From Sinorhizobium garamanticum (GTDB taxonomy: Bacteria > Pseudomonadota > Alphaproteobacteria > Rhizobiales > Rhizobiaceae), in the NCBI RefSeq assembly GCF_029892065.1, contig NZ_CP120373.1:2735001-2799000 (forward strand): 64,000 nt of DNA, read 5' to 3'. Under the pieces are notes generated by a model, which was given only the letters and a program-made list of their open reading frames with translations, was not told the DNA's origin and made no database searches. Shown here piece after piece: positions 1 through 64,000 of this stretch. Each line of letters begins with the position of its first letter. Positions within the stretch are counted from its first letter, which is position 1. The position numbers and the translations under genes are program-made.

Positions 1-383
1 GTGTCGTTGGCTTTGTCGTAGATCCGGGTCACCAGAAGATCTTTCCAGATCAGCGACAGGCCGGAGCGGAAAACCTCTTCCCCTTCCTTCGACAGATCGA
101 TGTCGCCGATGGTGATCGGTCCGGTTTGCCTGCAGGCGATCGAATTGTTGGAGGGGTCCTCGAACCAGTTGCCGTTCTTCAGGCGATCGATCACGCTGCG
201 ATCGAAATAGGTCACGTGGCAGGTGACACCATTGATCTTGGGATCGCGGACGGCGTCGATCTTGATGTCGTTGCCGAGCCAGTCGACGCCGACTTCGCCG
301 ACCGTTTCGGCGCGCGCGGGGAGGGACGCTGCAGCACAGGCGGCAAGCCCGGCAAGGAGCAGGATGCGGATGGGGCGGAACAT
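1..383 (-). CDS. creA: CreA family protein, 3' part beyond window edge
   Basis: Reading the minus strand from an ATG at 383 gives a protein starting MFRPIRILLLAG with a secretion signal ending near ARA-ET, followed by GVTCHVTYFDR and SIACRQTGPI. These match the CreA family: small periplasmic proteins of unknown role with a conserved Gly-Val-Thr-Cys segment and a later Ile-Ala-Cys-Arg-Gln segment. A GGAGAA ribosome-binding site lies just upstream. The reading frame stays open for 127 codons to the left edge, so the C-terminus is missing only because the window ends. The family call rests on these two Cys motifs and the signal peptide. Confidence 0.8.
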   Translation of the reverse strand, partial: MFRPIRILLLAGLAACAAASLPARAETVGEVGVDWLGNDIKIDAVRDPKINGVTCHVTYFDRSVIDRLKNGNWFEDPSNNSIACRQTGPITIGDIDLSKEGEEVFRSGLSLIWKDLLVTRIYDKAND

Positions 384-501
384 GAATATTCTCCGATGGA
401 TTGCAGCGTTGAGATAGGTGGCGGACGCGGCAATGCAAGGCGAGGCGCCGGCCCGTGGTTGCTTTGCCAGGGCACGCAGCGCTGCGTTGACAGTTCGAAT
501 G

Positions 502-1749
502 TCAAGACCGATATCGGCGCGTCGCCTGACGCGGAGCCGCCTTTTCCGGCTCCGGACTATCGGACTGGCGCAACTGCGCCGCTGCCGCCGCAAGCGCACG
601 GGCGCTGGCGTCGACCTGGCGTTGTCTTGCGATCGTGCAGCGATCGCGACCGTCCGCCTTGGAATCGTAAAGCGCCAGATCGGCGCGGATCATCACCTCG
701 GTTATCGTGTCGCCAGGCGCTGCGGTCGCGATGCCGATGCTGACGGTCAGCCGGATGCGTTGATGGACGCGGGTGACCGGCGTTTCACGCACGGTCCGGC
801 AGATTGCCTCGGCGAGCGCGGTCGCCTGCTCCTCGGTGTGATCAGGCAGGATCAGGCCGAATTCCTCGCCGCCGATCCGGCCAAAGGCACCGCGGCCGTC
901 GAGGAAAGCGGACACGGTCTCGGCGAAATGCTTGAGCGCAATGTCGCCGCAGGCGTGGCCGTAATGGTCATTGATCTGCTTGAAATAATCGAGGTCGAGG
1001 AGCAGGAAGGCAAGCGGCCGGTGCCGCGCGAGGCAGTCCGCGAAAATCCGTTCTCCCGCCTCGATCAGCGCCCCGCGCGACAGGGCACCGGTCAATCCGT
1101 CGCGGGCGATGGTCGTCCTTAGGCCAGCGATGATGCGGCTCTGGACGGTTAGGATGACGGCGACGAAGAGGAGTGGCAGAAAAGCTACCTGCATTGCGGC
1201 AACCGCGAACTCGAAGGCAGCAGATGCGGAAAGCCCCGCCGTTTGATGCATGGGGCTCAGCGTATAGACGAGCGCGGCGCAGCCGACTGTTGCCGAAATG
1301 ACAATAGCCATGTGGCACGCACGCCGTGCCTCGGGCCAGCGATCGAGCACGGCGAGGCCGGCGACGAGAAGTAGGGCAGAGGCAAGACCGACCGCAATCA
1401 GCAGCCGGGCGCCGGGGCTGCCGTCACCGTTCAGCGAGGCGACCAGGCCAACGATGCCCGCGGCGAGCGCCAGCGCCGGCAACAGGAAAGCGGGAGCGGA
1501 TAGCGCGAGGAGACCGCGAAACCCCAGAAGAATGAAGAGGTATGCGGACATCAGCGCGGCGTAGCCGAGCACCACGGGAAAAAAGGCCGAGACCATATCC
1601 GCAACCATCATCGAGGCGATTGCGACCGCCGAAAGCGCACAGCCGAGGCAAAAAAACTGCATGCCGGCCGCCGCCGTCCTCCGCAGCGACACAAGGATCG
1701 GCAGCACCATCAAAAGTGCAAAGAACGATATGGCAGGGAGAAAGCTCAT
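502..1749 (-). CDS. Membrane-anchored diguanylate cyclase (GGDEF)
   Basis: 415 aa protein starting MSFLPAISFF. The N-terminal ~240 residues form about seven to eight hydrophobic segments, a membrane sensor of MHYT/7TM-like size, followed by a GGDEF domain opening at DGLTGALSRGALIE. The active-site loop reads RIGGEEFG, a functional GGEEF variant, so synthesis of cyclic di-GMP from two GTP is expected. The usual inhibitory I-site Arg-x-x-Asp just upstream of the loop is not visible, so product inhibition may be weak. The frame stays open upstream, with another ATG at 1884, but I chose the start that begins the first hydrophobic helix. The C-terminal ~40 residues are Ala/Gln-rich and look disordered. 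Confidence 0.88.
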   Translation of the reverse strand: MSFLPAISFFALLMVLPILVSLRRTAAAGMQFFCLGCALSAVAIASMMVADMVSAFFPVVLGYAALMSAYLFILLGFRGLLALSAPAFLLPALALAAGIVGLVASLNGDGSPGARLLIAVGLASALLLVAGLAVLDRWPEARRACHMAIVISATVGCAALVYTLSPMHQTAGLSASAAFEFAVAAMQVAFLPLLFVAVILTVQSRIIAGLRTTIARDGLTGALSRGALIEAGERIFADCLARHRPLAFLLLDLDYFKQINDHYGHACGDIALKHFAETVSAFLDGRGAFGRIGGEEFGLILPDHTEEQATALAEAICRTVRETPVTRVHQRIRLTVSIGIATAAPGDTITEVMIRADLALYDSKADGRDRCTIARQRQVDASARALAAAAAQLRQSDSPEPEKAAPRQATRRYRS

Positions 1750-1918
1750 TTCGAAACGGCCTGGCGTGCTAAAATAGAAAGGCGGCTTGCGTTCCAGCCA
1801 ATATGCGACGTCAATTGGTACCTGTGGCGCATTAACGAAAGCCGGCAATTTTTGATGCAATTTTAGCGATTGGTCGGCCGCCATGCGGTACGCTGGGAGG
1901 TCAACGGGAGCGGATGCG

Positions 1919-2584
1919 ATGCCCGGGGAAAGAATACCGTTTACGGACAGGGTCGATGCGGGCCGAAAGCTCGCTCGTGCGATCGAGCGCGAGGATTTCG
2001 CCGATCCCGTGGTGATGGCGCTGCCGCGCGGCGGCGTGCCCGTGGCGTTCGAGGTCGCGGCGCATCTCGGCGCGCCGCTCGAACTCCTGATCGTCCGCAA
2101 GATCGGTGCGCCAGGGCAGGCCGAATTCGGCCTCGGCGCACTCGTCGACGGCGAGGTGCCGCAGCTTGTGTTGAACGACGAAGCGATGCGTCTCGTGCAT
2201 CCGCCAGAGGCCTATGTGGAGGCGGAGACCGAACGCCAGCGGCTCGAACTTACGCGGCGCCGGGCGCTTTACGTCGGCGACCGACCGCGCGTTTCGCCGA
2301 AGGGGCGCAATGTCATTGTCGTCGATGACGGCATTGCCACTGGCGGCACCGCCAAAGCGGCGATCCAGGCGCTGCGCAAGGAAGGCGCTGCCGCCCTGAT
2401 GCTCGCCGTTCCGGTCGCACCGCCGAGCGCCGTTACCAGCCTGCGCCGGGAGGTCGATCGGTTCGTTTGCCTCGCGAGTCCCAGCCCGTTCCATGCGGTC
2501 AGCATCTATTACGACAATTTCGAGCAGACAACGGACGCGGAGGTGGTCGCACTCCTGAAGCAGGCGAGGGAAGATGGCCGGTGA
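1919..2584 (+). CDS. Phosphoribosyltransferase-domain protein
   Basis: 221 aa type I phosphoribosyltransferase fold. The PRPP-binding loop is VIVVDDGIATGGTAK (two acidic residues then a Thr-Gly-Gly-Thr turn), and an early ALPRGGVPVAFEVA segment is typical of the stand-alone PRTases common in rhizobia. The substrate is unknown; such proteins are often annotated only as phosphoribosyltransferases. The start at MPGERIPF is favoured by a GGGAG element 8 bases upstream; the frame extends 12 codons further upstream without a better site. It is divergent from the GGDEF gene. Confidence 0.88.
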   Translation: MPGERIPFTDRVDAGRKLARAIEREDFADPVVMALPRGGVPVAFEVAAHLGAPLELLIVRKIGAPGQAEFGLGALVDGEVPQLVLNDEAMRLVHPPEAYVEAETERQRLELTRRRALYVGDRPRVSPKGRNVIVVDDGIATGGTAKAAIQALRKEGAAALMLAVPVAPPSAVTSLRREVDRFVCLASPSPFHAVSIYYDNFEQTTDAEVVALLKQAREDGR

Positions 2585-2635
2585 GCTTCCAAGCCACTGT
2601 CCGCTGCCGTCGGGTATTGAATTTTCGAACACCCG

Positions 2636-2660
2636 CCTCATGTCTTTGACAAACATGAGG
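2636..2660 (+). promoter_or_regulatory. Hairpin covering the ribosome-binding site of the isochorismatase gene
   Basis: CCTCATGT (2636–2643) and ACATGAGG (2653–2660) form a perfect 8-bp inverted repeat with a 9-nt loop. The right arm contains the GAGG of the Shine-Dalgarno element for the ATG at 2669. No T-run follows, so this is more likely a structure gating translation or a protein-binding site than a terminator. Confidence 0.4.
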
Positions 2661-2668
2661 AGAGGGTG

Positions 2669-3316
2669 ATGATCGCTGCACTTAGAATTGGGAGAACATT
2701 ACGGGATTTTTGCCGCCCGGACCGGATGGCGCTCGTCGTCTATGACATGCAGGCCGGCATAGTACCGCAGGTCAAGGACGGCCCGGAGATCACGGCCAAG
2801 GTCCTGAAGGTCGTCGAAGCCGCCCGGGAAGGCGGCTTTCCGGTCATTTTCCTGCGGCACATGTCGATGCCGCGCGACTTGATGGGCGCGTTCCAGCTTC
2901 GCCAGGCGATGGCCTGGCAGCGCACCGACGATCCGGACGCGGTCAAGCCATGGTTCCTGCGTGGCACGCCTGGCTTCGAAATCGTTCCCGAGCTTGCGCC
3001 TCGGGAAAACGAAGCCATTCTCGACAAGATCACCTTCTCGGCCTTCGAGGGCACGCCGCTCTCGATCATCCTGCGCGACCTCGGTCTGACCTCCTTTGCG
3101 ATCTGCGGCATCGCCACCGAGATCGGTATCGATCCGACCGTGCGCCACGGTGCAGATCTCGGCTTCGTTCCGGTCGTCATCCGCGACGCCTGCGGAGCGG
3201 GGCATCAGGAGGCGGCCGAACGATCCTTCGACAACATCGCTTATATGGGTGACGCGATCGTCAGCGATGTCGAGGGGATTGTCGGGGCGATGAGCGGGCG
3301 CGCCACTGCCGGATAG
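2669..3316 (+). CDS. Isochorismatase-family hydrolase lacking the nucleophilic Cys
   Basis: 215 aa alpha/beta protein of the isochorismatase-like superfamily. The conserved Asp (VVYDMQAG, about residue 26) and Lys (ILDKITFSAF) of the family are present. The segment that normally ends in the catalytic Cys reads ICGIATEIGID, with Gly in its place. EntB and PhzD isochorismatases also lack this Cys and hydrolyse a vinyl ether by acid catalysis, whereas amidases such as PncA need it. The protein is therefore unlikely to be a cysteine amidase; its substrate is unknown. A GTG at 2666 is in frame, but the ATG at 2669 is better spaced from the AGGAGAG element. Confidence 0.85.
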   Translation: MIAALRIGRTLRDFCRPDRMALVVYDMQAGIVPQVKDGPEITAKVLKVVEAAREGGFPVIFLRHMSMPRDLMGAFQLRQAMAWQRTDDPDAVKPWFLRGTPGFEIVPELAPRENEAILDKITFSAFEGTPLSIILRDLGLTSFAICGIATEIGIDPTVRHGADLGFVPVVIRDACGAGHQEAAERSFDNIAYMGDAIVSDVEGIVGAMSGRATAG

Positions 3317-3380
3317 ACCGGATCGATGCCAGGGTTTATTCTCCCGCGCTCTGCAAGGTCTTTACTGGTGGGCTCTAAAA

Positions 3381-3842
3381 ATGACCGAAGACCTCTCGAT
3401 CCGCCCCGTCGTGCGCAATGACTACGACCGATGGCTGCCGCTCTGGGAAGGCTATAATGCCTTCTATGGCCGCTCGGGCGAGGCCGCGCTTACGCCGGAC
3501 ATCACGCTCATGACCTGGTCACGCTTCTTCGACGCCTATGAGCCGATGTATGCGCTGGTTGCCGAAAGCAAGGGCCGGCTGATCGGGCTCACGCATTACG
3601 TCTTCCATCGCAGCACCATCTCGATCCAGCCGAATTGCTATCTCCAGGATCTTTTCATCAACGATGCCGCGCGCGGCAACGGCGTCGGCCAGGCGCTGAT
3701 CAACGGCGTCTTCGAAGCGGCCCGACGGGCAGGATCATCGCGCGTCTATTGGCTGACGCACGAAAGCAACATCAAGGCGATGCGGCTCTACGACAAGGTG
3801 GCGCAGAAGTCGGGTTTCGTGATGTACAAGATGATGATTTGA
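3381..3842 (+). CDS. GNAT family N-acetyltransferase
   Basis: 153 aa, a single GNAT fold. The acetyl-CoA binding motif A is readable as LQDLFINDAARGNGVGQALINGV (Arg-x-x-Gly-x-Gly/Ala in RGNGVGQA), followed by motif B with the late Asn and Tyr in THESNIKAMRLYDKVAQKSGF. The N-terminus (IRPVVRNDYDRW) is the usual first strand. The acceptor substrate cannot be deduced; the class includes amine and amino-acid acetyltransferases. It is transcribed alone between the isochorismatase-fold gene and the helicase on the other strand. Confidence 0.9.
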   Translation: MTEDLSIRPVVRNDYDRWLPLWEGYNAFYGRSGEAALTPDITLMTWSRFFDAYEPMYALVAESKGRLIGLTHYVFHRSTISIQPNCYLQDLFINDAARGNGVGQALINGVFEAARRAGSSRVYWLTHESNIKAMRLYDKVAQKSGFVMYKMMI

Positions 3843-3887
3843 GCGCCGGCCTGTTCTTCCCGCCCGCGAGCCTGCTTCAACTTGCAT

Positions 3888-3965
3888 CAAGAGTCTCCCG
3901 CGCCGCCGACGCGGCGCGACTGGATTCCTCTGACAAGCACAGGAATGAGGAATTTTATTGCGGTG
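3888..3965. repeat. Dispersed palindromic repeat (CTGACAAGCACAGGAAT type)
   Basis: The segment near 3917–3955 (CTGGATTCCT, CTGACAAGCACAGGAATGAG) closely matches a segment at about 56107–56136 and, inverted, 56026–56046. It lies between the convergent ends of the GNAT gene and the helicase gene. A degenerate GCGCCGCCGACGCGGCGC palindrome precedes it. I infer a rhizobial intergenic repeat; no transposase is linked. Confidence 0.6.
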
Positions 3966-4002
3966 GCTGAGCGAAGGATGTGGCGGCCAACGTTCGGCCT
4001 GA

Positions 4003-6579
4003 TCACACCCTCTCCACAAACCCGTCCAGCACGCGCTTCTGCCCGGCCCGATCGAAATCGATCGTCAGCTTGTTGCCCTCGATCGCGGCGATGTTGCCGT
4101 TGCCGAATTTGAGGTGGAAGACGCGGTCGCCGATGTTGAAGCGGGAGGGTTCCGAGGTGGTCGACTTGGCGACCAGTTCGCCCTCGATCATGCGGGTGCG
4201 CGGGCCTGACTCGCCGTAGCCGATGCGCTCGACGGCGTGGCCGGAGCGGGTGCCCCAATTGTCGCGGGTCGCCTCCGAGCGGTGCTGCTGGGCGCGCTTC
4301 CAGCCGGGGGTCTGGTAGGAGTTTTCGAACGGGTCGGCCTTGTCGAAGCGCGACTGGCCGTAGCCGCCGCGACCGTAGCCGCCGTAGGAGACATCCTGCT
4401 CGGCCACTTCCACATGGTCGATCGGCAGTTCGTCGAGGAAGCGCGAAGGCATCGTGGATTGCCAGAGGCCGTGGATGCGGCGGTTCGAGACGAACCAGAT
4501 ATGGCAGCGGCGCTTGGCGCGGGTAATGCCAACATAGGCGAGGCGGCGTTCTTCCTCGAGGCCGGCGCGGCCGCCCTCGTCGAGCGCGCGCTGGTGGGGA
4601 AAGAGGCCTTCCTCCCAGCCCGGCAGGAACACCGTGTCGAATTCCAGGCCCTTGGCCGAATGCAGCGTCATGATCGAGACGGCATCCATGTCTTCGTTCT
4701 GCTCGGCGTCCATGACGAGCGCGACGTGTTCCAGGAAGCCGCGCATCGACTCGAAGGCCTCCATCGAGCGGATGAGTTCCTTCAGGTTTTCCAGCCGCCC
4801 TGGCGCCTCGGCCGATTTGTCGGCCTGCCACATGGCTGTGTAGCCGCTCTCGTCGAGGATCTTTTCGGCAAGTTCGGTATGCGGCGTCGTTTCAAGCAGC
4901 GTCTGCCAGCGGCGGAAATCGGTGACGACGTCGAAGAGGGCTTTGCGCGCCTTCGGCTTCAACTCGTCCGTCTCGATGATTTCGGCGGCTGCTGCCAACA
5001 TCGGAACACCGCGAGCTCGCGCGAACTGAAAGAGGGTGCTGATCGTCGCGTCGCCCAGGCCACGCTTAGGAGTGTTGATAATACGCTCGAAGGCCGGGTC
5101 ATCCGATGGATTTGTCAGAACGCGCAGATAAGCAACAGCATCGCGGATTTCGAGGCGCTCGTAAAAGCGCGGGCCGCCAATCACGCGATAGTTGAGCCCT
5201 AGTGTGATAAAGCGCTCTTCGAACTCACGCATCTGGAACGAGGCGCGCACGAGGATCGCGATGTCGTTCAGGTTGTGCTTCTGCCGTTGAAGCTGCTCGA
5301 TCTCCTCACCGACGGCGCGGGCTTCCTCTTCCGAATCCCAGGCGGCATGCACGTGTACCTTCTCATCGTCCGGATTGGTGCGTTCGGTGAAGAGGGTCTT
5401 GCCGAGGCGGCCTTCGTTGTGGGCGATCAAGTGCGCGGCGGCGCCGAGAATATGCTCGGTCGAGCGGTAATTGCGCTCGAGCTTGATGACCTTGGCGCCG
5501 GGGAAATCCTTTTCGAAGCGCAGGATGTTGTCCACTTCCGCGCCGCGCCAGCCATAGATCGACTGATCGTCGTCGCCCACACAACAAATATTGATTTGTT
5601 GTGTGGGTTTCTTCGCGCTCACGCTGTCGCCGCTGGCGCGGCTGCGCTCCGCGGGGGCGGACGAAACGTCGTCCGGCCAGCCTTGGCTGGCTCGGGCTTC
5701 GCCCGCAGGCGCGGCCCTCGCGACAGTTGTTTTTCCGTGTGGCCGCTGGGCGAGTAGCCGCAGCCACATATATTGCGCGGTGTTGGTGTCCTGGTACTCG
5801 TCGACAAGGATGTAGCGGAACTTGTCGTGATAGTCCCGCAGCACGTCCGGATTGGCGCGGAACATCCGGATCGGGTGCAGGAGCAGGTCGCCGAAATCGC
5901 AGGCGTTGAGCGTCAGGAGCCGGTTCTGGTAGGCGGCGTAGAGTTCGCGGCCCTTGCCGTTGGCGAAGGCGCGGGCGTCGCCCTCCGGAATCTGCGAGGG
6001 GTCGAGGCCCTTGTTCTTCCAGGTGTCGATCATGCCGGCGAACTGCTTGGCTGGCCAGCGCTTGTCGTCGAGCCCTTCGGCCTGGATCAGCTGTTTGATC
6101 AGCCGCACGACGTCGTCGGTGTCGAGGATCGTGAAATCCGACCTCAGGCCGACGAGCTCCGCATGGCGGCGCAGGAGCTTGACGCCGATCGAGTGGAAGG
6201 TGCCGAGCCACGGCATGCCTTCGACCGCATGGCCGACGAGCACGCCGATGCGCTCCTTCATCTCGCGCGCGGCCTTGTTGGTGAATGTGACGGCGAGGAT
6301 CTGCGACGGGAAGGCGCGGCCGGTCGAAAGAATATGGGCAATGCGGGTCGTCAGAACACGGGTCTTGCCGGTGCCGGCGCCGGCGAGCACGAGCACCGGT
6401 CCTTCGAGGGTCTCGACAGCCTCGGTCTGCTCGGGATTGAGGCCGGAGAGATAATCCGGGCGCTTGGCCTTGTCGCGGGCGGCCATGGCGCGCGCAGCGA
6501 TACCGCCGCCGGCGGGCGCGGGTTTGCGCGGCGCCGGCTCCTCGTCGAAGAAGGGAATGTCGTCAAAACCTTTGCTCAT
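4003..6579 (-). CDS. uvrD: UvrD/PcrA-type ATP-dependent DNA helicase with internal insertion
   Basis: 858 aa SF1A 3'-5' helicase for repair and replication-conflict resolution. Visible motifs in order: Q-motif (LNPEQTEAV), Walker A (AGAGTGKT), Ia (TFTNKAAREM), motif II (LVDEYQDTN), motif III (GDDDQSIYGWRGA), motif IV (LERNYRST), motif V (MTLHSAKGLEFD) and motif VI (RLAYVGITRAKR). The C-terminal FGNGNIAAIEG and LTIDFDRAGQKR fit the Tudor-like domain of PcrA/UvrD that contacts RNA polymerase. Between motifs II and III (residues ~282–327) sits an extra Ala/Ser/Pro-rich stretch absent from typical family members. An in-frame TTG lies three codons upstream; the ATG at MSKGFDDIPFF is preferred. Confidence 0.93.
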   Translation of the reverse strand: MSKGFDDIPFFDEEPAPRKPAPAGGGIAARAMAARDKAKRPDYLSGLNPEQTEAVETLEGPVLVLAGAGTGKTRVLTTRIAHILSTGRAFPSQILAVTFTNKAAREMKERIGVLVGHAVEGMPWLGTFHSIGVKLLRRHAELVGLRSDFTILDTDDVVRLIKQLIQAEGLDDKRWPAKQFAGMIDTWKNKGLDPSQIPEGDARAFANGKGRELYAAYQNRLLTLNACDFGDLLLHPIRMFRANPDVLRDYHDKFRYILVDEYQDTNTAQYMWLRLLAQRPHGKTTVARAAPAGEARASQGWPDDVSSAPAERSRASGDSVSAKKPTQQINICCVGDDDQSIYGWRGAEVDNILRFEKDFPGAKVIKLERNYRSTEHILGAAAHLIAHNEGRLGKTLFTERTNPDDEKVHVHAAWDSEEEARAVGEEIEQLQRQKHNLNDIAILVRASFQMREFEERFITLGLNYRVIGGPRFYERLEIRDAVAYLRVLTNPSDDPAFERIINTPKRGLGDATISTLFQFARARGVPMLAAAAEIIETDELKPKARKALFDVVTDFRRWQTLLETTPHTELAEKILDESGYTAMWQADKSAEAPGRLENLKELIRSMEAFESMRGFLEHVALVMDAEQNEDMDAVSIMTLHSAKGLEFDTVFLPGWEEGLFPHQRALDEGGRAGLEEERRLAYVGITRAKRRCHIWFVSNRRIHGLWQSTMPSRFLDELPIDHVEVAEQDVSYGGYGRGGYGQSRFDKADPFENSYQTPGWKRAQQHRSEATRDNWGTRSGHAVERIGYGESGPRTRMIEGELVAKSTTSEPSRFNIGDRVFHLKFGNGNIAAIEGNKLTIDFDRAGQKRVLDGFVERV
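5576..5737. repeat. Palindromic element inserted in frame within the helicase gene
   Basis: CCCACACAACAAAT (5576–5589) and ATTTGTTGTGTGGG (5594–5607) form a perfect 14-bp inverted repeat with a 4-nt loop inside the coding sequence. Up to 5737 it is followed by a very GC-rich segment with further short palindromes: GGACGA-AACG-TCGTCC (5659–5674), GCCAGCC-TT-GGCTGGC and GGGC-TTC-GCCC. Together they encode the low-complexity stretch between helicase motifs II and III. This looks like an intergenic-type repeat captured in a coding frame. Confidence 0.6.
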
Positions 6580-6690
6580 GCGGCCCAATGTAGTGATTCG
6601 GGACCGAAAGGCCAGAAAGGATGTTCTTCTTTTATTCCGGATTCTTCAAGCGCGAAGACAAGCCTGTGGAAAGACAAGGCATTTCGGCCA

Positions 6691-7101
6691 TCAATTTTCG
6701 CCCGCCGCATCGAAAGCTGGATCGACCGGAACCTGCAGCGCGGTGGCCAGTTGATTGGTCTTGGCAGCGAGCGAAATGACGCGCAGAAGGTCGGCGTGCT
6801 GCGCCTCTGTCATGCCCTTGGCCTTGGCCGATGCCGTGTGGGAGTGGATGCAATAGTTGCAGCCATTGGTGACGGAAACGGCGATGTAGAGCATTTCCTT
6901 CACCAGCGGGTCGAGGGCAGAGGGCGTCGCCATGACCGCCTTCACCTCCGCCCAGGTCCGTTCCAGCAGGTCCGCATCGAAGGCGAGCCAGAGCCACATA
7001 TTGTTGATGAAGTCCGATTTCCGTGTGGCACGGATGTCGTCGAAAACCGCTTTGACGCGCGGGTCGGCTTCCGGATCGGGCGGCGGGACGACTGTGCTCA
7101 T
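6691..7101 (-). CDS. Carboxymuconolactone decarboxylase / AhpD-like family protein
   Basis: 136 aa all-helical AhpD-like protein. The family signature is seen as AVSVTNGCNYCIHSHTASAKAKGM, with the redox Cys-x-x-Cys followed by His. Such proteins act as peroxidase or disulfide-reductase partners or as decarboxylases; the substrate is not deducible here. GGAGAA sits just upstream of the ATG. It is followed on the same strand, beyond an intergenic gap, by the helicase, and preceded closely by the cyclase gene, so co-transcription with the cyclase is plausible. Confidence 0.9.
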   Translation of the reverse strand: MSTVVPPPDPEADPRVKAVFDDIRATRKSDFINNMWLWLAFDADLLERTWAEVKAVMATPSALDPLVKEMLYIAVSVTNGCNYCIHSHTASAKAKGMTEAQHADLLRVISLAAKTNQLATALQVPVDPAFDAAGEN

Positions 7102-7142
7102 GCTTTCTCCTTGAGCTCTTACTGAATTTGCGCCATCGGTTC

Positions 7143-7964
7143 TTAGACGAGCGCGAAAACGCGGGCCGGGCCACCGGTGCCGCCGCGGTGCTTCGGCGCG
7201 CCGAGCACCAGGGTCGCGCCCTTGGCCGGCAGTTTGTCGAGATTGGCCGCGGCCTCCAGTCCCCAGCGGCCTTGCGGCAGCCAGGCGTTATGCGTGGCGA
7301 AATCGGTCGACATGCCAAAGTCGAGCGAGAGCGTATCGACGGCGATGCCGGCGGCCTGCGTCTCTTCGAGCAGAAACTTGGCGGCCTCGACGTGGAAACC
7401 CGGGAAATGGAGCTTGCCCTCGGCATCGGCGTTGCGGAACTTCTCGGTTCCGAGATGGCCGGCCCAGCCGGAGAGCATGGCGACACAGGCGTTTTCGGGG
7501 ATGTCGCCATTGGTGCCGATCCATGCCTTGATGTCGTCCGGCGTTACTTGCGCGTCGGCGTTGCCTGTCGCCTTCTCGCGGATATCGACGACGCAGAGCG
7601 GCACGACGAGCTTCTCGACCGGCAGCTCGGCGACCGACATGCCGTCGGCGGAGAAATGCAGCGGGGCGTCGACATGCGTGCCCGTGTGTTCGTTCACCCG
7701 AAGTTCGAACAGGTTGAGCTTGTCTTTCGCATAGCTGAACTTTTGCTCGCGGAAGAATTGCTGCTGGCCGAAGTAGGTCGGGAACTCCTCGGAGAGTTCA
7801 TGGGTGAGGTCTGTAACGCTGGTATGGCCGGCGGCGAGCGTCGGCGGCGCTATTCCCATGCCGGCGGCGGCAATGCCGGCTGTGCCAACCGCAGCCGCTC
7901 GGAAAAAGCCGCGCCGCGACAGCATTCGCTGCTTTACCGATTCCATGATGCAGGCGTCGCACAT
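7143..7964 (-). CDS. Tat-exported cyclase family protein (kynurenine formamidase-like)
   Basis: 273 aa. The N-terminus MCDACIMESVKQRMLSRRGF contains a twin-arginine signal (SRRGFFRAAAVG then an Ala-rich hydrophobic stretch), so export in a folded state is expected. The mature part has the metal-binding signature NEHTGTHVDAPLHF (His-x-Gly-Thr-His-x-Asp, later His) of the cyclase/Mn-dependent formamidase family, which hydrolyses cyclic or formylated amides such as N-formylkynurenine or isatin. The longer in-frame ORF runs 40 codons further upstream, but the start at 7964 has AGAAGG at the right distance and directly precedes the Cys-containing leader seen in this family. Confidence 0.87.
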   Translation of the reverse strand: MCDACIMESVKQRMLSRRGFFRAAAVGTAGIAAAGMGIAPPTLAAGHTSVTDLTHELSEEFPTYFGQQQFFREQKFSYAKDKLNLFELRVNEHTGTHVDAPLHFSADGMSVAELPVEKLVVPLCVVDIREKATGNADAQVTPDDIKAWIGTNGDIPENACVAMLSGWAGHLGTEKFRNADAEGKLHFPGFHVEAAKFLLEETQAAGIAVDTLSLDFGMSTDFATHNAWLPQGRWGLEAAANLDKLPAKGATLVLGAPKHRGGTGGPARVFALV

Positions 7965-8258
7965 CGTCCTTCTCCCCAATATGCGTTGAACATCGAAACC
8001 GATCGGAAATGGTGCCCGAGGCAAGCAGAATAGCCCAGCCGCCGAAGCAGTAAACACGGGTTGTCCATTAAAACACGGCGCCATCGGTGCGCCGCTAAGG
8101 GCGCCATCATGCCGCCAACAAATTCGCTTTTATTACAATTGCGTAATGATGGCATTCCGAGATTGCTCGAAGGCACGCAAATAATGATACTCGGGGCATA
8201 TCGGAACGCTCCGCCGGCACGGGCCGCGCTGGAGCGCGCTTTTCATTTGGAGATTTGA
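7965..8258. promoter_or_regulatory. Divergent control region between the cyclase and RND operons
   Basis: The 294-bp region has no convincing gene. A small dyad ATTAC-N5-GTAAT lies at 8132–8146 upstream of the RND adaptor start; it could be a regulator site, but no linked TetR or MarR gene is present. An open frame at 8061–8258 lacks a ribosome-binding site and family resemblance. Confidence 0.3.
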
Positions 8259-9452
8259 ATGCGAGTTTGGAAGCAGCTGGCGGTCAGCGCCCTTGTGCTC
8301 GTCGTGGGGGCGGCAGCTTGGGTGCGTTTTGCGCCCGGCGCGGGCGAGACGCTGGCGGCAATCGGCGTTTCACATCCGCTGATCGATGCACTGTCGAAGT
8401 CGCAGGGGGGCGAAGGTGAAGGCGGGCGGCGCAATGGCGGGCGCGGGCAGGGTGGCCAGGGCGGCTTCGGCGATGCGACGTTGGTCGTCGTCAGACCGTC
8501 GGCAAGCGCGATCGTCAACGACAGGCTCAACGCCATCGGCAACGGCGAAGCAATCCACTCCGTGACGGTGACGCCGACGGCGACCGGCAACCTCACCGAG
8601 ATCCTGGTAAAATCCGGCGAGAGGATCGCCCGGGGCCAGGTGATCGCCCGGCTCGACAGCGACGACCAGAAGGTTGCGGCAGAACAGGCGAGGCTCACGC
8701 GTGACAGCGCGCAGGAAAAGGTGCAGCGCTATCGCAATCTCAGCACGGCAAGGGCTGTGACGGCAGTCGAAGTTCGCGACGCGGAAATCGCGCTGCAGGC
8801 GGCAGAACTGGCGCTGAAAACGGCGGAGCTCGATCTCAGACGCCGCGATATCGTCGCGCCCTCGAAGGGGGTCGTCGGCATCATCACCGTCAATGTCGGC
8901 GACTACGTCACGACCTCGACGCCGATCGTGGTGGTGGACGACCGATCGCAAATCCTCGTCGATTTCTGGGTGCCGGAACGCTTCGCCAGCAAGATTTTTG
9001 TCGACCAGCCGGTGACGGCGAATGCGATCGCGCAGCCCGGGCGGCAGCTCGAAGGCGTCATTCACGCGATCGACAACCGTCTCGATCAGGCGAGCCGGAC
9101 GCTCCGCGTCCGCGCACGGCTCGAAAATCCCGACGACATGCTGCGGGCGGGCATGTCCTTCTCGGTTACCATGGCCTTCGACGGTGACCGTTATCCGACG
9201 GTCGATCCGTTGGCGATCCAGTGGAGTTCGGATGGATCCTATATCTGGCGTGTCAACGGCGACCGCAGCGAGCGAGTGCCGGTCAAGATTATCCAGCGCA
9301 ATCCGGACAAGGTGCTTGTCGACGCCACTCTTGCCGAGGGCGACCGCATCGTGACCGAGGGCGTGCAGCGCCTGCGCGATGGCGGCGCGGTGCGCGTCGC
9401 CGGCGAAAACCGGCCCGAGCCTCAGCAGAAGGTCGCGGGAGAGGCACAATGA
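8259..9452 (+). CDS. RND efflux periplasmic adaptor (MFP) subunit
   Basis: 397 aa membrane-fusion protein. It has one N-terminal hydrophobic anchor, a Gly-rich linker (residues ~50–70), then lipoyl-like halves (TATGNLTEILVKSGERIARGQVIARLD and DIVAPSKGVVGI) flanking a helical hairpin rich in Ala/Glu, and beta-barrel and membrane-proximal domains (DQASRTLRVRARLENPDDMLRAGM is typical). It bridges the inner-membrane pump to an outer-membrane channel. Its stop overlaps the ATG of the pump gene (ATGA at 9449–9452), so the two are translationally coupled. No outer-membrane channel gene lies in the window, so one elsewhere must be used. Confidence 0.93.
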   Translation: MRVWKQLAVSALVLVVGAAAWVRFAPGAGETLAAIGVSHPLIDALSKSQGGEGEGGRRNGGRGQGGQGGFGDATLVVVRPSASAIVNDRLNAIGNGEAIHSVTVTPTATGNLTEILVKSGERIARGQVIARLDSDDQKVAAEQARLTRDSAQEKVQRYRNLSTARAVTAVEVRDAEIALQAAELALKTAELDLRRRDIVAPSKGVVGIITVNVGDYVTTSTPIVVVDDRSQILVDFWVPERFASKIFVDQPVTANAIAQPGRQLEGVIHAIDNRLDQASRTLRVRARLENPDDMLRAGMSFSVTMAFDGDRYPTVDPLAIQWSSDGSYIWRVNGDRSERVPVKIIQRNPDKVLVDATLAEGDRIVTEGVQRLRDGGAVRVAGENRPEPQQKVAGEAQ

Positions 9453-12400
9453 ACATCGGGTTTGGCGGCCACCACGGAAAGGGCGGAGACCAACGGGGAA
9501 AGACCGGCTTTACCGCACTCTTCATCCGCCGGCCGATCTTCGCGCTGGTGGTCAACACGTTGATCGTCGTTGCGGGCCTCGCCGCCTGGAACGGCATCGA
9601 AATGCGCGAGCTGCCGCAGGTCGACCAGCCGGTCGTCTCCGTGACGACATGGTTCGAAGGCGCTTCGCCGGAAACGATCGACCGCGAGGTGACCTCGGTC
9701 GTCGAGGGCGCCGTGTCGCGCGTCCAAGGCCTCAAGAGCATTTCCTCGAGCTCTTCCTTCGGGCGCAGCCGCGTGACGCTCGAATTCTCCGACACGACCG
9801 ATATCGGCCAGGCGGCGAATGACATCCGCGATGCGCTCGGCCGCGTTGCCGGCCAGTTGCCGGACGATTCCGACGAGCCGATCATCGTCAAGGCGGATGC
9901 GGACAGCCAGCCGATCATACGGCTGGCGCTGACCTCCGATACGATGACCATGGAAGACATGACGCTCCTGGTCGAGAACGAGATCAGCGACCGGCTTGCG
10001 GCGGTCGAGGGCGTCGCCGATGTGACGGTCTACGGCGACCAGGAGAAGATATTCCGCATTGACCTCAACCAGGCGAAGCTCGCCGGGCGCGGGGTCACCG
10101 TCGCCAATCTTCGCGAAGCACTCGCCAACGCATCCTACGACGTGCCGGCGGGCTCGCTGACCAGCGCAAGCCAGGACATTACCGTTCGGGCGACGGCGGA
10201 CCTCCAGACGCCCGAGCAGTTCGAAAACCTCATCATCGGAGACAATGTGCGGCTGCGCGACGTCGCGACGGTGACGCTCGGCCCGGACACGGGCACGTCG
10301 GCGTTGCGCTCTAATGGCCGGCAGGGCATCGGCCTCGGCATCATCCGCCAGGCCCAGTCGAACACGGTCGATATCTCCGAGGGCGTGCACAAGGTGGTGG
10401 ACACGATCTCCTCGGAGATCCTGCCTGAAGGGACGGAACTCAAGATCACCAGCGACGATGCCGTCTTCATCAACGGCGCGATCCACGAAGTGGAAATCGC
10501 GCTCCTCGTCGCCGTATTCATCGTCACCTTCGTCATCTATCTCTTCCTGCTCGACTGGCGGGCGACGCTGATCCCGGCGATCTCGATGCCGATCGCGTTG
10601 ATCGGCACGCTCGCGGCAATCTATCTTGCCGGTTTCTCGATCAACATCCTGACGCTGCTCGCGATCGTACTCGCAACCGGTCTCGTCGTCGACGACGCGA
10701 TCGTGGTGCTCGAAAACATCGTGCGCCGCCGGGCGGAGGGGCTCGGGCCCCGCGCGGCCGCCGTGCATGGAACGCTCGAGGTCTTCTTCGCGGTGCTGGC
10801 GACAACCGCCACGCTTGCGGCGGTTTTCGTGCCGCTCTCCTTCCTGCCGGGGCAGACCGGTGGGCTCTTCCGCGAGTTCGGCTTCGTGCTCGCCTTCTCG
10901 ATCCTGCTCTCGTCCTTCGTTTCGCTCACGCTTTGCCCGATGCTCGCCTCGCGTCTGCTGACGACCGATGCGCATGCCCATCAGGGCGTGATGAGTCGGC
11001 TCGGGGCGCGGGCCGCGGCGTTCTATCGGGTAACGCTTCGCGCATGCCTCAATGCGCCGCTCATCGTCTTCGTCGTCGCCGCCTTCTTCACCGCGGCAGG
11101 CGCCGCCGGCTTCCTGACGCTGAAGTCCGAACTGACCCCCAACGAAGACCGTTCGCAGGTCATGCTCAGGATCAACGCGCCGCAGGGCGTCTCGCTCGAA
11201 TATACGCAGGCGCAGATGCGTCGCATCGAGGAGGGCCTTCAGCCGCTGGTCAAATCGGGCGAGATCAGCAACGTCTTTTCAATCTCGGGGCAGGGCGGCA
11301 CGGCCAATAGCGGCTTCATGGTGCTGACGCTTGCCCCGTGGGAAGAGCGGGAGCGCACGCAGCAGCAGATCATCGCCGACATCAACAAGGTGACCGCGGA
11401 AATTCCGTCCGTCCGTTCCTTCGCCATCCAGTCCAACAGTCTTGGCATTCGCGGTGCCGGTAGTGGCCTTCAGGTAGCGCTGGTCGGCAACGACTACAGA
11501 AAGCTCGGCGACGCGGCCGCCAAGCTCGTCCGCGCGATCGAAGACAGCGGCCGTTTCGAGAACGTGCGGCTCAACTATGAGGCCAACCAGGCACAACTGT
11601 CGATCACCATCGATCGCGAGCGCGCGTCCGACCTCGGCGTGGATATCAGCGGGCTGTCCTGGGCGCTTCAGGCGATGCTCGACGGCAGCAGCGTCGTCGA
11701 CATCTTCGTCGAGGGCGACGCCTATCCCGTCAAGCTGCTTTCCTCGACGACGCCGCTCAACGACCCGACGGACCTGCAGAATATTTTCGTCAAGGCTCGC
11801 GACGGCCGGATCGTGCCGATGTCGACCATCGCGACGATCGAGGAAAGGGCCGTGGCGCCGCAGCTGGCACGCGAGTCGCAGCTTCGCGCCGTTTCGCTTT
11901 CGGCGGGCCTCAAGTCGGACCTCGCGCTCGGCGAGGCGCTGTCGATGGTGGAGGAGATGGCGGAACCGCTGTTGCCGCCGGGGTCGCGGGTGATGCCGCT
12001 CGCGGAAGCGGCGACGCTCAACGAGAACGCCAATGGCCTCTTCATCACCTTCGGCTTCGCGATCGTTATCATCTTCCTGGTGCTGGCAGCACAGTTCGAA
12101 AGCTTCATCAGCGGCCTCATCATCATGTCGACCGTGCCGCTCGGGCTTGCCTGTGCCGTCTTCGCGATGATCCTGACGGGCAATACGCTGAACATCTACA
12201 GCCAGATCGGGCTGGTTATGCTGGTCGGCATCATGGCGAAGAACGGCATCCTCATCGTCGAGTTCGCCAATCAGTTGCGCGATCGCGGTCAGGATGTGCG
12301 GAGCGCCATTGAGAACGCGGCCAATATCCGCCTGAGGCCGGTGATGATGACGATGATCGCAACCGTCGTCGGCGCTGTCCCGTTGGTTCTGGCGAGCGGT

Positions 12401-12592
12401 GCGGGGGCCGAAGCGCGCATCGCACTCGGCTGGGTTCTGGTCGGCGGGCTGGGCCTCGCGGTGATCGTGACGCTCTACCTCACTCCGGTCGCCTATCTCG
12501 TGATCGCGCGCTTCACGAAGCCGCATGCCGACGAGGAGCGCAAGCTGCACGAAGAAATGGACGCCGCCGCAGCAACTGTTGAAGCGCTGTGA
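9449..12592 (+). CDS. RND efflux pump inner-membrane permease
   Basis: 1047 aa AcrB/MexB-type hydrophobe/amphiphile efflux transporter with 12 TM segments and two large periplasmic loops. It starts GKTGFTALFIRRPIFALVVN (usual TM1 lead-in). The proton-relay acidic pair is in TM4 (TGLVVDDAIVVLENI) and the relay Lys in TM10 (LVGIMAKNGILIVEF). The drug substrate cannot be inferred; the closest look is to HAE-1-like pumps of alphaproteobacteria. The start at MNIGFGGHHGKGG is fixed by the ATGA overlap with the adaptor and a GGGAGAGG element; the long frame extending upstream is inside the adaptor gene. Confidence 0.95.
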   Translation: MNIGFGGHHGKGGDQRGKTGFTALFIRRPIFALVVNTLIVVAGLAAWNGIEMRELPQVDQPVVSVTTWFEGASPETIDREVTSVVEGAVSRVQGLKSISSSSSFGRSRVTLEFSDTTDIGQAANDIRDALGRVAGQLPDDSDEPIIVKADADSQPIIRLALTSDTMTMEDMTLLVENEISDRLAAVEGVADVTVYGDQEKIFRIDLNQAKLAGRGVTVANLREALANASYDVPAGSLTSASQDITVRATADLQTPEQFENLIIGDNVRLRDVATVTLGPDTGTSALRSNGRQGIGLGIIRQAQSNTVDISEGVHKVVDTISSEILPEGTELKITSDDAVFINGAIHEVEIALLVAVFIVTFVIYLFLLDWRATLIPAISMPIALIGTLAAIYLAGFSINILTLLAIVLATGLVVDDAIVVLENIVRRRAEGLGPRAAAVHGTLEVFFAVLATTATLAAVFVPLSFLPGQTGGLFREFGFVLAFSILLSSFVSLTLCPMLASRLLTTDAHAHQGVMSRLGARAAAFYRVTLRACLNAPLIVFVVAAFFTAAGAAGFLTLKSELTPNEDRSQVMLRINAPQGVSLEYTQAQMRRIEEGLQPLVKSGEISNVFSISGQGGTANSGFMVLTLAPWEERERTQQQIIADINKVTAEIPSVRSFAIQSNSLGIRGAGSGLQVALVGNDYRKLGDAAAKLVRAIEDSGRFENVRLNYEANQAQLSITIDRERASDLGVDISGLSWALQAMLDGSSVVDIFVEGDAYPVKLLSSTTPLNDPTDLQNIFVKARDGRIVPMSTIATIEERAVAPQLARESQLRAVSLSAGLKSDLALGEALSMVEEMAEPLLPPGSRVMPLAEAATLNENANGLFITFGFAIVIIFLVLAAQFESFISGLIIMSTVPLGLACAVFAMILTGNTLNIYSQIGLVMLVGIMAKNGILIVEFANQLRDRGQDVRSAIENAANIRLRPVMMTMIATVVGAVPLVLASGAGAEARIALGWVLVGGLGLAVIVTLYLTPVAYLVIARFTKPHADEERKLHEEMDAAAATVEAL

Positions 12593-12660
12593 GCAACATG
12601 CGACGGGAATAGTGTCGTCTTGAAACGACCGGAACCGTTACACGCTTTTCCTGGAATTGC

Positions 12661-13917
12661 TCACGCGGCAACGTCGCTACCTGCCTGCGTCCGGTCTCCG
12701 GCGGCAGCGCTTTCGGACCTTCGCATGACAAAGGCGATCCCCGAAAAAGTCAGCACGCCGATCCCCGCAAGCGCGGCCATCACCCAGAGCGATGGCGTGA
12801 CGCCCGTTCCGGCCATCGACATCGCCAGGGCGAAGGGGGCGAGCGCCGAAGAAACCTGCCGGGCGGCGGTGACCCAGCCGAGCCGGGCGCCGTAGCCTTC
12901 TCGGCCGAACAGCTCGAGTGGCAGCGTGCCGCCGACGATGCTGGTCAGGCCGGAGCCAAGTCCGAACAGGATTGCGAAGACGATTGCGCCAGGGATCAAC
13001 GGGGTCGTCGTCAGGAGCACGATAAGCGCGAGCGGCAGCAAAGTCGCCGCTATGAGTGCGAGCCAAATCTGCCGAAGCCCGCGCCCGAACAGCATGTTGA
13101 TGAGCCGGCTTGCCACCTGCGCCGGTCCGAAGAGGCTGGCCACGACAAGGCCGGCCGTCCCCATTCCGAGCGCTGCCGTCAAAGGCACCATGTGGATGAG
13201 GATCGACGACAGGACGAAGCCTTCGGCCGCGAAACCCGTGAGCATCAGCAGGAAAACTTTGGAGCGGTCTTGTGATGCGACGGCGATCGGTCGTTCGTGG
13301 GTCGCCGTCGCAATTGCAGCGAAGGACGGAGCGGCGACTGCCGCGCGGCGCGTCAGCCGCGCGATCCAAGCATGGATCGGCAGGCAGAGGACAAGGTGCA
13401 TCGCGGCAAAGGCGGCGTAAATCTCTCGCCAGGAGAGGCTTTGATGCATCGCGCTCGTCAGCGGCCAGAAGAGCGTCGAGGCGAAGCCGGCGATCAAGGT
13501 CAGATGGGTGATGCTTCGCTGCGCATCGCTGCCGCCGAACTGGACGATTGCGACGAAGGCGGCGCTATAGAGCACAAAGGAAGACGCGAGTTCCATCGCT
13601 ACGAGCGCGAGGACGAAGGCGGAGCGGCCGGGCGCGACCGCGCAGGCGAGGAGCGCCACGGCCGCGCCGGCCGACCCGAGCGTCATGACGTGTCCGGCAC
13701 CGAAGCGGTCCGCCCATTTCCCCGCGGTCGGTCCGAAGAGACCGCCGATGAGCAGGGCGACGGAGAGCGCGCCGAAGACCCATTGCTCCGGCCATTCGAG
13801 TTCCCGCGCCATGTCGGGCGCGAGAATGCTGAAGCTGTAATACAGCGTGCCGTAGCCGACGATCTGCGTCAGGCCCAAGGCCCAAAGTACCGCGGCAGGT
13901 ATCTTGCGTTCGCTCAT
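12661..13917 (-). CDS. MFS transporter in an ArsR-linked operon
   Basis: 418 aa major facilitator protein with about 12 TM segments; motif A-like GPTAGKWADRFGAGH follows TM2. It starts MSERKIPAAVLWALGLTQIVGYG, a lead-in common to a subgroup of small-molecule exporters. Its ATG overlaps the stop of the flavoprotein (ATGA at 13914–13917). An efflux role for the product or substrate of that flavoprotein, probably an arsenical or antimonial, is inferred from operon context only. The frame extends 63 codons upstream, inside the flavoprotein gene. Confidence 0.85.
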   Translation of the reverse strand: MSERKIPAAVLWALGLTQIVGYGTLYYSFSILAPDMARELEWPEQWVFGALSVALLIGGLFGPTAGKWADRFGAGHVMTLGSAGAAVALLACAVAPGRSAFVLALVAMELASSFVLYSAAFVAIVQFGGSDAQRSITHLTLIAGFASTLFWPLTSAMHQSLSWREIYAAFAAMHLVLCLPIHAWIARLTRRAAVAAPSFAAIATATHERPIAVASQDRSKVFLLMLTGFAAEGFVLSSILIHMVPLTAALGMGTAGLVVASLFGPAQVASRLINMLFGRGLRQIWLALIAATLLPLALIVLLTTTPLIPGAIVFAILFGLGSGLTSIVGGTLPLELFGREGYGARLGWVTAARQVSSALAPFALAMSMAGTGVTPSLWVMAALAGIGVLTFSGIAFVMRRSESAAAGDRTQAGSDVAA

Positions 13918-15347
13918 TCGGCGATTTCCACGATCCGCGCGGTTCCGCCATTCCCTGGCATCTCCGCCGGCCCGCTGCAACCGCATCCGGATCGGCCGGC
14001 CGCTTTCGCGCTTGCGTCCGCGGCGCAGCAGGCACCGATCGCTGCTGGCGCCGGTCCGCCGCAGCATCCGGCGGAAGGACCACCGACAATATGGTCGGCA
14101 CTGCAAACACCGGTCTCGGGAAGAACCAGGCGAACCTCGCGCGCCGCTTCATGGTCACCGGCGATCTCGGCGACGACGGAGCGCACTTGCTCGTATCCGG
14201 TCGCCATCAGGAAGGTCGGGGCGCGTCCGTAGGATTTTGAACCGACGATCGTGAAGCCCGGCTCCGGATGGGCGAGTTCGACAGCCCCGTGTGGCGGAAC
14301 CGTGCCGCAGGAATGGAAATTCGGATCGATCAGCGGAGCGAGCGCGGGCGGCGCTTCGACGGCAGGGTCTAGGGCAAGCCGCAGTTCCCGCAGATACGAA
14401 AAGTCAGGCCGGAAGCCGGTTGCGACGACGATCCGATCCACCGTCAGCGAGAAAGGCGCTCCATCCAGCCGGGCTGCCACGACGAGGTGATCCTGCTGCC
14501 GCGAAATGCATTCTATGGCGAAGGGTGCCAACATGGTCAGCTGGTTCTCGTTCATAGCCCGCCTGGCCGCAAGGCCGAGCGCACCGCGGGCCGGCAACTG
14601 GTCGTTCAGCCCGCCGCCGAGCAGCCGCTCGACGCCCTTGCGGCGGAGCGCCCAGAAGACCTCCGTTCCAGGCGCCGTCTCCTGAAGCTCCATCAGCGCC
14701 AGCGCGGTGTTGATGGCCGAGTGCCCTCCACCGATCACCAGCACGCGCTTGCCTGCATAATCCTTCCTCCGCGCCCCGCTAACGTCCGGAATGCCGTAGG
14801 CGATGCGGTCCGTCGCCGCGGCCTCTCCGGGAACAGGCAGGCCGTCGATGCCGATCGGGTTGGGCCGCGTCCAAGTGCCCGAGGCATCGATGACGGCGCG
14901 GATGCGAACCTGCTCTTCGTTGCCGCTACCGTCTGCGACGCGGACGATGAAAGGGGCGGCGGCACGGTTGGCCGACGAGAGCTTGTCCAATCCCTCGCGC
15001 GTGACGGCGATGACGGTCGAGCCAAGCCGGATATTCGGCGCGATCGCGGGCAGGGCGGCAAGCGGCGCCAGATAGTCCCGCACGATTTCGCTTCCGGTCG
15101 GCAGTCCGTCGCCGGCTGGCGCGCGCCAGCCGGCGGCCTTGAGGAGCGAACGGGCGGCGGCGTCGATGTTGTAGGTCCACGGTGAAAAGACCTGGACGTG
15201 GCCCCATTCCAGGAGAGAAGCTCCGACCGTCTCGCCGCGCTCGAAGACAATCGGCTCGATGCCACGGGTGATGAGATGCGCGGCCGCTGCAAGACCGACC
15301 GGACCTGCGCCAATGACGGCGACGGGAAGTGCCTTGTTGATCGTCAT
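13914..15347 (-). CDS. FAD/NAD(P)-dependent oxidoreductase with Cys-rich tail, ArsR-linked
   Basis: 477 aa flavoprotein monooxygenase-like enzyme. The N-terminal FAD Rossmann motif is VAVIGAGPVGLAAAAHL, the second NAD(P)H motif is RVLVIGGGHSAINTAL, and VVATGFRPD closes the FAD domain. The last 65 residues (413–477) hold seven Cys: C415, the pairs 428/429 and 440/441, and 455/457 (CCGGPAP, ACCAAD, CGCSG), which suits binding of a thiophilic metalloid. Flavin monooxygenases in ars operons (ArsO- or ArsV-type) are known to act on trivalent arsenicals; that role here is inference from the ArsR and MFS neighbours. GGATAGAGG precedes the ATG. Confidence 0.85.
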   Translation of the reverse strand: MTINKALPVAVIGAGPVGLAAAAHLITRGIEPIVFERGETVGASLLEWGHVQVFSPWTYNIDAAARSLLKAAGWRAPAGDGLPTGSEIVRDYLAPLAALPAIAPNIRLGSTVIAVTREGLDKLSSANRAAAPFIVRVADGSGNEEQVRIRAVIDASGTWTRPNPIGIDGLPVPGEAAATDRIAYGIPDVSGARRKDYAGKRVLVIGGGHSAINTALALMELQETAPGTEVFWALRRKGVERLLGGGLNDQLPARGALGLAARRAMNENQLTMLAPFAIECISRQQDHLVVAARLDGAPFSLTVDRIVVATGFRPDFSYLRELRLALDPAVEAPPALAPLIDPNFHSCGTVPPHGAVELAHPEPGFTIVGSKSYGRAPTFLMATGYEQVRSVVAEIAGDHEAAREVRLVLPETGVCSADHIVGGPSAGCCGGPAPAAIGACCAADASAKAAGRSGCGCSGPAEMPGNGGTARIVEIAE

Positions 15348-15361
15348 CCTCTATCCTTCCA

Positions 15362-15383
15362 TATTTCTAGAATGTTCGAATTA
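15362..15383. promoter_or_regulatory. Operator-like site upstream of the flavoprotein gene
   Basis: TATTTC-N8-TCGAATTA at 15362–15383 lies 15 bp upstream of the flavoprotein ATG. It matches, with the same 8-bp spacing, the core TATTTC-N8-TCGAAATA of the long inverted repeat at 15753–15786 in front of the adjacent ArsR gene. I infer a second ArsR binding site. Confidence 0.5.
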
Positions 15384-15400
15384 TGAGGGTAAAAAAAGGG

Positions 15401-15721
15401 TCATGCAGCGACCTCCTTTTCGGCCGTCCCGCACCGGGAATCGGCACAGCATTCATCGACGAGATAGCCGACCAGCGCCTGCATGCCGGGATAGTTCGCG
15501 CGGCAAATCAGCGTCGTCGCCTGCCGCTCCTGCGTCACGAGGCCGGTGTCGACCAGGCGCTTGAGATGATGTGAGAGCGTCGACGCCGCGATTTCGAGCT
15601 TTTCCTGGATGCGCCCCACGGCAAGCCCGTCTTCGCCCGCCCGGACGAGCGTCCGGTAGAGCTGCAGGCGGGTGGGGTTGCCCAGTGCTTCGAGCTGAGC
15701 GGCTGCTTTTTCGACGTTCAT
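15401..15721 (-). CDS. arsR: ArsR-family metalloregulator (second unit)
   Basis: 106 aa winged-helix repressor. Order: LEALGNPTRLQLYRTLVRAG (ArsR N-terminal helix), recognition region AASTLSHHLKRLVDTGLVTQERQATTLICRANY, and a C-terminal VDECCADSRCGTAEKE that provides three Cys for As(III)/Sb(III)-type sensing outside the classical alpha3 CxC position. Its coding end lies 53 bp before the flavoprotein start on the same strand. Binding to the two TATTTC-N8-TCGAA sites at 15753–15786 and 15362–15383 would make it autoregulated and the local repressor of the flavoprotein–MFS genes. Confidence 0.9.
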   Translation of the reverse strand: MNVEKAAAQLEALGNPTRLQLYRTLVRAGEDGLAVGRIQEKLEIAASTLSHHLKRLVDTGLVTQERQATTLICRANYPGMQALVGYLVDECCADSRCGTAEKEVAA

Positions 15722-15752
15722 GGAAATAACGTACCAGCGCCCGAAATGGAGT

Positions 15753-15786
15753 CAAGGCTATTTCGATGAAATTCGAAATAGCCTTG
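15753..15786. promoter_or_regulatory. Perfect inverted repeat, likely ArsR operator
   Basis: CAAGGCTATTTCGA (15753–15766) and TCGAAATAGCCTTG (15773–15786) are perfect 14-bp arms with a 6-bp spacer, placed 32 bp upstream of the second arsR start. No T-run follows in either direction, which argues for an operator over a terminator of arsH, though it also lies downstream of arsH. Confidence 0.55.
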
Positions 15787-15850
15787 TTGCATCGAGACCG
15801 ATTTCAAAGTTCTACAGTGACCTTTGCGCGTTAGACGCGCGACGCCGTAG
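15787..15850. repeat. Dispersed rhizobial palindromic repeat, degenerate copy
   Basis: TTGCATCGAGACCGATTTCAAAG followed by TTCTACAGTGACCTTTGCGCG, TTAGACGCGCGACGCCGTAG. The GCGCG-TTAGA-CGCGC hairpin flanked by CTACAG and CCGTAG is the same module seen at about 28028, 37240, 42180, 55950 and 56405. It sits directly after the arsH stop. Confidence 0.6.
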
Positions 15851-15852
15851 CG

Positions 15853-16560
15853 TCAGATCGACTTTAGCGAAACTCGCTGCTCAAGCTTGGCGGCCTCCTC
15901 CTTCCGCTCGCTGTAGCGATCGGTCAGGTAGTCCGAGGCGTCGCGGGTGAGGAGGGTGAACTTGACGAGTTCCTCGCACACATCGACGACCCTGTCATAG
16001 TAGGAAGAGGGCTTCATGCGGCCATCCGCGTCGAACTCCTGAAACGCCTTGGCGACCGAACTCTGATTGGGAATGGTAATCATCCGCATCCAACGACCAA
16101 GCACCCGCATCTGGTTGACGGCGTTAAAGGATTGAGATCCACCGGACACCTGCATGACGGCCAGCGTCTTGCCCTGTGTCGGGCGGATCGAGCCGAGCGA
16201 AAGGGGTATCCAGTCGATCTGCGCCTTCATGATGCCGGTCATGGCGCCGTGACGCTCTGGGCTCACCCAGACTTGACCCTCCGACCATTGGGAAAGCTCC
16301 CGAAGCTCGTGGACCTTGGGATGGCTGACCGGCGCACCGTCCGGCAGCGGCAGTCCGGCGGGATCGAAGATGCGCACCTCGCAGCCGAAATGCGTAAGCA
16401 GACGCGCCGCTTCCTGCGCCAACAGCCGGCTGTAGGAAACCGCACGCAGCGAGCCGTAGAGGATGAGGATCCGTGGCGGATGCGTCGAAAATGGCGGGCG
16501 CAGCGCCTCCCTGTCGGGCTGGCGCAGATGTTCCGGGGATGCTGCAGGCAGATCAGACAA
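15853..16560 (-). CDS. arsH: ArsH, NADPH-dependent FMN reductase/organoarsenical oxidase
   Basis: 235 aa flavodoxin-fold protein. The FMN-binding loop is [20 protein letters not shown], followed by [24 protein letters not shown] and the family signature [23 protein letters not shown]. ArsH oxidises trivalent methyl- and aryl-arsenicals and reduces FMN/quinones at the expense of NADPH, giving resistance in the cytosol. It is the last gene of the arsenic operon, and its start overlaps the arsC stop by 8 bp. Length fits the rhizobial family. Confidence 0.95.
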
Positions 16561-16981
16561 TGCGCTTGCCTTCGTTGTCGAGCACTTGTTCGCCGTCCTC
16601 CTTGCTGAACGGCCCCTTGTGCGTATCCGGCAGGATATCGAGCACGAGCTCGGACGGGCGCGAAAGCCTTGTCCCGAGCGGCGTTACGACGAACGGCCGG
16701 TTGATCAGGATCGGGTGCTCGAGCATGGCGTCGAGAAGCTGATCGTCTGTCAGCGCCGGATCGTCGAGGCCGAGTTCGGCATAGGGCGTGCCTTTTTCGC
16801 GGATGGCCTCGCGCACGGTCAGGCCTGCGTCGGCGATCATGCGGACGAGCTCGTCGCGCGACGGCGGCGTCTTCAGATATTCGACGACGGTCGGCTCGAT
16901 CCCCGCGTTGCGGATCATTGCCAGCGTGTTGCGGGAGGTGCCGCAGGCGGGATTGTGATAGATCTTGACGTCCATGGTCAT
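16553..16981 (-). CDS. arsC: Arsenate reductase, glutaredoxin-coupled type
   Basis: 142 aa. The thioredoxin-like N-terminus has the catalytic Cys in [17 protein letters not shown] (C13), and the family's Arg residues occur in [18 protein letters not shown]. It reduces arsenate to arsenite with glutathione/glutaredoxin. The ATG at 16981 overlaps the aqpS stop (ATGA 16978–16981); a second ATG two codons later is possible. It is one of two unrelated arsenate reductases in this operon. Confidence 0.95.
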
Positions 16982-17685
16982 TCAGCACCTTTCAGCTCGT
17001 TGAGCGCGTGAATTGCAGCCTCCTCCTCCGCCAGCATCCAGCCGGCAAGCGCCATCGCCAGCAATGCACCGAAAATCTCGGCGAGGATGAAACCGGGGAG
17101 ATCGACCGGGCGGATGCCCGCAAAGGTGTCCGACAGTGCGCGCGCTATCGCGACCGCCGGATTGGCGAAGGAGGTCGATGCCGTGAACCAGTAGGCGGCC
17201 GTGATATAGAGCCCGACCAGCCATGGAATGGCATCCAACCGGAACCGAAGCCCGGCGAGAATGGTGAGGACGAGGCCGAAGGCGGCGACTACCTCGGCGA
17301 GCCACTGGCCGGTGCCGGTGCGCACGGTCGCAGAAATCTGGATGAGCGGAAGCTCGAACATGGCATGCGCGACGACCGATCCGGCGATGCCGCCCACGAT
17401 CTGTGCGACGACATAGAAGAGTGCCGCGTTCGCCTCGATCTCGCGCCGGAGCGCAAAGACCATCGTCACGGCCGGGTTGAAATGCGCGCCGGAGAGTGGT
17501 CCGAGAACGGTGATCAGCACGACGAGGATCGCCCCCGTCGGGATCGTGTTGCCGAGCAGCGAAAGCGCCACGTCGTCCGTGAACCTGTCCGCCATGATCC
17601 CGGAGCCGACGACAGTGGCAACCAGCATGGCGGTACCGAGCGCTTCGGCTGCAAGGCGGCGGGGAAGATCGAATGTTATGCTCAT
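16978..17685 (-). CDS. aqpS: Aquaglyceroporin AqpS, arsenite channel
   Basis: 235 aa MIP-family channel with six TM segments and both NPA boxes: GAHFNPAVTMVF and SFANPAVAIARAL. In Sinorhizobium meliloti an aquaglyceroporin takes the place of the ArsB pump: internally made arsenite leaves the cell down its gradient. Position between two arsC genes fits this. Its ATG shares one base with the stop of the preceding gene (TAATG). Confidence 0.95.
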   Translation of the reverse strand: MSITFDLPRRLAAEALGTAMLVATVVGSGIMADRFTDDVALSLLGNTIPTGAILVVLITVLGPLSGAHFNPAVTMVFALRREIEANAALFYVVAQIVGGIAGSVVAHAMFELPLIQISATVRTGTGQWLAEVVAAFGLVLTILAGLRFRLDAIPWLVGLYITAAYWFTASTSFANPAVAIARALSDTFAGIRPVDLPGFILAEIFGALLAMALAGWMLAEEEAAIHALNELKGAE

Positions 17686-18197
17686 TAAACCGCCTTTGGA
17701 GCGCTACTGCCGATGTCGTGCAGGTGTTGCTGCAGGGAGAGCCTGTCGAGCGAGGCCATGGGCAGGCTGACGAAGATCGACAGACGGTTGTTCAGCATCC
17801 GGTATGTTTCGGCGAAGGCGAAATGCCGCTCGGCCTCGGTGCCCTCTACGGCGGCAGGATCCGGCACGCCCCAGTGGGCGCTCATCGGCTGTCCGGGCCA
17901 GACCGGGCAGGTCTCGTTGGCGGCGTCGTCGCAAACCGTGAAGACGAAATCCATCTCCGGAGCGTCGGGGCTCGCGAACTCTTCCCAGCTCTTGGAGCGC
18001 GCAAAAGAGGTATCGTAGTTAAGTCCCTCGAGGAGTTGCAGCGCGAAAGGATGAACCACGCCCTTCGGCTGCGATCCGGCCGAAAAGGCCTTGAACTTGC
18101 CCTGACCGAGCCGATTGAGGATCGCCTCGGCGATGATCGAGCGCGCCGAATTGGCGGTGCAGAGAAAGAGTACGTTGAATGGCTTGTGGTCGTTCAC
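17685..18197 (-). CDS. LMW phosphatase-fold arsenate reductase
   Basis: 170 aa low-molecular-weight tyrosine phosphatase fold. The P-loop VLFLCTANSARSIIAEA has catalytic C13 and Arg19. A downstream TVCDDAANETCPVWPG supplies two more Cys, eight apart, matching the redox Cys relay of thioredoxin-coupled arsenate reductases rather than a plain phosphatase. It probably reduces arsenate. It lies 12 bp after arsR and overlaps aqpS by one base, so it is the second gene of the operon. Confidence 0.9.
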   Translation of the reverse strand: MNDHKPFNVLFLCTANSARSIIAEAILNRLGQGKFKAFSAGSQPKGVVHPFALQLLEGLNYDTSFARSKSWEEFASPDAPEMDFVFTVCDDAANETCPVWPGQPMSAHWGVPDPAAVEGTEAERHFAFAETYRMLNNRLSIFVSLPMASLDRLSLQQHLHDIGSSAPKAV

Positions 18198-18209
18198 GAT
18201 TGTTCCTCC

Positions 18210-18542
18210 TCAACAATTGCAGGTCACAGCCTGGATGACGGGGCGGCAAAGTTCGGGATTACCGTTGCAGCAGTCTTCCATGAGATAGGCGAGCAGGTCG
18301 CGGAAGCCGGTCATGTCGGCGACATAACGCACCGTCCGTCCATCGCGTTCGGTGCGCACGAGGCCGGCGTGGTCGAGCACTCTGAGATGCGCCGACGTCG
18401 TATTTTGGATGGTACCGAGCCGCGCGGCGATTTCGCCGGCGGGCACGCCATCCGGTCCGGCGCGCACCAGAAGGCGGAATACCTCGAGGCGTGTATCCTG
18501 GCCGAGGGCGGCAAGGGCGGCAAGGGCTGTTTTCTTTTCCAT
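18210..18542 (-). CDS. arsR: ArsR-family arsenic repressor of the arsenic operon
   Basis: 110 aa winged-helix repressor: ALGQDTRLEVFRLLVRAG, then recognition helix IQNTTSAHLRVLDHAGLVRTERDGRTV. The C-terminus LMEDCCNGNPELCRP and VTCNC has five Cys likely to bind As(III), an arrangement known for rhizobial and Corynebacterium-type ArsR proteins rather than the E. coli CxC in the DNA-binding helix. It is first gene of the arsR–arsC–aqpS–arsC–arsH operon. Confidence 0.94.
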   Translation of the reverse strand: MEKKTALAALAALGQDTRLEVFRLLVRAGPDGVPAGEIAARLGTIQNTTSAHLRVLDHAGLVRTERDGRTVRYVADMTGFRDLLAYLMEDCCNGNPELCRPVIQAVTCNC

Positions 18543-18548
18543 ATATCC

Positions 18549-18564
18549 ATAAATCCAGATTTAT
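18549..18564. promoter_or_regulatory. Putative ArsR operator of the arsenic operon
   Basis: ATAAATC-CA-GATTTAT is a perfect 7-bp inverted repeat 6 bp upstream of the arsR ATG. AT-rich dyads of this kind are typical ArsR/SmtB operators. It is different from the motif used in the neighbouring second unit, suggesting separate regulation. Confidence 0.5.
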
Positions 18565-18617
18565 TGGTTTTAATAGGTGCTCTTTGTGACAAGATGATGA
18601 CAGCTTAGGTCCTGAGC

Positions 18618-19052
18618 CTAGAACCCGCGCAGTGCGGCAATGAGATAGATCGCCGCGGCAACCGCGCCGAGTGCGCTTCGGCCGGCATGGAGCTTGCCCC
18701 AGCGCGTAAGCAGCGCGCGGGTCTCGTCGCCTGCCTCTTCCGGACGCGTCGCCTCCAGGCGGCGGTTGATGGGCATGACGAAGAGCAGGGTATAGGGCCA
18801 GTTGAGTATGATGACCGCGGCCCCGAGACCCCAGAGCGGATTATTGGCCTGCCACCATGCCGCGGCGCCGAGGAGCCCGGATACGATGGCGAGAGAAGCC
18901 TGCATCTCGAAACCCCGCTGGTAGGCCGGCCGCCACTCGGCGAGCGCCGAACGGTCATCGAGGGCGAGCCGTGCCGGTTGCTCGGCCACGTTGATATAGA
19001 TGGCGGCGCCGAGGAAGACGGACGCGGTGAGTAGGGCGAGTAGTCCCAACAT
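18618..19052 (-). CDS. DUF1772 membrane protein
   Basis: 144 aa with four hydrophobic helices: the N-terminal LLALLTASVFLGAAIYINVAE, two central helices (SLAIVSGLLGAAAW, LGAAVIILNWPYTLLFV), and a last one near the C-terminus. The segment WPYTLLFVMPINRRLEA and the closing TRWGKLHAGRSALG match the DUF1772 (anthrone oxygenase-like) family. Function in bacteria is unknown. It lies upstream of the arsR operator on the same strand, 75 bp from arsR, but with its own stop; no link to arsenic is evident. Confidence 0.85.
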   Translation of the reverse strand: MLGLLALLTASVFLGAAIYINVAEQPARLALDDRSALAEWRPAYQRGFEMQASLAIVSGLLGAAAWWQANNPLWGLGAAVIILNWPYTLLFVMPINRRLEATRPEEAGDETRALLTRWGKLHAGRSALGAVAAAIYLIAALRGF

Positions 19053-19474
19053 TCGACCTTCTCCCTGAGCGCGGGCGGATGGGTACGATGCGATAGATGT
19101 ATCATAGCATCGTGCGGCGCCATACGGGGAAAGAGCGGGGCTTCGACAACCGACGGAGAACGCCGGCAGTCGCGCACTTGTGACAAGCGGGTATCACCGA
19201 CTGCAATTTTGTGCGTTGCGAAGCGTCGAGCCTGCGTGAACTTCTGGACAAATTGATTCCGATTTGCACAGTAGCGCCTTGAAATGTCAGCGCTTCCGAT
19301 CTGGCCTTAAGCGTCTCGTCGCGACGTGACATCACGGCAAGACGCGTGTGCGTCCAGGCTCGGAGGTTTGGCAACCTTTTCACTTGCGTGCGCGCCGCGC
19401 CAGGGTGGAGGTAGCCGCCGCGCAATTCCTTAATTCGGCGTCGAATTGGGGATAAAATTTAGCGGCAATTCAGA
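19053..19474. other. 422-bp intergenic region
   Basis: I see no gene here. Two dyads are visible: CGATGC-N15-GCATCG (19086–19112), close to the DUF1772 start, and AATTCG-GCGT-CGAATT (19432–19447), 27 bp upstream of the FAD-linked oxidase ATG. The latter is a plausible repressor site for the oxidase. Confidence 0.4.
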
Positions 19475-20941
19475 ATGTTGCAGTGCTTGCGCGACCGGCC
19501 GGAACGCGAGGCACTGCAGGGAAGGGGCGTTTTCGTGGCGTTGAAGGCAATCAAACCGGGAACGAGAAACGATAGCGGCATCGTTGCGGTGAAGGAACTT
19601 CTTGCCGCGCGATTCGGCGAGCGCTTCCAGGCGGGCGAGGCGGTCCGGGCCCAGCACACCCACACGACGACCTATATTCCGGCGCAATTGCCGGATGCCG
19701 TGGTCTTTCCCGAGAACGCCGCCGAGGTGCGCGAGATCGTCGAGATCGCCAGTGTCCACCGTGTGCCGCTGATCCCCTTCGGCACCGGATCGTCGCTGGA
19801 AGGGCACGTCAACGCGCCGAACGGCGGCATATCGGTCGACATGATGCGCATGAACCGCGTTCTCGCCGTCAATGCCGAGGATCTTGATTGCACGGTCGAA
19901 CCCGGCATTACGCGTGAAGAGCTGAACACGTATCTGCGCGATACCGGCCTCTTCTTTCCGATCGATCCGGGGGCGAACGCCTCGGTCGGCGGCATGACCT
20001 CGACGCGCGCCTCCGGCACCAACGCGGTGCGCTATGGCACGATGAAGGAGAACGTGCTGGCGGTGACGGCGGTCGTCGCCGGCGGTCGCGAGATTTCGAC
20101 CGGCCACCGGGCGCGCAAGTCCTCGGCCGGCTACGATTTGACGCGGCTCTTCGTTGGTGCGGAAGGCACGCTCGGCATCATCACGTCGATCACACTGCGC
20201 CTCCAAGGCATACCGGAGGTGATCTCCGGCGGCGTCTGCCCGTTCCCAACCATTTTGGATGCCTGCAACGCGGTGATCCTGACGATCCAGTCTGGCATCC
20301 CGGTGGCGCGCATCGAACTGCTCGATGCGCTGCAGATGAAGGCGTGCAACGCCTATTCGAACCTCGGCTATGCGGAGACTCCGACGCTTTTCGTCGAGTT
20401 TCATGGCAGCGCCGAGAGCGTGGAACTGCAATCGCGCCAGTTCGCCGAAATAGCGTCGGAATTGGGGTCTACTGGTTTTATCTGGACGACCAATCCGGAA
20501 GAGCGCTCGCGGCTCTGGAAGGCGCGGCACAACGCCTATTGGGCACAGAAGGGGCTGGTGCCCGGCGCCGCGATCCTTTCGACAGATGTCTGCGTGCCGA
20601 TCTCGCGGCTTGCCGATTGCGTCGCGGCGACGCAGGAGGATAGCGCGGCACACGGGCTGGTCGCCCCGATCGTCGGCCATGCGGGCGACGGCAATTTTCA
20701 CGTCGGGCTGCTTTTCGACGACAAGGATCCAGCCGATGTGGCGCGGGCGGAAGCCTTCGTCGAGCGCTTGAACGCGCGGGCTCTGTCGATGGACGGCACC
20801 TGCACGGGAGAACATGGAATCGGGCAGGGCAAGATGCCGTTCCTTGAGGCGGAACTCGGCGACGCGCTGGATCTGATGCGGCAGATCAAGCGCGCCCTCG
20901 ATCCGGACAATATTTTCAACCCAGGCAAGATCTTTGCCTGA
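19475..20941 (+). CDS. FAD-linked D-2-hydroxyacid oxidase (D-lactate/glycolate dehydrogenase type)
   Basis: 488 aa. The PCMH-type FAD domain is seen from VVFPENAAEVREIVEIAS and PFGTGSSLEGHV through GANASVGGMTSTRASGTNAVRYG and GAEGTLGIITSITLRL. The C-terminal oxidase cap has the metal/active-site motif GHAGDGNFHVG and the closing CTGEHGIGQGK with DPDNIFNPGKI. It oxidises a D-2-hydroxyacid to the 2-oxoacid, passing electrons to the quinone pool or a cytochrome. D-lactate dehydrogenase (Dld) is the likeliest; GlcD is similar, but no glcE/glcF neighbours exist. The start is uncertain by ~20 codons. Confidence 0.9.
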   Translation: MLQCLRDRPEREALQGRGVFVALKAIKPGTRNDSGIVAVKELLAARFGERFQAGEAVRAQHTHTTTYIPAQLPDAVVFPENAAEVREIVEIASVHRVPLIPFGTGSSLEGHVNAPNGGISVDMMRMNRVLAVNAEDLDCTVEPGITREELNTYLRDTGLFFPIDPGANASVGGMTSTRASGTNAVRYGTMKENVLAVTAVVAGGREISTGHRARKSSAGYDLTRLFVGAEGTLGIITSITLRLQGIPEVISGGVCPFPTILDACNAVILTIQSGIPVARIELLDALQMKACNAYSNLGYAETPTLFVEFHGSAESVELQSRQFAEIASELGSTGFIWTTNPEERSRLWKARHNAYWAQKGLVPGAAILSTDVCVPISRLADCVAATQEDSAAHGLVAPIVGHAGDGNFHVGLLFDDKDPADVARAEAFVERLNARALSMDGTCTGEHGIGQGKMPFLEAELGDALDLMRQIKRALDPDNIFNPGKIFA

Positions 20942-21009
20942 CACCTCGGGGATCGGCCGCTCAAAGATGCGAGCAGGGGCGCGAATGAGACAGACGGGAA
21001 TGTGACACG

Positions 21010-24000
21010 GTGCTGGCGCGAATTCTGGTTACAATCGGCGGGCTCATTGTCGTCGCGCTTTTTGCGGCGTTGATCGCACCATTTTTCATCGACTGGACCA
21101 ACTTCCGCAATGATTTCGAGCGCGAGGCGAGCCGCATCATGGGCAAGCCGGTGGTCGTCCATGGCAGCGTCGATGCCCGCATCCTCCCGTTCCCGACGGT
21201 GACCCTCAACGACGTGCGCGTCGGTCCCACTGAGGGCGGCCAGCCGATCATCCAGGTCGCGCAATTCTCGATGAGCGCCGAGCTTGCGCCGTTCCTGAGC
21301 GGCGAGGCGCTGATCTTCGACATGCGGCTCGATCGACCGAAGGCGAGGATCCGTCTCCTGCCGGATGGGACGCTCGACTGGGCACGGGGGTCGCGTGCGT
21401 CGATCCCGGCAAGCGCGGTCGTTCTCGAAAAGGTCGAGATCGTCGATGGTGAGATCGAGTTCGTCGACGAGCAGACGGGACGAACCCGCCGCGTCAGCGA
21501 TCTTTCCGCCGATCTGTCGGCGCGCTCTCTTGCCGGCCCATGGAAGGTCGAGGGGCGCGCGGCGCTCGATGGCGAAGCCGGCAGCTTCGCCTTTTCCAGC
21601 AATCAGGTGAACGAGGAAGGGGCGCTGAGCCTCAGGGCGCGGTTGACGCCGGACAAGCGGCCGTTCGGCGTCGAGCTCGACGGTGATCTCAAGGTCGTTG
21701 ACTTCAGACCGGTCTATGGCGGGCGGTTCACGCTGACGGAAAACCGGCCGGAGGACGAGGCCAAGCAAAATAGCGCCCTGCGCATCAACGGCGAATTCCA
21801 GCTCACCAACGAGAGTATCCGTGTCCCGGAATACCGCTTCGAGGCCGGCCCGCCGGACGATCCCTATGTCGTTACCGGGGAGGCGACGCTCGACACCGGC
21901 AAGGACCAGAAATTCCTGCTGATTGCCGATGGCCAGCAGATCGACGTCAGCCGCATCGGCAATTCCGGCCGCAGTGGCAAGACTGGCCGCGATCCCGCCA
22001 TTTCGCTGCGCCAGCGGATCGAGGCGATGCTGGCGATCGCCGCCGACATTCCTATCCCGCAGGTGCCGGGGCGGGCCAGCCTGAAGCTGCCGGCGATCGT
22101 GATCGGCGATACGACGGTTCGGGACGTGCGGCTCGACGTCAGGCCCGACGGCGCCGGCTGGATCGTCGAGAATGCCGTGGCGTTGCTGCCCGGGCGGACG
22201 CAAATGGAGGCCAGCGGGCGGCTGAACCTCAAGGAACAGCGCGCCTTCCGCGGCGACATCCTGGTCGCCTCCAACCAGCCTTCAGGGTTGGCGAACTGGC
22301 TGGCGGGATCAGTCGACCCGGCAATCCGCAAGCTGAAGACGGCCGGTTTTGCCGCGACCGTCAACCTGACGGATACATTGCAGCAGTTCGAGAGCCTTGA
22401 GGTGGCGGCAGGCCCTGCGACGCTTCGGGGCCGGATCGAACGCCAGTCCTTCGCGGAGCAGCAGCCAAGTCTATCGCTGCAGCTCAAGGGCAACCGCATC
22501 GACCTGGAGGCGCTGCAGGCATTGGCCGGTCTCGTCGCCGGTGATGCTTCGACCGGGACGCTGCTGCAGCATGCGATCGCCGCCGATCTCTCCGCCGATG
22601 CATTTTTCGCCTTCGGTGAGGAGGCGCGTGATGTGCAGGCGGTGTTGACGCTGAGGAACGGGCAGTTGCAGGCCGAGCGGGTGGCGATCGGCTCGCTGTC
22701 CGGCGCCCAGCTTGCCCTTTCGGGCCGGATGAGCGGCGGCCTCGACCAGCCGGTGCTTTCGGCGAAGATGAAGCTCGCCGCCAACGACCTGACGCCCTTC
22801 CTCGAAATGATCGGCCGACACACGGCCGCCCATCCGGCGCTGCAACGGCTGATCAAGGCCGGCCCGTATTATTCCGATGCCGCCTTGGACGTGACGCTGA
22901 CGGCCGGCAGTAACGAGGGCAGTGCGCCTGTTACATTCGGTGTGATCGGCACTGCCAACGGCAGCAGGATCGCCGCAAGCTACCAGGCGCCCGATGTCGC
23001 CCAGGCGCTCACCGGCAAGGGCATGCTGCTGGAGGCGACGCTCGAAAATCCGCAGACGGTCGTCCTCGTCGGCCAGGCCGGCTTCGATCCTCTGCCCTTC
23101 GACGCGGATGCCAACGGTATCCTGGCGGTCAAGCTGCAGAGCACTGAGGGTTCCAAGGCGAACGGCACGCTGACCTTCACCACCGAGAAAACGTCGCTGG
23201 CCGCCAAGGGTGTCTTCGATCTTGCCCGTGACCGCTATCTCGAGGGGCAGGCAAAACTGACGCTGCAGGCGGAAGATCTGGAGCCATTCCTGCTTCTCCA
23301 GGGAATCGGACTGCCGCAGATGGGCAGCGGACTGCCGGTGACGCTGTCGACCGACATCACGACCGATGCCGAAAAAATCGCCCTCTCGGCGGTCGAAGGC
23401 AAGGTCGACCAGAATGTCTTTTCCGGCGCGCTGGCGATCGACCGCAAGACCGCCGGCAAGGCCGTCGGCGAGCTTGCGCTCGACACGCTTGATCTCGCCT
23501 GGCTCGGCGAGGGCATCCTCGGGCAGTTCGAGGATGCGTCGATCGGCGGACTGTCGATGGCACCGGTCGCGCAGCCGGCCTGGACTGGGCTCGACGTCGC
23601 GTTGAACCTCACGGCGAAGCACTTCTGGCCGGGAGTCTACGGTCCGGTTACCGGCTTTGCCGGGAAACTCGAATGGAAGGGCGACGAGCTTGCGTTGAGC
23701 GACGCCACCGGCGATTGGCTCGGGGGCAAGCTCGAGGGGCGGCTGCAGGTCGGCAACGGCAATGGCTCGGGCTTCCTGCGCTCGCGCTTCGATCTCAAGG
23801 GCGGCGATCTTGCCGCTGCCGGATGGGCGCGCGAAAGCGGTCCGGTGGCGAGCGGCCGGTTCGATCTGGCCGTTGCGATGGAGGCCTCGGGCGCGACCCC
23901 CCGGGCGATGGCACATTCGGCGAGTGGATCGGGAACGGCGACGTTCAACGGCGTCACGCTCAACGGCATCAACACGGCGGCACTGGCGCCGCTGATGGCC

Positions 24001-24759
24001 GCCGCCGATGCCATGAAGACCGAGATTTCGCCCGACGCGATCCGCAAGGCGGCAGAGAAGGTGCTCTTTACCGGTCAATCGGTCGTCGGTGCCATCAAGG
24101 TGCCTTTCAGCGTTGCCGGCGGCACGGTCAGGGCGCAGAACGTCACGGCGGGCGACGGCAATGCCGCGTTCACCGGCGAAGCCGCGTTCAACCTTGCCGA
24201 CCAACGCATGAATGGCGTGATCGACCTGACGTTCCGGCCGGGCGAAGAGGCGCTTGCCGGCGCCGAGCCGCGCGTGCGCCTCGGCTTCGGCGGGCTCCTG
24301 GACGCGCCGGGTGTTTCGGTTGATGTCACCGACCTTTCGAATTTCCTGTCGCTCAGGGCCTTCGAACGCGAGCGGCGGCGTGTGGAAACGCTGCAGTCGA
24401 ATGTGCTCGAGAAGCAGCGGCTTCGTCGCGAAGTGGCGCTTTACAAGGCGCGCGCGGCCGAACGCGAGGTCGCGCGCCTGAGGGCGATCGCCGAGGAGCG
24501 CCACCGCCAGGCCGCGGCCGCAGAGGCGGCGCGGATGAAGGCCGAGGCGGAGGCGCGCGCGGCGGCCGAACGGCGCGCAGCCGAGGAGTTGCGCCTGCGC
24601 CTGCGGCAGCTCCCGCCGCGCAGTGCCGTGGAGCCGACGCCGCCCCCGCAGGACGTGCAGCGCCATGACCAGCCACCTCCACCCGGCGGCAATGCCACCG
24701 GGAGGAATGCCGGCCCGCCGCTGAACTTTGACATGCTGCCCGAAATCACTGTGCAATAA
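21010..24759 (+). CDS. AsmA-family outer-membrane/lipid-transport protein
   Basis: 1249 aa. One N-terminal TM helix (ILVTIGGLIVVALFAALIAPFFI) leads into the AsmA signature DWTNFRNDFEREASRIMGKPVVVHG and repeated periplasmic beta-groove segments, ending in the AsmA C-terminal domain (GSGTATFNGVTLNGINTAAL). AsmA-like proteins are bridge-like lipid carriers between inner and outer membranes. Unusually, the protein continues with a charged coiled coil (about residues 1117–1200, rich in Glu/Arg/Ala) and a Pro-rich end (PPPQ, PPPPGG). The start is GTG; no ATG is better placed. Confidence 0.9.
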   Translation: MLARILVTIGGLIVVALFAALIAPFFIDWTNFRNDFEREASRIMGKPVVVHGSVDARILPFPTVTLNDVRVGPTEGGQPIIQVAQFSMSAELAPFLSGEALIFDMRLDRPKARIRLLPDGTLDWARGSRASIPASAVVLEKVEIVDGEIEFVDEQTGRTRRVSDLSADLSARSLAGPWKVEGRAALDGEAGSFAFSSNQVNEEGALSLRARLTPDKRPFGVELDGDLKVVDFRPVYGGRFTLTENRPEDEAKQNSALRINGEFQLTNESIRVPEYRFEAGPPDDPYVVTGEATLDTGKDQKFLLIADGQQIDVSRIGNSGRSGKTGRDPAISLRQRIEAMLAIAADIPIPQVPGRASLKLPAIVIGDTTVRDVRLDVRPDGAGWIVENAVALLPGRTQMEASGRLNLKEQRAFRGDILVASNQPSGLANWLAGSVDPAIRKLKTAGFAATVNLTDTLQQFESLEVAAGPATLRGRIERQSFAEQQPSLSLQLKGNRIDLEALQALAGLVAGDASTGTLLQHAIAADLSADAFFAFGEEARDVQAVLTLRNGQLQAERVAIGSLSGAQLALSGRMSGGLDQPVLSAKMKLAANDLTPFLEMIGRHTAAHPALQRLIKAGPYYSDAALDVTLTAGSNEGSAPVTFGVIGTANGSRIAASYQAPDVAQALTGKGMLLEATLENPQTVVLVGQAGFDPLPFDADANGILAVKLQSTEGSKANGTLTFTTEKTSLAAKGVFDLARDRYLEGQAKLTLQAEDLEPFLLLQGIGLPQMGSGLPVTLSTDITTDAEKIALSAVEGKVDQNVFSGALAIDRKTAGKAVGELALDTLDLAWLGEGILGQFEDASIGGLSMAPVAQPAWTGLDVALNLTAKHFWPGVYGPVTGFAGKLEWKGDELALSDATGDWLGGKLEGRLQVGNGNGSGFLRSRFDLKGGDLAAAGWARESGPVASGRFDLAVAMEASGATPRAMAHSASGSGTATFNGVTLNGINTAALAPLMAAADAMKTEISPDAIRKAAEKVLFTGQSVVGAIKVPFSVAGGTVRAQNVTAGDGNAAFTGEAAFNLADQRMNGVIDLTFRPGEEALAGAEPRVRLGFGGLLDAPGVSVDVTDLSNFLSLRAFERERRRVETLQSNVLEKQRLRREVALYKARAAEREVARLRAIAEERHRQAAAAEAARMKAEAEARAAAERRAAEELRLRLRQLPPRSAVEPTPPPQDVQRHDQPPPPGGNATGRNAGPPLNFDMLPEITVQ

Positions 24760-24869
24760 GCGGGATGAGGAAAAGTGCGCAGCGGTTTTCCGCCCGCATC
24801 CCGCGACAGACAGGCAAGCTGGGATGAAGAAAAGTGCGCAGCGGTGTTTGGCCCGCATCCCGCGCGGTG
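24760..24869. repeat. Two tandem copies of the RIME-like palindrome
   Basis: Copy 1 (24760–24805) runs from GCGGGATGAGGAAAAGTGCG to CGGTTTTCCGCCCGCATCCCGC; its ends are inverted (GCGGGATG/CATCCCGC). Copy 2 (24820–24869) is GGGATGAAGAAAAGTGCGCA to GGCCCGCATCCCGCG. The same unit occurs three times at 31849–32011. It starts right after the AsmA stop codon and could act as a 3' stabiliser or terminator. Confidence 0.75.
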
Positions 24870-24962
24870 CTGAAACCGCCAAGAACCCTAGAATTTTAGT
24901 GGTCCATTTGAAGCCGCATTAGCATCCCTTGGGCACAATGTGCCTACAATTGGGGTTGCGAG

Positions 24963-25838
24963 ATGAAATCGCTTGAGCCGCGGCTTGATCGCCGCGCAGT
25001 CATTTGGATCGTGAACTGTACCCTCGGTGGCACCGTGGGCTGCACGGCGATCGCGATGCTCATCACCTACTGTTGCACGGCCCACTTCGGCGCGGAGGTC
25101 ATGGCCACCACGCTCAGCCTCGCCTTCTACATCCCCCTGCTTCTTGGTGTGCCGCTCTTTGCCGTGATCGGCGTGAAGATGCAGCAACTGGCGCTGGCCA
25201 ACCGGCTCCTTGTCCAGGCAAGTCGCTATGACGGATTGACAGGCTGCCTAAACCGCGGCGCGTTTACGGCCGATGTCATCGATTTCTTCGCGAAGCAGAA
25301 CCTCACGCCGTTTCCGTCCACATCGGCGCTCCTGATCCTCGATGCCGATCATTTCAAGAAGATCAACGATTGCCATGGGCATCTTGCCGGAGATGCGGCG
25401 CTCGTCGGGATTGCGGCGGTCCTGCGCGGTGCGGTGGGCGAAGCGGGCGTGGTGGGTCGGCTCGGCGGCGAAGAGTTCGGCGTTTTCGTGCGTTCGACCG
25501 ATGCGACCGCGATCGGCGCATTGGCGGAGCGCATTCGCCTGGGTGTCGCCGAGGATCGGGGCCGGGAAGGCGGCTGTGCATATGTGATCACCGTCAGCAT
25601 CGGGATCGCCCTCTTCACTTATCCGGCCGTCTACGAAGACATTTTCAAGATCGCCGACGACCAGCTTTATCTCGCCAAGGGGGCGGGGAGGAACCGCGTC
25701 CGCATGCAGGAGCACTCGCACCTGCCCGGCGGCATACGGGCCATGGCCGAGCAATTGCGCAGCGGTTTTGCGGAATTCGACGCACATACGGTCGGCACGG
25801 GGGGCGACGGCCGGGCATCGCGGCTGGCAGGACGCTGA
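24963..25838 (+). CDS. Diguanylate cyclase with two TM segments
   Basis: 291 aa. Two hydrophobic helices (IVNCTLGGTVGCTAIAMLIT and LAFYIPLLLGVPLFAVIGVK) precede a GGDEF domain: YDGLTGCLNRGAFTADVI, LLILDADHFKKINDCHGHLAGD and the active loop GRLGGEEFGVF. GGEEF and the metal Asp are intact, so c-di-GMP synthesis is expected. No I-site Arg-x-x-Asp is present before the loop. The Cys-rich TM1 (NCTLGGTVGC, YCCTAH) could be redox sensitive. About 50 extra residues follow the domain. Confidence 0.88.
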   Translation: MKSLEPRLDRRAVIWIVNCTLGGTVGCTAIAMLITYCCTAHFGAEVMATTLSLAFYIPLLLGVPLFAVIGVKMQQLALANRLLVQASRYDGLTGCLNRGAFTADVIDFFAKQNLTPFPSTSALLILDADHFKKINDCHGHLAGDAALVGIAAVLRGAVGEAGVVGRLGGEEFGVFVRSTDATAIGALAERIRLGVAEDRGREGGCAYVITVSIGIALFTYPAVYEDIFKIADDQLYLAKGAGRNRVRMQEHSHLPGGIRAMAEQLRSGFAEFDAHTVGTGGDGRASRLAGR

Positions 25839-25871
25839 GTTGCGGCCGCGGGTGGGCCGCCGCTTTACGAA

Positions 25872-25937
25872 GAATTATGCAGCAACTCAAAGCGTTGTCG
25901 TGAACGTTGCGCATCCGAAAGGCACGGCGCAGATGCG
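25872..25937. repeat. Degenerate dispersed repeat
   Basis: ATTATGCAGCAACTCAAAGCGTTG followed by GCGCATCCGAAAGGCACGGCGCAGATGCG resembles the module TGTAGCAACTCAAAGTGCTAC at 55933–55953 and the CAGCAATTCAAAGCGTTACAG copy at 56391–56411. It lies between the convergent ends of the GGDEF and RHH genes. Confidence 0.45.
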
Positions 25938-25940
25938 ACC

Positions 25941-26174
25941 TCAGGGCGCGTCGTTTGCGTTGGTGTGTGATTTTACCCAGGCGAGAACATAAACGCGGAG
26001 CGCCGAGGAGAGATTGCCTTCGGGGCCGCGGCCGTCGTCGACTTCGGCGATCAGCCGGGCGAGCGGCATGCCGCGGCTTTGCGCGATCGATTTCAGTTCC
26101 TGCCAGAACGGCTCTTCGAGGGTAATGCTCGTTCGGTGGCCGTGCAGAGTGGCAGAATGCTTGACGATCGTCAT
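25941..26174 (-). CDS. Ribbon-helix-helix domain protein
   Basis: 77 aa. TSITLEEPFWQELKSIAQSRGMPLARLIAEVD is a ribbon-helix-helix (RHH_4) fold: an Arg/Thr-Ser-Ile-Thr-Leu strand and two helices. These small proteins are widespread in Rhizobiales and are probably DNA-binding. It is followed on the same strand's upstream side by the DUF4169 and sspB genes, a neighbourhood often conserved in rhizobia. Confidence 0.85.
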   Translation of the reverse strand: MTIVKHSATLHGHRTSITLEEPFWQELKSIAQSRGMPLARLIAEVDDGRGPEGNLSSALRVYVLAWVKSHTNANDAP

Positions 26175-26271
26175 CGCTCACAAACCGATTCAAGGCGTTG
26201 GGATTCCGATTCCGGAGCCCGGCGCAAGTCTTTGCGGCAGAATCATTTTTCGGGATTGCGGACGCGGCCAG

Positions 26272-26499
26272 TCACGCCTTCTCCCCGTCCGGGGTGTCGT
26301 TCGTTGAACGCATCGTGGCCGGCGTTTCCAGCCGGCCTTGGTCAAGCGTATTCGATGCTTTCTCGTTCAGGGCGCGGGTAAGCGACTTTTCAGCCTTGGT
26401 GCGACCGAAGGCAATACGGTTCTGCTCGGACCGCTTGTCTTTGTCCGTGCGTGCCTGCTTCTTGCGGAACTGGCGCAGGTTGACGATGTCGCCGGCCAT
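26272..26499 (-). CDS. DUF4169 family protein
   Basis: 75 aa, highly charged, starting MAGDIVNLRQFRKKQARTDK, the hallmark of DUF4169 (NLRQxRK near the start, then a basic helical stretch with NRIAFGRTKAEK). Its function is unknown. A perfect GGAGG is positioned before the ATG at 26499. The frame runs upstream into sspB sequence; the start used is 17 bp after the sspB stop, so the two are probably co-transcribed. Confidence 0.85.
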   Translation of the reverse strand: MAGDIVNLRQFRKKQARTDKDKRSEQNRIAFGRTKAEKSLTRALNEKASNTLDQGRLETPATMRSTNDTPDGEKA

Positions 26500-26515
26500 G
26501 CCGCCTCCGTATCGT

Positions 26516-27037
26516 TCAGTTCTTCTTGCGGAAGGAGTCGAGCGACACGATCGATGCGCCGCCATTTTTCGGTTCGCCTGATTTTTCCGATTTTTCCGGG
26601 CTCTTCTGGGCAGGTTCGTTGCCATCTTCGCCGACCGGATAAGCGGTGATTTCCGCCGAATCCTCTTCTTCCTCGCTGGCGGCAACGTCGAACTCGAGCT
26701 CGAAATTGACCGATGGATCGTAGAAGCCGCGGACGGCGTTGAAGGGGATCACCAGTTTCTCGGGCGTGTCGGAGAAGGAAAGGCCGATCTCGAATGCCGC
26801 CTCGGTGACCTTCAGGTCCCAGAACTGATGCTGCACAACGATCGTCATCTGCTCGGGGTATTTCGCCTTCAGGTGCTGCGAGATGCGCACACCGGGGGCG
26901 CCGGTCAGAAACGTGATGAAGAAGTGGTGGTCGCCGGGCAAATGACCCGTGGCTGCGACTTCGGCCAGCACCTTGCGAATGACGCCGCGAAGGGCGTCCT
27001 GCGCCAGAATATCGTAGCGTATGTGGTCCTGGCCCAT
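26516..27037 (-). CDS. sspB: SspB, ClpXP adaptor for ssrA-tagged proteins (alpha type)
   Basis: 173 aa. The N-terminal domain (IRYDILAQDALRGVIRKVLAEVAATG, HHFFITFLTGAPGVRIS, QMTIVVQHQFWDLKV) is the alphaproteobacterial SspB fold that grips the ssrA tag. An acidic disordered linker follows, and the C-terminal ASIVSLDSFRKKN is the ClpX-docking tail. SspB delivers tmRNA-tagged, stalled proteins to ClpXP. Strikingly, the tmRNA gene itself lies upstream on the same strand (about 27195–27550). The start is the ATG at 27037; another in-frame ATG 12 codons upstream is less conserved-looking. Confidence 0.95.
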   Translation of the reverse strand: MGQDHIRYDILAQDALRGVIRKVLAEVAATGHLPGDHHFFITFLTGAPGVRISQHLKAKYPEQMTIVVQHQFWDLKVTEAAFEIGLSFSDTPEKLVIPFNAVRGFYDPSVNFELEFDVAASEEEEDSAEITAYPVGEDGNEPAQKSPEKSEKSGEPKNGGASIVSLDSFRKKN

Positions 27038-27194
27038 ATGATCCCCGTCTTCCTTCGAACTCAACTGCTGCATGTCAAAGCGCCGCAGCGATCTTGCGCA
27101 CCAAGGCCGGCGTGCAGCACTCCACGGACACTCCTTTGCCTCGTCCGCTTATGACGAGTCAATTATCAAGCATCTATAGACCATTTCGCGACAG

Positions 27195-27550
27195 GGGAGA
27201 AGGTGAAGGCTTCTGTTGCCAGGTGCCTTCGGACCCCGCCTTACGGTGCTACCCGGAAGGGCTTGATTTGAAGTGCCGCACCGCCGTTAGGCAGCGAGAC
27301 GTGCTTCAGCATAGTTGTCGTTTGCAACTATAAGTTTAGCCCGATAACGGTGGTACAATGCCGAGCAAAAAGTCGATCTTTACGCCCTTGTCGATCCTAT
27401 TTCGCCCCCATCAAAAGCCGGTCGGGATTTCCAGGCCGGTTTTTGGTGGAGGCGCCGGGTACCGCCCCCGGGTCCAATGGGTTTATTGCATCGCCCGTTT
27501 ATTGCCATAGCCGCCCGAAGACGGCACCCGTCATATAGGCCTTTCCGCCG
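27195..27550 (-). ncRNA. ssrA: tmRNA, circularly permuted two-piece form
   Basis: On the minus strand the acceptor piece comes first and ends in CGCCTCC-A-CCA (27454–27444), preceded by a T-arm stem CCGGG/CCCGG. A 34-nt intervening segment (27443–27410) follows, then the coding piece starting GGGGGCGAAATAGGATCGAC at 27409. GGGGGCG pairs with CGCCTCC over 7 bp. The tag frame at 27325–27287 encodes ANDNYAEARLAA then TAA, the alphaproteobacterial degradation tag. Outer ends are approximate. It rescues stalled ribosomes and tags the peptide for ClpXP; sspB next door encodes the delivery adaptor. Confidence 0.95.
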
Positions 27551-27714
27551 CCCAAGAAAAGGGGCGATCGAGGGAAATGTGACGGATATATTATCGAGGA
27601 TGCGGCCCGCAAGGAAACGCCTTGACTTACCCGATGTGCGTGAAAAACTCCAGCGGCTGCACGCGTTTCGCGAAGAGGGCGGCAGCATGAGAGCAAGTGC
27701 AAACTGGAGGCATC

Positions 27715-28023
27715 ATGACTGACTATCTCGCAGACGTGCAGAAATACGACAGCGGCGCCGACGAAGCAGTTGTCAACAAGATCGTACGCTATCTCGGCAT
27801 CGCACTTCGCAACAAGGATTCCGCCCTCGTTTCGGCCTCGGACCCGAAGGAGCTCGAGCGCGTCAAGGAAAAGTGGTGCGAGAAGAAGCTCGGCGTCGGC
27901 GGTGCGGACGCGGACACGGCAATCGCGGCCGCGGCCAAGGCGATGGCGGACGACCGCTCCAAGTCACGCGTAACGTTCTACTATCTGGTGGCCAAGAACC
28001 TCGGCAAGCTCCAGGCGCTCTGA
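27715..28023 (+). CDS. DUF2853 family protein
   Basis: 102 aa helical protein: YLADVQKYDSGADEAVVNKIVRYLGIALRNKDSALVSASD, EKWCEKKLG, and RSKSRVTFYYLVAKNLGKL, all typical of DUF2853. The role is unknown; the family is small, soluble and common in Rhizobiales and Bacteroidetes. CTGGAGG stands 4 bp before the ATG at 27715, which decides this start over the ATG six codons upstream. Confidence 0.88.
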   Translation: MTDYLADVQKYDSGADEAVVNKIVRYLGIALRNKDSALVSASDPKELERVKEKWCEKKLGVGGADADTAIAAAAKAMADDRSKSRVTFYYLVAKNLGKLQAL

Positions 28024-28027
28024 TCCG

Positions 28028-28060
28028 TAGGCGCCGCGCGCCTCATCAGGCGCGCAAAGT
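28028..28060. repeat. Dispersed repeat module after the DUF2853 gene
   Basis: GTAGGCGCCGCGCGCCTCATCAGGCGCGCAAAG matches the GCGCGTC-ATATCA-GACGCGC hairpin copy at about 37250 and others in this window. It lies a few bases past the stop codon. Confidence 0.5.
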
Positions 28061-28071
28061 TGCCACGCTTT

Positions 28072-28101
28072 CGTGATCCTGGGCGACAATCCAGGATCAC
28101 G
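28072..28101. terminator. Strong hairpin without T-run
   Basis: CGTGATCCTGG (28072–28082) and CCAGGATCACG (28091–28101) are perfect 11-bp arms with an 8-nt loop. It lies between convergent DUF2853 and DUF2267 genes. No T-run follows on either strand, so it may be a bidirectional stop aided by Rho or a repeat unit. Confidence 0.4.
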
Positions 28102-28151
28102 AACACACTGATTTCATCCGGAGCGGTCAAGTTAAGCGTCCGTCTCCGGCG

Positions 28152-28604
28152 CTACGCCTGCTCCTTGGTGCCGACGCTGTCCGGCCAGAGCGCACGGATT
28201 TCCTTCGGCAACGTGTCGCGCACCTTTGCCGACTGGCCGAGATCGATGCGCCGTGCAAGAACCTGAAATACCGTTTTCGTGGCTTCAGCAGGATTGACCG
28301 GGCGGCCGGGTTTCATCCCGTCCGCGACGCACTCGAGAAATTCATCCAGCGACCGCGTCGCCTTGTCGGGCCGATGGTTGGGACGGTATTGGTCGTAATA
28401 GGCACCCCGCACGAGCAGCGGCAGTTCCGCGCCAAGGTGGGCAGCCACCTCTGGAGGCAGCCTGTCGCGCAGCGTCCTCAGCACCGCATTCAATATGTGC
28501 CACGCCACTTTCCGGTCCGGGCCATGATGCTCCATGATGTCGCCGAGCCAGATATTGGTGGTTTGCAGGGTCTTGTCGAAAACATCGAGGCCTGTCGCAC
28601 TCAT
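28152..28604 (-). CDS. DUF2267 family protein
   Basis: 150 aa, with two copies of the ~60-residue helical DUF2267 repeat: FDKTLQTTNIWLGDIMEHHGPDRKVAWHILNAVLRTLRDRLPPEVAAHLGAELPLLVRG and, more divergent, SLDEFLECVADGM to VFQVLARRIDLGQSAKVRDTLPKEIRALWP. The function is unknown. The start at 28604 is favoured because AGAGAGG lies 8 bp upstream; an ATG two codons before it is too close to that element. Confidence 0.88.
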   Translation of the reverse strand: MSATGLDVFDKTLQTTNIWLGDIMEHHGPDRKVAWHILNAVLRTLRDRLPPEVAAHLGAELPLLVRGAYYDQYRPNHRPDKATRSLDEFLECVADGMKPGRPVNPAEATKTVFQVLARRIDLGQSAKVRDTLPKEIRALWPDSVGTKEQA

Positions 28605-28734
28605 GGTCATACCTCTCTCGCGGGGTCGAACGTTCGATATCAATCTCAAAAGGACTAACCCCATTCGGCCGCGTTTGTTTCGTCGCCTGCCGAGAAAAGC
28701 GCCGCCAACGTGCTCCTATGCGCTCGAAAACCTC

Positions 28735-28760
28735 GGAACATTTCGCGAGCCCGCCGGGTT
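28735..28760 (+). promoter_or_regulatory. RpoE2/EcfG-type general stress promoter
   Basis: GGAAC (28735–28739), 19 bp, then TT (28759–28760) matches the Sinorhizobium RpoE2 consensus GGAAC-N18/19-TT. It lies 75 bp upstream of the first of three small genes. RpoE2 targets in S. meliloti include many short hypothetical proteins, which fits. Confidence 0.5.
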
Positions 28761-28835
28761 AGCAATAGAGATGCCCGGCCGCACCCGGACGAGGGCAGGC
28801 CCGGGCTCGCCCAGCAGAAAATGGAAGGAAGTCCG

Positions 28836-29042
28836 ATGGCATCTTCCAAACATCCGAAGACACGCCGCCCCAGCGACAAGGATCTCAAGCAGGACCCCGG
28901 CATCGGCCGGACCAAGGGCATCCGGGGACCGTCCGACTATGAGATGCTGAAGCGCGGCAACACCATCGAAGGCGACGTCGCCAACGACACGACCACGCAG
29001 GGCGGCGCGAATCCGCGCCAGCGCGGCCGGACGAACAAATAG
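28836..29042 (+). CDS. Small hydrophilic protein, candidate stress protein 1
   Basis: 68 aa, not assigned to a function. MASSKHPKTRRPSDKDLKQD opens a sequence rich in Lys, Arg, Gly, Asp and Asn with no hydrophobic core (GIGRTKGIRGPSDYEMLKRGNTIEGDVANDTTTQGG), so it is probably disordered. GGAAGGAAG precedes the ATG at 28836; the frame upstream is open but lacks a start signal. First of three similar-sized genes in a row behind the EcfG-like promoter. Confidence 0.72.
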   Translation: MASSKHPKTRRPSDKDLKQDPGIGRTKGIRGPSDYEMLKRGNTIEGDVANDTTTQGGANPRQRGRTNK

Positions 29043-29052
29043 GAGGAAAGCA

Positions 29053-29280
29053 ATGGTCGGCAAGAAGACGCACGAACAGCAACTGCGCGTGCTTCAGGGC
29101 CGCGAGAAAACGTCCAACGAAAGTAAGGATTTTGACGCCGAGGCGAAACTGCGCCGCTCGGAGGCTTTGAGAAAGGCCTATCGAAAAGGTGACAGCCTCG
29201 ACACCGAGCACGCCGATGCGCGCGATGAAGACGATCGCAGCATGACACGCGGAAAGAACCAGGAAAGCCGGCACCACTAG
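29053..29280 (+). CDS. Small hydrophilic protein, candidate stress protein 2
   Basis: 75 aa, strongly charged (MVGKKTHEQQLRVLQGREKT, then DFDAEAKLRRSEALRKAYRKGDS and a His-rich end). No known domain; a short amphipathic helix is possible in the middle. A textbook AGGAGG sits 7 bp before the ATG, and the gene begins 10 bp after the previous stop, so the two are surely one transcript. Confidence 0.75.
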   Translation: MVGKKTHEQQLRVLQGREKTSNESKDFDAEAKLRRSEALRKAYRKGDSLDTEHADARDEDDRSMTRGKNQESRHH

Positions 29281-29342
29281 GGTGCAGAGAGCCGAAGCGA
29301 AGACTTTTCGCGCCCATCCGAGACAATGAAAGGAGACGAACC

Positions 29343-29561
29343 ATGGCTCACGCCAGTCGCAAGCATGTCGGAAAGCCGGACAAGGGCAAGGGTTCAGGCA
29401 GCGGCGCACAGACCAAACTGAAACGTGGCATTCTTGGTGAGAACGACGTCCTTTCCAATCGGGACAAGGCGCAGCATTCCGATGCGCGCGGCCTCGATGA
29501 AAGAGCCGTTAGAAACGAGCAATACCAGAACCACGCCGCAAACCGTCGTCCTGCGAAATGA
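29343..29561 (+). CDS. Small hydrophilic protein, candidate stress protein 3
   Basis: 72 aa, basic and Gly/Ser/Asn-rich (HVGKPDKGKGSGSGAQTKLKRG, then ENDVLSNRDKAQHSDARGLDERAVRNEQYQNHAANRR). No domain recognised. AAAGGAG precedes the ATG. It is separated by 62 bp from gene 2 and probably shares its transcript. Confidence 0.7.
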   Translation: MAHASRKHVGKPDKGKGSGSGAQTKLKRGILGENDVLSNRDKAQHSDARGLDERAVRNEQYQNHAANRRPAK

Positions 29562-29738
29562 GCGTGCGGGGCTACACGATCCGGGACGCTGGAGGCAATA
29601 AGTCGCGGTGCTTGAGAGCAGTCGCTTAGTGCGAGAGGTTATCGAGGCATCAATTTGCAGGGAAACTTGCCCTTGGCCATTGGTTCGCCGGAGGCTTCGT
29701 CCTATTTTGGAGAGCAAACGAATCGGCGGCGAAGAAGC

Positions 29739-30533
29739 ATGCGGCAATATCTCGATCTCCTCGAACATGTGATGACAACGGGAACCGACCGCGGCGACCG
29801 CACGGGCACGGGCACGCGCTCGGTCTTCGGTTACCAGATGCGCTTCGACCTGTCTGAAGGCTTCCCGGTGCTGACCACCAAGAAGCTGCACCTGCGCTCG
29901 ATCATCCACGAGCTCCTGTGGTTCCTCAAAGGCGAAACGAATATCGCTTATCTCAAGGAACACGGCGTCAGCATATGGGATGAGTGGGCGGACGAGAAAG
30001 GTGAACTCGGGCCGGTCTACGGCTACCAGTGGCGCTTCTGGCCGACACCCGAAGGCGGCCACATCGACCAGATCGCAGCCCTCGTCGAAGGCTTGAAGAC
30101 CAATCCGAATTCCCGCCGCCACATCGTTTCGGCCTGGAATCCGGCGCTGGTCGACGAGATGGCACTGCCACCCTGCCATTGTCTGTTCCAGTTCTACGTG
30201 GCGGACGGCAAGCTTTCCTGCCAGCTTTACCAGCGCTCGGCCGACATCTTCATCGGCGTGCCCTTCAACATCGCCTCCTATGCGCTGCTGACTTTAATGG
30301 TTGCGCAGGTGACGGGACTGAAGCCCGGCGATTTTGTCCACACGCTCGGCGACGCCCATATCTATCACAACCACTTCGAACAGGCGCAGCTGCAACTGAC
30401 GCGAACGCCGAAGCGGCTGCCGGAAATGCACATAAATCCGACGGTGAAGGATATATTTTCCTTTAAATTCGAGGACTTTACGCTCGTCGGCTACGAAGCG
30501 GATTCACATATCAATGCGCCGGTCGCGGTCTAG
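29739..30533 (+). CDS. thyA: Thymidylate synthase
   Basis: 264 aa, the same length as the E. coli enzyme. The start [20 protein letters not shown] is the usual ThyA N-terminus. The dUMP-binding Arg pair ([11 protein letters not shown]), the catalytic Cys in [13 protein letters not shown], and the late [12 protein letters not shown] motif are visible. It methylates dUMP to dTMP with methylene-tetrahydrofolate, producing dihydrofolate that FolA, two genes downstream, recycles. The frame upstream of 29739 is open, but the alignment favours this start. Confidence 0.97.
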
Positions 30534-30709
30534 CTTGGGCGGGATGGAACCGCTTCCGGGCGCGGCGGCACGGATGCCCGGTTCAAGTGACGTATAGCGG
30601 TCCATATGTTCTGAAACGAAATACCGGAAGCTTCCTTCCGCGTTCCTCTGGGCGCGGGGACGGCGCTCCCGGAAAAGGCGCCGCGAGCCGGCGCAAGAGG
30701 GAGGGTTCG

Positions 30710-31315
30710 ATGCTGACGCTCATCCATGCGCCGCTGTCGCGCTCGTCGCGCATCATTTGGCTGCTCGAGGAAATCGGCGCCGAATACGAGGTCCGCTATG
30801 TCAATATCCGTCGCTGGGATGGCTCGGGCGGGCCCGATGAGAATAATCCGCATCCGCACAAGCAGGTGCCGGCACTTCTGCACAACGGCGCGGTGATCTG
30901 GGAGTCGGCCGCCGTCGTGCAATATCTGACCGACCTTTACCCGAACTGCAGTCTCGGCCGGCCGCCGGGTCATCCCGAGCGCGGCGCCTATCTTTCCTGG
31001 CTCGCCTATTATGCCGGCGTCATCGAGCCGACGGCGCTTGCCCATATTTCCGGCGTAACGGTCAACAATCCGGCGCTCGCGCGACTCTACAGCGAAATGT
31101 GCGCCCATGTGATCGGTGTCCTCAGTCGCCAGACCTTTCTGCTCGGCGAGACCATGAGCGCGGCCGATCTGTTGCTGGCGAGCGCGCTTCAATGGATGCG
31201 CCAGATCCTGCCGGAAAGCGAGGTGATCGACCGCTACATTCGCGTGGTGACCGATCGGGCGGCCCTGCAGCGAGCGCGCGAAATCGACAGCAAGCCGAGT
31301 GGGTTCCATGACTGA
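30710..31315 (+). CDS. Glutathione S-transferase family protein
   Basis: 201 aa. The N-terminal thioredoxin-like domain (LTLIHAPLSRSSRIIWLLEEIGAEYEVRYVNI), the cis-Pro and Glu-Ser glutathione site (HKQVPALLHNGAVIWESAAVVQYL) and the helical C-terminal domain with FLLGETMSAADLLLASAL are clear. A GAGGGAGGG element fixes the start at 30710. Its 3' end overlaps the folA start by 8 bp, placing it in the thyA–folA operon. The physiological substrate is unknown. Confidence 0.9.
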   Translation: MLTLIHAPLSRSSRIIWLLEEIGAEYEVRYVNIRRWDGSGGPDENNPHPHKQVPALLHNGAVIWESAAVVQYLTDLYPNCSLGRPPGHPERGAYLSWLAYYAGVIEPTALAHISGVTVNNPALARLYSEMCAHVIGVLSRQTFLLGETMSAADLLLASALQWMRQILPESEVIDRYIRVVTDRAALQRAREIDSKPSGFHD

Positions 31316-31856
31316 AGCAAAGACTGACACAAGCGCTGAACCGAAGATCGTGATCGTCGTCGCTGTCGCGACCAACGGAGTGATCGGACGCGAGGGCGGC
31401 CTGCCGTGGCGACTCTCGACCGATCTCAGGCGCTTCAAGGCGCTGACGATCGGCAAGCCGGTCGTAATGGGACGGAAGACTTGGGCCTCGCTCGGGCGTC
31501 CGCTGCCGGGACGACCGAACATCGTCATCAGCCGCAATCGCGATTTCGAGGCGCAAGGTGCCGAGGTCGCCCCCTCGCTCGTGGCGGCGCTCGCGTTGGC
31601 GCGCAGCCATGCGGCCGCGAGCGGCGCAGACGAGGTCTGCATTATCGGCGGCGGGGAGATCTACCGCCAGTCGATCGGCGTCGCGGACGTGCTGCACGTG
31701 ACGGAGGTACAGGCCGAGGTCGACGGCGACACGCGCTTCCCGGCGATCGATCCGGCGGTCTTCGAGAAGGTGTTCGAGGAAGAGTTGCCGCGCGGCGAGA
31801 AGGACAGCCATGCGATGCATTTCGTGACCTGGCGCCGGCGGGAAAGAGCGGAATGA
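31308..31856 (+). CDS. folA: Dihydrofolate reductase
   Basis: 182 aa. NGVIGREGGLPWRLSTDLRRFKALTIGKPVVMGRKTW and PLPGRPNIVISRN contain the folate-site Asp, the Trp and the NADPH motifs; CIIGGGEIYRQSI completes the fold. It regenerates tetrahydrofolate used by ThyA. The ATG at 31308 lies inside the end of the GST gene. The stop codon falls inside the first copy of a tandem palindromic repeat that begins at about 31849. Also written dfrA in rhizobial genomes. Confidence 0.95.
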   Translation: MTEAKTDTSAEPKIVIVVAVATNGVIGREGGLPWRLSTDLRRFKALTIGKPVVMGRKTWASLGRPLPGRPNIVISRNRDFEAQGAEVAPSLVAALALARSHAAASGADEVCIIGGGEIYRQSIGVADVLHVTEVQAEVDGDTRFPAIDPAVFEKVFEEELPRGEKDSHAMHFVTWRRRERAE

Positions 31857-32011
31857 GGAAAAGTGCGAAGCGGTTTTCCGCCCGCATTCCGCGTTGGGCA
31901 AAGAAGCCGGAATGAGGAAAAGTGCGAAGCGGTTTTCCGCCCGCATTCCGCGTTAGGCAAAGAAGCCGGAATGAGGAAAATGCGAGGCCGTTTTCGGCGC
32001 GCATGCGGCGC
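31849..32011. repeat. Three tandem RIME-like palindromic units
   Basis: Units of about 60 bp: 31849–31908, 31909–31968 and a diverged, shortened third at 31969–32011. Each starts GGAATGAGGAAAA and contains AAGCGGTTTTCCGCCCGCATTCC, whose ends are inverted (GGAATG/CATTCC). Units 1 and 2 are nearly identical. Unit 1 supplies the folA stop codon. The rest of the gap to hflK (32012–32179) holds no gene. Confidence 0.85.
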
Positions 32012-32179
32012 TCACCTGTTCGTGTAGCGTGTCGCCCAACTATTTTAACCCATTTACGGTGAAGTCGGCCGTATCGCGTTGAAAGCAATGCATGTGATAC
32101 CTATAACGGTTTCACATCGTGACCGCCTGCTCGTGCCTGCGGGCGGTTGGCGAGAGAGTTTTCTTGAAGAGAGGTTTTG

Positions 32180-33265
32180 ATGCCCTGGAGCAATCAGAAT
32201 GGCGGCGGCGGCCCATGGGGCGGCGGCGGCAATCAAGGGCCATGGGGCCAGGGGCCCAATCGGCCGCGAGGCGGGAGAGGCGGCCCGCCAGATCTCGAGG
32301 AGATCATCCGGCGCGGTCAGGACCAATTGAAGAATGTGGTCCCGGGGGGCTTCAACGGCGGCGTCTTCGTCATCGTCGGCCTTTTGATCGTCGGTTTCAT
32401 CCTGCTCAACTCGATCTACACGGTCCAGCCGGATGAACGCGGCGTCGAGATGCGCTTTGGCAGGCCGAAGGAAGAAATTTCGATGCCGGGCCTGCACTAC
32501 CACTTCTGGCCCCTCGAAACCGTCGAGTTCGTCAAGGTCACGGAGCAGCAACAGAACATCGGCGGACGCGCCAGTGGCCAGTCCAGTGCCGGGCTGATGC
32601 TCTCCGGAGACCAGAACATCGTCAACGTGCAGTTCTCGGTACTGTTCTCAGTGACCGACCCGAAGGCTTACCTCTTCAACGTCGAGAACCCGTCCGACAC
32701 GCTGCAGCGGGTGGCCGAAAGCGCCATGCGCGAGGTCGTCGGCCGGCGTCCGGCGCAGGATATTTTCCGCGACAATCGCCAGGCAATCGCCGCCGACGTG
32801 AAGAACACGATCCAGGCAACGATGGATAGCTATAGTGCCGGCGTTTCGGTAAACACCGTCGCGATCGAGGACGCCGCGCCTCCGCGTGAAGTCGCCGACG
32901 CCTTCGACGAGGTGCAGCGCGCCGAACAGGACGAAGACCGTTTCGTCGAGGAAGCCAACCAATACGCCAACCAGGTGCTCGGCAAGGCGCGCGGTCAGGG
33001 CGCACAGATCCGCGAAGAGGCGGCCGCCTACAAGGACCGTGTCGTCAAGGAAGCGCAGGGTGAGGCACGGCGCTTCATCTCGGTCTATGACGCCTATGCC
33101 AAGGCTCCGGACGTGACGCGCAGGCGGCTTTATCTCGAAACCATGCAGGATGTTTTCCGCAAGTCGAAGAAGGTCATTCTCGACGAGAAGAACGGGCAGG
33201 GCGTGCTGCCCTATCTGCCGCTCAACGAAATCGGCAGACCCGCGCAGTCGGGAGGTACCCAATGA
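32180..33265 (+). CDS. hflK: HflK, membrane regulator of FtsH protease
   Basis: 361 aa. The Gly-rich cytosolic N-terminus (MPWSNQNGGGGPWGGGGN) is followed by one TM helix (VFVIVGLLIVGFILLNSI) and a prohibitin/SPFH domain (VQPDERGVEMRFG to RRLYLETMQDVF). HflK and HflC form a large periplasmic cage around FtsH that limits its attack on membrane proteins. The ATG at 32180 follows GAGAGG. Its stop overlaps the hflC start (ATGA, 33262–33265). Confidence 0.96.
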   Translation: MPWSNQNGGGGPWGGGGNQGPWGQGPNRPRGGRGGPPDLEEIIRRGQDQLKNVVPGGFNGGVFVIVGLLIVGFILLNSIYTVQPDERGVEMRFGRPKEEISMPGLHYHFWPLETVEFVKVTEQQQNIGGRASGQSSAGLMLSGDQNIVNVQFSVLFSVTDPKAYLFNVENPSDTLQRVAESAMREVVGRRPAQDIFRDNRQAIAADVKNTIQATMDSYSAGVSVNTVAIEDAAPPREVADAFDEVQRAEQDEDRFVEEANQYANQVLGKARGQGAQIREEAAAYKDRVVKEAQGEARRFISVYDAYAKAPDVTRRRLYLETMQDVFRKSKKVILDEKNGQGVLPYLPLNEIGRPAQSGGTQ

Positions 33266-34194
33266 TAAACAATCGCAGTTCAATCATCCTAATTATCCTC
33301 GCGGCAGCGCTCGTCGTGATCTACTCGTCGGTCTTCGTGGTCAACGAGCGCCAGCAGGCGATCGTCGTGCGCTTCGGCGAGATCCGAGCCGTCAAGTCCG
33401 AGCCCGGCCTTTATTTCAAGCTTCCCTTCGCCTTCATGGACGCCGATCGCGTGCAATTTGTCGAGGACCAGGCGCTTCGCTTCGATCTCGACAATATCCG
33501 CGTGCAGGTCTCCGGCGGCAAGTTCTACGAGGTGGACGCTTTCGTGGTTTACAGGATCGCCGACGCCCGGCGCTTCCGCGAGACCGTTTCGGGCGACCGG
33601 GAATCGGCCGAGGCGCGGCTTCGGACCCGTCTCGACGCGTCGCTGCGCCGTGTCTACGGCCTGAGGGGGTTCGAGGCCGCCCTTTCGGACGAGCGCGCAT
33701 CGATGATGCGCGAGGTGCGGACGGACCTCAAGGCCGATGCCGAATCGCTCGGCCTCAACATCGAGGACGTGCGCATCCGCCGGACAGACTTGACGCAGGA
33801 GGTTTCGCAGCAAACCTTCGAGAGGATGAAGGCGGAGCGTCTGGCCGAGGCCGAACTGATCCGCGCACGCGGTAACGAGGAGGGCCAGCGCCGCCGCGCG
33901 ATCGCCGATCGCCAAGTGGTCGAAATCGTGGCGGAAGCCCAGCGTGATTCGGAAATCCTGCGAGGCGAGGGCGAAGCCGAGCGGGCCGGGATCTTTGCCG
34001 AAGCCTTCACGCGCGATCCGAGCTTCTTCGACTTCTACCGCTCGATGGCGGCCTATTCCCAGTCCATCGGTAACCCGGACACAACCGTGGTGCTCTCGCC
34101 GCATTCGGAATTCTTCCGTTATTTCAACAGCGCGAACGGTGCGGCGTTGCCACCGCCACCGACCGCGCCGGCGGCGCCTGCGACCGCAGATTGA
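33262..34194 (+). CDS. hflC: HflC, membrane regulator of FtsH protease
   Basis: 310 aa SPFH protein: one N-terminal TM (SIILIILAAALVVIYSSVFVV), then NERQQAIVVRFGEI and the long helical part EAEADIIRA-like QRRRAIADRQVVEIVAEAQRDSEILRGEGEAERAGI, ending in a Pro/Ala-rich tail. It partners HflK in the FtsH-enclosing complex. Same strand and translationally coupled to hflK; followed within 10 bp by a DUF2065 gene. Confidence 0.96.
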   Translation: MINNRSSIILIILAAALVVIYSSVFVVNERQQAIVVRFGEIRAVKSEPGLYFKLPFAFMDADRVQFVEDQALRFDLDNIRVQVSGGKFYEVDAFVVYRIADARRFRETVSGDRESAEARLRTRLDASLRRVYGLRGFEAALSDERASMMREVRTDLKADAESLGLNIEDVRIRRTDLTQEVSQQTFERMKAERLAEAELIRARGNEEGQRRRAIADRQVVEIVAEAQRDSEILRGEGEAERAGIFAEAFTRDPSFFDFYRSMAAYSQSIGNPDTTVVLSPHSEFFRYFNSANGAALPPPPTAPAAPATAD

Positions 34195-34201
34195 GCGGGT
34201 G

Positions 34202-34387
34202 ATGTCCGATTTCCTGATTGGGTTTGGGTTCTTCCTGATCATCGAGGGGCTGGTGTACGCACTGGCCCCTTTGGTTTTGGTGGAATTGGCGAAGCGTTTG
34301 CCGTATGTCCCGGAACATCAGCTCCGACTGGCCGGACTCGTTTCGGTGGCGGCCGGCGTCGGACTTGTATGGTTGGTTCGAGGATAG
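34202..34387 (+). CDS. DUF2065 small inner-membrane protein
   Basis: 61 aa with two TM helices: SDFLIGFGFFLIIEGLVYALAP and RLAGLVSVAAGVGLVWLVRG, the complete DUF2065 family pattern (LIEGL..A..P and LR..GL...A.G...W..RG). It follows hflC by 7 bp, as in many alphaproteobacteria, suggesting a link to membrane proteostasis; function unproven. Confidence 0.9.
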   Translation: MSDFLIGFGFFLIIEGLVYALAPLVLVELAKRLPYVPEHQLRLAGLVSVAAGVGLVWLVRG

Positions 34388-34393
34388 TGCGAA

Positions 34394-34780
34394 ATGCCAC
34401 ATAAACTGCTGATCCGGCTGGTCGATGCCGAATATGCCATTACCCGTCTGAATGTCGGGTCCGCGATACCGGAGTGGCTGCCGGGGCCGGGTTTCTGGAC
34501 GGTGTCCAGCTCTCGCGAGGAAATGACGCTGGTCTGTCGCGCCGCCCGCGTACCGTCGAGCGTGCAGAGCTCGCTTGGATGGCGCTGCTTCCGCATCGAG
34601 CAGCATTTCAGCTTCGACGTGCCGGGCGTCCTGTCTTCGGTGCTGCGGCCGCTTTCCGCAGCCGGCGTGGGCGTTTTCGCCAATTCGACCTTCAGCACCG
34701 ATTATGTGTTCGTCGCGGGCTCCACCCTTGAAAAGGCGGTGCAGGCGCTCAAGGAGCATGGGCACGAGATCACCGGCTGA
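34394..34780 (+). CDS. ACT-domain protein (CASTOR/ACT_7-like)
   Basis: 128 aa. The second half, WRCFRIEQHFSFDVPGVLSSVLRPLSAAGVGVFANSTFSTDYVFV, is an ACT-like fold with the Pro-Gly-Val/Ile-Leu ligand loop found in small amino-acid-binding regulators. The N-terminal half is related and may be a degenerate ACT repeat. Ligand and partner are unknown. It starts 7 bp after the DUF2065 stop. Confidence 0.82.
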   Translation: MPHKLLIRLVDAEYAITRLNVGSAIPEWLPGPGFWTVSSSREEMTLVCRAARVPSSVQSSLGWRCFRIEQHFSFDVPGVLSSVLRPLSAAGVGVFANSTFSTDYVFVAGSTLEKAVQALKEHGHEITG

Positions 34781-35015
34781 ACGCGCGAAGGTGGCGCCGG
34801 TCGCAGGTGCCGGCGCTCTGCCTTCCTGGGAGCGGATCAGGAAATCGTGTTTGGACGCTTCGGAATTCCGCCGTATCTTCAAGGGAAGATCGCTTGTGTG
34901 CGAACCCGCGGCAGCGGCGTATCGTGCAGTTGAAGGGAATCGATCACGCCGCGATACCGGATTGCTAAAATCCATGGCCGGTGTGGTCCAAGAGGAATGA
35001 TAGGAGCCTAGCGAC

Positions 35016-36518
35016 TTGTCGACACGACCCGAATTCTTCCGCGGCTTGGTGCTTGCGGCCGCGACGGCACTGCTTCTGACCAACACGGCGCTCGCCGAGA
35101 CGGCAACCTCACTGCCGGCGGCCGGACCGCCGTCCGTTGCCGACCTCGCCGAGGGACTGCTCGATGCGGTGGTCAACATTTCCATTTCCCAGAACGTCAA
35201 GAGCGATGATGATAACGCCCCGATGCCGCAGGTGCCGGAAGGGTCGCCGCATCAGGAATTCTTCGACGAATTCTTCAAGGGACAGGGCGGCGAGGGTAAC
35301 CGACCGCGAACGGTCAACTCGCTTGGCTCCGGTTTCGTTATCGATCCGACCGGCTTCATCGTCACCAACAACCATGTCATCCAGGACGCAGATGACATCG
35401 AAATCAACTTCTCGGACGGCTCCAAGCTGAAGGCGAAGCTGGTTGGCATGGACACCAAGACCGATCTGGCGGTGCTGAAGGTCGAGCCGAAAAAGCCGCT
35501 CAAGGCCGTTTCCTTCGGCGACTCGCGCAAGATCCGGATCGGTGATTGGGTGATGGTGGTCGGCAATCCGTTCGGCCTCGGCGTGTCCGTTTCGGTCGGC
35601 GTCGTCTCGGCGCGCGGGCGCAACATCAATGCCGGCCCCTATGACAGCTTCATCCAGACCGACGCCGCGATCAACCGCGGCAATTCGGGCGGCCCGCTGT
35701 TCAACATGCGGGGCGAGGTGATCGGCATCAATACCGCGATCCTCTCTCAGACCGGCATGTCGGTCGGCATCGGTTTCGCCGTGCCAACGGAACTGGCAAT
35801 GAACGTCGTCAATCAACTCAAGGAATTCGGCGAGACCCGGCGCGGTTGGCTCGGCGTTCGCATTCAGCCGGTCACCGACGATATTGCCGAAAGCCTGAAG
35901 ATGGAGAGACCGCGCGGTGCGCTGGTCTCCGGTATCATCGAAGGCGGGCCGATCACCAAGGGCGAGATCAAGGCAGGCGATATCATCATCCGTTTCGATG
36001 GAACGGATGTCGCGGAGATCCGCGACCTGATGCGCGCCGTCGGCGAGAGCCCGGTCGGCAAGATGGTCGACGTGATCATCATTCGTGACGGCAAGGAGCA
36101 GACGGTTCGTGTCACGCTCGGCCGGCTCGAGGATGGCGAGCAACTTGCAAATGCGCCGGCGAAGGAGAACGGCGAAGGTGCCAAGCCGAATGAACCACCC
36201 GCAGCGCAGCTGCCGGCGAGCGACGTCGTACTCGGCATGAAGCTCGCAGTGCTCGACGCCGATCGCCGCAAGAGCTTCGGCATTGCCGATAGCGTCGAAG
36301 GCGTAGTGGTGACCGAGGTCCAGCCGAATTCGGCCGCAGCCGAGCGCCGGGTCGCAGCCGGCGACGTGATCGTCGAGATCGGCCAGGAGGCGATGGCCAC
36401 GCCGGACGATGTTTCGACGAGAGTCGAGGAACTGAAGAACGATGGCCGCCGCAACGCGCTTCTGATGATCGCCAACAAGACCGGCGAGTTGCGATTCGTC
36501 ACCGTGCAGATGGAGTAG
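35016..36518 (+). CDS. degP: Periplasmic serine protease DegP/Do
   Basis: 500 aa. A signal peptide (LVLAAATALLLTNTALA) precedes a trypsin-like domain with the full triad: H120 (VTNNHVIQD), D150 (KTDLAVLKV) and S224 (NRGNSGGPLFN). Two PDZ domains follow (RRGWLGVRIQPV and, after a Glu/Pro-rich linker, VVLGMKLAVLD). It is a protease-chaperone degrading misfolded envelope proteins; its place after hflK–hflC makes the cluster an envelope quality-control unit. The start is TTG, supported by TAGGAG 9 bp upstream and the signal peptide position. Confidence 0.95.
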   Translation: MSTRPEFFRGLVLAAATALLLTNTALAETATSLPAAGPPSVADLAEGLLDAVVNISISQNVKSDDDNAPMPQVPEGSPHQEFFDEFFKGQGGEGNRPRTVNSLGSGFVIDPTGFIVTNNHVIQDADDIEINFSDGSKLKAKLVGMDTKTDLAVLKVEPKKPLKAVSFGDSRKIRIGDWVMVVGNPFGLGVSVSVGVVSARGRNINAGPYDSFIQTDAAINRGNSGGPLFNMRGEVIGINTAILSQTGMSVGIGFAVPTELAMNVVNQLKEFGETRRGWLGVRIQPVTDDIAESLKMERPRGALVSGIIEGGPITKGEIKAGDIIIRFDGTDVAEIRDLMRAVGESPVGKMVDVIIIRDGKEQTVRVTLGRLEDGEQLANAPAKENGEGAKPNEPPAAQLPASDVVLGMKLAVLDADRRKSFGIADSVEGVVVTEVQPNSAAAERRVAAGDVIVEIGQEAMATPDDVSTRVEELKNDGRRNALLMIANKTGELRFVTVQME

Positions 36519-36562
36519 GGCGCTCGGCATCGCGGCGATCGCGATCGGCTTTTCCGGATCAA

Positions 36563-37237
36563 TCAAGCATGATCGCCGCGGATGCTCATGGGATTGCTGC
36601 TCGTTGGAAACTGGTTTTGGAACCATTGCCTTGAAAGGGATCGGTCCAGTCCAGTTGGCTCCCAGCCATGCCCTGCATCCAGCAAGCGATAGGTCAGGTC
36701 GGCCCCAGCCACATGGAATTGTTCCGCGATGACCGGCGCATCGCAGCGATCGCGGCGGTCGTCGTTCGCCCCTGCGAGAATCAGTACGGGGTATTCTTTT
36801 AGGTCTGGAAAAGGCGTTTGTGGATCCGGTGACTGCGGCCTCAGGAGAATTGCGCCGGACGTAAGGGCGCGTTGACGGCATACAACGGCGGCAGCGATGA
36901 CAGCTCCGCTCGAATAGCCCGCGATAATCGGCGCCCGGGCCAAATCGTATTCTCTCGATATTGCGTCTATGAACGCGCAGAGGCTTGCCGCTCCATGCGT
37001 CAGTTCCTCAATGTTCAGACTCCGATCCGGGTTGCGCCTAAAGAACGTGAACCCATGCTCCGAGGCGATCGGGCCGCGGACGGCGAAACAGGTGGAACTT
37101 GGAGCAACGCACTCGGCGAAATCCGTCCAGTCTGTCTCTCTTCCATTGCTCCCATGAAGAAGAACAACTGGCGGCTCAGCCGAGCTTTTAACCGTAACCT
37201 CGAAATCAATACCTGCAGAATGCAGCATGGAAAGCAC
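36563..37237 (-). CDS. Alpha/beta hydrolase, carboxylesterase/phospholipase type
   Basis: 224 aa serine hydrolase. PPVVLLHGSNGRETDW gives the oxyanion region, IIAGYSSGAVIAAAVV is the Gly-x-Ser-x-Gly nucleophile elbow, PVLILAGANDDRRD holds the acid and LLDAGHGW the His. It belongs to the small YpfH/carboxylesterase group. The substrate is unknown. It stands alone, tail-to-tail with degP. A second ATG lies three codons inside. Confidence 0.87.
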   Translation of the reverse strand: MLSMLHSAGIDFEVTVKSSAEPPVVLLHGSNGRETDWTDFAECVAPSSTCFAVRGPIASEHGFTFFRRNPDRSLNIEELTHGAASLCAFIDAISREYDLARAPIIAGYSSGAVIAAAVVCRQRALTSGAILLRPQSPDPQTPFPDLKEYPVLILAGANDDRRDRCDAPVIAEQFHVAGADLTYRLLDAGHGWEPTGLDRSLSRQWFQNQFPTSSNPMSIRGDHA

Positions 37238-37239
37238 CC

Positions 37240-37316
37240 GAGTCCTACAGCGCCGCGCGTCATATCAGACGCGCAAAGGATGCTGTTGCACCATGAATTT
37301 ACTGCATGTTCTAGCA
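37240..37316. repeat. Dispersed repeat, nearly complete copy
   Basis: TCCTACAGCGCCGCGCGTCA, TATCAGACGCGCAAAGGATGC, TGTTGCACCATGAATTTACTGC and ATGTTCTAGCAG occur in order. The first half folds as a GCGCGTC/GACGCGC hairpin flanked by CTACAGC and GCTGTTG. It lies between the hydrolase start and the small ORF at 37325–37420. Confidence 0.6.
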
Positions 37317-37324
37317 GCTTTCGT

Positions 37325-37420
37325 TCATCGCAAAAGAGAGCGTCGCCGCGTCCGCTGTGCCGTGGGCTGAAAGGTCAGCAGTCGGACGGCTGCGAGAACG
37401 GCCTCGAAGATCTCGCGCAT
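37325..37420 (-). CDS. Putative 31-aa small protein divergent from lysR
   Basis: An ATG at 37420 with an excellent AGGAGGATAGGATC lead opens a 31-codon frame: MREIFEAVLAAVRLLTFQPT then an Arg-rich end and TGA. The first half can form an amphipathic helix, the second half is strongly basic. It is divergent from the LysR gene with 142 bp between starts, the usual layout of a LysR regulator and its target. No family recognised; evidence is the ribosome-binding site and the layout only. Confidence 0.45.
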   Translation of the reverse strand: MREIFEAVLAAVRLLTFQPTAQRTRRRSLLR

Positions 37421-37562
37421 GATCCTATCCTCCTTTGGCACTCCAAGAATTGTATGGATGAGGCGCAAAACATTTGGCGCCTTTCATTCCGGGAATTTCA
37501 GCGCACTTGCCGCCCCTCCTCAAACGAGTTTACAGTCCGCTACGGATAACTTGAGGTTATGC

Positions 37563-38456
37563 ATGAAACGCGGCCGCTTGCCCCTGACGGCGTTGCGGAG
37601 CTTCGAGGCGGCTGGGCGGCTCGGCAGCTTCACCGAGGCCGCGGCGGAGCTTTTCGTCTCCCAGGCGGCGATCAGCCGTCAGATCCGCGACCTCGAAGCC
37701 CTGATCGGCAAGCCACTGTTCGAGCGGCATCATCGCAGCGTCAGCCTGACCGCGGATGGCGAGACGCTGCTGACGGTACTGACGCATTCCTTCGACCGGA
37801 TCGGCGACAGCCTCGATGCGCTCTCCGGTGCCAGGCGAGCCGGGACGCTGAAGGTGAGCGCCGAGCCCTCCTTCGCCGGTTGCTGGCTCGTCCCGCATCT
37901 CGCACAGTTTCAGGCGGAAAACCTCGAAGTCGACCTCGTCATCGACGCCGATCCCCGGCTCGTTGAATTCCGCGGCAATGAAGCCGAAGTTGCGATCCGG
38001 CACAGCACCAGGTTCACCTCATGGCCTCGAGTCGAGGCCCGGCATCTCGCCGACGTAGAGATGATCGCGGTCATGGCGCCATCACTCGCGCCTCGGGTGC
38101 TGCGCGAACCGTTGGATCTCTTGCGGTACGGCCTTCTGCACGAGGATACCCGGGGGCTCTGGGAGCAATGGTTCGCGGCTGCCGGCGCAGGAGAAGTGCG
38201 GGTCGAGCGCGGCGCCATCTTTGCCGACGGGGCACTCGTGCTTCAAGCGGCGCTCCGCGGCCACGGCGTCGCGCTCATGGATCGCGACCATGTGCGCGAC
38301 GATCTCGACGCCGGGCGTCTCGTCCAGGCGTTTGACGTTTCCATTCCCTATGGTGCCTTCTGGCTGGTTGCGCGGCGGTTCGATGCGCTCTCCGAGCCCG
38401 CTAGACGTTTCGTCGCGTGGATCGAGCGCTGTTATCCCCGCCAGAAGGGCGCTTAA
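37563..38456 (+). CDS. LysR-family regulator, GcvA-like
   Basis: 297 aa. The N-terminal helix-turn-helix is complete (PLTALRSFEAAGRLGSFTEAAAELFVSQAAISRQIRDLEALIGKPLFERHHRSV); the effector domain includes LKVSAEPSFAGCWLVPHLAQF and DPRLVEFRGNEAEVAIRHS. The pattern is that of GcvA-type regulators (glycine cleavage and beta-lactamase regulators), but the target here is unknown; the divergent 31-codon ORF is the nearest candidate. The start at MKRGRLP is supported by TTGAGG. It overlaps the following convergent GNAT gene by 4 bp at the 3' end. Confidence 0.92.
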   Translation: MKRGRLPLTALRSFEAAGRLGSFTEAAAELFVSQAAISRQIRDLEALIGKPLFERHHRSVSLTADGETLLTVLTHSFDRIGDSLDALSGARRAGTLKVSAEPSFAGCWLVPHLAQFQAENLEVDLVIDADPRLVEFRGNEAEVAIRHSTRFTSWPRVEARHLADVEMIAVMAPSLAPRVLREPLDLLRYGLLHEDTRGLWEQWFAAAGAGEVRVERGAIFADGALVLQAALRGHGVALMDRDHVRDDLDAGRLVQAFDVSIPYGAFWLVARRFDALSEPARRFVAWIERCYPRQKGA

Positions 38457-39025
38457 CCCTGCGCCGGCACGCCGCGCGTCCACTCGTCCGCCGTGATCGC
38501 GTAAAGCACGTGGCGCTTCAGATGCGCATACGTGTCGGGGACGCGAGGGTGGTCGAAGTCGCGGCTCGGGTCCGGCCGCATGCCGAGCCGTTTCATCACG
38601 GCGGTGGAGCGGGTGTTCGCGGGCACGGCGAAGGAGACGATTTCGCCGAGGTTCCGTTCGGTAAAGCCGTAGTCGAGGAGGGCCGCTGCCGCCTCGGTCA
38701 CGTACCCGTTGCCCCAGAAGGGCAGGGCGAGCCGCCAGCCGATCTCGATCGTGCCGTTCGGCAGATGCGGCTCCAGATCGGTGAGCGCCAGGCCGCAGAA
38801 GCCGATCGGCATGTCGCTGTCGCGCAATGCGAGCGCGAAGAAGCCGAAGCCGGTTTCACTGATGCCGCGGCCGATGCGATCGAACAGCGCATCGGATTCC
38901 GCGCGGTTGCGGCGGAAGGCGAAGAATTCCATGACCTTCGGATCGCTGTTGATCTCGGCAAAGAGGTCGCGATCGGTCTCGTTCCAGCCGCGAATGCGCA
39001 GCCTGTCGGTTTCTCGGATAATCAC
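38453..39025 (-). CDS. RimJ/RimL-type GNAT acetyltransferase
   Basis: 190 aa. RETDRLRIRGWNETDRDLFAEINSDPKVMEFF is the standard start of the ribosomal-protein acetyltransferase-like GNAT branch; IEIGWRLALPFWGNGYVTEAAAALLDYGF is the acetyl-CoA motif and VPANTRSTAVMKRLGM the second motif. The start is GTG, overlapping the serB stop (GTGA), so it is translationally coupled to serB. Acceptor unknown. Confidence 0.9.
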   Translation of the reverse strand: MIIRETDRLRIRGWNETDRDLFAEINSDPKVMEFFAFRRNRAESDALFDRIGRGISETGFGFFALALRDSDMPIGFCGLALTDLEPHLPNGTIEIGWRLALPFWGNGYVTEAAAALLDYGFTERNLGEIVSFAVPANTRSTAVMKRLGMRPDPSRDFDHPRVPDTYAHLKRHVLYAITADEWTRGVPAQG

Positions 39026-39909
39026 GTCACGAAATCCGTCTTGCGGTAACCCTGGAGGTAGAGAAGGGCCGTCAGGTCGCCGTGGTCGATGCGGATCTTC
39101 GCCTGTTCTGCGACCACGGGTTTCGCATGCAGCGCGACGCCGCTGCCGGCAAGCTGCAGCATGCCGAGGTCGTTGGCGCCATCGCCGACGGCGATCACCT
39201 CGGCGGTCGAAATGCCGAGCCTGCCCGAGATGTCGATGAGCGCGTCGACCTTGGCCTGCTTGCCGAGGATCGGGTGGGCGACCTCGCCGGTCAGCATGCC
39301 GTCCTTCTCGATCAGCACATTGGCGCGGTTCTCGTCAAAGCCGAGTTTCGCCGCAATCGGCCCGGTGAAGACGGTGAAGCCGCCAGAGACGAGGGCGGTA
39401 TAGTGGCCCTTGCCCTTCATGGTCGCGATCAGTTCTCGGCCGCCTGGCGTCAGCGTGATGCGCTTTGCGATCACGTCCTCGATGACCCTGCCGGGCAGAC
39501 CCTTCAAGAGCGCCACGCGTTCGATCAGCGCCGGCTCGAAGGCGATTTCGCCGTTCATGGCGCGGGCGGTGATCGCGGCAACCTTTTCCTTGAGGCCCAC
39601 TTCGGCGGCAAGCTCGTCGATGCACTCCTGGCCGATCATCGTCGAATCCATGTCGGCGATCAGGAACTTCTTGCGGCGGCTCTCGGCATCCTGCACCGCG
39701 ACGTCGATCGGAAAGCCGTTTACCTCTGCGCGCAGCCGCATCTCGGCGGCGCCCGGATCGGTTCCGTCTATAAGCGCGATGTCGCAGGCGACGCCGTCCG
39801 CCAACCAATAGACCCCGGATGCCTTTACGGCGCTCGCCGCCGCTTCCGCCAGCTCAGGCGTCAGAACAGGATTTGACGGATTGGCGATAAGCGTGGCAAC
39901 GAGAGCCAT
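39022..39909 (-). CDS. serB: Phosphoserine phosphatase
   Basis: 295 aa. The haloacid-dehalogenase motif I is FLIADMDSTMIGQECIDELA, the substrate loop KGLPGRVIEDVIAKRITLTPGGREL, motif II SGGFTVFTGPIA and the last motif VGDGANDLGMLQLAGSGVALHAKP. The first ~80 residues are the N-terminal domain typical of alphaproteobacterial SerB. It makes L-serine from phosphoserine. The ATG at 39909–39907 overlaps the divergent miaA ATG within CATG. Confidence 0.96.
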   Translation of the reverse strand: MALVATLIANPSNPVLTPELAEAAASAVKASGVYWLADGVACDIALIDGTDPGAAEMRLRAEVNGFPIDVAVQDAESRRKKFLIADMDSTMIGQECIDELAAEVGLKEKVAAITARAMNGEIAFEPALIERVALLKGLPGRVIEDVIAKRITLTPGGRELIATMKGKGHYTALVSGGFTVFTGPIAAKLGFDENRANVLIEKDGMLTGEVAHPILGKQAKVDALIDISGRLGISTAEVIAVGDGANDLGMLQLAGSGVALHAKPVVAEQAKIRIDHGDLTALLYLQGYRKTDFVT

Positions 39910-40819
39910 GATCAAGAACCTTGAAAGAGACACGGACGCGATCCTGATAACCGGGCCGACCGCCAGCGGCAAGTCCGCGCTTGCGGTGGAACTCGCGCGT
40001 CGGCACGGCGGCGTGGTGATCAACGCCGACAGCATGCAGGTCTACGACACGCTGAAGATCCTGACCGCGCGGCCGGACGAGGCGGAGATGGGCGGGATAG
40101 AGCATTTTCTCTATGGCCATGTGCCGGCCGGACAGGCCTATTCGACCGGCGCTTGGCTGCGCGAGGCGGAGGCGCTGGTTCAGCAGTTGCGCGAAGAGGG
40201 GCGATTGCCCGTCTTCGTCGGCGGCACCGGGCTCTATTTCAAGGCATTGACAGGCGGGCTTTCCGATATGCCGGAGATACCGGCAACGATCCGCGATCCA
40301 CTGCGCGCGCGGCTGAAGGAGGAGGGGGCGGAGGCGCTCCATGCGGAGCTTGCCGCGCGAGACCCGCAAACCGCCATGCAATTGCGGCCGGGCGACGGAC
40401 AGCGGATCGTTCGCGCGCTCGAGGTGATCGAAGCGACCGGCAAGCCGATCCATCTCTTCCAGCAGAGCCGCGGCCCTATGATCATCGATCCCGACAAGGC
40501 ACAGAAAATCGTCGTGCTCCCGGATCGCGCCCTCCTGCACAGCCGCATCGACCGGCGTTTCGAGACCATGCTTGAACGCGGGGCAGTCGACGAGGTGCGG
40601 GCGCTGCTGGCGCTCGACCTCTCGCCCGACATGCCGGTGATGAAGGCGATCGGCGTCCAGCAGATTGCCGCGATGCTAAGAGGCGAGATTGGGGAGGCCG
40701 AGGTGATTGCGACTGGGGCGGCCGCGACGCGGCAATATTCCAAGCGTCAGATGACTTGGTTCCGCAACCAACTCGACGAAAGCTGGCAGCGGATAGAGGG
40801 ACCCGACGCCGTGATTTGA
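39908..40819 (+). CDS. miaA: tRNA dimethylallyltransferase
   Basis: 303 aa. The P-loop LITGPTASGKSALAVELA, the family motif VVINADSMQVYDTLKILTARP, VFVGGTGLYFKALTGGLS, and the C-terminal MKAIGVQQIAAML and ATRQYSKRQMTWFRNQ are all present. It adds a dimethylallyl group to A37 of tRNAs reading UNN codons. The start ATG at 39908 overlaps the serB ATG on the other strand; an in-frame TTG at 39881 is less likely. Each gene's ribosome-binding site must lie in the other's coding sequence. Confidence 0.96.
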   Translation: MIKNLERDTDAILITGPTASGKSALAVELARRHGGVVINADSMQVYDTLKILTARPDEAEMGGIEHFLYGHVPAGQAYSTGAWLREAEALVQQLREEGRLPVFVGGTGLYFKALTGGLSDMPEIPATIRDPLRARLKEEGAEALHAELAARDPQTAMQLRPGDGQRIVRALEVIEATGKPIHLFQQSRGPMIIDPDKAQKIVVLPDRALLHSRIDRRFETMLERGAVDEVRALLALDLSPDMPVMKAIGVQQIAAMLRGEIGEAEVIATGAAATRQYSKRQMTWFRNQLDESWQRIEGPDAVI

Positions 40820-40913
40820 TGCGCGGCGCCAGACCGACGTGGAAATGACTCGCATCCTCCCCGGATTGAGCGCTTAACTGGTGGCCCGGGATTTTTGACG
40901 GAGGAGGCGAACC

Positions 40914-41240
40914 ATGGCGATGTATCTCACGCGCTTCAGTTACACGCCCCAGACGTGGGCACGCATGATCGAAAACCCGGAGGACCGACGCAAGGCCGCC
41001 AGTTCCTACATCGAGTCGGTAGGCGGAAAGCTGCACGGCTTTTGGTATGCCTTCGGCGAGCACGATGGCTGGAATCTTTGGGAGGCACCGGACAACGTGT
41101 CGATGGCATCTGTCGTGCTTGCCATTGGCGCAGGAGGTGCGCTCAGTTCGTGCGAGACCACCGTTCTCCTCAGTGTCGAAGAGACGATGGAAGCCCTTGG
41201 AAGGGCGAAATCGATCCAGTATCGATCGCCGGGAACTTAG
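40914..41240 (+). CDS. GYD domain protein
   Basis: 108 aa ferredoxin-like small protein: MYLTRFSYTPQTWARMIENPEDRR, GGKLHGFWYAFGEHDGWNLWEAPDNVSMASVVLAIGAGGALSS carry the GYD family features (here Glu-His-Asp in place of Gly-Tyr-Asp) seen in stand-alone dimeric proteins of unknown function. GGAGGAGG lies upstream of the ATG. Confidence 0.87.
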   Translation: MAMYLTRFSYTPQTWARMIENPEDRRKAASSYIESVGGKLHGFWYAFGEHDGWNLWEAPDNVSMASVVLAIGAGGALSSCETTVLLSVEETMEALGRAKSIQYRSPGT

Positions 41241-41257
41241 AGCCCTGAAGGGCTCTA
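41238..41257. terminator. Hairpin overlapping the GYD stop codon
   Basis: TAGAGCCC-TGAA-GGGCTCTA gives an 8-bp stem whose first three bases are the TAG stop codon. A G-rich rather than T-rich stretch follows, so intrinsic termination would be weak. Confidence 0.35.
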
Positions 41258-41358
41258 GGGGGCGGCCTGCCGTATCAGGGAATGTTGAGTAATCGCCCAA
41301 GATTGACCTTGACATGGCGGGGGTAAGCGCGTACCCAAAAGATAAACCAAATGGTTAA

Positions 41359-41745
41359 ATGTTTTTGATGCCGCCACGCACAGAAGATAGAGCCGACCAG
41401 CAGCTGGATCAGGTTTTTCATGCGCTGTCCGACAGGACGCGTCGGAGCCTCATGGCGCGGCTGGCCCATGGCGAAGCTTCCGTATCGGAATTGGCGGCAC
41501 CGTTCGACATGTCGCTGCCGGCGGTTTCCAAGCACCTCGTCGTGCTGGAAAAGGCCGGTCTGCTTCGCCGCAGGATAGATGGCCGGGTTCATTATTGTTC
41601 GCTGAGTCCCGAGGCGCTGGAGGATGCTTCGGACTGGATCGCCTTCTATCAGCAGTTCTGGAAACAGAGGCTCAATAGCCTGGCCAAATGGCTCGCCAAA
41701 GAAGAAGGCGCCACCGAACCGAACGACCCCGAGGAGACGACATGA
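41359..41745 (+). CDS. ArsR-family regulator paired with an AHSA1 protein
   Basis: 128 aa winged helix: QVFHALSDRTRRSLMARLAHGEASVSELAAPFDMSLPAVSKHLVVLEKAGLLRRRIDGRVHYC. Unlike the two arsenic regulators in this window, it lacks a Cys cluster at its C-terminus, so it is of the SdpR/PhoR-like non-metal ArsR group that controls adjacent AHSA1/SRPBCC genes. The stop overlaps the next start (ATGA at 41742–41745). A second ATG three codons in is equally possible as start. Confidence 0.9.
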   Translation: MFLMPPRTEDRADQQLDQVFHALSDRTRRSLMARLAHGEASVSELAAPFDMSLPAVSKHLVVLEKAGLLRRRIDGRVHYCSLSPEALEDASDWIAFYQQFWKQRLNSLAKWLAKEEGATEPNDPEETT

Positions 41746-42170
41746 AAGAGCTGAGAATACAAGAAATATTGGAAGCTCCGGCAGCGCGTGTGTTTGCCGC
41801 CTGGTGCGACGTCGACAAGATCCGGGAATGGTTTGCGCCGGGCGAGATGACCGTGCCGGAGGTGGTTGCCGACATCAAGCCAGGCGGACGCTATCGCATC
41901 GTCATGCAGGAGCCGGACGGCAGGCAGCACATCGTCGGCGGCGAATATCGCGAGGTCGTGCCAAACGAGCGTTTGCGCTTCAGTTGGCAGTGGGAGGGCA
42001 GGCCGGACGTCACCGAAGTCAATGTCATCTTGCGAGCACTTGACGACCGGCGCACCGAATTGACGCTGATCCATACGGAATTCGCGACCGCGGAAGCGCG
42101 CGACGAACACGGCAAGGGCTGGGCCGGGTGCCTCGCCAATCTGCGCCGCTATCTGCTTGAGGATTCCTGA
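41742..42170 (+). CDS. SRPBCC/AHSA1-like ligand-binding protein
   Basis: 142 aa helix-grip protein: QEILEAPAARVFAAWCDVDKIREWFAPG, IKPGGRYRIVMQEPDG, VGGEYREVVPNERLRFSWQWEG and the closing GWAGCLANLRRYL are the AHSA1 signature. Such proteins bind a hydrophobic ligand; the function of the ArsR–AHSA1 pair is generally unknown. Translationally coupled to the upstream regulator. Confidence 0.92.
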   Translation: MKELRIQEILEAPAARVFAAWCDVDKIREWFAPGEMTVPEVVADIKPGGRYRIVMQEPDGRQHIVGGEYREVVPNERLRFSWQWEGRPDVTEVNVILRALDDRRTELTLIHTEFATAEARDEHGKGWAGCLANLRRYLLEDS

Positions 42171-42177
42171 AAGCGGG

Positions 42178-42262
42178 GGTCCATAGCGCCTGCGTCCTTC
42201 AGGCGCACCACGATTGCTGTGGCACTTTGAATTGCTGCATTCGCGTTTGTCCTTAGATCAGC
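42178..42262. repeat. Dispersed repeat, orientation reversed
   Basis: CCATAGCGCCTGCGTCCTTCAGGCGCACC, TGCTGTGGCACTTTGAATTGCTGCATTCG and TTTGTCCTTAGATC follow one another; this is the same module order as at 37240 (hairpin, then GCTGT-GCAC-TTGAATT-TGCTGCAT). The space to the next ATG (42328) holds no gene. Confidence 0.6.
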
Positions 42263-42327
42263 TTCGGCGGACGGGACGCGCGGCACTTGCGACGGCCTGA
42301 TAGCCGGTTCACGAAGGGAGAGAAACA

Positions 42328-42978
42328 ATGAAACTCTATTACCACCCGCTTTCCACCTATTCGCAAAAGACGCTGATCGCCTTCCATGAAAAGGGAATCG
42401 CTTTCGAGCCGGAACTGGTGACGCTGATGACGCCGGAAGGCCGGGCGGCGTACACGGCCATCTACCCGCTCTGCAAGATCCCGCTGCTCAAGCCGAGCGA
42501 TGACTGGATGGTCCCGGAATCAAGCATCATCATCGAGTATCTGGAAGACAAGTTCCCCGGAACACCGCGTCTCATCCCGGTTGCCGGCGGTGACACGACG
42601 CGCCAGGTTCGCTTCATGGATCGCATGGCCGATCTTTACCTCAACGATCCAGTACGCGAACTGACACTTCAGAAGGTCGGATTCAGGGCGCCGGACGAGG
42701 AGGCCGCCGCTGTCGCCCGCAACACGATCAGGGTCACCTATGATCATCTCGACAAGCGTCTGTCGGGGCAAGAGTGGCTCTGCGGCGAGTTTTCAATGGC
42801 TGACTGCGCGGCGATTCCGCCATTGTTCTACGCGCAGATCGTCGCACCGTTCGCCGATCGCCCGCATCTGCAACGCTATTGGGAGCGGGCTCAACGAAGG
42901 CCCTCCTATGCGCGCGTGATGCAAGAATTCGTGCCGATCTGGGAGGACATGCAGGCTGGCTCCGCAGCGGCGGAATAG
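42328..42978 (+). CDS. Glutathione S-transferase family protein
   Basis: 216 aa. KLYYHPLSTYSQKTLIAFHEKGIAFEPELV is the thioredoxin-like start with a Ser-Thr-Tyr-Ser active-site neighbourhood; CKIPLLKPSDDWMVPESSIIIEYLEDKF includes the cis-Pro and the Glu-Ser glutathione motif; EWLCGEFSMADCAAIPPLFY is the C-terminal N-capping box. GGGAGAG precedes the ATG. Unrelated in sequence to the GST in the thyA–folA operon. Confidence 0.9.
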   Translation: MKLYYHPLSTYSQKTLIAFHEKGIAFEPELVTLMTPEGRAAYTAIYPLCKIPLLKPSDDWMVPESSIIIEYLEDKFPGTPRLIPVAGGDTTRQVRFMDRMADLYLNDPVRELTLQKVGFRAPDEEAAAVARNTIRVTYDHLDKRLSGQEWLCGEFSMADCAAIPPLFYAQIVAPFADRPHLQRYWERAQRRPSYARVMQEFVPIWEDMQAGSAAAE

Positions 42979-43043
42979 GCACGAGCCACCGAGCCTCAAA
43001 GGTTCGCCTTCAACGCGACGCGGTGGAGGCGGGCAACGGAACC

Positions 43044-43475
43044 TCAGCCAATGCCGTGTTCCTTCAGCACGGCTTCCTCATCGCCGCTGATCCAACCGAA
43101 GATCTTCGGCTCGTCGTTGCGTACCTGGACCAGATAGTGGACCTCGAAATCGATGGTGACGTCCGGGCTGTCCTCAACGTCGTAGGTGGAGCGCCAGTCG
43201 ACCCTGACGAGAAAATGCTGGTTATCGATCGGCGTGATCGTGGTCTTGCGGATCTTCAACTCCTTGGTGCCGATCGCGCGATACCGGGCATAGCCCCTCG
43301 CCATCGAAACCTTCAGGCTGTCGTCGTTCTTGCCGGCAAGCACGCCCGCAGGCGAGGCGGCGATGAATTCCGAGGCGAAAGCGAAGGTCGTCTCGCCGAC
43401 GTCCATTTCGTCGGCAAGCACGCGATTGGCCATGGTTTCGTATCGCGCGAAGAAGCGGCGGAGGATCTCTTCCAT
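43044..43475 (-). CDS. NTF2-like (SnoaL-type) protein
   Basis: 143 aa. The start MEEILRRFFARYETMANR and the mixed strands IRKTTITPIDNQHFLVRVDWRSTY, VTIDFEVHYLVQ and EPKIFGWISGDEEAVLKEHGI are consistent with a cone-shaped NTF2-like fold used by small enzymes and binding proteins. No catalytic residues can be assigned. GGACCGGAA lies before the ATG at 43475; the frame continues upstream without another good start. Confidence 0.7.
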   Translation of the reverse strand: MEEILRRFFARYETMANRVLADEMDVGETTFAFASEFIAASPAGVLAGKNDDSLKVSMARGYARYRAIGTKELKIRKTTITPIDNQHFLVRVDWRSTYDVEDSPDVTIDFEVHYLVQVRNDEPKIFGWISGDEEAVLKEHGIG

Positions 43476-43565
43476 GATTCCGGTCCTGAATTTTTTCGAA
43501 CAGTTTGAATGAAAACGCACGCCCGTGCCGCGCGGTTCCTATGACGTGCCGGCAGTGCCAGCCGT

Positions 43566-43913
43566 TCAGCCAATCGCCGCCTGCTGGTGCTGCACAAGTT
43601 TCCAGCCCACCCCGGTATCGCAATAGGTCGAGGTGCAGTAAGCGGCGTAGGGCTTCCTATCCGCGCGATGACCTTCGGCGCGATACGCGAGAACCAAGCA
43701 GCCATGTGCCGGGCGGCCGATTGTTCTATCGGTCATGACCACGCGATCCCATCGCGGCGCGCCCTCCAGGCTGTCGATGATCGAGGGTCCCTGCATGAGG
43801 CCTACCGGAGCAGGAAACGCCATGATGCATTGCTTATCGAGCAGCTTCCGATAAGTGTCCGGGCCTTCGAGCCAAAGCCTTTGTTCCGTCTCCCAAGCGT
43901 GAGCGTCGTCCAT
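43566..43913 (-). CDS. DUF4440/NTF2-like protein
   Basis: 115 aa: AWETEQRLWLEGPDTYRKLLDKQCIMAFPAPVGLMQGPSIIDSLEGAPRWDRVVMTD then AHGCLVLAYRAEGHRADRKPYAAYCTSTYC and GWKLVQHQQA. This order of helix, hydrophobic pocket and strands is that of the DUF4440 group. GGAGGAG is 5 bp before the ATG at 43913, deciding the start. Probably co-transcribed with the VOC gene that precedes it on the minus strand? That gene actually lies downstream at 43985 only by coordinate; transcription runs VOC first, then this gene after 71 bp. Confidence 0.78.
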   Translation of the reverse strand: MDDAHAWETEQRLWLEGPDTYRKLLDKQCIMAFPAPVGLMQGPSIIDSLEGAPRWDRVVMTDRTIGRPAHGCLVLAYRAEGHRADRKPYAAYCTSTYCDTGVGWKLVQHQQAAIG

Positions 43914-43984
43914 GGGCTCCTCCGTTGGTTCCTGCGGCCTCCACCCCAACGCTCGAGCAGGCGCAAGGATCCAAGCGCCGCCGC

Positions 43985-44380
43985 CTATCGCAGGTTCAAC
44001 TGCCAGGAGACGCCGTATCGGTCGCAGACCCAGGCGAATTGTCGGCTGAAGCCGTAGTTGGCGAGCGGCATCAGGACCGCGCCACCCTCCGCAAGCGCCG
44101 AGGCAAGGTGTTCGAGTTCGCTTTCGCTGTCGCAGTCGACGAACAGCGAGAAGGCGGGTCTGAAGTCGAATTCATGTTTCACCGGACTGTCGATGCAGAG
44201 GATAGTTTCGCCGGCGATCGACAGTTGCGCCTGCATGACGGAGCCCTCGGCGCCAGCCTCGCCCGGCCCATAGCGATCGATGCTGATGATCTTCGCGCCG
44301 GAGAACAGCGACAGATAGAGGTTCATCGCCGCTTCGGCTTCGCCCTGGAACATCAGAAAGGGTCTGACGCGATTGACCAT
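43985..44380 (-). CDS. VOC-family protein, PhnB-like
   Basis: 131 aa. RVRPFLMFQGEAEAAMNLYLSLFSGAKIISIDRYGPGE, VMQAQLSIAGETILCID and the closing YGFSRQFAWVCDRYGVSWQLNL are the signature of the PhnB/3-demethylubiquinone-methyltransferase-like branch of the vicinal oxygen chelate superfamily. The function of these single-domain members is unknown. It starts 20 bp after the MBL gene stop on the same strand, so run-through from the peptidase–MBL unit is possible. Confidence 0.88.
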   Translation of the reverse strand: MVNRVRPFLMFQGEAEAAMNLYLSLFSGAKIISIDRYGPGEAGAEGSVMQAQLSIAGETILCIDSPVKHEFDFRPAFSLFVDCDSESELEHLASALAEGGAVLMPLANYGFSRQFAWVCDRYGVSWQLNLR

Positions 44381-44400
44381 GAAGGGTCTCCCACCACTGC

Positions 44401-45948
44401 CTACGCCGGGCTGTCGGCGACGGTGTATTCAAAGAAGAGGTCGGTCTCGATCCACTTGAATTTTTGCCACTCGTCTGCGCTGATGTCATCGGGTTTTGCA
44501 ACATGGTCGACATCGCTGCGGAAGACGCGACCGCGGGCCTTTTGCATGAGCCTCTCCTCGATGAAGCGGAGCGGGTGCTCCCACGGCCTGTCCTTGTGCG
44601 CCGCCCAGGGTGTATTGGCCGGGATCATCGCCACGAATTCGTCCTGGACGGCGTTGCTTGCCAGCCAGGAAAGGTTGGCATAGTCCGCCCCCACGCTGCC
44701 GTCGAGCGTGGCGTTGTGGCTGCCGTGATGACCGACCTTGTAAAGGACCGTGCGGCTGAGAAGATCACGGGCCGTGATGAGCCTGCCATCGATGGTCCAT
44801 CTGAGCGGCGCCCAGGAGATCCAGTTTCCGCGCTGGGCGTCGCCGGTGAAGAGCAGCACCTTGCCGGTTCCGGGGAGTTCGATCGCGATGACGAGGCTCG
44901 TGTTGTTCACCTCGTCATTCAGCCTCAAGGCCAGCGTTTCCGCGCTCTCAAGCCAGTCGTTGTCGATCTGCCGCCACGCCTCGGCGGAACCCCGTTTGCC
45001 CTTGACGCCATAGTGGTCGGCAAAAAAGGCCTTCAGAAATGCGTCATGGCCCCGTTCGACGTCCTTGCGCGAAATGCCGAAGCGCGGGTCGAAGCTGCGG
45101 CTGGCGTTTTCCGGGCCGCCGTCGAGCGTGGCGGCGAGCAGGCTCAACGTCGCCCCGTCGGTCGACAGCCTGAATTCCTCCTCGCCCTGCGGCTCCAGCG
45201 AAAGCAGCAGCTCGACATCGCGCGGCGGTCCGAGCGCGTAGACTCGCACGCCCTCGACGCCCGGCAGTCGATAGGGATCGTGGTCGGGCCGCAGGAAAAC
45301 AGGATCGCCGGCGATACGTCCGCGCAGATATTTGATGGCGCGCTTGTTGGTGATCCCTTCGATGGCAAGCGCGCCCTGCCTTCGAGCAGAGAGTGCCGGG
45401 TGGCGCCGCCTGATCTCTTTCAGCCGTTCGCGAAGCTCGTCGGCGGCATCTTCTCCCGTCTCGAAGGAGAGGAGATCGCGCAGCATCGTGCGGTTCGGCG
45501 AATGGACGCCGAAGCCCGCACGCTCGAGCCGCTCGTCGGCGCCCATCAGCGCGAGCAGCGTGTCGTGGAAGCGCTCGCGCAGGCTGTTGGCAAACGGATC
45601 CTCGCCGTCCTCAGTCCATGCCAGCCAGAGCGCGCCGATCTCGATCGGGTCGAAGCATGGTTTTCTCGTCGCGGGGTCCTTCGCCGCAAAGCCGTTGACA
45701 TGATCCATGTGCTCATGGGTCACCAGCACGACGTCTAATCGGTTGCCGGTCGCTTCGGCGATGTCGGCGATCACCTTGTCGATCGTCTGCTCGGGTTTGA
45801 TCTCGGAGTTCGTCCACAGGCCGCAGTCGATCAGCACGTAGCAAGCGCTGCCGTCCGTCTTGCGCATCGCCAGAAGAAAACAATCGCCGTGGCCCTGTCG
45901 GTACATGCGTACCGTGACGCCGGACTCGGGTGCCTGCATCCTGGGCAT
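44401..45948 (-). CDS. ComEC-like metallo-beta-lactamase-fold hydrolase paired with a peptidase
   Basis: 515 aa soluble protein. VRMYRQGHGDCFLLAMRK and YVLIDCG open an MBL fold; VLVTHEHMDHVNG (residues 77–85) is the His-x-His-x-Asp-His metal site, LLFTGDAQRGNW gives the bridging Asp, and LYKVGHHGSHNAT the final His, as in the ComEC/Rec2-type branch. A ~200-residue insertion after the first metal motif carries charged helices. No signal peptide or TM helix is present. It starts 10 bp after the peptidase stop with AGGAGG, so the two are one operon. ComEC-like MBL domains cleave nucleic acids or small phosphodiesters; the substrate is unknown. Confidence 0.85.
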   Translation of the reverse strand: MPRMQAPESGVTVRMYRQGHGDCFLLAMRKTDGSACYVLIDCGLWTNSEIKPEQTIDKVIADIAEATGNRLDVVLVTHEHMDHVNGFAAKDPATRKPCFDPIEIGALWLAWTEDGEDPFANSLRERFHDTLLALMGADERLERAGFGVHSPNRTMLRDLLSFETGEDAADELRERLKEIRRRHPALSARRQGALAIEGITNKRAIKYLRGRIAGDPVFLRPDHDPYRLPGVEGVRVYALGPPRDVELLLSLEPQGEEEFRLSTDGATLSLLAATLDGGPENASRSFDPRFGISRKDVERGHDAFLKAFFADHYGVKGKRGSAEAWRQIDNDWLESAETLALRLNDEVNNTSLVIAIELPGTGKVLLFTGDAQRGNWISWAPLRWTIDGRLITARDLLSRTVLYKVGHHGSHNATLDGSVGADYANLSWLASNAVQDEFVAMIPANTPWAAHKDRPWEHPLRFIEERLMQKARGRVFRSDVDHVAKPDDISADEWQKFKWIETDLFFEYTVADSPA

Positions 45949-45958
45949 AGGCTCCCTC

Positions 45959-48094
45959 CTAGCTTCCCTGCCGGTGAAGATGGGCGAAAATCTCCGGTCG
46001 AACGGGCTTGCTCGCGCCGGCGGTGAAGGCATTTTCCCGGCTCCGCGCCTGCCTGGTCAGGTATGCGCGCATTCTTTCGAGCTCCGTGTCGTCGCAAATG
46101 TCGCCGGGTGTGCGGATGACCCTTCGGATCTCGAAGGTCTCCCCATCGATGAGCAGGGTGCAGCCACGGCGAAAATAGAAATCGAAGGGTCCCCTTGGCG
46201 GCTTGCCCTTGTCCGCCGCCTCCTGCTTCTTGGGATCGAGGTAACCGTGGCGGGTTTGCGTCAGTTCGACGACATATTCGCGCTCGATCTGGTCGCGGTT
46301 GCCGCGGCGTGCGGCCATGCGAACGCTGTGCACTTCGATGGCCGGACCGGTAACGATCTTGCTGCGCCGGACTGTCGCCGGTGCGTCGGCATCCGTCCGG
46401 ATGCGGATGATATCGCGAAGCGGCGCATTCTTGGCCTCGGTGATGAGCCCCCAGAACAACCGCCCGTAGAGGTCGCGCGCGAGCCATTCGACCTTCCGGT
46501 CGGCCTCGAGGCCGAGCTCAAGGAGATTGCGTCCGAGGATTTCCCGGAGCGACGATCTCGACCTCTTGGCAGTCTGCGGGAGGCGGTTGCCCATCACCTT
46601 GTTCAACTCGTCGTAGATTTCCTGTGCGGTGCGGTCCAGGCCGTCCAGGAATTTCTGGCCCTCGCTGTCGTGAAAGTCGCTGCGGGTCTTGAGTTCGTCG
46701 ATCATTTCAAGCGGGCGCGAAAGCAGATAGGCAATATCACCTTTGAGATCGCTCAGGCTGGGAAAGGCGGCTTTGTAATCGGCGGCTGCTTCGCCCATCG
46801 CCGGCCAGAGCAGCGTCTGGACGGAGACGATCGGCATGTCGCGCGGAACGACGCCCCAGGCGAGGAATGCCTCCATCACCGCGACGCGATAATTGTGCTC
46901 GTCCTCGGGGTAGAGATCGCGGTCGGCGGTCATGATCGCGCGGAGGTAGTCGCCGAAGGTGACGTCGACGGGCGGGCAGTAGTCGAGCGCGCGGATGCAC
47001 ATCTGCAGGATGTGCCGGGCGGATTTCGACGCTTCCTTCGCCAGCCGGTTGACAAGGTCGGGATGCAGCGCCCCTGCCGGCAGAATGCCCGTACCGCTTG
47101 ACGCGATGCGCAGCAGGTCGGATATGCGCGCGCGATAGATCGATAGAAACGCGCGGAACACGGCGGCCACCAGAATGGCGCCGCGGTCATGCACTTCCTC
47201 CGTCTCGCGCAGAAGCTTCGGATTGGGCTCGTGCGCCCGCCAGACGCCGTCCTTCCAGCCGCCGAGCGCGTCGCGCAGCGCCGTCCCGCGGCCGAGAACC
47301 TGGCCGAATTCCTGGGCGAGCTGGCCGAGGAGGTTCTGGCTTTCAAGGTCGCCGCGCGTGCGGGCGATCTGGTCCTTCAATACGTCCGGATAGGAGAAAT
47401 GCTGGAAGATCGCGACGATGTCCGCGAAAGCCTCGTGCAGCGCGAGCACGTCCGGATTGGTCGCCTCGCTGAAGCGGGGATGCATGCCGTCGAGCAGCGC
47501 GTGCGATGTTTCATGGGCGATGATGTCGTGGGAAAGACACGTGAATATGATGGTGCCGGCAGGCGCTGCCGATTGACCTTCGCCGGCCGCAAAATAGCCG
47601 AAGAGCAAGGCCTTTTTCTCGGGGCTGTAATAGGCATTGGCGTCACGCAGCGCATGCGGATAGATGCGCAGGCGCTGGACATATTGCGGATTGATCCACT
47701 GGCCTTTCTCGTCGCGGTCGCGCGGTGCCCAGAGCGCGACACGGCCGAGCGCGCTTTCGAAATTGACGATGGTGTTCATCGCCACGGCATAGGTCATTTG
47801 CTGGTGGAATTGCGGGTTCCATTCCGCAGGTCTGAGGCCATTGTCGGCAAGCAGGCTCGGATCGTGCAGGTTGACGGGCCTATAGATGAGATCGAGCGAC
47901 GGATCGAAGTCGATGACCTCGACATATTCGCCAACGGGACCGACGAATGGGACGCCGGGATCGAGCTTGTCCATCTCCCAGGGGATCGAAACGATCACTT
48001 CGTTGAGCGGCAGCGTTTCGTGTCGCCGCCCCATGCTTGGGTCGAAGGCGAAGATGCGGAGCTTGCGCGGAGGCATGGTCGACAAAACGGACAT
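45959..48094 (-). CDS. Intracellular gluzincin-type zinc metallopeptidase, novel context
   Basis: 711 aa. The zinc motif is SHDIIAHETSHALLDG (His194, Glu195, His198), followed 22 residues later by ALHEAFADIVAIF, giving the third ligand Glu221 and Asp225, the gluzincin (thermolysin-like) layout. The N-terminal ~110 residues and the C-terminal ~300 residues match nothing I recognise. There is no signal peptide or membrane segment, unlike secreted M4 proteases, so it should act in the cytosol. GGAGGAG precedes the ATG. It is the first gene of a unit with the MBL-fold protein. Confidence 0.82.
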   Translation of the reverse strand: MSVLSTMPPRKLRIFAFDPSMGRRHETLPLNEVIVSIPWEMDKLDPGVPFVGPVGEYVEVIDFDPSLDLIYRPVNLHDPSLLADNGLRPAEWNPQFHQQMTYAVAMNTIVNFESALGRVALWAPRDRDEKGQWINPQYVQRLRIYPHALRDANAYYSPEKKALLFGYFAAGEGQSAAPAGTIIFTCLSHDIIAHETSHALLDGMHPRFSEATNPDVLALHEAFADIVAIFQHFSYPDVLKDQIARTRGDLESQNLLGQLAQEFGQVLGRGTALRDALGGWKDGVWRAHEPNPKLLRETEEVHDRGAILVAAVFRAFLSIYRARISDLLRIASSGTGILPAGALHPDLVNRLAKEASKSARHILQMCIRALDYCPPVDVTFGDYLRAIMTADRDLYPEDEHNYRVAVMEAFLAWGVVPRDMPIVSVQTLLWPAMGEAAADYKAAFPSLSDLKGDIAYLLSRPLEMIDELKTRSDFHDSEGQKFLDGLDRTAQEIYDELNKVMGNRLPQTAKRSRSSLREILGRNLLELGLEADRKVEWLARDLYGRLFWGLITEAKNAPLRDIIRIRTDADAPATVRRSKIVTGPAIEVHSVRMAARRGNRDQIEREYVVELTQTRHGYLDPKKQEAADKGKPPRGPFDFYFRRGCTLLIDGETFEIRRVIRTPGDICDDTELERMRAYLTRQARSRENAFTAGASKPVRPEIFAHLHRQGS

Positions 48095-48273
48095 CTGCTC
48101 CTCCCGGGATTGCCGCCGCTATCTGTTGTCCAGTCGATGCATTCCTTGAAGTTCGATCGCCTTGATATTGCAACAGGAAGGATTCGTCCGCGTGACAGGA
48201 ATGTCAACTCACGATTGCAAGCGCGAAGCGCGATTTGCCGAAGAGGAGTCGATCACGGCGCGGACGTGCGACC

Positions 48274-50310
48274 CTATTTGCGGATGAGGCTGCCGAGCGG
48301 GCGTTTGAGCAGGCTTTCGCGCAGCGACGAGCCCTCCCGGCGGGGCTCGGTTGTCGGCTGCGCGAGGCGCGGATCCGGGGCATGGGGTCTCGGACTGCCG
48401 TCCCGTTCAGCGTGACCGGAGAGGATCTGCTCGCGGATCTGGTTGAAGCGCTCGAGCTGCGGGTTGACCGGCTCCGGGCGCGGAAGCATGTCCGGCCGGT
48501 AAGGCTCGAACGCCGGCTCCTGCCAGGCGTCGGCCTCGGATGGCAGGTCGGCGCCGTGGGCGACTTCCTCAATGGGCTCATCGTCCTCAAAGGTCGACGC
48601 CTTGGTGCTTTGCGCTGCCAGATAGCTCTGCTGGAAGTTTGAAATGTCCGGCCCGGAGATCGCCCGCATCCGGCTCACGATCGAACGCAGGTCGACGCTC
48701 GGCGGAGCGTCCTCGTCCGCCTTGTCGGTGATGCCGTGGGCACGCGGAAGGTGCCGGTCCTCGACGCGGGTGAAGCGCATGCGCATCGGCACAGCGACCG
48801 CCTCACCGAAGGCGATGGCCTCGCCGTTGCCGATCGAGGAGATGAAGCTGGTGGTGGAGATCGACGAATTCGAGATCGCCGAGCGGATGATCTCCTGGTC
48901 GCGATCGTTGGCAAGACGCATGGCGAAGACGGTGGAGCATTGCGACAGGATCGTGGGGTCGAGTTCACCCGGGCGCTGCGTGATGATGCCGAGCGAAACG
49001 CCGTATTTGCGGCCTTCCTTGGCGATGCGCGCGATCGCCTGACGGGTCGGCAGGAAGCCGAGCGAGGCATCGGCCGGTACGTAGCGGTGCGCCTCTTCGC
49101 AGACAACCAGCATGTGGATGCCGCCGTCGCTCCAGAGCCCGATTTCGAAGGCCATGCGGCAGAGCACCGAGGCGACCGAATTGACGACTTCCGAAGGGAT
49201 GCCTGCGAGTTCGAAAGTGGCGATCGGCCTGCCTTCGCCGGGGATGCGGAAGATCTTGGCGATCGTGTCCTGGATCGTGTCGGTGATCGTGTTCGACGAG
49301 AACATGAAGTGGTAGCGCGGATCGTTGATCGCGGAGACGATCTTGATCTTGAGCGAGCGCAGGTGTGGTTTGTCCGTGCGGCCCTCCAGCCGGCCGATGC
49401 GCTCGTCGATCATCGCCAGAAGATCGGCGATGCGATAGGGCACCGGCGTATCGGCGGTGATCGAACTCTTTTCATTCTGCCGGCGCACCAGTCCGGACTC
49501 GCCGCCCTTGAACGCCTTTTTCGCGTCCGGAATGACATCGCGCAGGATGTCGAGTTCTTCCGGCACGGGCGGGCGGCCGCGGAAAATGACTTCAGCGAAT
49601 TCTTCCAGCCGGAAGAGCCAAAAGGGGAGGTCGAGCGTATCCGTGTCGATGACGACCGCATGCTCCGGGAAGGCGGCGGCGAACTCGTTGTGCGGGTCGA
49701 GGATCAGCACACGCAGCTTCGGGTCGGCGGCAATCGCCTTGTGGAGAAGCAGCGTGACGGCGGTCGACTTGCCGACGCCCGTCGTTCCGACAATGGCAAA
49801 GTGCTTGGCGAGCATCGACGGCACATGGATCGTGGCGTCGAGGCTCTCGTCCTGGGTCAGCTTACCGATGACGCAACTGTCCGTCTGGGTCGACTCGTAG
49901 ATGCGGGCAAGGTCGGTAGCGCGGATGCGATGGGCGATCGCGCCGAGGTAGGGATATTGGCTGATGCCGGTCGAGAACGATTCGCGACCGTCCGGGTCGG
50001 TGTGGACCTCGCCCATCAGCTCGACCTCGATGCGGAAGGTGTTGTTTGTCTGTTCGCCCCATTCGCTGGCGACAGTCTGCATGGCGTAGACGAGCGCCAC
50101 GACGCGGTTGGCGCCGACGGAAATGGAAATCAGACGACCGACCGACCAGAGCTCGGTCAGCGAGGTTTCGCCACTTTCGGCAATCGCGGCGATTGTTGCG
50201 CGCGAGCCCGTGCAGCCAACGACACGACCGAGGAAACGATTACCGGGTTTAAGGGTGTCACGGCGATCCTCTCCGGCACCGACCGAGGAATGAAGATCAC
50301 TATCGAGCAA
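48274..50310 (-). CDS. HerA-like/DUF87 ATPase
   Basis: 678 aa. An N-terminal HAS-barrel-like domain (GRVVGCTGSRATIAA) leads to Walker A AIVGTTGVGKSTAV (residues ~173–186), LILDPHNEF, Walker B MLVVCEEAHRYVP, and the HerA arginine region GIITQRPGELDPTILSQC. HerA-type ATPases are ring-shaped DNA pumps that often partner NurA nucleases or act in defence; no nurA is visible. The last ~140 residues are Pro/Glu-rich and disordered. The start is TTG with GAGAGG upstream. It lies 179 bp upstream of the peptidase gene on the same strand. Similar stand-alone genes are widespread in rhizobia, so the link to the pair is uncertain. Confidence 0.88.
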   Translation of the reverse strand: MLDSDLHSSVGAGEDRRDTLKPGNRFLGRVVGCTGSRATIAAIAESGETSLTELWSVGRLISISVGANRVVALVYAMQTVASEWGEQTNNTFRIEVELMGEVHTDPDGRESFSTGISQYPYLGAIAHRIRATDLARIYESTQTDSCVIGKLTQDESLDATIHVPSMLAKHFAIVGTTGVGKSTAVTLLLHKAIAADPKLRVLILDPHNEFAAAFPEHAVVIDTDTLDLPFWLFRLEEFAEVIFRGRPPVPEELDILRDVIPDAKKAFKGGESGLVRRQNEKSSITADTPVPYRIADLLAMIDERIGRLEGRTDKPHLRSLKIKIVSAINDPRYHFMFSSNTITDTIQDTIAKIFRIPGEGRPIATFELAGIPSEVVNSVASVLCRMAFEIGLWSDGGIHMLVVCEEAHRYVPADASLGFLPTRQAIARIAKEGRKYGVSLGIITQRPGELDPTILSQCSTVFAMRLANDRDQEIIRSAISNSSISTTSFISSIGNGEAIAFGEAVAVPMRMRFTRVEDRHLPRAHGITDKADEDAPPSVDLRSIVSRMRAISGPDISNFQQSYLAAQSTKASTFEDDEPIEEVAHGADLPSEADAWQEPAFEPYRPDMLPRPEPVNPQLERFNQIREQILSGHAERDGSPRPHAPDPRLAQPTTEPRREGSSLRESLLKRPLGSLIRK

Positions 50311-50431
50311 TTCAGCACCTCTCGCGACGAATAGCTCGATAGATTAGCGGAGGGGATTTAATAAGTGGTTTCGCGCTCTTATCGAAATGTGCCGCTTTTT
50401 CTTCGCCTCTTGCGCGCAGCCGGAAAAGGCG

Positions 50432-50460
50432 TTGACGGGCAGGATTTTTCTGTTTATCAA
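50432..50460 (+). promoter_or_regulatory. ilvIH promoter
   Basis: TTGACG (50432–50437) and TATCAA (50455–50460) with exactly 17 bp between them form a good sigma-70 promoter. Transcription should start about 7 bp further on, at 50467–50468, immediately before the leader-peptide ATG at 50469. Confidence 0.65.
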
Positions 50461-50468
50461 ATCGCCCC

Positions 50469-50525
50469 ATGAAAAATTTCGCGGTTATTCTTGTGGTGGG
50501 ACGGCGCATGGGCAGGATGGTGTAA
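50469..50525 (+). CDS. ilvIH leader peptide (branched-chain attenuator)
   Basis: An 18-codon frame encodes MKNFAVILVVGRRMGRMV and stops with TAA. Five branched-chain residues in a row (Val-Ile-Leu-Val-Val) are the signal expected for attenuation by charged tRNA-Val, -Ile and -Leu. The ATG is at or within 1–2 bases of the inferred transcription start, so the peptide would be translated as a leaderless mRNA, as is known for trpL in Sinorhizobium. The stop lies inside a stem-loop that precedes the terminator in front of ilvI. It is too short for routine gene calling. Confidence 0.85.
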   Translation: MKNFAVILVVGRRMGRMV

Positions 50526-50581
50526 CCATCCGGCAGTAGCCACCCATGCGCTGAACGAGGCTCCTGAAGGGGCCTTTTTTT
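50504..50581 (+). terminator. Attenuator upstream of ilvI
   Basis: GCGCATGGG (50504–50512) pairs with CCCATGCGC (50543–50551), enclosing GGATGG/CCATCC (50515–50520/50526–50531). Downstream, AGGCTCC-TGAA-GGGGCCT (50558–50575) is followed by seven T residues, an intrinsic terminator 57 bp before the ilvI ATG. Ribosome stalling on the Val/Ile/Leu codons of the leader would free alternative pairings and let RNA polymerase read into ilvI. Confidence 0.85.
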
Positions 50582-50637
50582 ATGCCCTGAGAAAAGCTAA
50601 TCACACCCAAACCTTGAAAAGGGACGGAAGCAGGCCA

Positions 50638-52416
50638 ATGAGCGGAACAGAAAACCAGATGACGGGCGCGGAGATCGTTCTCCAGGCACTGAAGGACAAT
50701 GGCGTCAAGCATATCTTCGGCTATCCCGGCGGTGCCGTGCTTCCGATCTATGACGAGATCTTCCAGCAGGAAGAGATCGAGCACATTCTTGTCCGCCACG
50801 AGCAGGGCGCCGGTCACATGGCCGAGGGCTATGCCCGCTCCACCGGCAAGGTCGGCGTCATGCTCGTCACCTCAGGCCCAGGCGCGACCAACGCGGTCAC
50901 GCCGCTCCAGGACGCGCTGATGGATTCGATCCCGCTCGTCTGCATCTCCGGCCAGGTTCCGACCCCGCTGATCGGGTCGGATGCCTTCCAGGAATGCGAC
51001 ACTGTCGGCATCACCCGGCCCTGCACCAAGCACAACTGGCTGGTCAAGGATGTCAACGATCTCGCCCGCATCATCCACGAGGCCTTCCGCGTCGCGCAGT
51101 CCGGCCGTCCCGGCCCGGTCGTCGTCGATGTTCCGAAGGACATCCAGTTCGCGACCGGCACCTATACGCCGCCTTCGGCCGTCCCGACCCAGAAGAGCTA
51201 CCAGCCGAAGACGCAGGGCGATCTGAAGAAGATCGAGGAAGCGGTCGAGTTGATGAAGACGGCGCGCCGGCCGATCATCTATTCCGGCGGCGGCGTCATC
51301 AATTCCGGCCCGCAGGCCTCGCATTTCCTGCGCGAGCTGGTGGAACTCACCAGCTTCCCGATCACCTCGACGCTGATGGGCCTCGGCGCCTACCCGGCCT
51401 CCGGCAAGAACTGGCTCGGCATGCTCGGCATGCACGGCACCTACGAAGCCAACATGGCCATGCACGACTGCGACGTGATGATCTGCATCGGCGCCCGTTT
51501 CGACGACCGTATCACCGGCCGCCTCAACGCGTTTTCACCGAACTCGAAGAAGATCCACATCGACATCGACCCGTCCTCGATCAACAAGAACGTCCGCGTC
51601 GATATTCCGATCCTCGGCGATGTCGCGACGGTACTCGAGGACATGGTCCGCCTGTGGCGCGCCGCGGCGAAGACCGTAGACAAAACGCGGCTCGAGGACT
51701 GGTGGACCAACATCGCCAAGTGGCGGGCGCGCAATTCGCTGGCCTATAAGCCGAGCGACGACGTCATCATGCCGCAATATGCGATCCAGCGGCTTTACGA
51801 GCTGACCAAGCACCGCGACACCTACATCACCACCGAAGTCGGCCAGCACCAGATGTGGGCGGCGCAGTTCTTCGGCTTCGAGCAGCCGAACCGCTGGATG
51901 ACTTCGGGCGGCCTCGGCACCATGGGCTACGGCTTCCCGGCCGCCATCGGCGTCCAGGTCGCGCATCCGGACAGCCTCGTCATCGACATCGCCGGCGACG
52001 CCTCGATCCAGATGTGCATCCAGGAGATGTCCTGCGCGGTCCAGTACGGGCTGCCGGTCAAGATCTTCATCCTCAACAACCAGTACATGGGCATGGTCCG
52101 GCAGTGGCAGCAGCTGCTTCACGGCAACCGCTTGTCGCACTCCTACACGGAAGCGATGCCGGACTTCGTCAAGCTCGCCGAAGCCTATGGCGGCGTCGGC
52201 ATCCGCTGCGAAAAGCCCGGCGAACTGGACGATGCGATCCGCCAGATGATCGACACGCCGCAGCCGGTCATCTTCGATTGCCGCGTCGCCAACCTTGCCA
52301 ACTGCTTCCCGATGATCCCCTCGGGCAAGGCGCACAACGAAATGCTGTTGCCCGACGAGGCGACGGACGAGGCGGTCGCCAATGCGATCGACGCCAAGGG
52401 CCGCCAGCTCGTCTGA
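50638..52416 (+). CDS. ilvI: Acetolactate synthase large subunit (biosynthetic)
   Basis: 592 aa thiamine diphosphate enzyme. The N-terminal Glu in VRHEQGAGHMAEGYAR, PGATNAVTPLQDALMDSIPLVCISGQV, and the ThDP motif GDASIQMCIQEMSCAVQYGLPVKIFILNNQYMGM are intact. It forms acetolactate (valine, leucine) and acetohydroxybutyrate (isoleucine). The start MSGTENQMTGAEIVLQALKD follows the attenuator; GGGACGGAAG is the ribosome-binding site. It is followed after 22 bp by its regulatory subunit ilvH. Confidence 0.97.
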   Translation: MSGTENQMTGAEIVLQALKDNGVKHIFGYPGGAVLPIYDEIFQQEEIEHILVRHEQGAGHMAEGYARSTGKVGVMLVTSGPGATNAVTPLQDALMDSIPLVCISGQVPTPLIGSDAFQECDTVGITRPCTKHNWLVKDVNDLARIIHEAFRVAQSGRPGPVVVDVPKDIQFATGTYTPPSAVPTQKSYQPKTQGDLKKIEEAVELMKTARRPIIYSGGGVINSGPQASHFLRELVELTSFPITSTLMGLGAYPASGKNWLGMLGMHGTYEANMAMHDCDVMICIGARFDDRITGRLNAFSPNSKKIHIDIDPSSINKNVRVDIPILGDVATVLEDMVRLWRAAAKTVDKTRLEDWWTNIAKWRARNSLAYKPSDDVIMPQYAIQRLYELTKHRDTYITTEVGQHQMWAAQFFGFEQPNRWMTSGGLGTMGYGFPAAIGVQVAHPDSLVIDIAGDASIQMCIQEMSCAVQYGLPVKIFILNNQYMGMVRQWQQLLHGNRLSHSYTEAMPDFVKLAEAYGGVGIRCEKPGELDDAIRQMIDTPQPVIFDCRVANLANCFPMIPSGKAHNEMLLPDEATDEAVANAIDAKGRQLV

Positions 52417-52438
52417 TGAAAAGGTAGGAAAGAATAAA

Positions 52439-53011
52439 ATGAGTGCACATCTTCAGCCCACGGGCTCTGCCTATTTCATCGCCAAGGAGACGGAGCTTGC
52501 GGAAACGCATACGCTCTCAGTTCTGGTCGACAACGAGCCGGGCGTGCTCGCCCGTGTCATCGGCCTTTTCTCCGGCCGCGGCTACAACATCGAGAGCCTG
52601 ACGGTTTCCGAGACCGAACACGAGGCGCATCTGTCGCGCATCACCATCGTTACGCGCGGCACGCCGCATGTGCTCGAGCAGATCAAGCACCAGCTCGAAC
52701 GGCTGGTGCCCGTGCATCGCGTCGTCGACCTCACGGTTCGCGCCGCCGCCCTCGGCCACGATCGGCCGATCGAGCGGGAGCTGGCGCTCGTCAAGGTGCA
52801 TGGGTCGGGTGAGCACCGCGTGGAGGCGCTGCGGCTCGCGGATGCTTTCCGGGCCTCGGTCATCGACGCCAATATCGAGCACTTCGTCTTCGAGATCACC
52901 GGCAAGCCGTCGAAGATCGAGCAGTTCATCGCCATCATGAAGCCGCTCGGCCTGATCGAGGTCTGCCGCACCGGCATCGCCGCGATGAACCGCGGTCCCC
53001 AAGGGATGTGA
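52439..53011 (+). CDS. ilvH: Acetolactate synthase small (regulatory) subunit
   Basis: 190 aa. The N-terminal ACT domain (THTLSVLVDNEPGVLARVIGLFSGRGYNIESLTVSETEH) binds valine for feedback inhibition; the C-terminal NikR-like half includes ELALVKVHGSG and EITGKPSKIEQFIAIMKPLGLIEVCRTGIAAMNRG. It activates and regulates IlvI. Start at MSAHLQPTG with AGGAAAG upstream. Confidence 0.97.
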   Translation: MSAHLQPTGSAYFIAKETELAETHTLSVLVDNEPGVLARVIGLFSGRGYNIESLTVSETEHEAHLSRITIVTRGTPHVLEQIKHQLERLVPVHRVVDLTVRAAALGHDRPIERELALVKVHGSGEHRVEALRLADAFRASVIDANIEHFVFEITGKPSKIEQFIAIMKPLGLIEVCRTGIAAMNRGPQGM

Positions 53012-53050
53012 GCGCCCTCTAACAGGATGCCCTCAGTGCGGATGCTTACC

Positions 53051-53226
53051 ACCCCCCTCTGAACTGCCGGCCATCTCCCCCACAAGGGGGGAGATCACAT
53101 GTGGCGCGCCCGGCATCTATCAGGGGAGGCCTGCAGGTGGCGCCACGTCTTTTGGTTGGGGCGATGGACTTGCCGCGGGTCGATCTCCCCCTTGTGGGGG
53201 AGATGGCCGGCAGGCCAGAGGGGGGT
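53051..53226. repeat. 176-bp inverted-repeat intergenic element
   Basis: ACCCCCCTCTG, GCCGGCCATCTCCCCCACAA and GGGGGGAGATC at the left end mirror GATCTCCCCCTTGTGGGGGA, GATGGCCGGC and CCAGAGGGGGGT at the right end. About 45-bp arms with few mismatches enclose an ~85-bp centre that itself contains GTGGCGC/GCGCCAC. It encodes no plausible protein. It is a rhizobial-type mosaic repeat between the convergent ilvH and aldo/keto reductase genes. Confidence 0.8.
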
Positions 53227-53302
53227 AGAGCTTGCCCCATCATTCCATTCCCATCGTTCCATTCTCTGCCCGAATACTGTAACGGCCGTAGGCCGCCCGA
53301 GA

Positions 53303-54148
53303 TCAAATAACCTCCAGCCGCGTCTTCCTCCTTGGCGGAGGGAAGAGCCGGTCGAGCTCGGCGAGCTCTTCCGCCGTGAAGTGAATATCCATCGCGTCGC
53401 GGTTTTCGCGGGCGCGTTCGGCCGAGCCTGTCTTCGGGATCGAGATGACGCCCGGGCGGCTCCTGAGGAAGGCGAGCGCCACTTGCGCCGGTGTCGCCTG
53501 ATGCGCCTTGGCGATGTGGATCAGGTCGGCGTTGTGAAGCAGCCGGCCCTCGTCGAGCGGCGAATACGCCATGACCGGCACGCCGCGGTCGCGGCACCAG
53601 GGCAGGAGATCGTATTCGATGCCGCGGCGGGCGAGGTTGTAGAGCACCTGGTTGGCCGCGACATTCCGGCCGTCCGGCACGCTTTCCAGTTCCTCCATAT
53701 CATCGAGATCGAAGTTCGAAACGCCCCAGGCGGCGATCTTGCCGGCCGCCTTCAGCGTCTCGAAGGCGGCGACGGTTTCGGCGAGCGGGTATCCGCCGCG
53801 CCAATGCAGAAGATAGAGATCGATCCGGTCGGTACCGAGACATTTGAGGCTGCGTTCACAGGCGGCAATGGTGCCGGAACGGCTGGCATTGGAGGGCAGT
53901 ACCTTGCTGACGAGAAAGACTTCGTCGCGCCGGCCTTTGATCGCCTCGCCGACGATGCGCTCGGCGCCGCCGTCGCCGTACATTTCTGCCGTGTCGATCA
54001 GCGTCATGCCAAGGTCGAGCCCGGCCTGCAGGCTGCGGATATCCTCCGCCGCCCTTGCGCGGTTCTCGCCCATGCGCCAGGTGCCTTGGCCAAGGACTGG
54101 AACTGTGCGGCCGTCAGGAAAGGTGATGGTCGGGATCGGATCGTGCAT
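53303..54148 (-). CDS. Aldo/keto reductase
   Basis: 281 aa TIM barrel. The catalytic tetrad is visible: Asp and Tyr in [15 protein letters not shown], Lys in [11 protein letters not shown], His in [20 protein letters not shown] and the NADPH motif [19 protein letters not shown] follow. It resembles the YeaE/YtbE-type NADPH-dependent reductases of small carbonyls. It stands alone with its start facing a long AT-rich gap. Confidence 0.93.
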
Positions 54149-54501
54149 CGGAATTCGTCCTGATGTTAGCTCGACACGCCAAGATTAAGATCCGATGCAA
54201 GAAAGTCCATAATGACAAACGTGGCTATCATCGCGGGAGCACGTCTGCGTTCGTACCGCTGCATTCGCCCGTCGCGGGAGGATCACAATAGCGGCGCGGT
54301 GCCGCTAACTCGTCGAGAAATAAAAATAAATGGCGCCTTGCAAGGGACACAATTCTGACCTACATAAATGAAATCGATATTGATCGACGGTATTTGTTTC
54401 TGCGCCTCGGCGTATCGTCACGAAGATCCTGACAAAATCGGTTTTAATACATCGCGGAAACGCGGTGTTGTTCTTATATGAGCGATTGAAAGGATGCCAA
54501 C
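54149..54501. other. 353-bp AT-rich intergenic region and cspA leader
   Basis: No gene seen. The segment 54310–54480 is distinctly AT-rich for this genome and should contain the cspA promoter and a long 5' leader. A hairpin CGCG-GAAA-CGCG lies at 54453–54464, about 40 bp before the cspA start. Long structured leaders are usual for cold-shock mRNAs; an exact promoter is not assigned. Confidence 0.45.
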
Positions 54502-54711
54502 GTGGCTTCTGGAACAGTAAAGTGGTTCAATAGCACCAAGGGCTTCGGGTTCATCCAGCCGGATGATGGTGCCTCTGACGTGTTCGTGCATATCTCGGCC
54601 GTTGAGCGCGCCGGCCTGTCTACTCTTAAGGACGGCCAGAAGGTGAGCTTCGAACTCACCCAGGATCGCCGCACTGGCAAGACGTCGGCGGAAAACCTGC
54701 GCGCCCTTTGA
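54502..54711 (+). CDS. cspA: Cold shock protein CspA family
   Basis: 69 aa OB-fold RNA chaperone. [20 protein letters not shown] includes RNP1 (KGFGFI), [13 protein letters not shown] is RNP2, and [23 protein letters not shown] closes the barrel. The start is GTG, with GAAAGGA placed 9 bp upstream. A clear intrinsic terminator follows at 54817–54841. Confidence 0.96.
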
Positions 54712-54816
54712 GTTTGCGCACGCGATTGTGCTTCATGATCGCATTGGACGAGATTATCATCTCCCTGCCTTTGACCACGGATGTACTGGCACTGGCAGGT
54801 CGAGACGATGAGGGAA

Positions 54817-54841
54817 GGTCGGGTTCGCCCGGCCTTTTTTA
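54817..54841 (+). terminator. Intrinsic terminator downstream of cspA
   Basis: GGTCGGG-TTCG-CCCGGCC is a 7-bp stem (one G·T) with a TTCG tetraloop, followed by TTTTTT. It lies 105 bp past the cspA stop and just before the next small gene. Confidence 0.88.
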
Positions 54842-54865
54842 TTGCCGTAAGTAAGGAGTAAACTG

Positions 54866-55096
54866 ATGAAGGAAAGTCAGGCCAACAGCGTGTTCAAGCA
54901 GGGCAAGAAAAGTCCATCCGACCGCGCCGACCAGGCGACGCTCGCTTCACGCGCCATTATGGAGCAGGAGAAGGTCGCCCGTGAGAAGAAGACGGCCCGC
55001 CTCCGGCAACTGCGGCTGGAAAAGGAAGCCGCGGACGAAGCGGCAAATCCTGCCCCTGCGCCGAAAGTGAAGCGAAAGGCGCAAAAGCAGAAATAG
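54866..55096 (+). CDS. Small charged protein downstream of cspA
   Basis: 76 aa, MKESQANSVFKQGKKSPSDR then a long charged helix (Glu/Lys/Arg-rich, TLASRAIMEQEKVAREKKTARLRQLRLEKEAADEAA) and a Pro/Lys tail. It may form a coiled coil and bind nucleic acid through the basic end; function unknown. GTAAGGAG precedes the ATG. Genes of this size and type commonly follow cspA in rhizobia. It must use read-through of the terminator or its own promoter. Confidence 0.72.
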   Translation: MKESQANSVFKQGKKSPSDRADQATLASRAIMEQEKVAREKKTARLRQLRLEKEAADEAANPAPAPKVKRKAQKQK

Positions 55097-55121
55097 TTAT
55101 CCGCTTCTGGATGCTCGTTGC

Positions 55122-55850
55122 CTAACGCTGTGCGGCAACCAGAAGCATCATCGGGCGGTCGATCTCTTCCGCGAGATCGGGATTGGCGGCAATTTGCTCG
55201 GGTGCCGGGCTCCACTCCTCGACATGGCGTATCGAGAAGCCGGCCGCGACAAGCGTGTTCAAGGTGGTGCCGATCGTGCGGTGATACTTGACGACGCCCC
55301 TGGCCAGCCAATCGGTGGTACGTTTCCCCTCGTCCGAATAACGATCGAGCGGCCAGATCCTGCGGCCGTCCGCATCGCTCGCCCAGCCCGGCTTGCTCGG
55401 CGCCATATAGATCGGATGCTCGATCGTGAAGACGAAATGCGCGCCGGGCACAAGGCTCGCGTGGACCGTGCGCACCAGCCGATCGAAATCCTCGATATAG
55501 TGGAAGACGAGCGAGCTATAGGCGAAGTCGAAGCTTGCTTCGGGCAGCACGAGATGATCGAGATCTGCAACCCGATAATCGATCGCCGCGTCATCCGTAT
55601 CCTTCCTCGCCCGCGCGATCATGTTCTCGGAAAGATCCAGTCCGAGCACATGGCCGGCACTGTTCTGGCGCGCCCAACGGGCAAACCAGCCGAAGCCGCA
55701 GCCGAGATCGACCACACGTAAGCCCCTGAGGTCCGGCAACATGGCTCGGATCGCCGGCCATTCGGGGGCGCCATCGAGCCCGTGCACGGATCGCGGAAGC
55801 TGGGTGTAGCCCGCGAAAAATTCGGGTTTGTCGTAGATGTTTTGTGCCAT
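55122..55850 (-). CDS. SAM-dependent class I methyltransferase
   Basis: 242 aa. Motif I is LRVVDLGCGFGWFARWA, followed by LGLDLSENMIARAR (motif II acidic residue), DYRVADLDHLVLPEASFDFAYSSLVFHYIED (motifs III/IV), and GAHFVFTIEHPIYMAP. This is the UbiE/COQ5-like Methyltransf_11 group; the substrate is unknown. The start at MAQNIYDKPEFFAGY is chosen over a 30-codon extension that runs into repeat sequence. Confidence 0.9.
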   Translation of the reverse strand: MAQNIYDKPEFFAGYTQLPRSVHGLDGAPEWPAIRAMLPDLRGLRVVDLGCGFGWFARWARQNSAGHVLGLDLSENMIARARKDTDDAAIDYRVADLDHLVLPEASFDFAYSSLVFHYIEDFDRLVRTVHASLVPGAHFVFTIEHPIYMAPSKPGWASDADGRRIWPLDRYSDEGKRTTDWLARGVVKYHRTIGTTLNTLVAAGFSIRHVEEWSPAPEQIAANPDLAEEIDRPMMLLVAAQR

Positions 55851-55889
55851 GTGAGCGTTCCATGTCGCGTGCGCGGCCAATTTCCAGGC

Positions 55890-55980
55890 GTTGCTACATT
55901 CCTTAAATCGGAATCGATTTAAGACAAAATCATGTAGCAACTCAAAGTGCTACGGCGACTTTGCGCGTCCCAGCACAGTA
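55890..55980. repeat. Composite dispersed palindromic repeat
   Basis: GTTGCTACAT (55890–55899) and ATGTAGCAAC (55932–55941) are perfect 10-bp arms around TTAAATCG-GAAT-CGATTTAA, followed by TCAAAGTGCTACGGCGACTT and TGCGCG. This is the fullest copy of the module set recurring in this window. Confidence 0.75.
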
Positions 55981-56019
55981 CACGGCAGCGGCGTAATTGT
56001 GCCGGCGGAGGCTTTTTTC

Positions 56020-56140
56020 GCCGTTATCCCTGTGCTTGTCACAGGGCTCCAGCAGCGGCCCAAGTCGGCGGCGCGGAAGAGGCTTTTCAGCCCAAGGACT
56101 TGGGCTGACTGGATCCCTGTGACAAGCACAGGAATCAGGA
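56020..56140. repeat. Inverted pair of CTGTGACAAGCACAGGA repeats
   Basis: TCCCTGTGCTTGTCACAGGG near 56027–56046 is inverted relative to ATCCCTGTGACAAGCACAGG near 56113–56132, enclosing a GC-rich spacer with CCCAAGTC/GACTTGGG. The second arm matches the repeat at 3917–3955. The rest of 55981–56494 has no gene that I can support. Confidence 0.7.
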
Positions 56141-56387
56141 TGAGATGCCTTGCTGTACCCCAGCCGACGAGGCAGCGGTACGCTAGGTGTACTGTGGCGC
56201 CGCATTGGACGCGCAGCGCTGGGGGAGGCTGCCAAGGCGACAGCGAACGCCGGATCACCTGCCCGAAGACGCCCATCAAATCCCGTTTTGTAACTGTGAC
56301 AAGAATTGGCTGGTCTTTGCATTTCCGGCAGGTAGGCTGGCCTAAGTTACCGGGAACCGATTCCGGTTCTGGCGGATTGCCACGATA

Positions 56388-56450
56388 AATCAGCAATTCA
56401 AAGCGTTACAGCGACCTTTGTGCGTCTGAAAAGACGCACGGCGCTGTAAA
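56388..56450. repeat. Dispersed repeat copy upstream of the LysE gene
   Basis: ATCAGCAATTCAAAGCGTTACAG then CGACCTTTGTGCGTCTGAAAAGACGCACGGCGCTGTAA. The GTGCGTC-TGAAAA-GACGCAC hairpin is flanked by TTACAGCG and CGCTGTAA. It is the same family as at 15787, 28028, 37240, 42178 and 55890. Confidence 0.75.
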
Positions 56451-56494
56451 TGGGACGCGTCGCCACGGCGGCGCCGCGCTGCTGGAGGAAATGC

Positions 56495-57088
56495 ATGCAA
56501 CTGGATACGCTGCTCGCGCTGTTCCTGTTTGCCTTCACGACGTCGATCACGCCGGGACCGAACAACATGATGCTGTTCGCCTCGGGTGTGAATTTCGGCT
56601 TCGCGCGCACCATTCCGCACATGCTCGGCATCGGCGTCGGCTTCTTCGTGCTTTTGCTGGCAGTCGGCCTCGGACTCGGTGCGCTGCTCCACTCGGTGCC
56701 GCTCATCTACACCACCCTGAAATTTGCCGGCGGCGCCTATCTCGTCTGGATTGCCTGGAAGATCGGCTCGTCGCGATCGCTTGGCGAGGGCAAAGCGAGC
56801 GCTCGGCCGATGACCTTCCTGCAGGCGGCCGCCTTCCAGTGGGTCAACCCGAAGGCCTGGGTCATGGCGGTTTCGGCGATGGCCACCTACACGAGCGGCG
56901 ACAGCTATCTCTTGAGCGTGCTCTTCGTCGGCCTCGTCTTCGCGCTCGTCAATGTGCCGAGCGTATCGACCTGGGCTGGCTTTGGCTCGGCACTGCGGCA
57001 GTGGCTCTCCGAGCCGTCACGACTCAAATGGTTCAACATCACGATGGCCGTGTTGCTCGTCGTCAGCCTCTGGCCGATGCTAAAATAG
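56495..57088 (+). CDS. LysE/RhtB-family amino-acid exporter
   Basis: 197 aa with six TM helices. LLALFLFAFTTSITPGPNNMMLFASGVNFGF is the LysE signature (Pro-Gly-Pro-Asn), FAGGAYLVWIAWKIG the central motif and QWVNPKAWVMAVSAM the second half. It probably exports an amino acid or related metabolite. GGAGGAA is 6 bp before the ATG at 56495. Confidence 0.93.
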   Translation: MQLDTLLALFLFAFTTSITPGPNNMMLFASGVNFGFARTIPHMLGIGVGFFVLLLAVGLGLGALLHSVPLIYTTLKFAGGAYLVWIAWKIGSSRSLGEGKASARPMTFLQAAAFQWVNPKAWVMAVSAMATYTSGDSYLLSVLFVGLVFALVNVPSVSTWAGFGSALRQWLSEPSRLKWFNITMAVLLVVSLWPMLK

Positions 57089-57559
57089 GGTGATGTCGGG
57101 CTTCGTCAGCATCAGCCAGAAGATGGCGATGACGGCGGCGAAGGCCGGAAAGCCGAAGATGAACCAGATGCGATAGAGCTTGTCGAAAGCGGGCGGCAGG
57201 GGCGTTTTCTCCGCCAAAGCCTGCTTCGCAAGGTCCCGCAACCGGATCTGGATCCACACGACCGGCAGCCAGAACAGGCCGGCGAAGACATAAAGTGCCA
57301 GCGACAGCACGATCCAGCCCTCGGTAAGCGGCCAGCCGATCGCGCGCGCCAGCCCGTAGCCGGTCAGCGGTTGCAGCAGGACCGCGGTCGCGGTGAAGAC
57401 CGTATCGGCGATGACGACGATGCCCGCGACATGGGCGATGATGTGCGGATCGCGGCTGCGTTGGGCCATGACCATGAAGAAGGCGATGCCGGCGCCGGTG
57501 CCGAAGAGTACGGCGGCGCCCAGCACATGAAGGAGGCGAAGGAGGTCTTCGAAGGACAT
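57080..57559 (-). CDS. DUF2269 integral membrane protein
   Basis: 159 aa with four TM helices: LLRLLHVLGAAVLFGTGAGIAFFMV, the His-containing DPHIIAHVAGIVVIADTVFTATAVLLQPLTG, EGWIVLSLALYVFAGLFWLPVVWIQIRLR and YRIWFIFGFPAFAAVIAIFWLMLTKP, the DUF2269 pattern. Conserved His residues in helices 1 and 2 hint at haem or quinone chemistry, not proven. Its ATG shares one base with the preceding stop (TGATG), so it is coupled to the SDR–DoxX gene. It overlaps the end of the LysE gene by 9 bp tail-to-tail. Confidence 0.88.
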   Translation of the reverse strand: MSFEDLLRLLHVLGAAVLFGTGAGIAFFMVMAQRSRDPHIIAHVAGIVVIADTVFTATAVLLQPLTGYGLARAIGWPLTEGWIVLSLALYVFAGLFWLPVVWIQIRLRDLAKQALAEKTPLPPAFDKLYRIWFIFGFPAFAAVIAIFWLMLTKPDITLF

Positions 57560-58842
57560 CAGCGTTCGTCCAGAATGGCAAGCGCGACGAGCGTCAGCAG
57601 GATCGAAGGCAGAACCTTGACAAGCGGACCGAGCGGATCAAGCCAGAGTGCGGGTTCTGCAAGCGTTGCTGCAAGCAGATACGCAAGCGTCAGCAAAAGC
57701 ATGCCGAGGAGCGCCCGCCTTGCCCAGGGCCGCACGAGAACCGCGAGCCCGAGCGCGATATCCGCAAGACAGGTGGCGATGGTCGCCGCTCTTGCAAGCG
57801 GCCCCGGCAGGAAGGCCGCGAAATGAGTGCTTGCCGCATCGAAGGCGAAGAACGGCACGAGGCCGGAGATGAGCCAGAAAAGCGAAAGGGTTACGACGAT
57901 CAGCGGCTTCAACAGGTAGAGCCGGGCGAACCAGAGATCCTGGACGCCCGAAGGAGCGGCGGCGAGTGTCTCGGCGGCGGACAATAGGCGCGGCGTGAAA
58001 TCCGGTGACGGCCTGCTGGGGATGCCACCGGACATGACAGTCATCGCGGTGGAGCGGAGCGGCGACCGCCAGCCGATCATTCCTGCCATATCCGCGAGCC
58101 AGGTAACCGGCCGCGCCAAGGTGGGCGGCAGGGCAATTGCCGGAGCGGGCGGGAGGCCGAGCCAGCGGCGATGAATGAGTACGAGATCCTTCAACGTCAG
58201 GTTTTCATCGTTGCCGAGTGCAAGATCAGAGCCGGCCGGCAGGTCGCCGTTGACAGCCGCGCTGACGGCGTTTGCGACATCATCGAGCGCGACCGTTGCG
58301 ACCGCACTTTCGGCATGGGTGAGCGGGATTGCAAAGGGAAGGGCGGCAAGGGCTCTCAGCAGCGCGGAGCCGCCATGGGCGTTGCGGCCGATGACCAGCG
58401 CCGGACGCAGGATGACAAAGGAGAGCCCGCTCGAAGCAAGCGCCGCGTCCGCTCTGCGCTTGGTCGCCAGAAAGGCGAGGTCGCTGGCGGCGCTCTCGGT
58501 TTCTGCCGATATCTGCACGAGAAGCCGCAGTCCGCTGTTGTGCGCGGACTCGTAGAGCGCCAGCATCGCCTTCTCCTGGGTGGCGACGAGGTCGTCTGAA
58601 AGGCCGTCCTGCAGGGCGCCGGCACAATTGACGACCACGTCCTGGCCCTCAAGCGGACCGTGCCAGTCGTCGCTCTGCGTCATGCCGGCAAGGTCGGCCC
58701 TGACCCAGCGAAGCGCAGGCATCTTCAACGCGGCACGCGAGGGGTCGCGGCCGAGCCCGGTGACCCGGTGGCCGTCGTCAACGAGTTTTCTGGCGGTGGC
58801 GGAGCCGATGAAGCCGGTCGCGCCGAGAATCAGGATGTTCAT
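57559..58842 (-). CDS. SDR-like NAD(P)-binding protein fused to a DoxX-like membrane domain
   Basis: 427 aa. Residues 1–~230 are an atypical SDR/NmrA fold (ILILGATGFIGSATARKLVDDGH, VVVNCAGALQDG, LRPALVIGRN). Residues ~310–427 hold four TM helices resembling DoxX/DUF4166-neighbouring membrane proteins (PLIVVTLSLFWLISGLVPFFA to LPSILLTLVALAILDER). This fusion occurs in proteobacteria with a DUF2269 partner, as here. A membrane redox or quinone-related role is inferred. Confidence 0.85.
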   Translation of the reverse strand: MNILILGATGFIGSATARKLVDDGHRVTGLGRDPSRAALKMPALRWVRADLAGMTQSDDWHGPLEGQDVVVNCAGALQDGLSDDLVATQEKAMLALYESAHNSGLRLLVQISAETESAASDLAFLATKRRADAALASSGLSFVILRPALVIGRNAHGGSALLRALAALPFAIPLTHAESAVATVALDDVANAVSAAVNGDLPAGSDLALGNDENLTLKDLVLIHRRWLGLPPAPAIALPPTLARPVTWLADMAGMIGWRSPLRSTAMTVMSGGIPSRPSPDFTPRLLSAAETLAAAPSGVQDLWFARLYLLKPLIVVTLSLFWLISGLVPFFAFDAASTHFAAFLPGPLARAATIATCLADIALGLAVLVRPWARRALLGMLLLTLAYLLAATLAEPALWLDPLGPLVKVLPSILLTLVALAILDER

Positions 58843-58994
58843 GGCACGAAGTTAGCTGAAACCACGCCGCGTGACAGCCGACTGGATACAACCGCTCCCG
58901 TCATTGCGAAATCCTCAGGCGCGCTCAGAAACCGATTCCGGTTCTTGCGCTAATGTATTAGAACGAACGGCGTTTCCGGCAGAGGAGCGGCGGA

Positions 58995-59633
58995 ATGTCA
59001 GAGCGTCATCATGGCCACGACCACGATCATCACCATCACGACAACCATTTCACCGACATGGAAGCGAGGGTGAAGGCGCTGGAAACGGTGCTGACGGAAA
59101 AGGGGCTGATCGACCCGGCCGCGATCGATGCGATCGTCGAGACCTACGAGACGAAGGTGGGGCCGAGAAACGGTGCGCGCGTCGTTGCCAAGGCCTGGAG
59201 CGATCTGGAGTTTGCCGAATGGTTGAAACACGATGCGACGGCGGCGATCGCGAGCCTCGGCTTTACCGGCCGGCAGGGAGAGCACATGCGCGCCGTGTTC
59301 AACACGCCCGACACGCACAATCTCGTCGTCTGCACGCTATGCTCCTGCTATCCCTGGGCGGTCCTGGGGCTGCCGCCTGTCTGGTACAAGGCGCCGCCTT
59401 ATCGCTCGCGCGCGGTCATCGATCCGCGCGGCGTCCTTGCCGAATTCGGGCTCGAACTCTCGGCGGAGAAGAAAATTCGCGTCTGGGATTCGACGGCGGA
59501 ACTGCGCTATCTCGTCGTGCCCGAACGGCCGGACGGCACCGAGGGCTTCAGCGAGGAGCAACTGGCCAACCTGGTGACGCGGGACTCGATGATCGGCACC
59601 GGCTTGGCGCTTTCGCCGGAGGCCGCGCGATGA
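58995..59633 (+). CDS. nthA: Nitrile hydratase alpha subunit, cobalt type
   Basis: 212 aa. The metal site [10 protein letters not shown] (C113, C116, S117, C118) has Thr after the first Cys, which marks the Co(III) class; Fe types have Ser. [20 protein letters not shown] and [16 protein letters not shown] are conserved. It hydrates nitriles to amides together with the beta subunit. The N-terminus [19 protein letters not shown] is unusually His-rich, perhaps for metal capture. GAGGAGCGG precedes the ATG. It overlaps nthB by ATGA. Confidence 0.96.
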
Positions 59634-60289
59634 ACGGTCCGCACGACCTTGGCGGCCAGCACGGCCTTGGGCCGGTCACGCCCGAAACGAACGAGCCCTA
59701 TTTCCATGCGGAATGGGAGAAACGGGCGCTAGGCCTAACACTCTCCTGCGGTGCTTTCGGCGCCTGGACGATCGACGAGAGCCGGCATGCGCGCGAAAGC
59801 CTGCCGCCGGCGATCTATCTTTCGGCGAGCTACTACGAGATCTGGACCCGCGCGCTGGAGATCTTGCTCAAGCGCCACGGCTTCCTGACGCAGGACGAGC
59901 TCGATGCCGGTCATATGCTGGAGAAGGGGGCCGAACCGAAGCGGGTGCTGACGGCCGAGATGGTGGCGGGCGTGCTCGCCAAAGGCGGCCCGTGCGACAG
60001 GCCGGTCGCAACGCCGCCGCGTTTCGTCGTCGGCGAGAGGGTGCGCACCAAAAATTTCAATCCCGAAACCCACACGCGTCTGCCGCGCTATGCTCGCGCC
60101 AAGACGGGCGTGGTGGAGGCAGTGCAGGGCAGCTTCGTCTTCCCCGACGACAACGCTCACGGCAAGGGCGAGAACCCGCAATGGGTCTATACGGTCGTGT
60201 TCGACGGCGGCGAGATCTGGGGCGAGGGGGCGGACCCGACGCTGACGATCTCGATCGATGCCTGGGAGGGCTATCTTGAGCGAGCGTAA
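59630..60289 (+). CDS. nthB: Nitrile hydratase beta subunit
   Basis: 219 aa. [16 protein letters not shown] is the diagnostic start of the beta chain; [45 protein letters not shown] and the SH3-like C-terminus [46 protein letters not shown] with WVYTVVF complete it. Its start is coupled to nthA and its end overlaps the accessory gene by 14 bp. Confidence 0.96.
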
Positions 60290-61271
60290 GACCGTTTCGC
60301 AATTGTCCGAAGGGGATAAGGGGCGAAAGCCGGTGTCGGCTTTTCCTCATTCCCCTCTGCTCGCCTCGGCTGAACTGCCGAAGTCCGCCGAGGGCGACCC
60401 CGTCTTTGCCGAGCCCTGGCAGGCCACCGTTTTCGCGATGACAGTGCGGCTGCACGAGCAGGGCGTGTTTTCCTGGAGCGAGTGGGCGGAAGCGCTCTCG
60501 ACCGAGCTCTATAAGCCCGGCCGCAGGGCTGATGCCAGCGACTATTACGATTGCTGGGTGGCCGCGCTTTCCCGTCTGGTAACGGAGCTCTCCATCGCTT
60601 CCGGACGAGAACTCGACGCACTTACGCGAAGTTGGCAGCGCGCTGCCGAAGCCACGCCACATGGCAAGCCGATCGTCATTGAGAACGATCCGCTGCGATG
60701 GCGGCGCGTGCGAGCACCCATTCTCGAAGGACCGAACGTCAGGCTCCGGCCCCCTTGTGAAGCGGATATCGAGGCTCGCTTTCTTTTGGGGAGCGATCCG
60801 GACATCGCCGAAATGTTCGGTGTCAGCAGAGAAGACGTGCGGCCGATAACGAGAGAAAGAGCTGCAGCCTGGGTGCGGAACTTGGGTGAGCACCCGCACG
60901 CCTGGGTCATTGAAATTCAGGGGACGTGCGCCGGTGAGATCAGGCTGGACCGCGTCGACCAGCATGACCGGCGCGCCTCTATGGCAATCGGACTCTACAA
61001 CCGAGCTTTGCTTGGGCGTGGGTTTGGCAGCGAGGCGATCGATCTTCTTCTGAAGCACGCCTTTGGTCCGATGAGGCTTCATCGAATTGGAATACGTGTG
61101 CTCAGCTACAACGAGCGGGCGATCCGGGCCTATGAAAAGTCGGGTTTTGTCGTGGAGGGAAGAGAGCGCGAGGCCGCCTTTGTCAACGGAACGTGGCACG
61201 ACGACGTGATGATGGGCTTGCTCGACCATGAATTTCTCGGCAGGCCCGCCCCCGTCGATTCACGACGCTGA
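60276..61271 (+). CDS. Nitrile hydratase accessory protein fused to GNAT acetyltransferase
   Basis: 331 aa. Residues ~25–135 (FAEPWQATVFAMTVRLHEQGVFSWSEWAEALS, DYYDCWVAALSRLVTE, SWQRAAEATPHGKPI) are the nitrile hydratase accessory/activator protein that helps load cobalt into the alpha subunit. Residues ~150–320 are a RimJ/RimL-like GNAT domain (VRLRPPCEADIEARF, MAIGLYNRALLGRGFGSEAIDLLLKHAF, VLSYNERAIRAYEKSGFVVEGREREAAF). The accessory protein is normally a separate ~120 aa chain, so this is a gene fusion. GGGAGG 7 bp upstream favours TTG at 60276; an in-frame ATG at 60258 is possible. Confidence 0.88.
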   Translation: MSERKTVSQLSEGDKGRKPVSAFPHSPLLASAELPKSAEGDPVFAEPWQATVFAMTVRLHEQGVFSWSEWAEALSTELYKPGRRADASDYYDCWVAALSRLVTELSIASGRELDALTRSWQRAAEATPHGKPIVIENDPLRWRRVRAPILEGPNVRLRPPCEADIEARFLLGSDPDIAEMFGVSREDVRPITRERAAAWVRNLGEHPHAWVIEIQGTCAGEIRLDRVDQHDRRASMAIGLYNRALLGRGFGSEAIDLLLKHAFGPMRLHRIGIRVLSYNERAIRAYEKSGFVVEGREREAAFVNGTWHDDVMMGLLDHEFLGRPAPVDSRR

Positions 61272-62072
61272 CGAACCCTCGAACTGCCGATAGCATTCAT
61301 CGGCGACTTTCTGCAGAAGTTCGCGTGGCACCTCGCCGGTGACGGCATAGCCGATCCCGCCGTCGATCCAGTAGAAGGTTTCGACGCCGCCTTGGCTCGC
61401 AATGCGGAAGCTCGTCTCGCGGTTGTCGGTGTTGCGGCCGAGAAGGACCGTCAGCCGCTGGCCCGTGCCGTCCTCGTACATCAGCATGGCGCCTGCCTTG
61501 CTGTTGACCGGAACGAGCCGGCCGCCGACGAGCGAGAAGCCAAACGCGGAAAGGTCGGGAATCCTGAGCGCATGGTCGAGCCGCTTGCCGAGCCAGGTAG
61601 CGAGATGCCCCTGCTCGTTGGCGCCCACCTCGACCGGGTGGCGCACCTCGCTCGCATAGATGAGGAAGGCCGACTGTGCCTGCCGGGGCAGCGTGTCGGG
61701 CTCTTCAGCGATCTGAAGCGGCCTGTCGGGGGCCATGATCGCGGGTGCATAGAGGCCGGTGAGCGCGCCCGCGGCGAAGATTAGCAGACCGGCAGCGACG
61801 CGTCTAAGCATTCCGCTGGAGGATGTGGGTGCGACCTTGGATGCCGCCCCGCGCGTGGCGACGAGCGTGCGGTCGCCGTCGTCACTGCGGGCGTAGCTGG
61901 CGAAATGCGATTTCAGCGCCGCGGCCTGCGCCTGCCACTGCCGCACTTCCTCTGCGCGGCCCGGGTGCCTTTCAAGCCATGCTTCGATGCGCTCTCGCTC
62001 CGGCTGGCTCAAGTGGCCATCGACATAGGCGTGCAGCTCGTCTTCGGAGACAGTGTTGAATTCGTCGGTCAT
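61260..62072 (-). CDS. Transmembrane anti-sigma factor
   Basis: 270 aa. The cytosolic N-terminus (SEDELHAYVDGHLSQPERERIEAWLERHP) is the helical anti-sigma domain without the zinc His-x3-Cys-x2-Cys motif; one TM (MLRRVAAGLLIFAAGALTGLYAP) precedes a periplasmic domain. The ATG overlaps the sigma factor stop (ATGA), the usual pairing. The 3' end overlaps the GNAT fusion gene by 12 bp tail-to-tail. Confidence 0.92.
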   Translation of the reverse strand: MTDEFNTVSEDELHAYVDGHLSQPERERIEAWLERHPGRAEEVRQWQAQAAALKSHFASYARSDDGDRTLVATRGAASKVAPTSSSGMLRRVAAGLLIFAAGALTGLYAPAIMAPDRPLQIAEEPDTLPRQAQSAFLIYASEVRHPVEVGANEQGHLATWLGKRLDHALRIPDLSAFGFSLVGGRLVPVNSKAGAMLMYEDGTGQRLTVLLGRNTDNRETSFRIASQGGVETFYWIDGGIGYAVTGEVPRELLQKVADECYRQFEGSSAS

Positions 62073-62623
62073 TTCGGTCTCCGCAGGGCGACCACGTTGT
62101 CGTCCTTCATCGCTTCGGCGAGTTGGCGGCGGGCGCGCGACAGGCGCGACATCACCGTGCCGATCGGGATCGCCATTATCTCCGCCACGTCCTGGTAGCG
62201 ATAACCCTCGATCACCACCAGCATCAGCACCGAGCGGTTTTCAGCCGAAAGCCTGTCGAGTGCGCGTTCGAGGCGCAGCTTCTCCAGCGGGTCGGCGTTG
62301 TCTTCCGTGGTGGCAAGGCCGAGTTCGTCATCGAGCTCTACCTCCGGATGCTGTGCCCTGTGCCGGTGCCGGTTGCGGTAAAGATTGGTCATGATCGTGA
62401 AAGTCCAGGCGCGCAGATTCACGCCGCGCCATTGCGTGCGCCGCGCCAGAACCTTCTCGACGCAATCCTGCAGCAGGTCTTCGCCGTCCGGATCGGACCG
62501 GGTGAGGCTGCGCGAATAGCGGCGGAGCGCAGGCATCAGGGCGAGGACCCCTTCCTCGAATGCGTCGGGGGCGGTAGGATCCGTCCCCGCGCTCCCCTCT
62601 TGACCGTTACGGTCGTGCGACAT
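62069..62623 (-). CDS. ECF sigma factor
   Basis: 184 aa. Region 2 is LMPALRRYSRSLTRSDPDGEDLLQDCVEKVLARRTQWRGVNLRAWTFTIMTNLYRNRHRH; region 4 is LDRLSAENRSVLMLVVIEGYRYQDVAEIMAIPIGTVMSRLSRARRQL. A 30-residue acidic linker separates them. The start overlaps the preceding COG4315 gene by 17 bp. It directs RNA polymerase to envelope or redox stress genes; the likely autoregulated promoter is at 63077–63104. Confidence 0.95.
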   Translation of the reverse strand: MSHDRNGQEGSAGTDPTAPDAFEEGVLALMPALRRYSRSLTRSDPDGEDLLQDCVEKVLARRTQWRGVNLRAWTFTIMTNLYRNRHRHRAQHPEVELDDELGLATTEDNADPLEKLRLERALDRLSAENRSVLMLVVIEGYRYQDVAEIMAIPIGTVMSRLSRARRQLAEAMKDDNVVALRRPK

Positions 62624-62981
62624 CCCATTCGCCCTTCACGCCGTCGCCGGTAACATCACCCATCTTCTTGTCCTTGATGAAGAAATAGAGCGGCATGCCA
62701 TCCTTCGCCCACTGCTTGGTGCCATCCTTGCGCTCGACGATCGTGTAGGCACCCTCTGCCATGGCATCTCCTTCGACCATGAAGGGCGGCCAGTTCTTCG
62801 CGCAGGTGTCATAGCAACTGGAAACACCGCCTTCGTCATCCTTGTAGGTGTAAAGCGTCATGCCGTTTGCTGCGGCCAGCACATTGCCCTTTTCCGATTC
62901 GACCGTCTTGACCGGCGGTGCAGCAAAGGCGGAAGAACTCGCCGCTAAGCAAATGGCGATGGCTAATGGAAACGTTCTCAT
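62607..62981 (-). CDS. COG4315 secreted protein (Yx(FWY)xxD repeats)
   Basis: 124 aa. A signal peptide (FPLAIAICLAASSSAFA) precedes the two repeats typical of this family: GMTLYTYKDDEGGVSSCYDTCAKNWPPF and GMPLYFFIKDKKMGDVTGDGV. The Cys pair in the first repeat may form a disulfide. Such proteins are commonly encoded next to ECF sigma factors, as here, and their function is unknown. GGAAGGAAAG is upstream of the ATG. Confidence 0.9.
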   Translation of the reverse strand: MRTFPLAIAICLAASSSAFAAPPVKTVESEKGNVLAAANGMTLYTYKDDEGGVSSCYDTCAKNWPPFMVEGDAMAEGAYTIVERKDGTKQWAKDGMPLYFFIKDKKMGDVTGDGVKGEWDVARP

Positions 62982-63076
62982 GGGGGCTTTCCTTCCTCAA
63001 TAGGTTTCTCTCGCGGGGCGCGGGGGTTATCCCGCTCCAGCTGAAGCGGAACCGCGTTCTGGCAGGTTCGCGGATA

Positions 63077-63104
63077 AGACACGGAGGATGCAGGATTTAT
63101 TCCC
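63077..63104 (-). promoter_or_regulatory. Candidate ECF-dependent promoter for the COG4315–sigma–anti-sigma operon
   Basis: On the minus strand GGGAATAA (63104–63097) is followed after 16 bp by GTCT (63080–63077), about 96 bp upstream of the first ATG. A GGAAT-type -35 with a short GTCT -10 is the form used by several ECF groups. It is a single-site reading without comparison. Confidence 0.4.
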
Positions 63105-63156
63105 AAGCGCCCGTGATGGTTGAGGCGGTGCGGGAAGGGAGCGCGACAATGCCTGC

Positions 63157-63999
63157 TTAGGCGCGGTCGGCGACGAAGCGGGCGAGAGCCGGGCCGAGCA
63201 TGGTGATGATCAGCACCCGCACTGTCTGCAGCGCCATGACGAAGGACACGTCGACATTGCTCGACGTGGCGATGACAGCGATCGAATCGATGCCGCCCGG
63301 GCTGGTGGCGAGATAGGCCGTCAGCGGATCGATACCCGCGGCGACGATCAGAAGCGCCGCAAGCAATCCGGAAAAGGACATCAAAATGAGTATGGAAATG
63401 ACCGTCGGCACCAATGCCCGGCGGGCATGTGCCAGGATCGCGCGGGTGAAACCGAGGCCGATGTTCCAGCCGAGCATGACGGAGCACAGGGCAATCAGCC
63501 ATCGCGGCAGCTCCGTCGTCAGCGTGCCGGTGATGTTGAGAACGGTACCGACGGCGAAAGGCACGAGGAAGATGCCACCCGGCAGGCGCAGGACCTTGCC
63601 AAGGAAGCCGCCGGCAAGGCCGACGGCAAGTGTTGCCAGGAAGGGGAAGCCGGCGATCGGCGCGAACCAGTCTGTCGTGGCGCTGACCTCGGCGCCGGTG
63701 ACCCACAGGTGGGCGACCAGCGTGGCGGCGCTGGCGACGAAGACGACGCGCAAGTATTGCATGAAGGCGACCAGTCTTGCATCGGCACCATAGGCATCCG
63801 CCATCAGCAGCATCGTCGAAGCGGCGCCCGCCGAGGAGCCCCAGATCGCCGTCGTGCCAGGCAGGATGCGCATCCGCGTCATGATCCAGCCGCAAAGCGT
63901 GCTGACACCGATGACGGCAAGAACGACGGCCAGGAAGAGCGGCCAGTTCCCGGAAAATGCGACCAGGAGAGCGGGCGTCATCGAGCCGGCGATCATCAT
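63157..63999 (-). CDS. AbrB-family membrane protein, N-terminal part beyond window edge
   Basis: At least 280 aa of a multi-TM protein (about eight to nine helices seen). GTTAIWGSSAGAASTMLLMADAYGADARLVAFMQYLRVVFVA and its second-half counterpart AYLATSPGGIDSIAVIATSSNVDVSFVMALQTVRVLIITMLGPALAR are the duplicated halves of the AbrB/ammonia-monooxygenase-regulator transporter family. Its frame continues past the right edge, so the true start is outside the window. Substrate unknown. Confidence 0.88.
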   Translation of the reverse strand: MMIAGSMTPALLVAFSGNWPLFLAVVLAVIGVSTLCGWIMTRMRILPGTTAIWGSSAGAASTMLLMADAYGADARLVAFMQYLRVVFVASAATLVAHLWVTGAEVSATTDWFAPIAGFPFLATLAVGLAGGFLGKVLRLPGGIFLVPFAVGTVLNITGTLTTELPRWLIALCSVMLGWNIGLGFTRAILAHARRALVPTVISILILMSFSGLLAALLIVAAGIDPLTAYLATSPGGIDSIAVIATSSNVDVSFVMALQTVRVLIITMLGPALARFVADRA

Positions 64000-64000
64000 C

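Follow-up and report, generated by a model that had tools for sequence, protein, structure and literature searches.

A leaderless thermolysin-fold metallopeptidase nearly always encoded beside a ComEC-like MBL protein: a possible protease-gated conflict module

Activation by proteolysis has recently been demonstrated as a defence principle for MBL nucleases, so far with trypsin-like and caspase proteases (Tuck et al. 2025, PMC12799240). The main text of that paper describes protease-gated MBL pro-nucleases paired with a trypsin-like protease in Hachiman (HamM) and AVAST (Avs1a), relatives of which occur in Lamassu and DRT; further MBL clades go with other protease families, among which it names only caspase, found in the CanABC caspase-nuclease system (Canu). 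We analysed a gene pair in a 64,000-nucleotide stretch of Sinorhizobium garamanticum DNA (hereafter the window), whose best reading, by analogy, is that it may add one more class of protease to the known scheme of a protease activating a gated MBL pro-nuclease. Searches of titles and abstract openings returned no paper in which a peptidase of M4/M36 type is named as the partner of an MBL protein, although an earlier mention is possible, most of all in the supplementary material of PMC12799240; nor did they return any experiment on cleavage, nuclease activity or phage with this peptidase-MBL family.

A preliminary description of this DNA had placed a 711 aa ORF with HETSH and HEAFAD motifs 10 bp ahead of a 515 aa MBL ORF, and both were found where it had put them:

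48274..50310, minus strand: HerA-like ATPase, a conserved neighbour outside the system
45959..48094, minus strand: leaderless metallopeptidase of predicted M36/M4 (thermolysin-like) fold, 711 aa (ORF and predicted structure)
45949..45958, minus strand: 10 bp spacer between the peptidase stop and the MBL ATG, with a Shine-Dalgarno-like GAGGGAG inside
44401..45948, minus strand: MBL-fold hydrolase, 515 aa, predicted structure nearest the ComEC MBL domain (9ic4), with about 250 extra residues

Judging from the GAGGGAG-bearing spacer, translational coupling of the two genes is likely. The ATG at 45948 was preferred as the MBL start because it is better placed behind the ribosome-binding site; the MBL frame stays open 5' of it, and a 543 aa product starting at 46032 would overlap the peptidase gene. 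According to the ORF list, the large genes between 40.5 and 52 kb are the pair, HerA and an acetolactate-synthase-like ORF (named by eye), with no large core sensor gene of the Hachiman, AVAST or Lamassu kind (HamB helicase, Avs STAND ATPase or LmuB).

The pairing of peptidase and MBL genes is almost obligate. Among the best 80 of 372 relatives, spread over about eight phyla, the MBL gene follows the peptidase gene at 79 loci, at one of them in the same frame, and the only unpaired locus is one where the contig ends at that point. In 151 genomes of the family, eight of nine peptidase loci likewise had the MBL gene next to them. The peptidase and MBL trees correlate (r 0.87), and in Sinorhizobium the two genes are present together or absent together at one site. 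The preliminary description had proposed a dedicated two-gene pair and had asked whether its members co-occur in distant taxa or are rarely neighbours elsewhere; these results bear out the pair, its co-occurrence across phyla included. There are exceptions, namely relatives without MBL in locus L143 and, as a 389 aa ORF, in L150, and an MBL gene without peptidase in L142, with a transposase ORF beside it.

The peptidase carries the following motifs:

47501..47515, minus strand: HETSH, residues 194-198, presumed zinc ligands and catalytic Glu
47420..47437, minus strand: HEAFAD, residues 220-225, with E221 as presumed third zinc ligand
47189..47191, minus strand: H302 of an H-x-R-G motif, invariant among relatives

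We take H302 to be the equivalent of the catalytic His in M4 peptidases. HExxH and H-x-R-G occur in all 80 related loci and HE-x-F-x-D in 79; the motifs are not chance occurrences. In the predicted structure, the catalytic domain (about residues 8-427) has the M36/M4 fold and begins at about residue 8-10, leaving no room for an N-terminal propeptide region; behind it, residues from about 430 to 560 form a helical region, and those from about 585 to 685 an alpha/beta part at the C-terminus. The protein thus resembles thermolysin (M4) and fungalysin (M36) in fold and in the order of HExxH, downstream Glu and invariant His, but differs from them in having no leader, no propeptide region and no Pfam match, and in being about 280 residues longer at the C-terminus. 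The window protein matched no Pfam or NCBIfam family at E ≤ 1, although at least 7997 database relatives were scored; among the 120 relatives listed, six carry a precomputed PF01447. Since the window protein has no curated-model match, we file it as a fold-level relative of M36/M4, not as a family member. For the C-terminal part, a PepSY-like identity, an idea from CTLLIDxET-type motifs, was dropped, as the matches that may lie there, of NTF2 type, were weak and insignificant (Foldseek E about 1, whole-model searches).

Proteins of the M4/M36 thermolysin-type fold are normally secreted. As a leader test, we took the highest 15-residue hydropathy within the first 45 residues, with 1.6 as threshold. 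The window peptidase reached 0.72, with no leader-like stretch, and none of the 80 relatives exceeded the threshold from the start nearest the domain. This start may trim a leader, and the test was therefore also run from the open-frame start, where 78 of the 80 stayed below 1.6 and two were marginal (L040 at 1.63, within a 706-residue extension, and L041 at 1.67). A secreted enzyme pair is therefore unlikely. The protein had been described beforehand as a gluzincin without signal peptide; the kept motifs and the leader tests, with the two marginal relatives, agree with that description.

The MBL protein, previously described as ComEC-like, has a predicted structure that agrees, being closest to the ComEC nuclease domain. 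Unlike the MBL nuclease domain of ComEC/Rec2, it is a separate protein, without the membrane part and with about 250 inserted residues. Its features are:

45700..45717, minus strand: HEHMDH, residues 78-83, presumed metal ligands (H78, H80, D82 and H83 invariant in 79 sequences)
44929..45168, minus strand: loop at about residues 261-340, of low-confidence prediction and variable length, candidate gate
45091..45096, minus strand: S285-F286, where most relatives have P-F; candidate site of cleavage or docking
44716..44733, minus strand: GHHGSH, residues 406-411 (H407, H408 and S410 invariant in 79 sequences)

HxHxDH was found in 78 of 78 MBL ORFs parsed. The P-F motif of the loop is near-invariant among MBL relatives, as is F286, with the window protein deviating by S285 instead of P. 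The shuffles used in the analysis take no account of relatedness. In sequence, the protein is only weakly like the known gated nucleases, mostly in its N-terminal part: it matched PADLOC LmuA at E 6.1e-14 and NCBIfam Avs1a at 33 bits, far under its cut-off of 420, and hhalign aligned only 93 columns with an Avs1a/LmuA-type MBL.

Compared with the HamM and Avs1a pairs, as far as the main text of PMC12799240 presents them, the pair is alike in its adjacent protease and MBL genes with similar trees, and in an MBL protein whose extra residues include a probably flexible loop and a hydrophobic position that is conserved. In contrast, the protease here is a metallopeptidase of M36/M4 fold that either stands alone or forms a fusion with a subtilase, and theirs is trypsin-like; the protease gene comes first here and the nuclease gene in theirs; the MBL protein has 515 aa, compared with 42 kDa for HamM; and no sensor enzyme is fused. 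Canu, within the same text, likewise has its protease as a separate gene ahead of that for the MBL protein, with further genes that vary, but uses a caspase instead of a zinc peptidase, and no CanB-like partner was noticed here. Instead of a trypsin-like or caspase identity, the protease shows zinc-metallopeptidase motifs and fold. On these features, we reject membership in M4 or M36, Hachiman, AVAST and Canu.

The reading that we tentatively prefer, at somewhat short of even chances, is a two-gene conflict module, probably anti-phage. A cytosolic thermolysin-fold peptidase would be held inactive until a trigger and would then cut its partner, a ComEC-type MBL nuclease, in which the flexible loop among the extra residues, with its one near-invariant hydrophobic site, may form the gate. 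Removal of the gate would free the nuclease to destroy DNA, and the infected cell would be arrested or killed. At some loci the same core may be joined by one more effector, most often a patatin-type lipase, and where the peptidase is fused to a subtilase, that enzyme could act upstream of it. The analysis shows the near-obligate pairing, the correlated trees, the joint presence and absence, the conserved active-site and loop motifs and the effector-type and defence neighbours of some copies, together with the predicted folds; cleavage, DNase activity, a trigger and phage defence are inferred. If true, a widespread, unnamed branch would have invented the principle of MBL pro-nuclease activation, or re-equipped it, with an unrelated protease class, and the cytosolic life of a normally secreted fold would be explained; F286 in the loop is a precise, mutable prediction of the model.

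The peptidase is fused in some loci to a subtilase with intact triad motifs, and in some species to a pseudo-peptidase copy in tandem; tandem-peptidase proteins of about 1200 aa were absent from 398 genomes of the phylum. A bolder reading, which we consider unlikely, is a stand-alone proteolytic immune cascade, in which a triggered thermolysin-fold zymogen would open the gated nuclease of ComEC type and, at those loci that have a swappable lipase effector, that effector as well. The trigger would pass in some species via the fused subtilase or the tandem copy, and the cascade would fan out like those of complement or caspases.

Patatin-type lipase genes accompany part of the pairs, other effector-type genes occur occasionally, and known defence genes lie near some copies, in favour of the conflict module suggested earlier. 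According to PADLOC, HamAB are separate neighbours of the pair in L105 and L148; two genes of 306 and 690 aa near L142 and L144, whose sizes resemble those of HamAB, had no PADLOC match and were rejected as such. Scanning with the Avs1a model gave one clear relative (L145), the remaining matches being weak and to part of the model, and two of five loci scanned for defence genes had no match. PDC-M48 in PADLOC presumably bears a serial number and does not denote peptidase family M48. Twenty hand-picked neighbours included four of ordinary or uninformative families and four without family, and no sensor domain was recognised with the pair. Another explanation, with a rather low chance of being right, is that the pair controls a third effector as its regulatory core: effectors of patatin, Tle1-like, PLD or SLATT type would be activated by the peptidase, or restrained by the MBL protein, which would itself be a phosphodiesterase or immunity-type control, not the killer. 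However, gene calls at many loci, the window included, show no such third gene, and therefore the pair should be able to work without one; the ORFs downstream of the pair in the window (131, 127 and 158 aa) fit neither a lipase nor a sensor ATPase, judged by size alone.

A housekeeping or quality-control role, which we hold to be improbable, would have protease and nuclease dismantle nucleoprotein complexes, such as DNA-protein crosslinks or incoming conjugative DNA. It accords with the near-constant co-encoding of a protein-acting enzyme and an enzyme of nuclease-type fold, and with how often the pair lies on conjugative plasmids (35 of 64 matching records are typed as such), but the distribution is patchy: four of 398 genomes of the phylum had a match to a peptidase relative (E 1e-60), as did eight of 151 of the family (E 1e-10), 18 of 31 sister genomes have no pair at the site, and the lipase partners are left unexplained.

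More improbable still is a toxin-delivery cassette, in which the pair would process lipases, amidases and nucleases that are secreted against other bacteria in the manner of T6SS effectors. Genes for Tle1-like lipase, GH25, amidase and S1/P1 nuclease at some loci fit this explanation; against it stands the lack of a leader-like stretch in 78 of 80 peptidases, two being marginal, and the annotations of 12 annotated plasmid regions, where many genes are hypothetical, name no T6SS genes.

That the two genes are neighbours without a functional link, or belong to a system including HerA, is for practical purposes refuted by their adjacency across about eight phyla and by the survey of the genus, in which HerA occurs in 33 of 33 genomes regardless of the pair. 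HerA, which the preliminary description thought might take part, is accordingly rejected as third component, the pair being absent from 18 of the 31 HerA-miaA intervals fetched. In favour of a link with HerA, the HerA-like ATPase of the window matches PADLOC HerA models, and in the ORF list 179 bp lie between the end of its gene and the peptidase start downstream, the distance first described.

Its closest relatives place the window in a Sinorhizobium/Ensifer-type genome. The peptidase gene is followed on the same strand, after a 10-bp spacer containing a Shine-Dalgarno-like sequence, by the gene for the metallo-β-lactamase (MBL)-fold protein:

45959-48094, minus strand: peptidase ORF, 711 aa
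44401-45948, minus strand: MBL ORF, 515 aa

The motifs previously described for both proteins were confirmed to be present. The peptidase had no Pfam or NCBIfam match at E ≤ 1; the MBL protein matched Pfam Lactamase_B (2.1e-8) and, in PADLOC, LmuA (6.1e-14), RTasMBL, Avs1a and PDC-M48B, the best stretches of these PADLOC matches lying inside residues 1-109.

Scanning a single genome from each species yielded 372 peptidase relatives, the best 80 of which, each with up to 10 kb per side, formed our locus set, with the most distant relatives outside it. A same-family MBL sequence lay downstream of the peptidase, on the same strand, in 79 of these 80 loci; in the remaining one (L046), the contig stops 74 bp past the peptidase. 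Among the groups named in the record titles of the 80 loci are Alphaproteobacteria, Betaproteobacteria, Deltaproteobacteria/Desulfobulbaceae, Bacteroidota, Acidobacteriota, Chloroflexota, Planctomycetota, Verrucomicrobiota and Gemmatimonadota. The MBL gene also adjoined the peptidase gene in all 14 plasmid regions that we chose out of 64 matching records, including Deinococcus and a planctomycete, and at eight of nine peptidase loci from 151 genomes of the window's family, the exception (genome G397) being the weakest match (E 4e-15). Two MBL loci without the peptidase occurred in these 151 genomes, one truncated by a contig end (G443) and the other adjoined by an IS110-type transposase ORF (G380). 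The peptidase and MBL trees were correlated (r 0.87, 75 pairs; maximum among 500 permutations 0.21), shared species history contributing to r. Adjacency in 79 of 80 loci and the correlated trees support the proposal of the preliminary description that these are dedicated partners, and indicate that the pairing is near-obligate.

In one of the 79 loci (L030, 9980-13657), peptidase and MBL share a single open frame, which may be a genuine fusion or may stem from a frame error in metagenome assembly. Among the plasmid regions, the MBL is broken into two frames in L108 (13634-15180), and both peptidase and MBL are broken over several frames in L205 (7941-11795), reflecting decay or sequencing error. 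Shorter peptidase relatives with no MBL neighbour were seen in L143 (6136-7611) and L150 (4864-6030). Two diverged pairs, about 20 kb or less apart, occur in L053, L059, L069 and L078, and on the contig shared by L045 and L057. An MBL relative, 28% identical, lies on the phage-labelled contig MT836994.1 (3090-4091), the only match among 50,697 records.

HerA, the upstream ATPase gene, was present in all 33 genomes of Sinorhizobium. We compared 31 HerA-miaA intervals, a set that includes neither the interval of the window itself nor another located on a short contig: both pair genes were found in 13, neither in 18 and one alone in none (with the pair in 14/32 when the window is counted). The two genes behave as one unit, present or absent together at a fixed place in the chromosome. 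HerA had been suggested as a possible participant; its presence in every genome, with the pair missing from 18 of the 31 intervals, shows it to be a bystander. The interval (window 39881-50310; L151-L181) is a variable site, where small genes and a GST/AHSA1/ArsR-like set (names by eye) are also gained or lost; in L161, NmrA-type-looking and LysR-type-looking ORFs (names by eye) sit between HerA and the pair.

Conflict or quality control had been proposed as a possible role, and we consider it probable that the pair is a dedicated conflict module. Gene clustering of 89 loci gave one cluster of 20 proteins in 19 loci, located in 18 of them at position -1 (11) or +2 (7), in the pair's own orientation; both scanned members are Patatin (Pfam), as is a gene adjoining the pair in L150. 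A Pfam scan of 20 neighbours of our choosing returned Patatin (2), a second MBL (2) and one each of Tle1-like lipase, PLD-type, SLATT_2 (below its cut-off), YLATT, SIR2-AAA, subtilase, ResIII helicase and DUF2779/RNase H; another four belonged to ordinary or uninformative families (symporter, GMC oxidoreductase, glucuronyl esterase, DUF4421), and Pfam assigned no family to the last four. Genes for S1/P1 nucleases and one for a PGAP1/LCAT-type protein lie beside further copies.

In a further comparison, 128 neighbour genes (20 pseudomonadotan loci) were set against 134 genes drawn from 19 arbitrary regions within the same phylum. The contrast is only rough because the loci were hand-listed once the clustering was done, with the patatin cluster known beforehand in half of them, and most control regions were long chromosomal contigs. 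In this rough contrast, Patatin matches numbered 10 among neighbours and at most one in controls, and PADLOC at 1e-20 gave 45 families versus 13 with one member each; among the neighbour matches listed (25 of 45 families) were PtuA (3), PtuB (3) and mad3 (4), possibly overlapping, and the control families include PDC-S06, PDC-S20 and PycC. In five picked loci scanned with PADLOC, Hachiman HamAB lay about 1-3 kb from the pair in two (L105, L148), one (L146) had pAgo together with a TIR-PNTD protein at a distance of about 4.5 kb, and two had no match. By annotation only, a DUF1837-helicase pair is nearby in L106.

In L145 (4337-6602), an MBL of the LmuA/Avs1a/RTasMBL type adjoins a protein whose GGGxRxG start resembles that of patatins (label by eye), with no M4/M36 peptidase within the available 6.7 kb (contig end). 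Bacterial ubiquitin-like machinery, labelled E1-E2/JAB by models and Mov34/MPN/PAD-1 by annotation, occurs near the pair in L033 (7483-9804), where an E1-E2/JAB-type protein precedes the pair copy, L202 (14944-17172) and L107 (12372-13355).

Tuck et al. (PMC12799240) showed HamM and Avs1a to be pro-nucleases: a trypsin-like partner cleaves their inserted loops at conserved isoleucines. They also showed that the caspase complex CanAB converts CanC into a nuclease; cut-site mutation abolished defence, and, according to the paper, other clades of this nuclease associate with further protease families. Our pair has in common with these systems a protease adjoining a ComEC-type MBL, extra residues that include a loop predicted to be flexible, a single hydrophobic position that is conserved, and correlated trees, with which we count the effector-type and defence genes that lie near some copies; it differs in protease class, thermolysin-fold rather than trypsin-like or caspase. 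Given this much shared anatomy, gated nuclease activation appears the most economical mechanism: a cytosolic thermolysin-fold peptidase would activate a gated MBL nuclease, a chain that, as a whole, we advance tentatively and by analogy. None of the papers listed by our literature searches names such a peptidase-MBL pair, which may be a further variant of the known protease-MBL nuclease scheme; since PMC12799240 mentions clades with further protease families, its branch may already be drawn in the supplement of that paper.

Longer peptidases also occur. An N-terminal subtilase (S8) with D, H and S motifs is fused to the peptidase in six of eight long ORFs examined, the motif not being seen in L040 and L048:

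L059 (second pair), 2329-6018, minus strand: subtilase-peptidase fusion, triad motifs
L098, L102, L149, L201, L203: subtilase-peptidase fusions, triad motifs

Two peptidase copies were recognized by our anchor pattern in 79 of 105 listed database proteins above 1000 aa (P0013-P0120). HExxH is kept by the second copy in 79/79 and by the first in 49/79, from which it seems that a pseudo-peptidase is fused to an active peptidase; where the first copy lacks the motif, it has mostly lost the catalytic Glu, often reading HQxTH. At the subtilase-fusion loci the MBL gene comes next, giving two consecutive proteases (subtilase, metallopeptidase) followed by an MBL.
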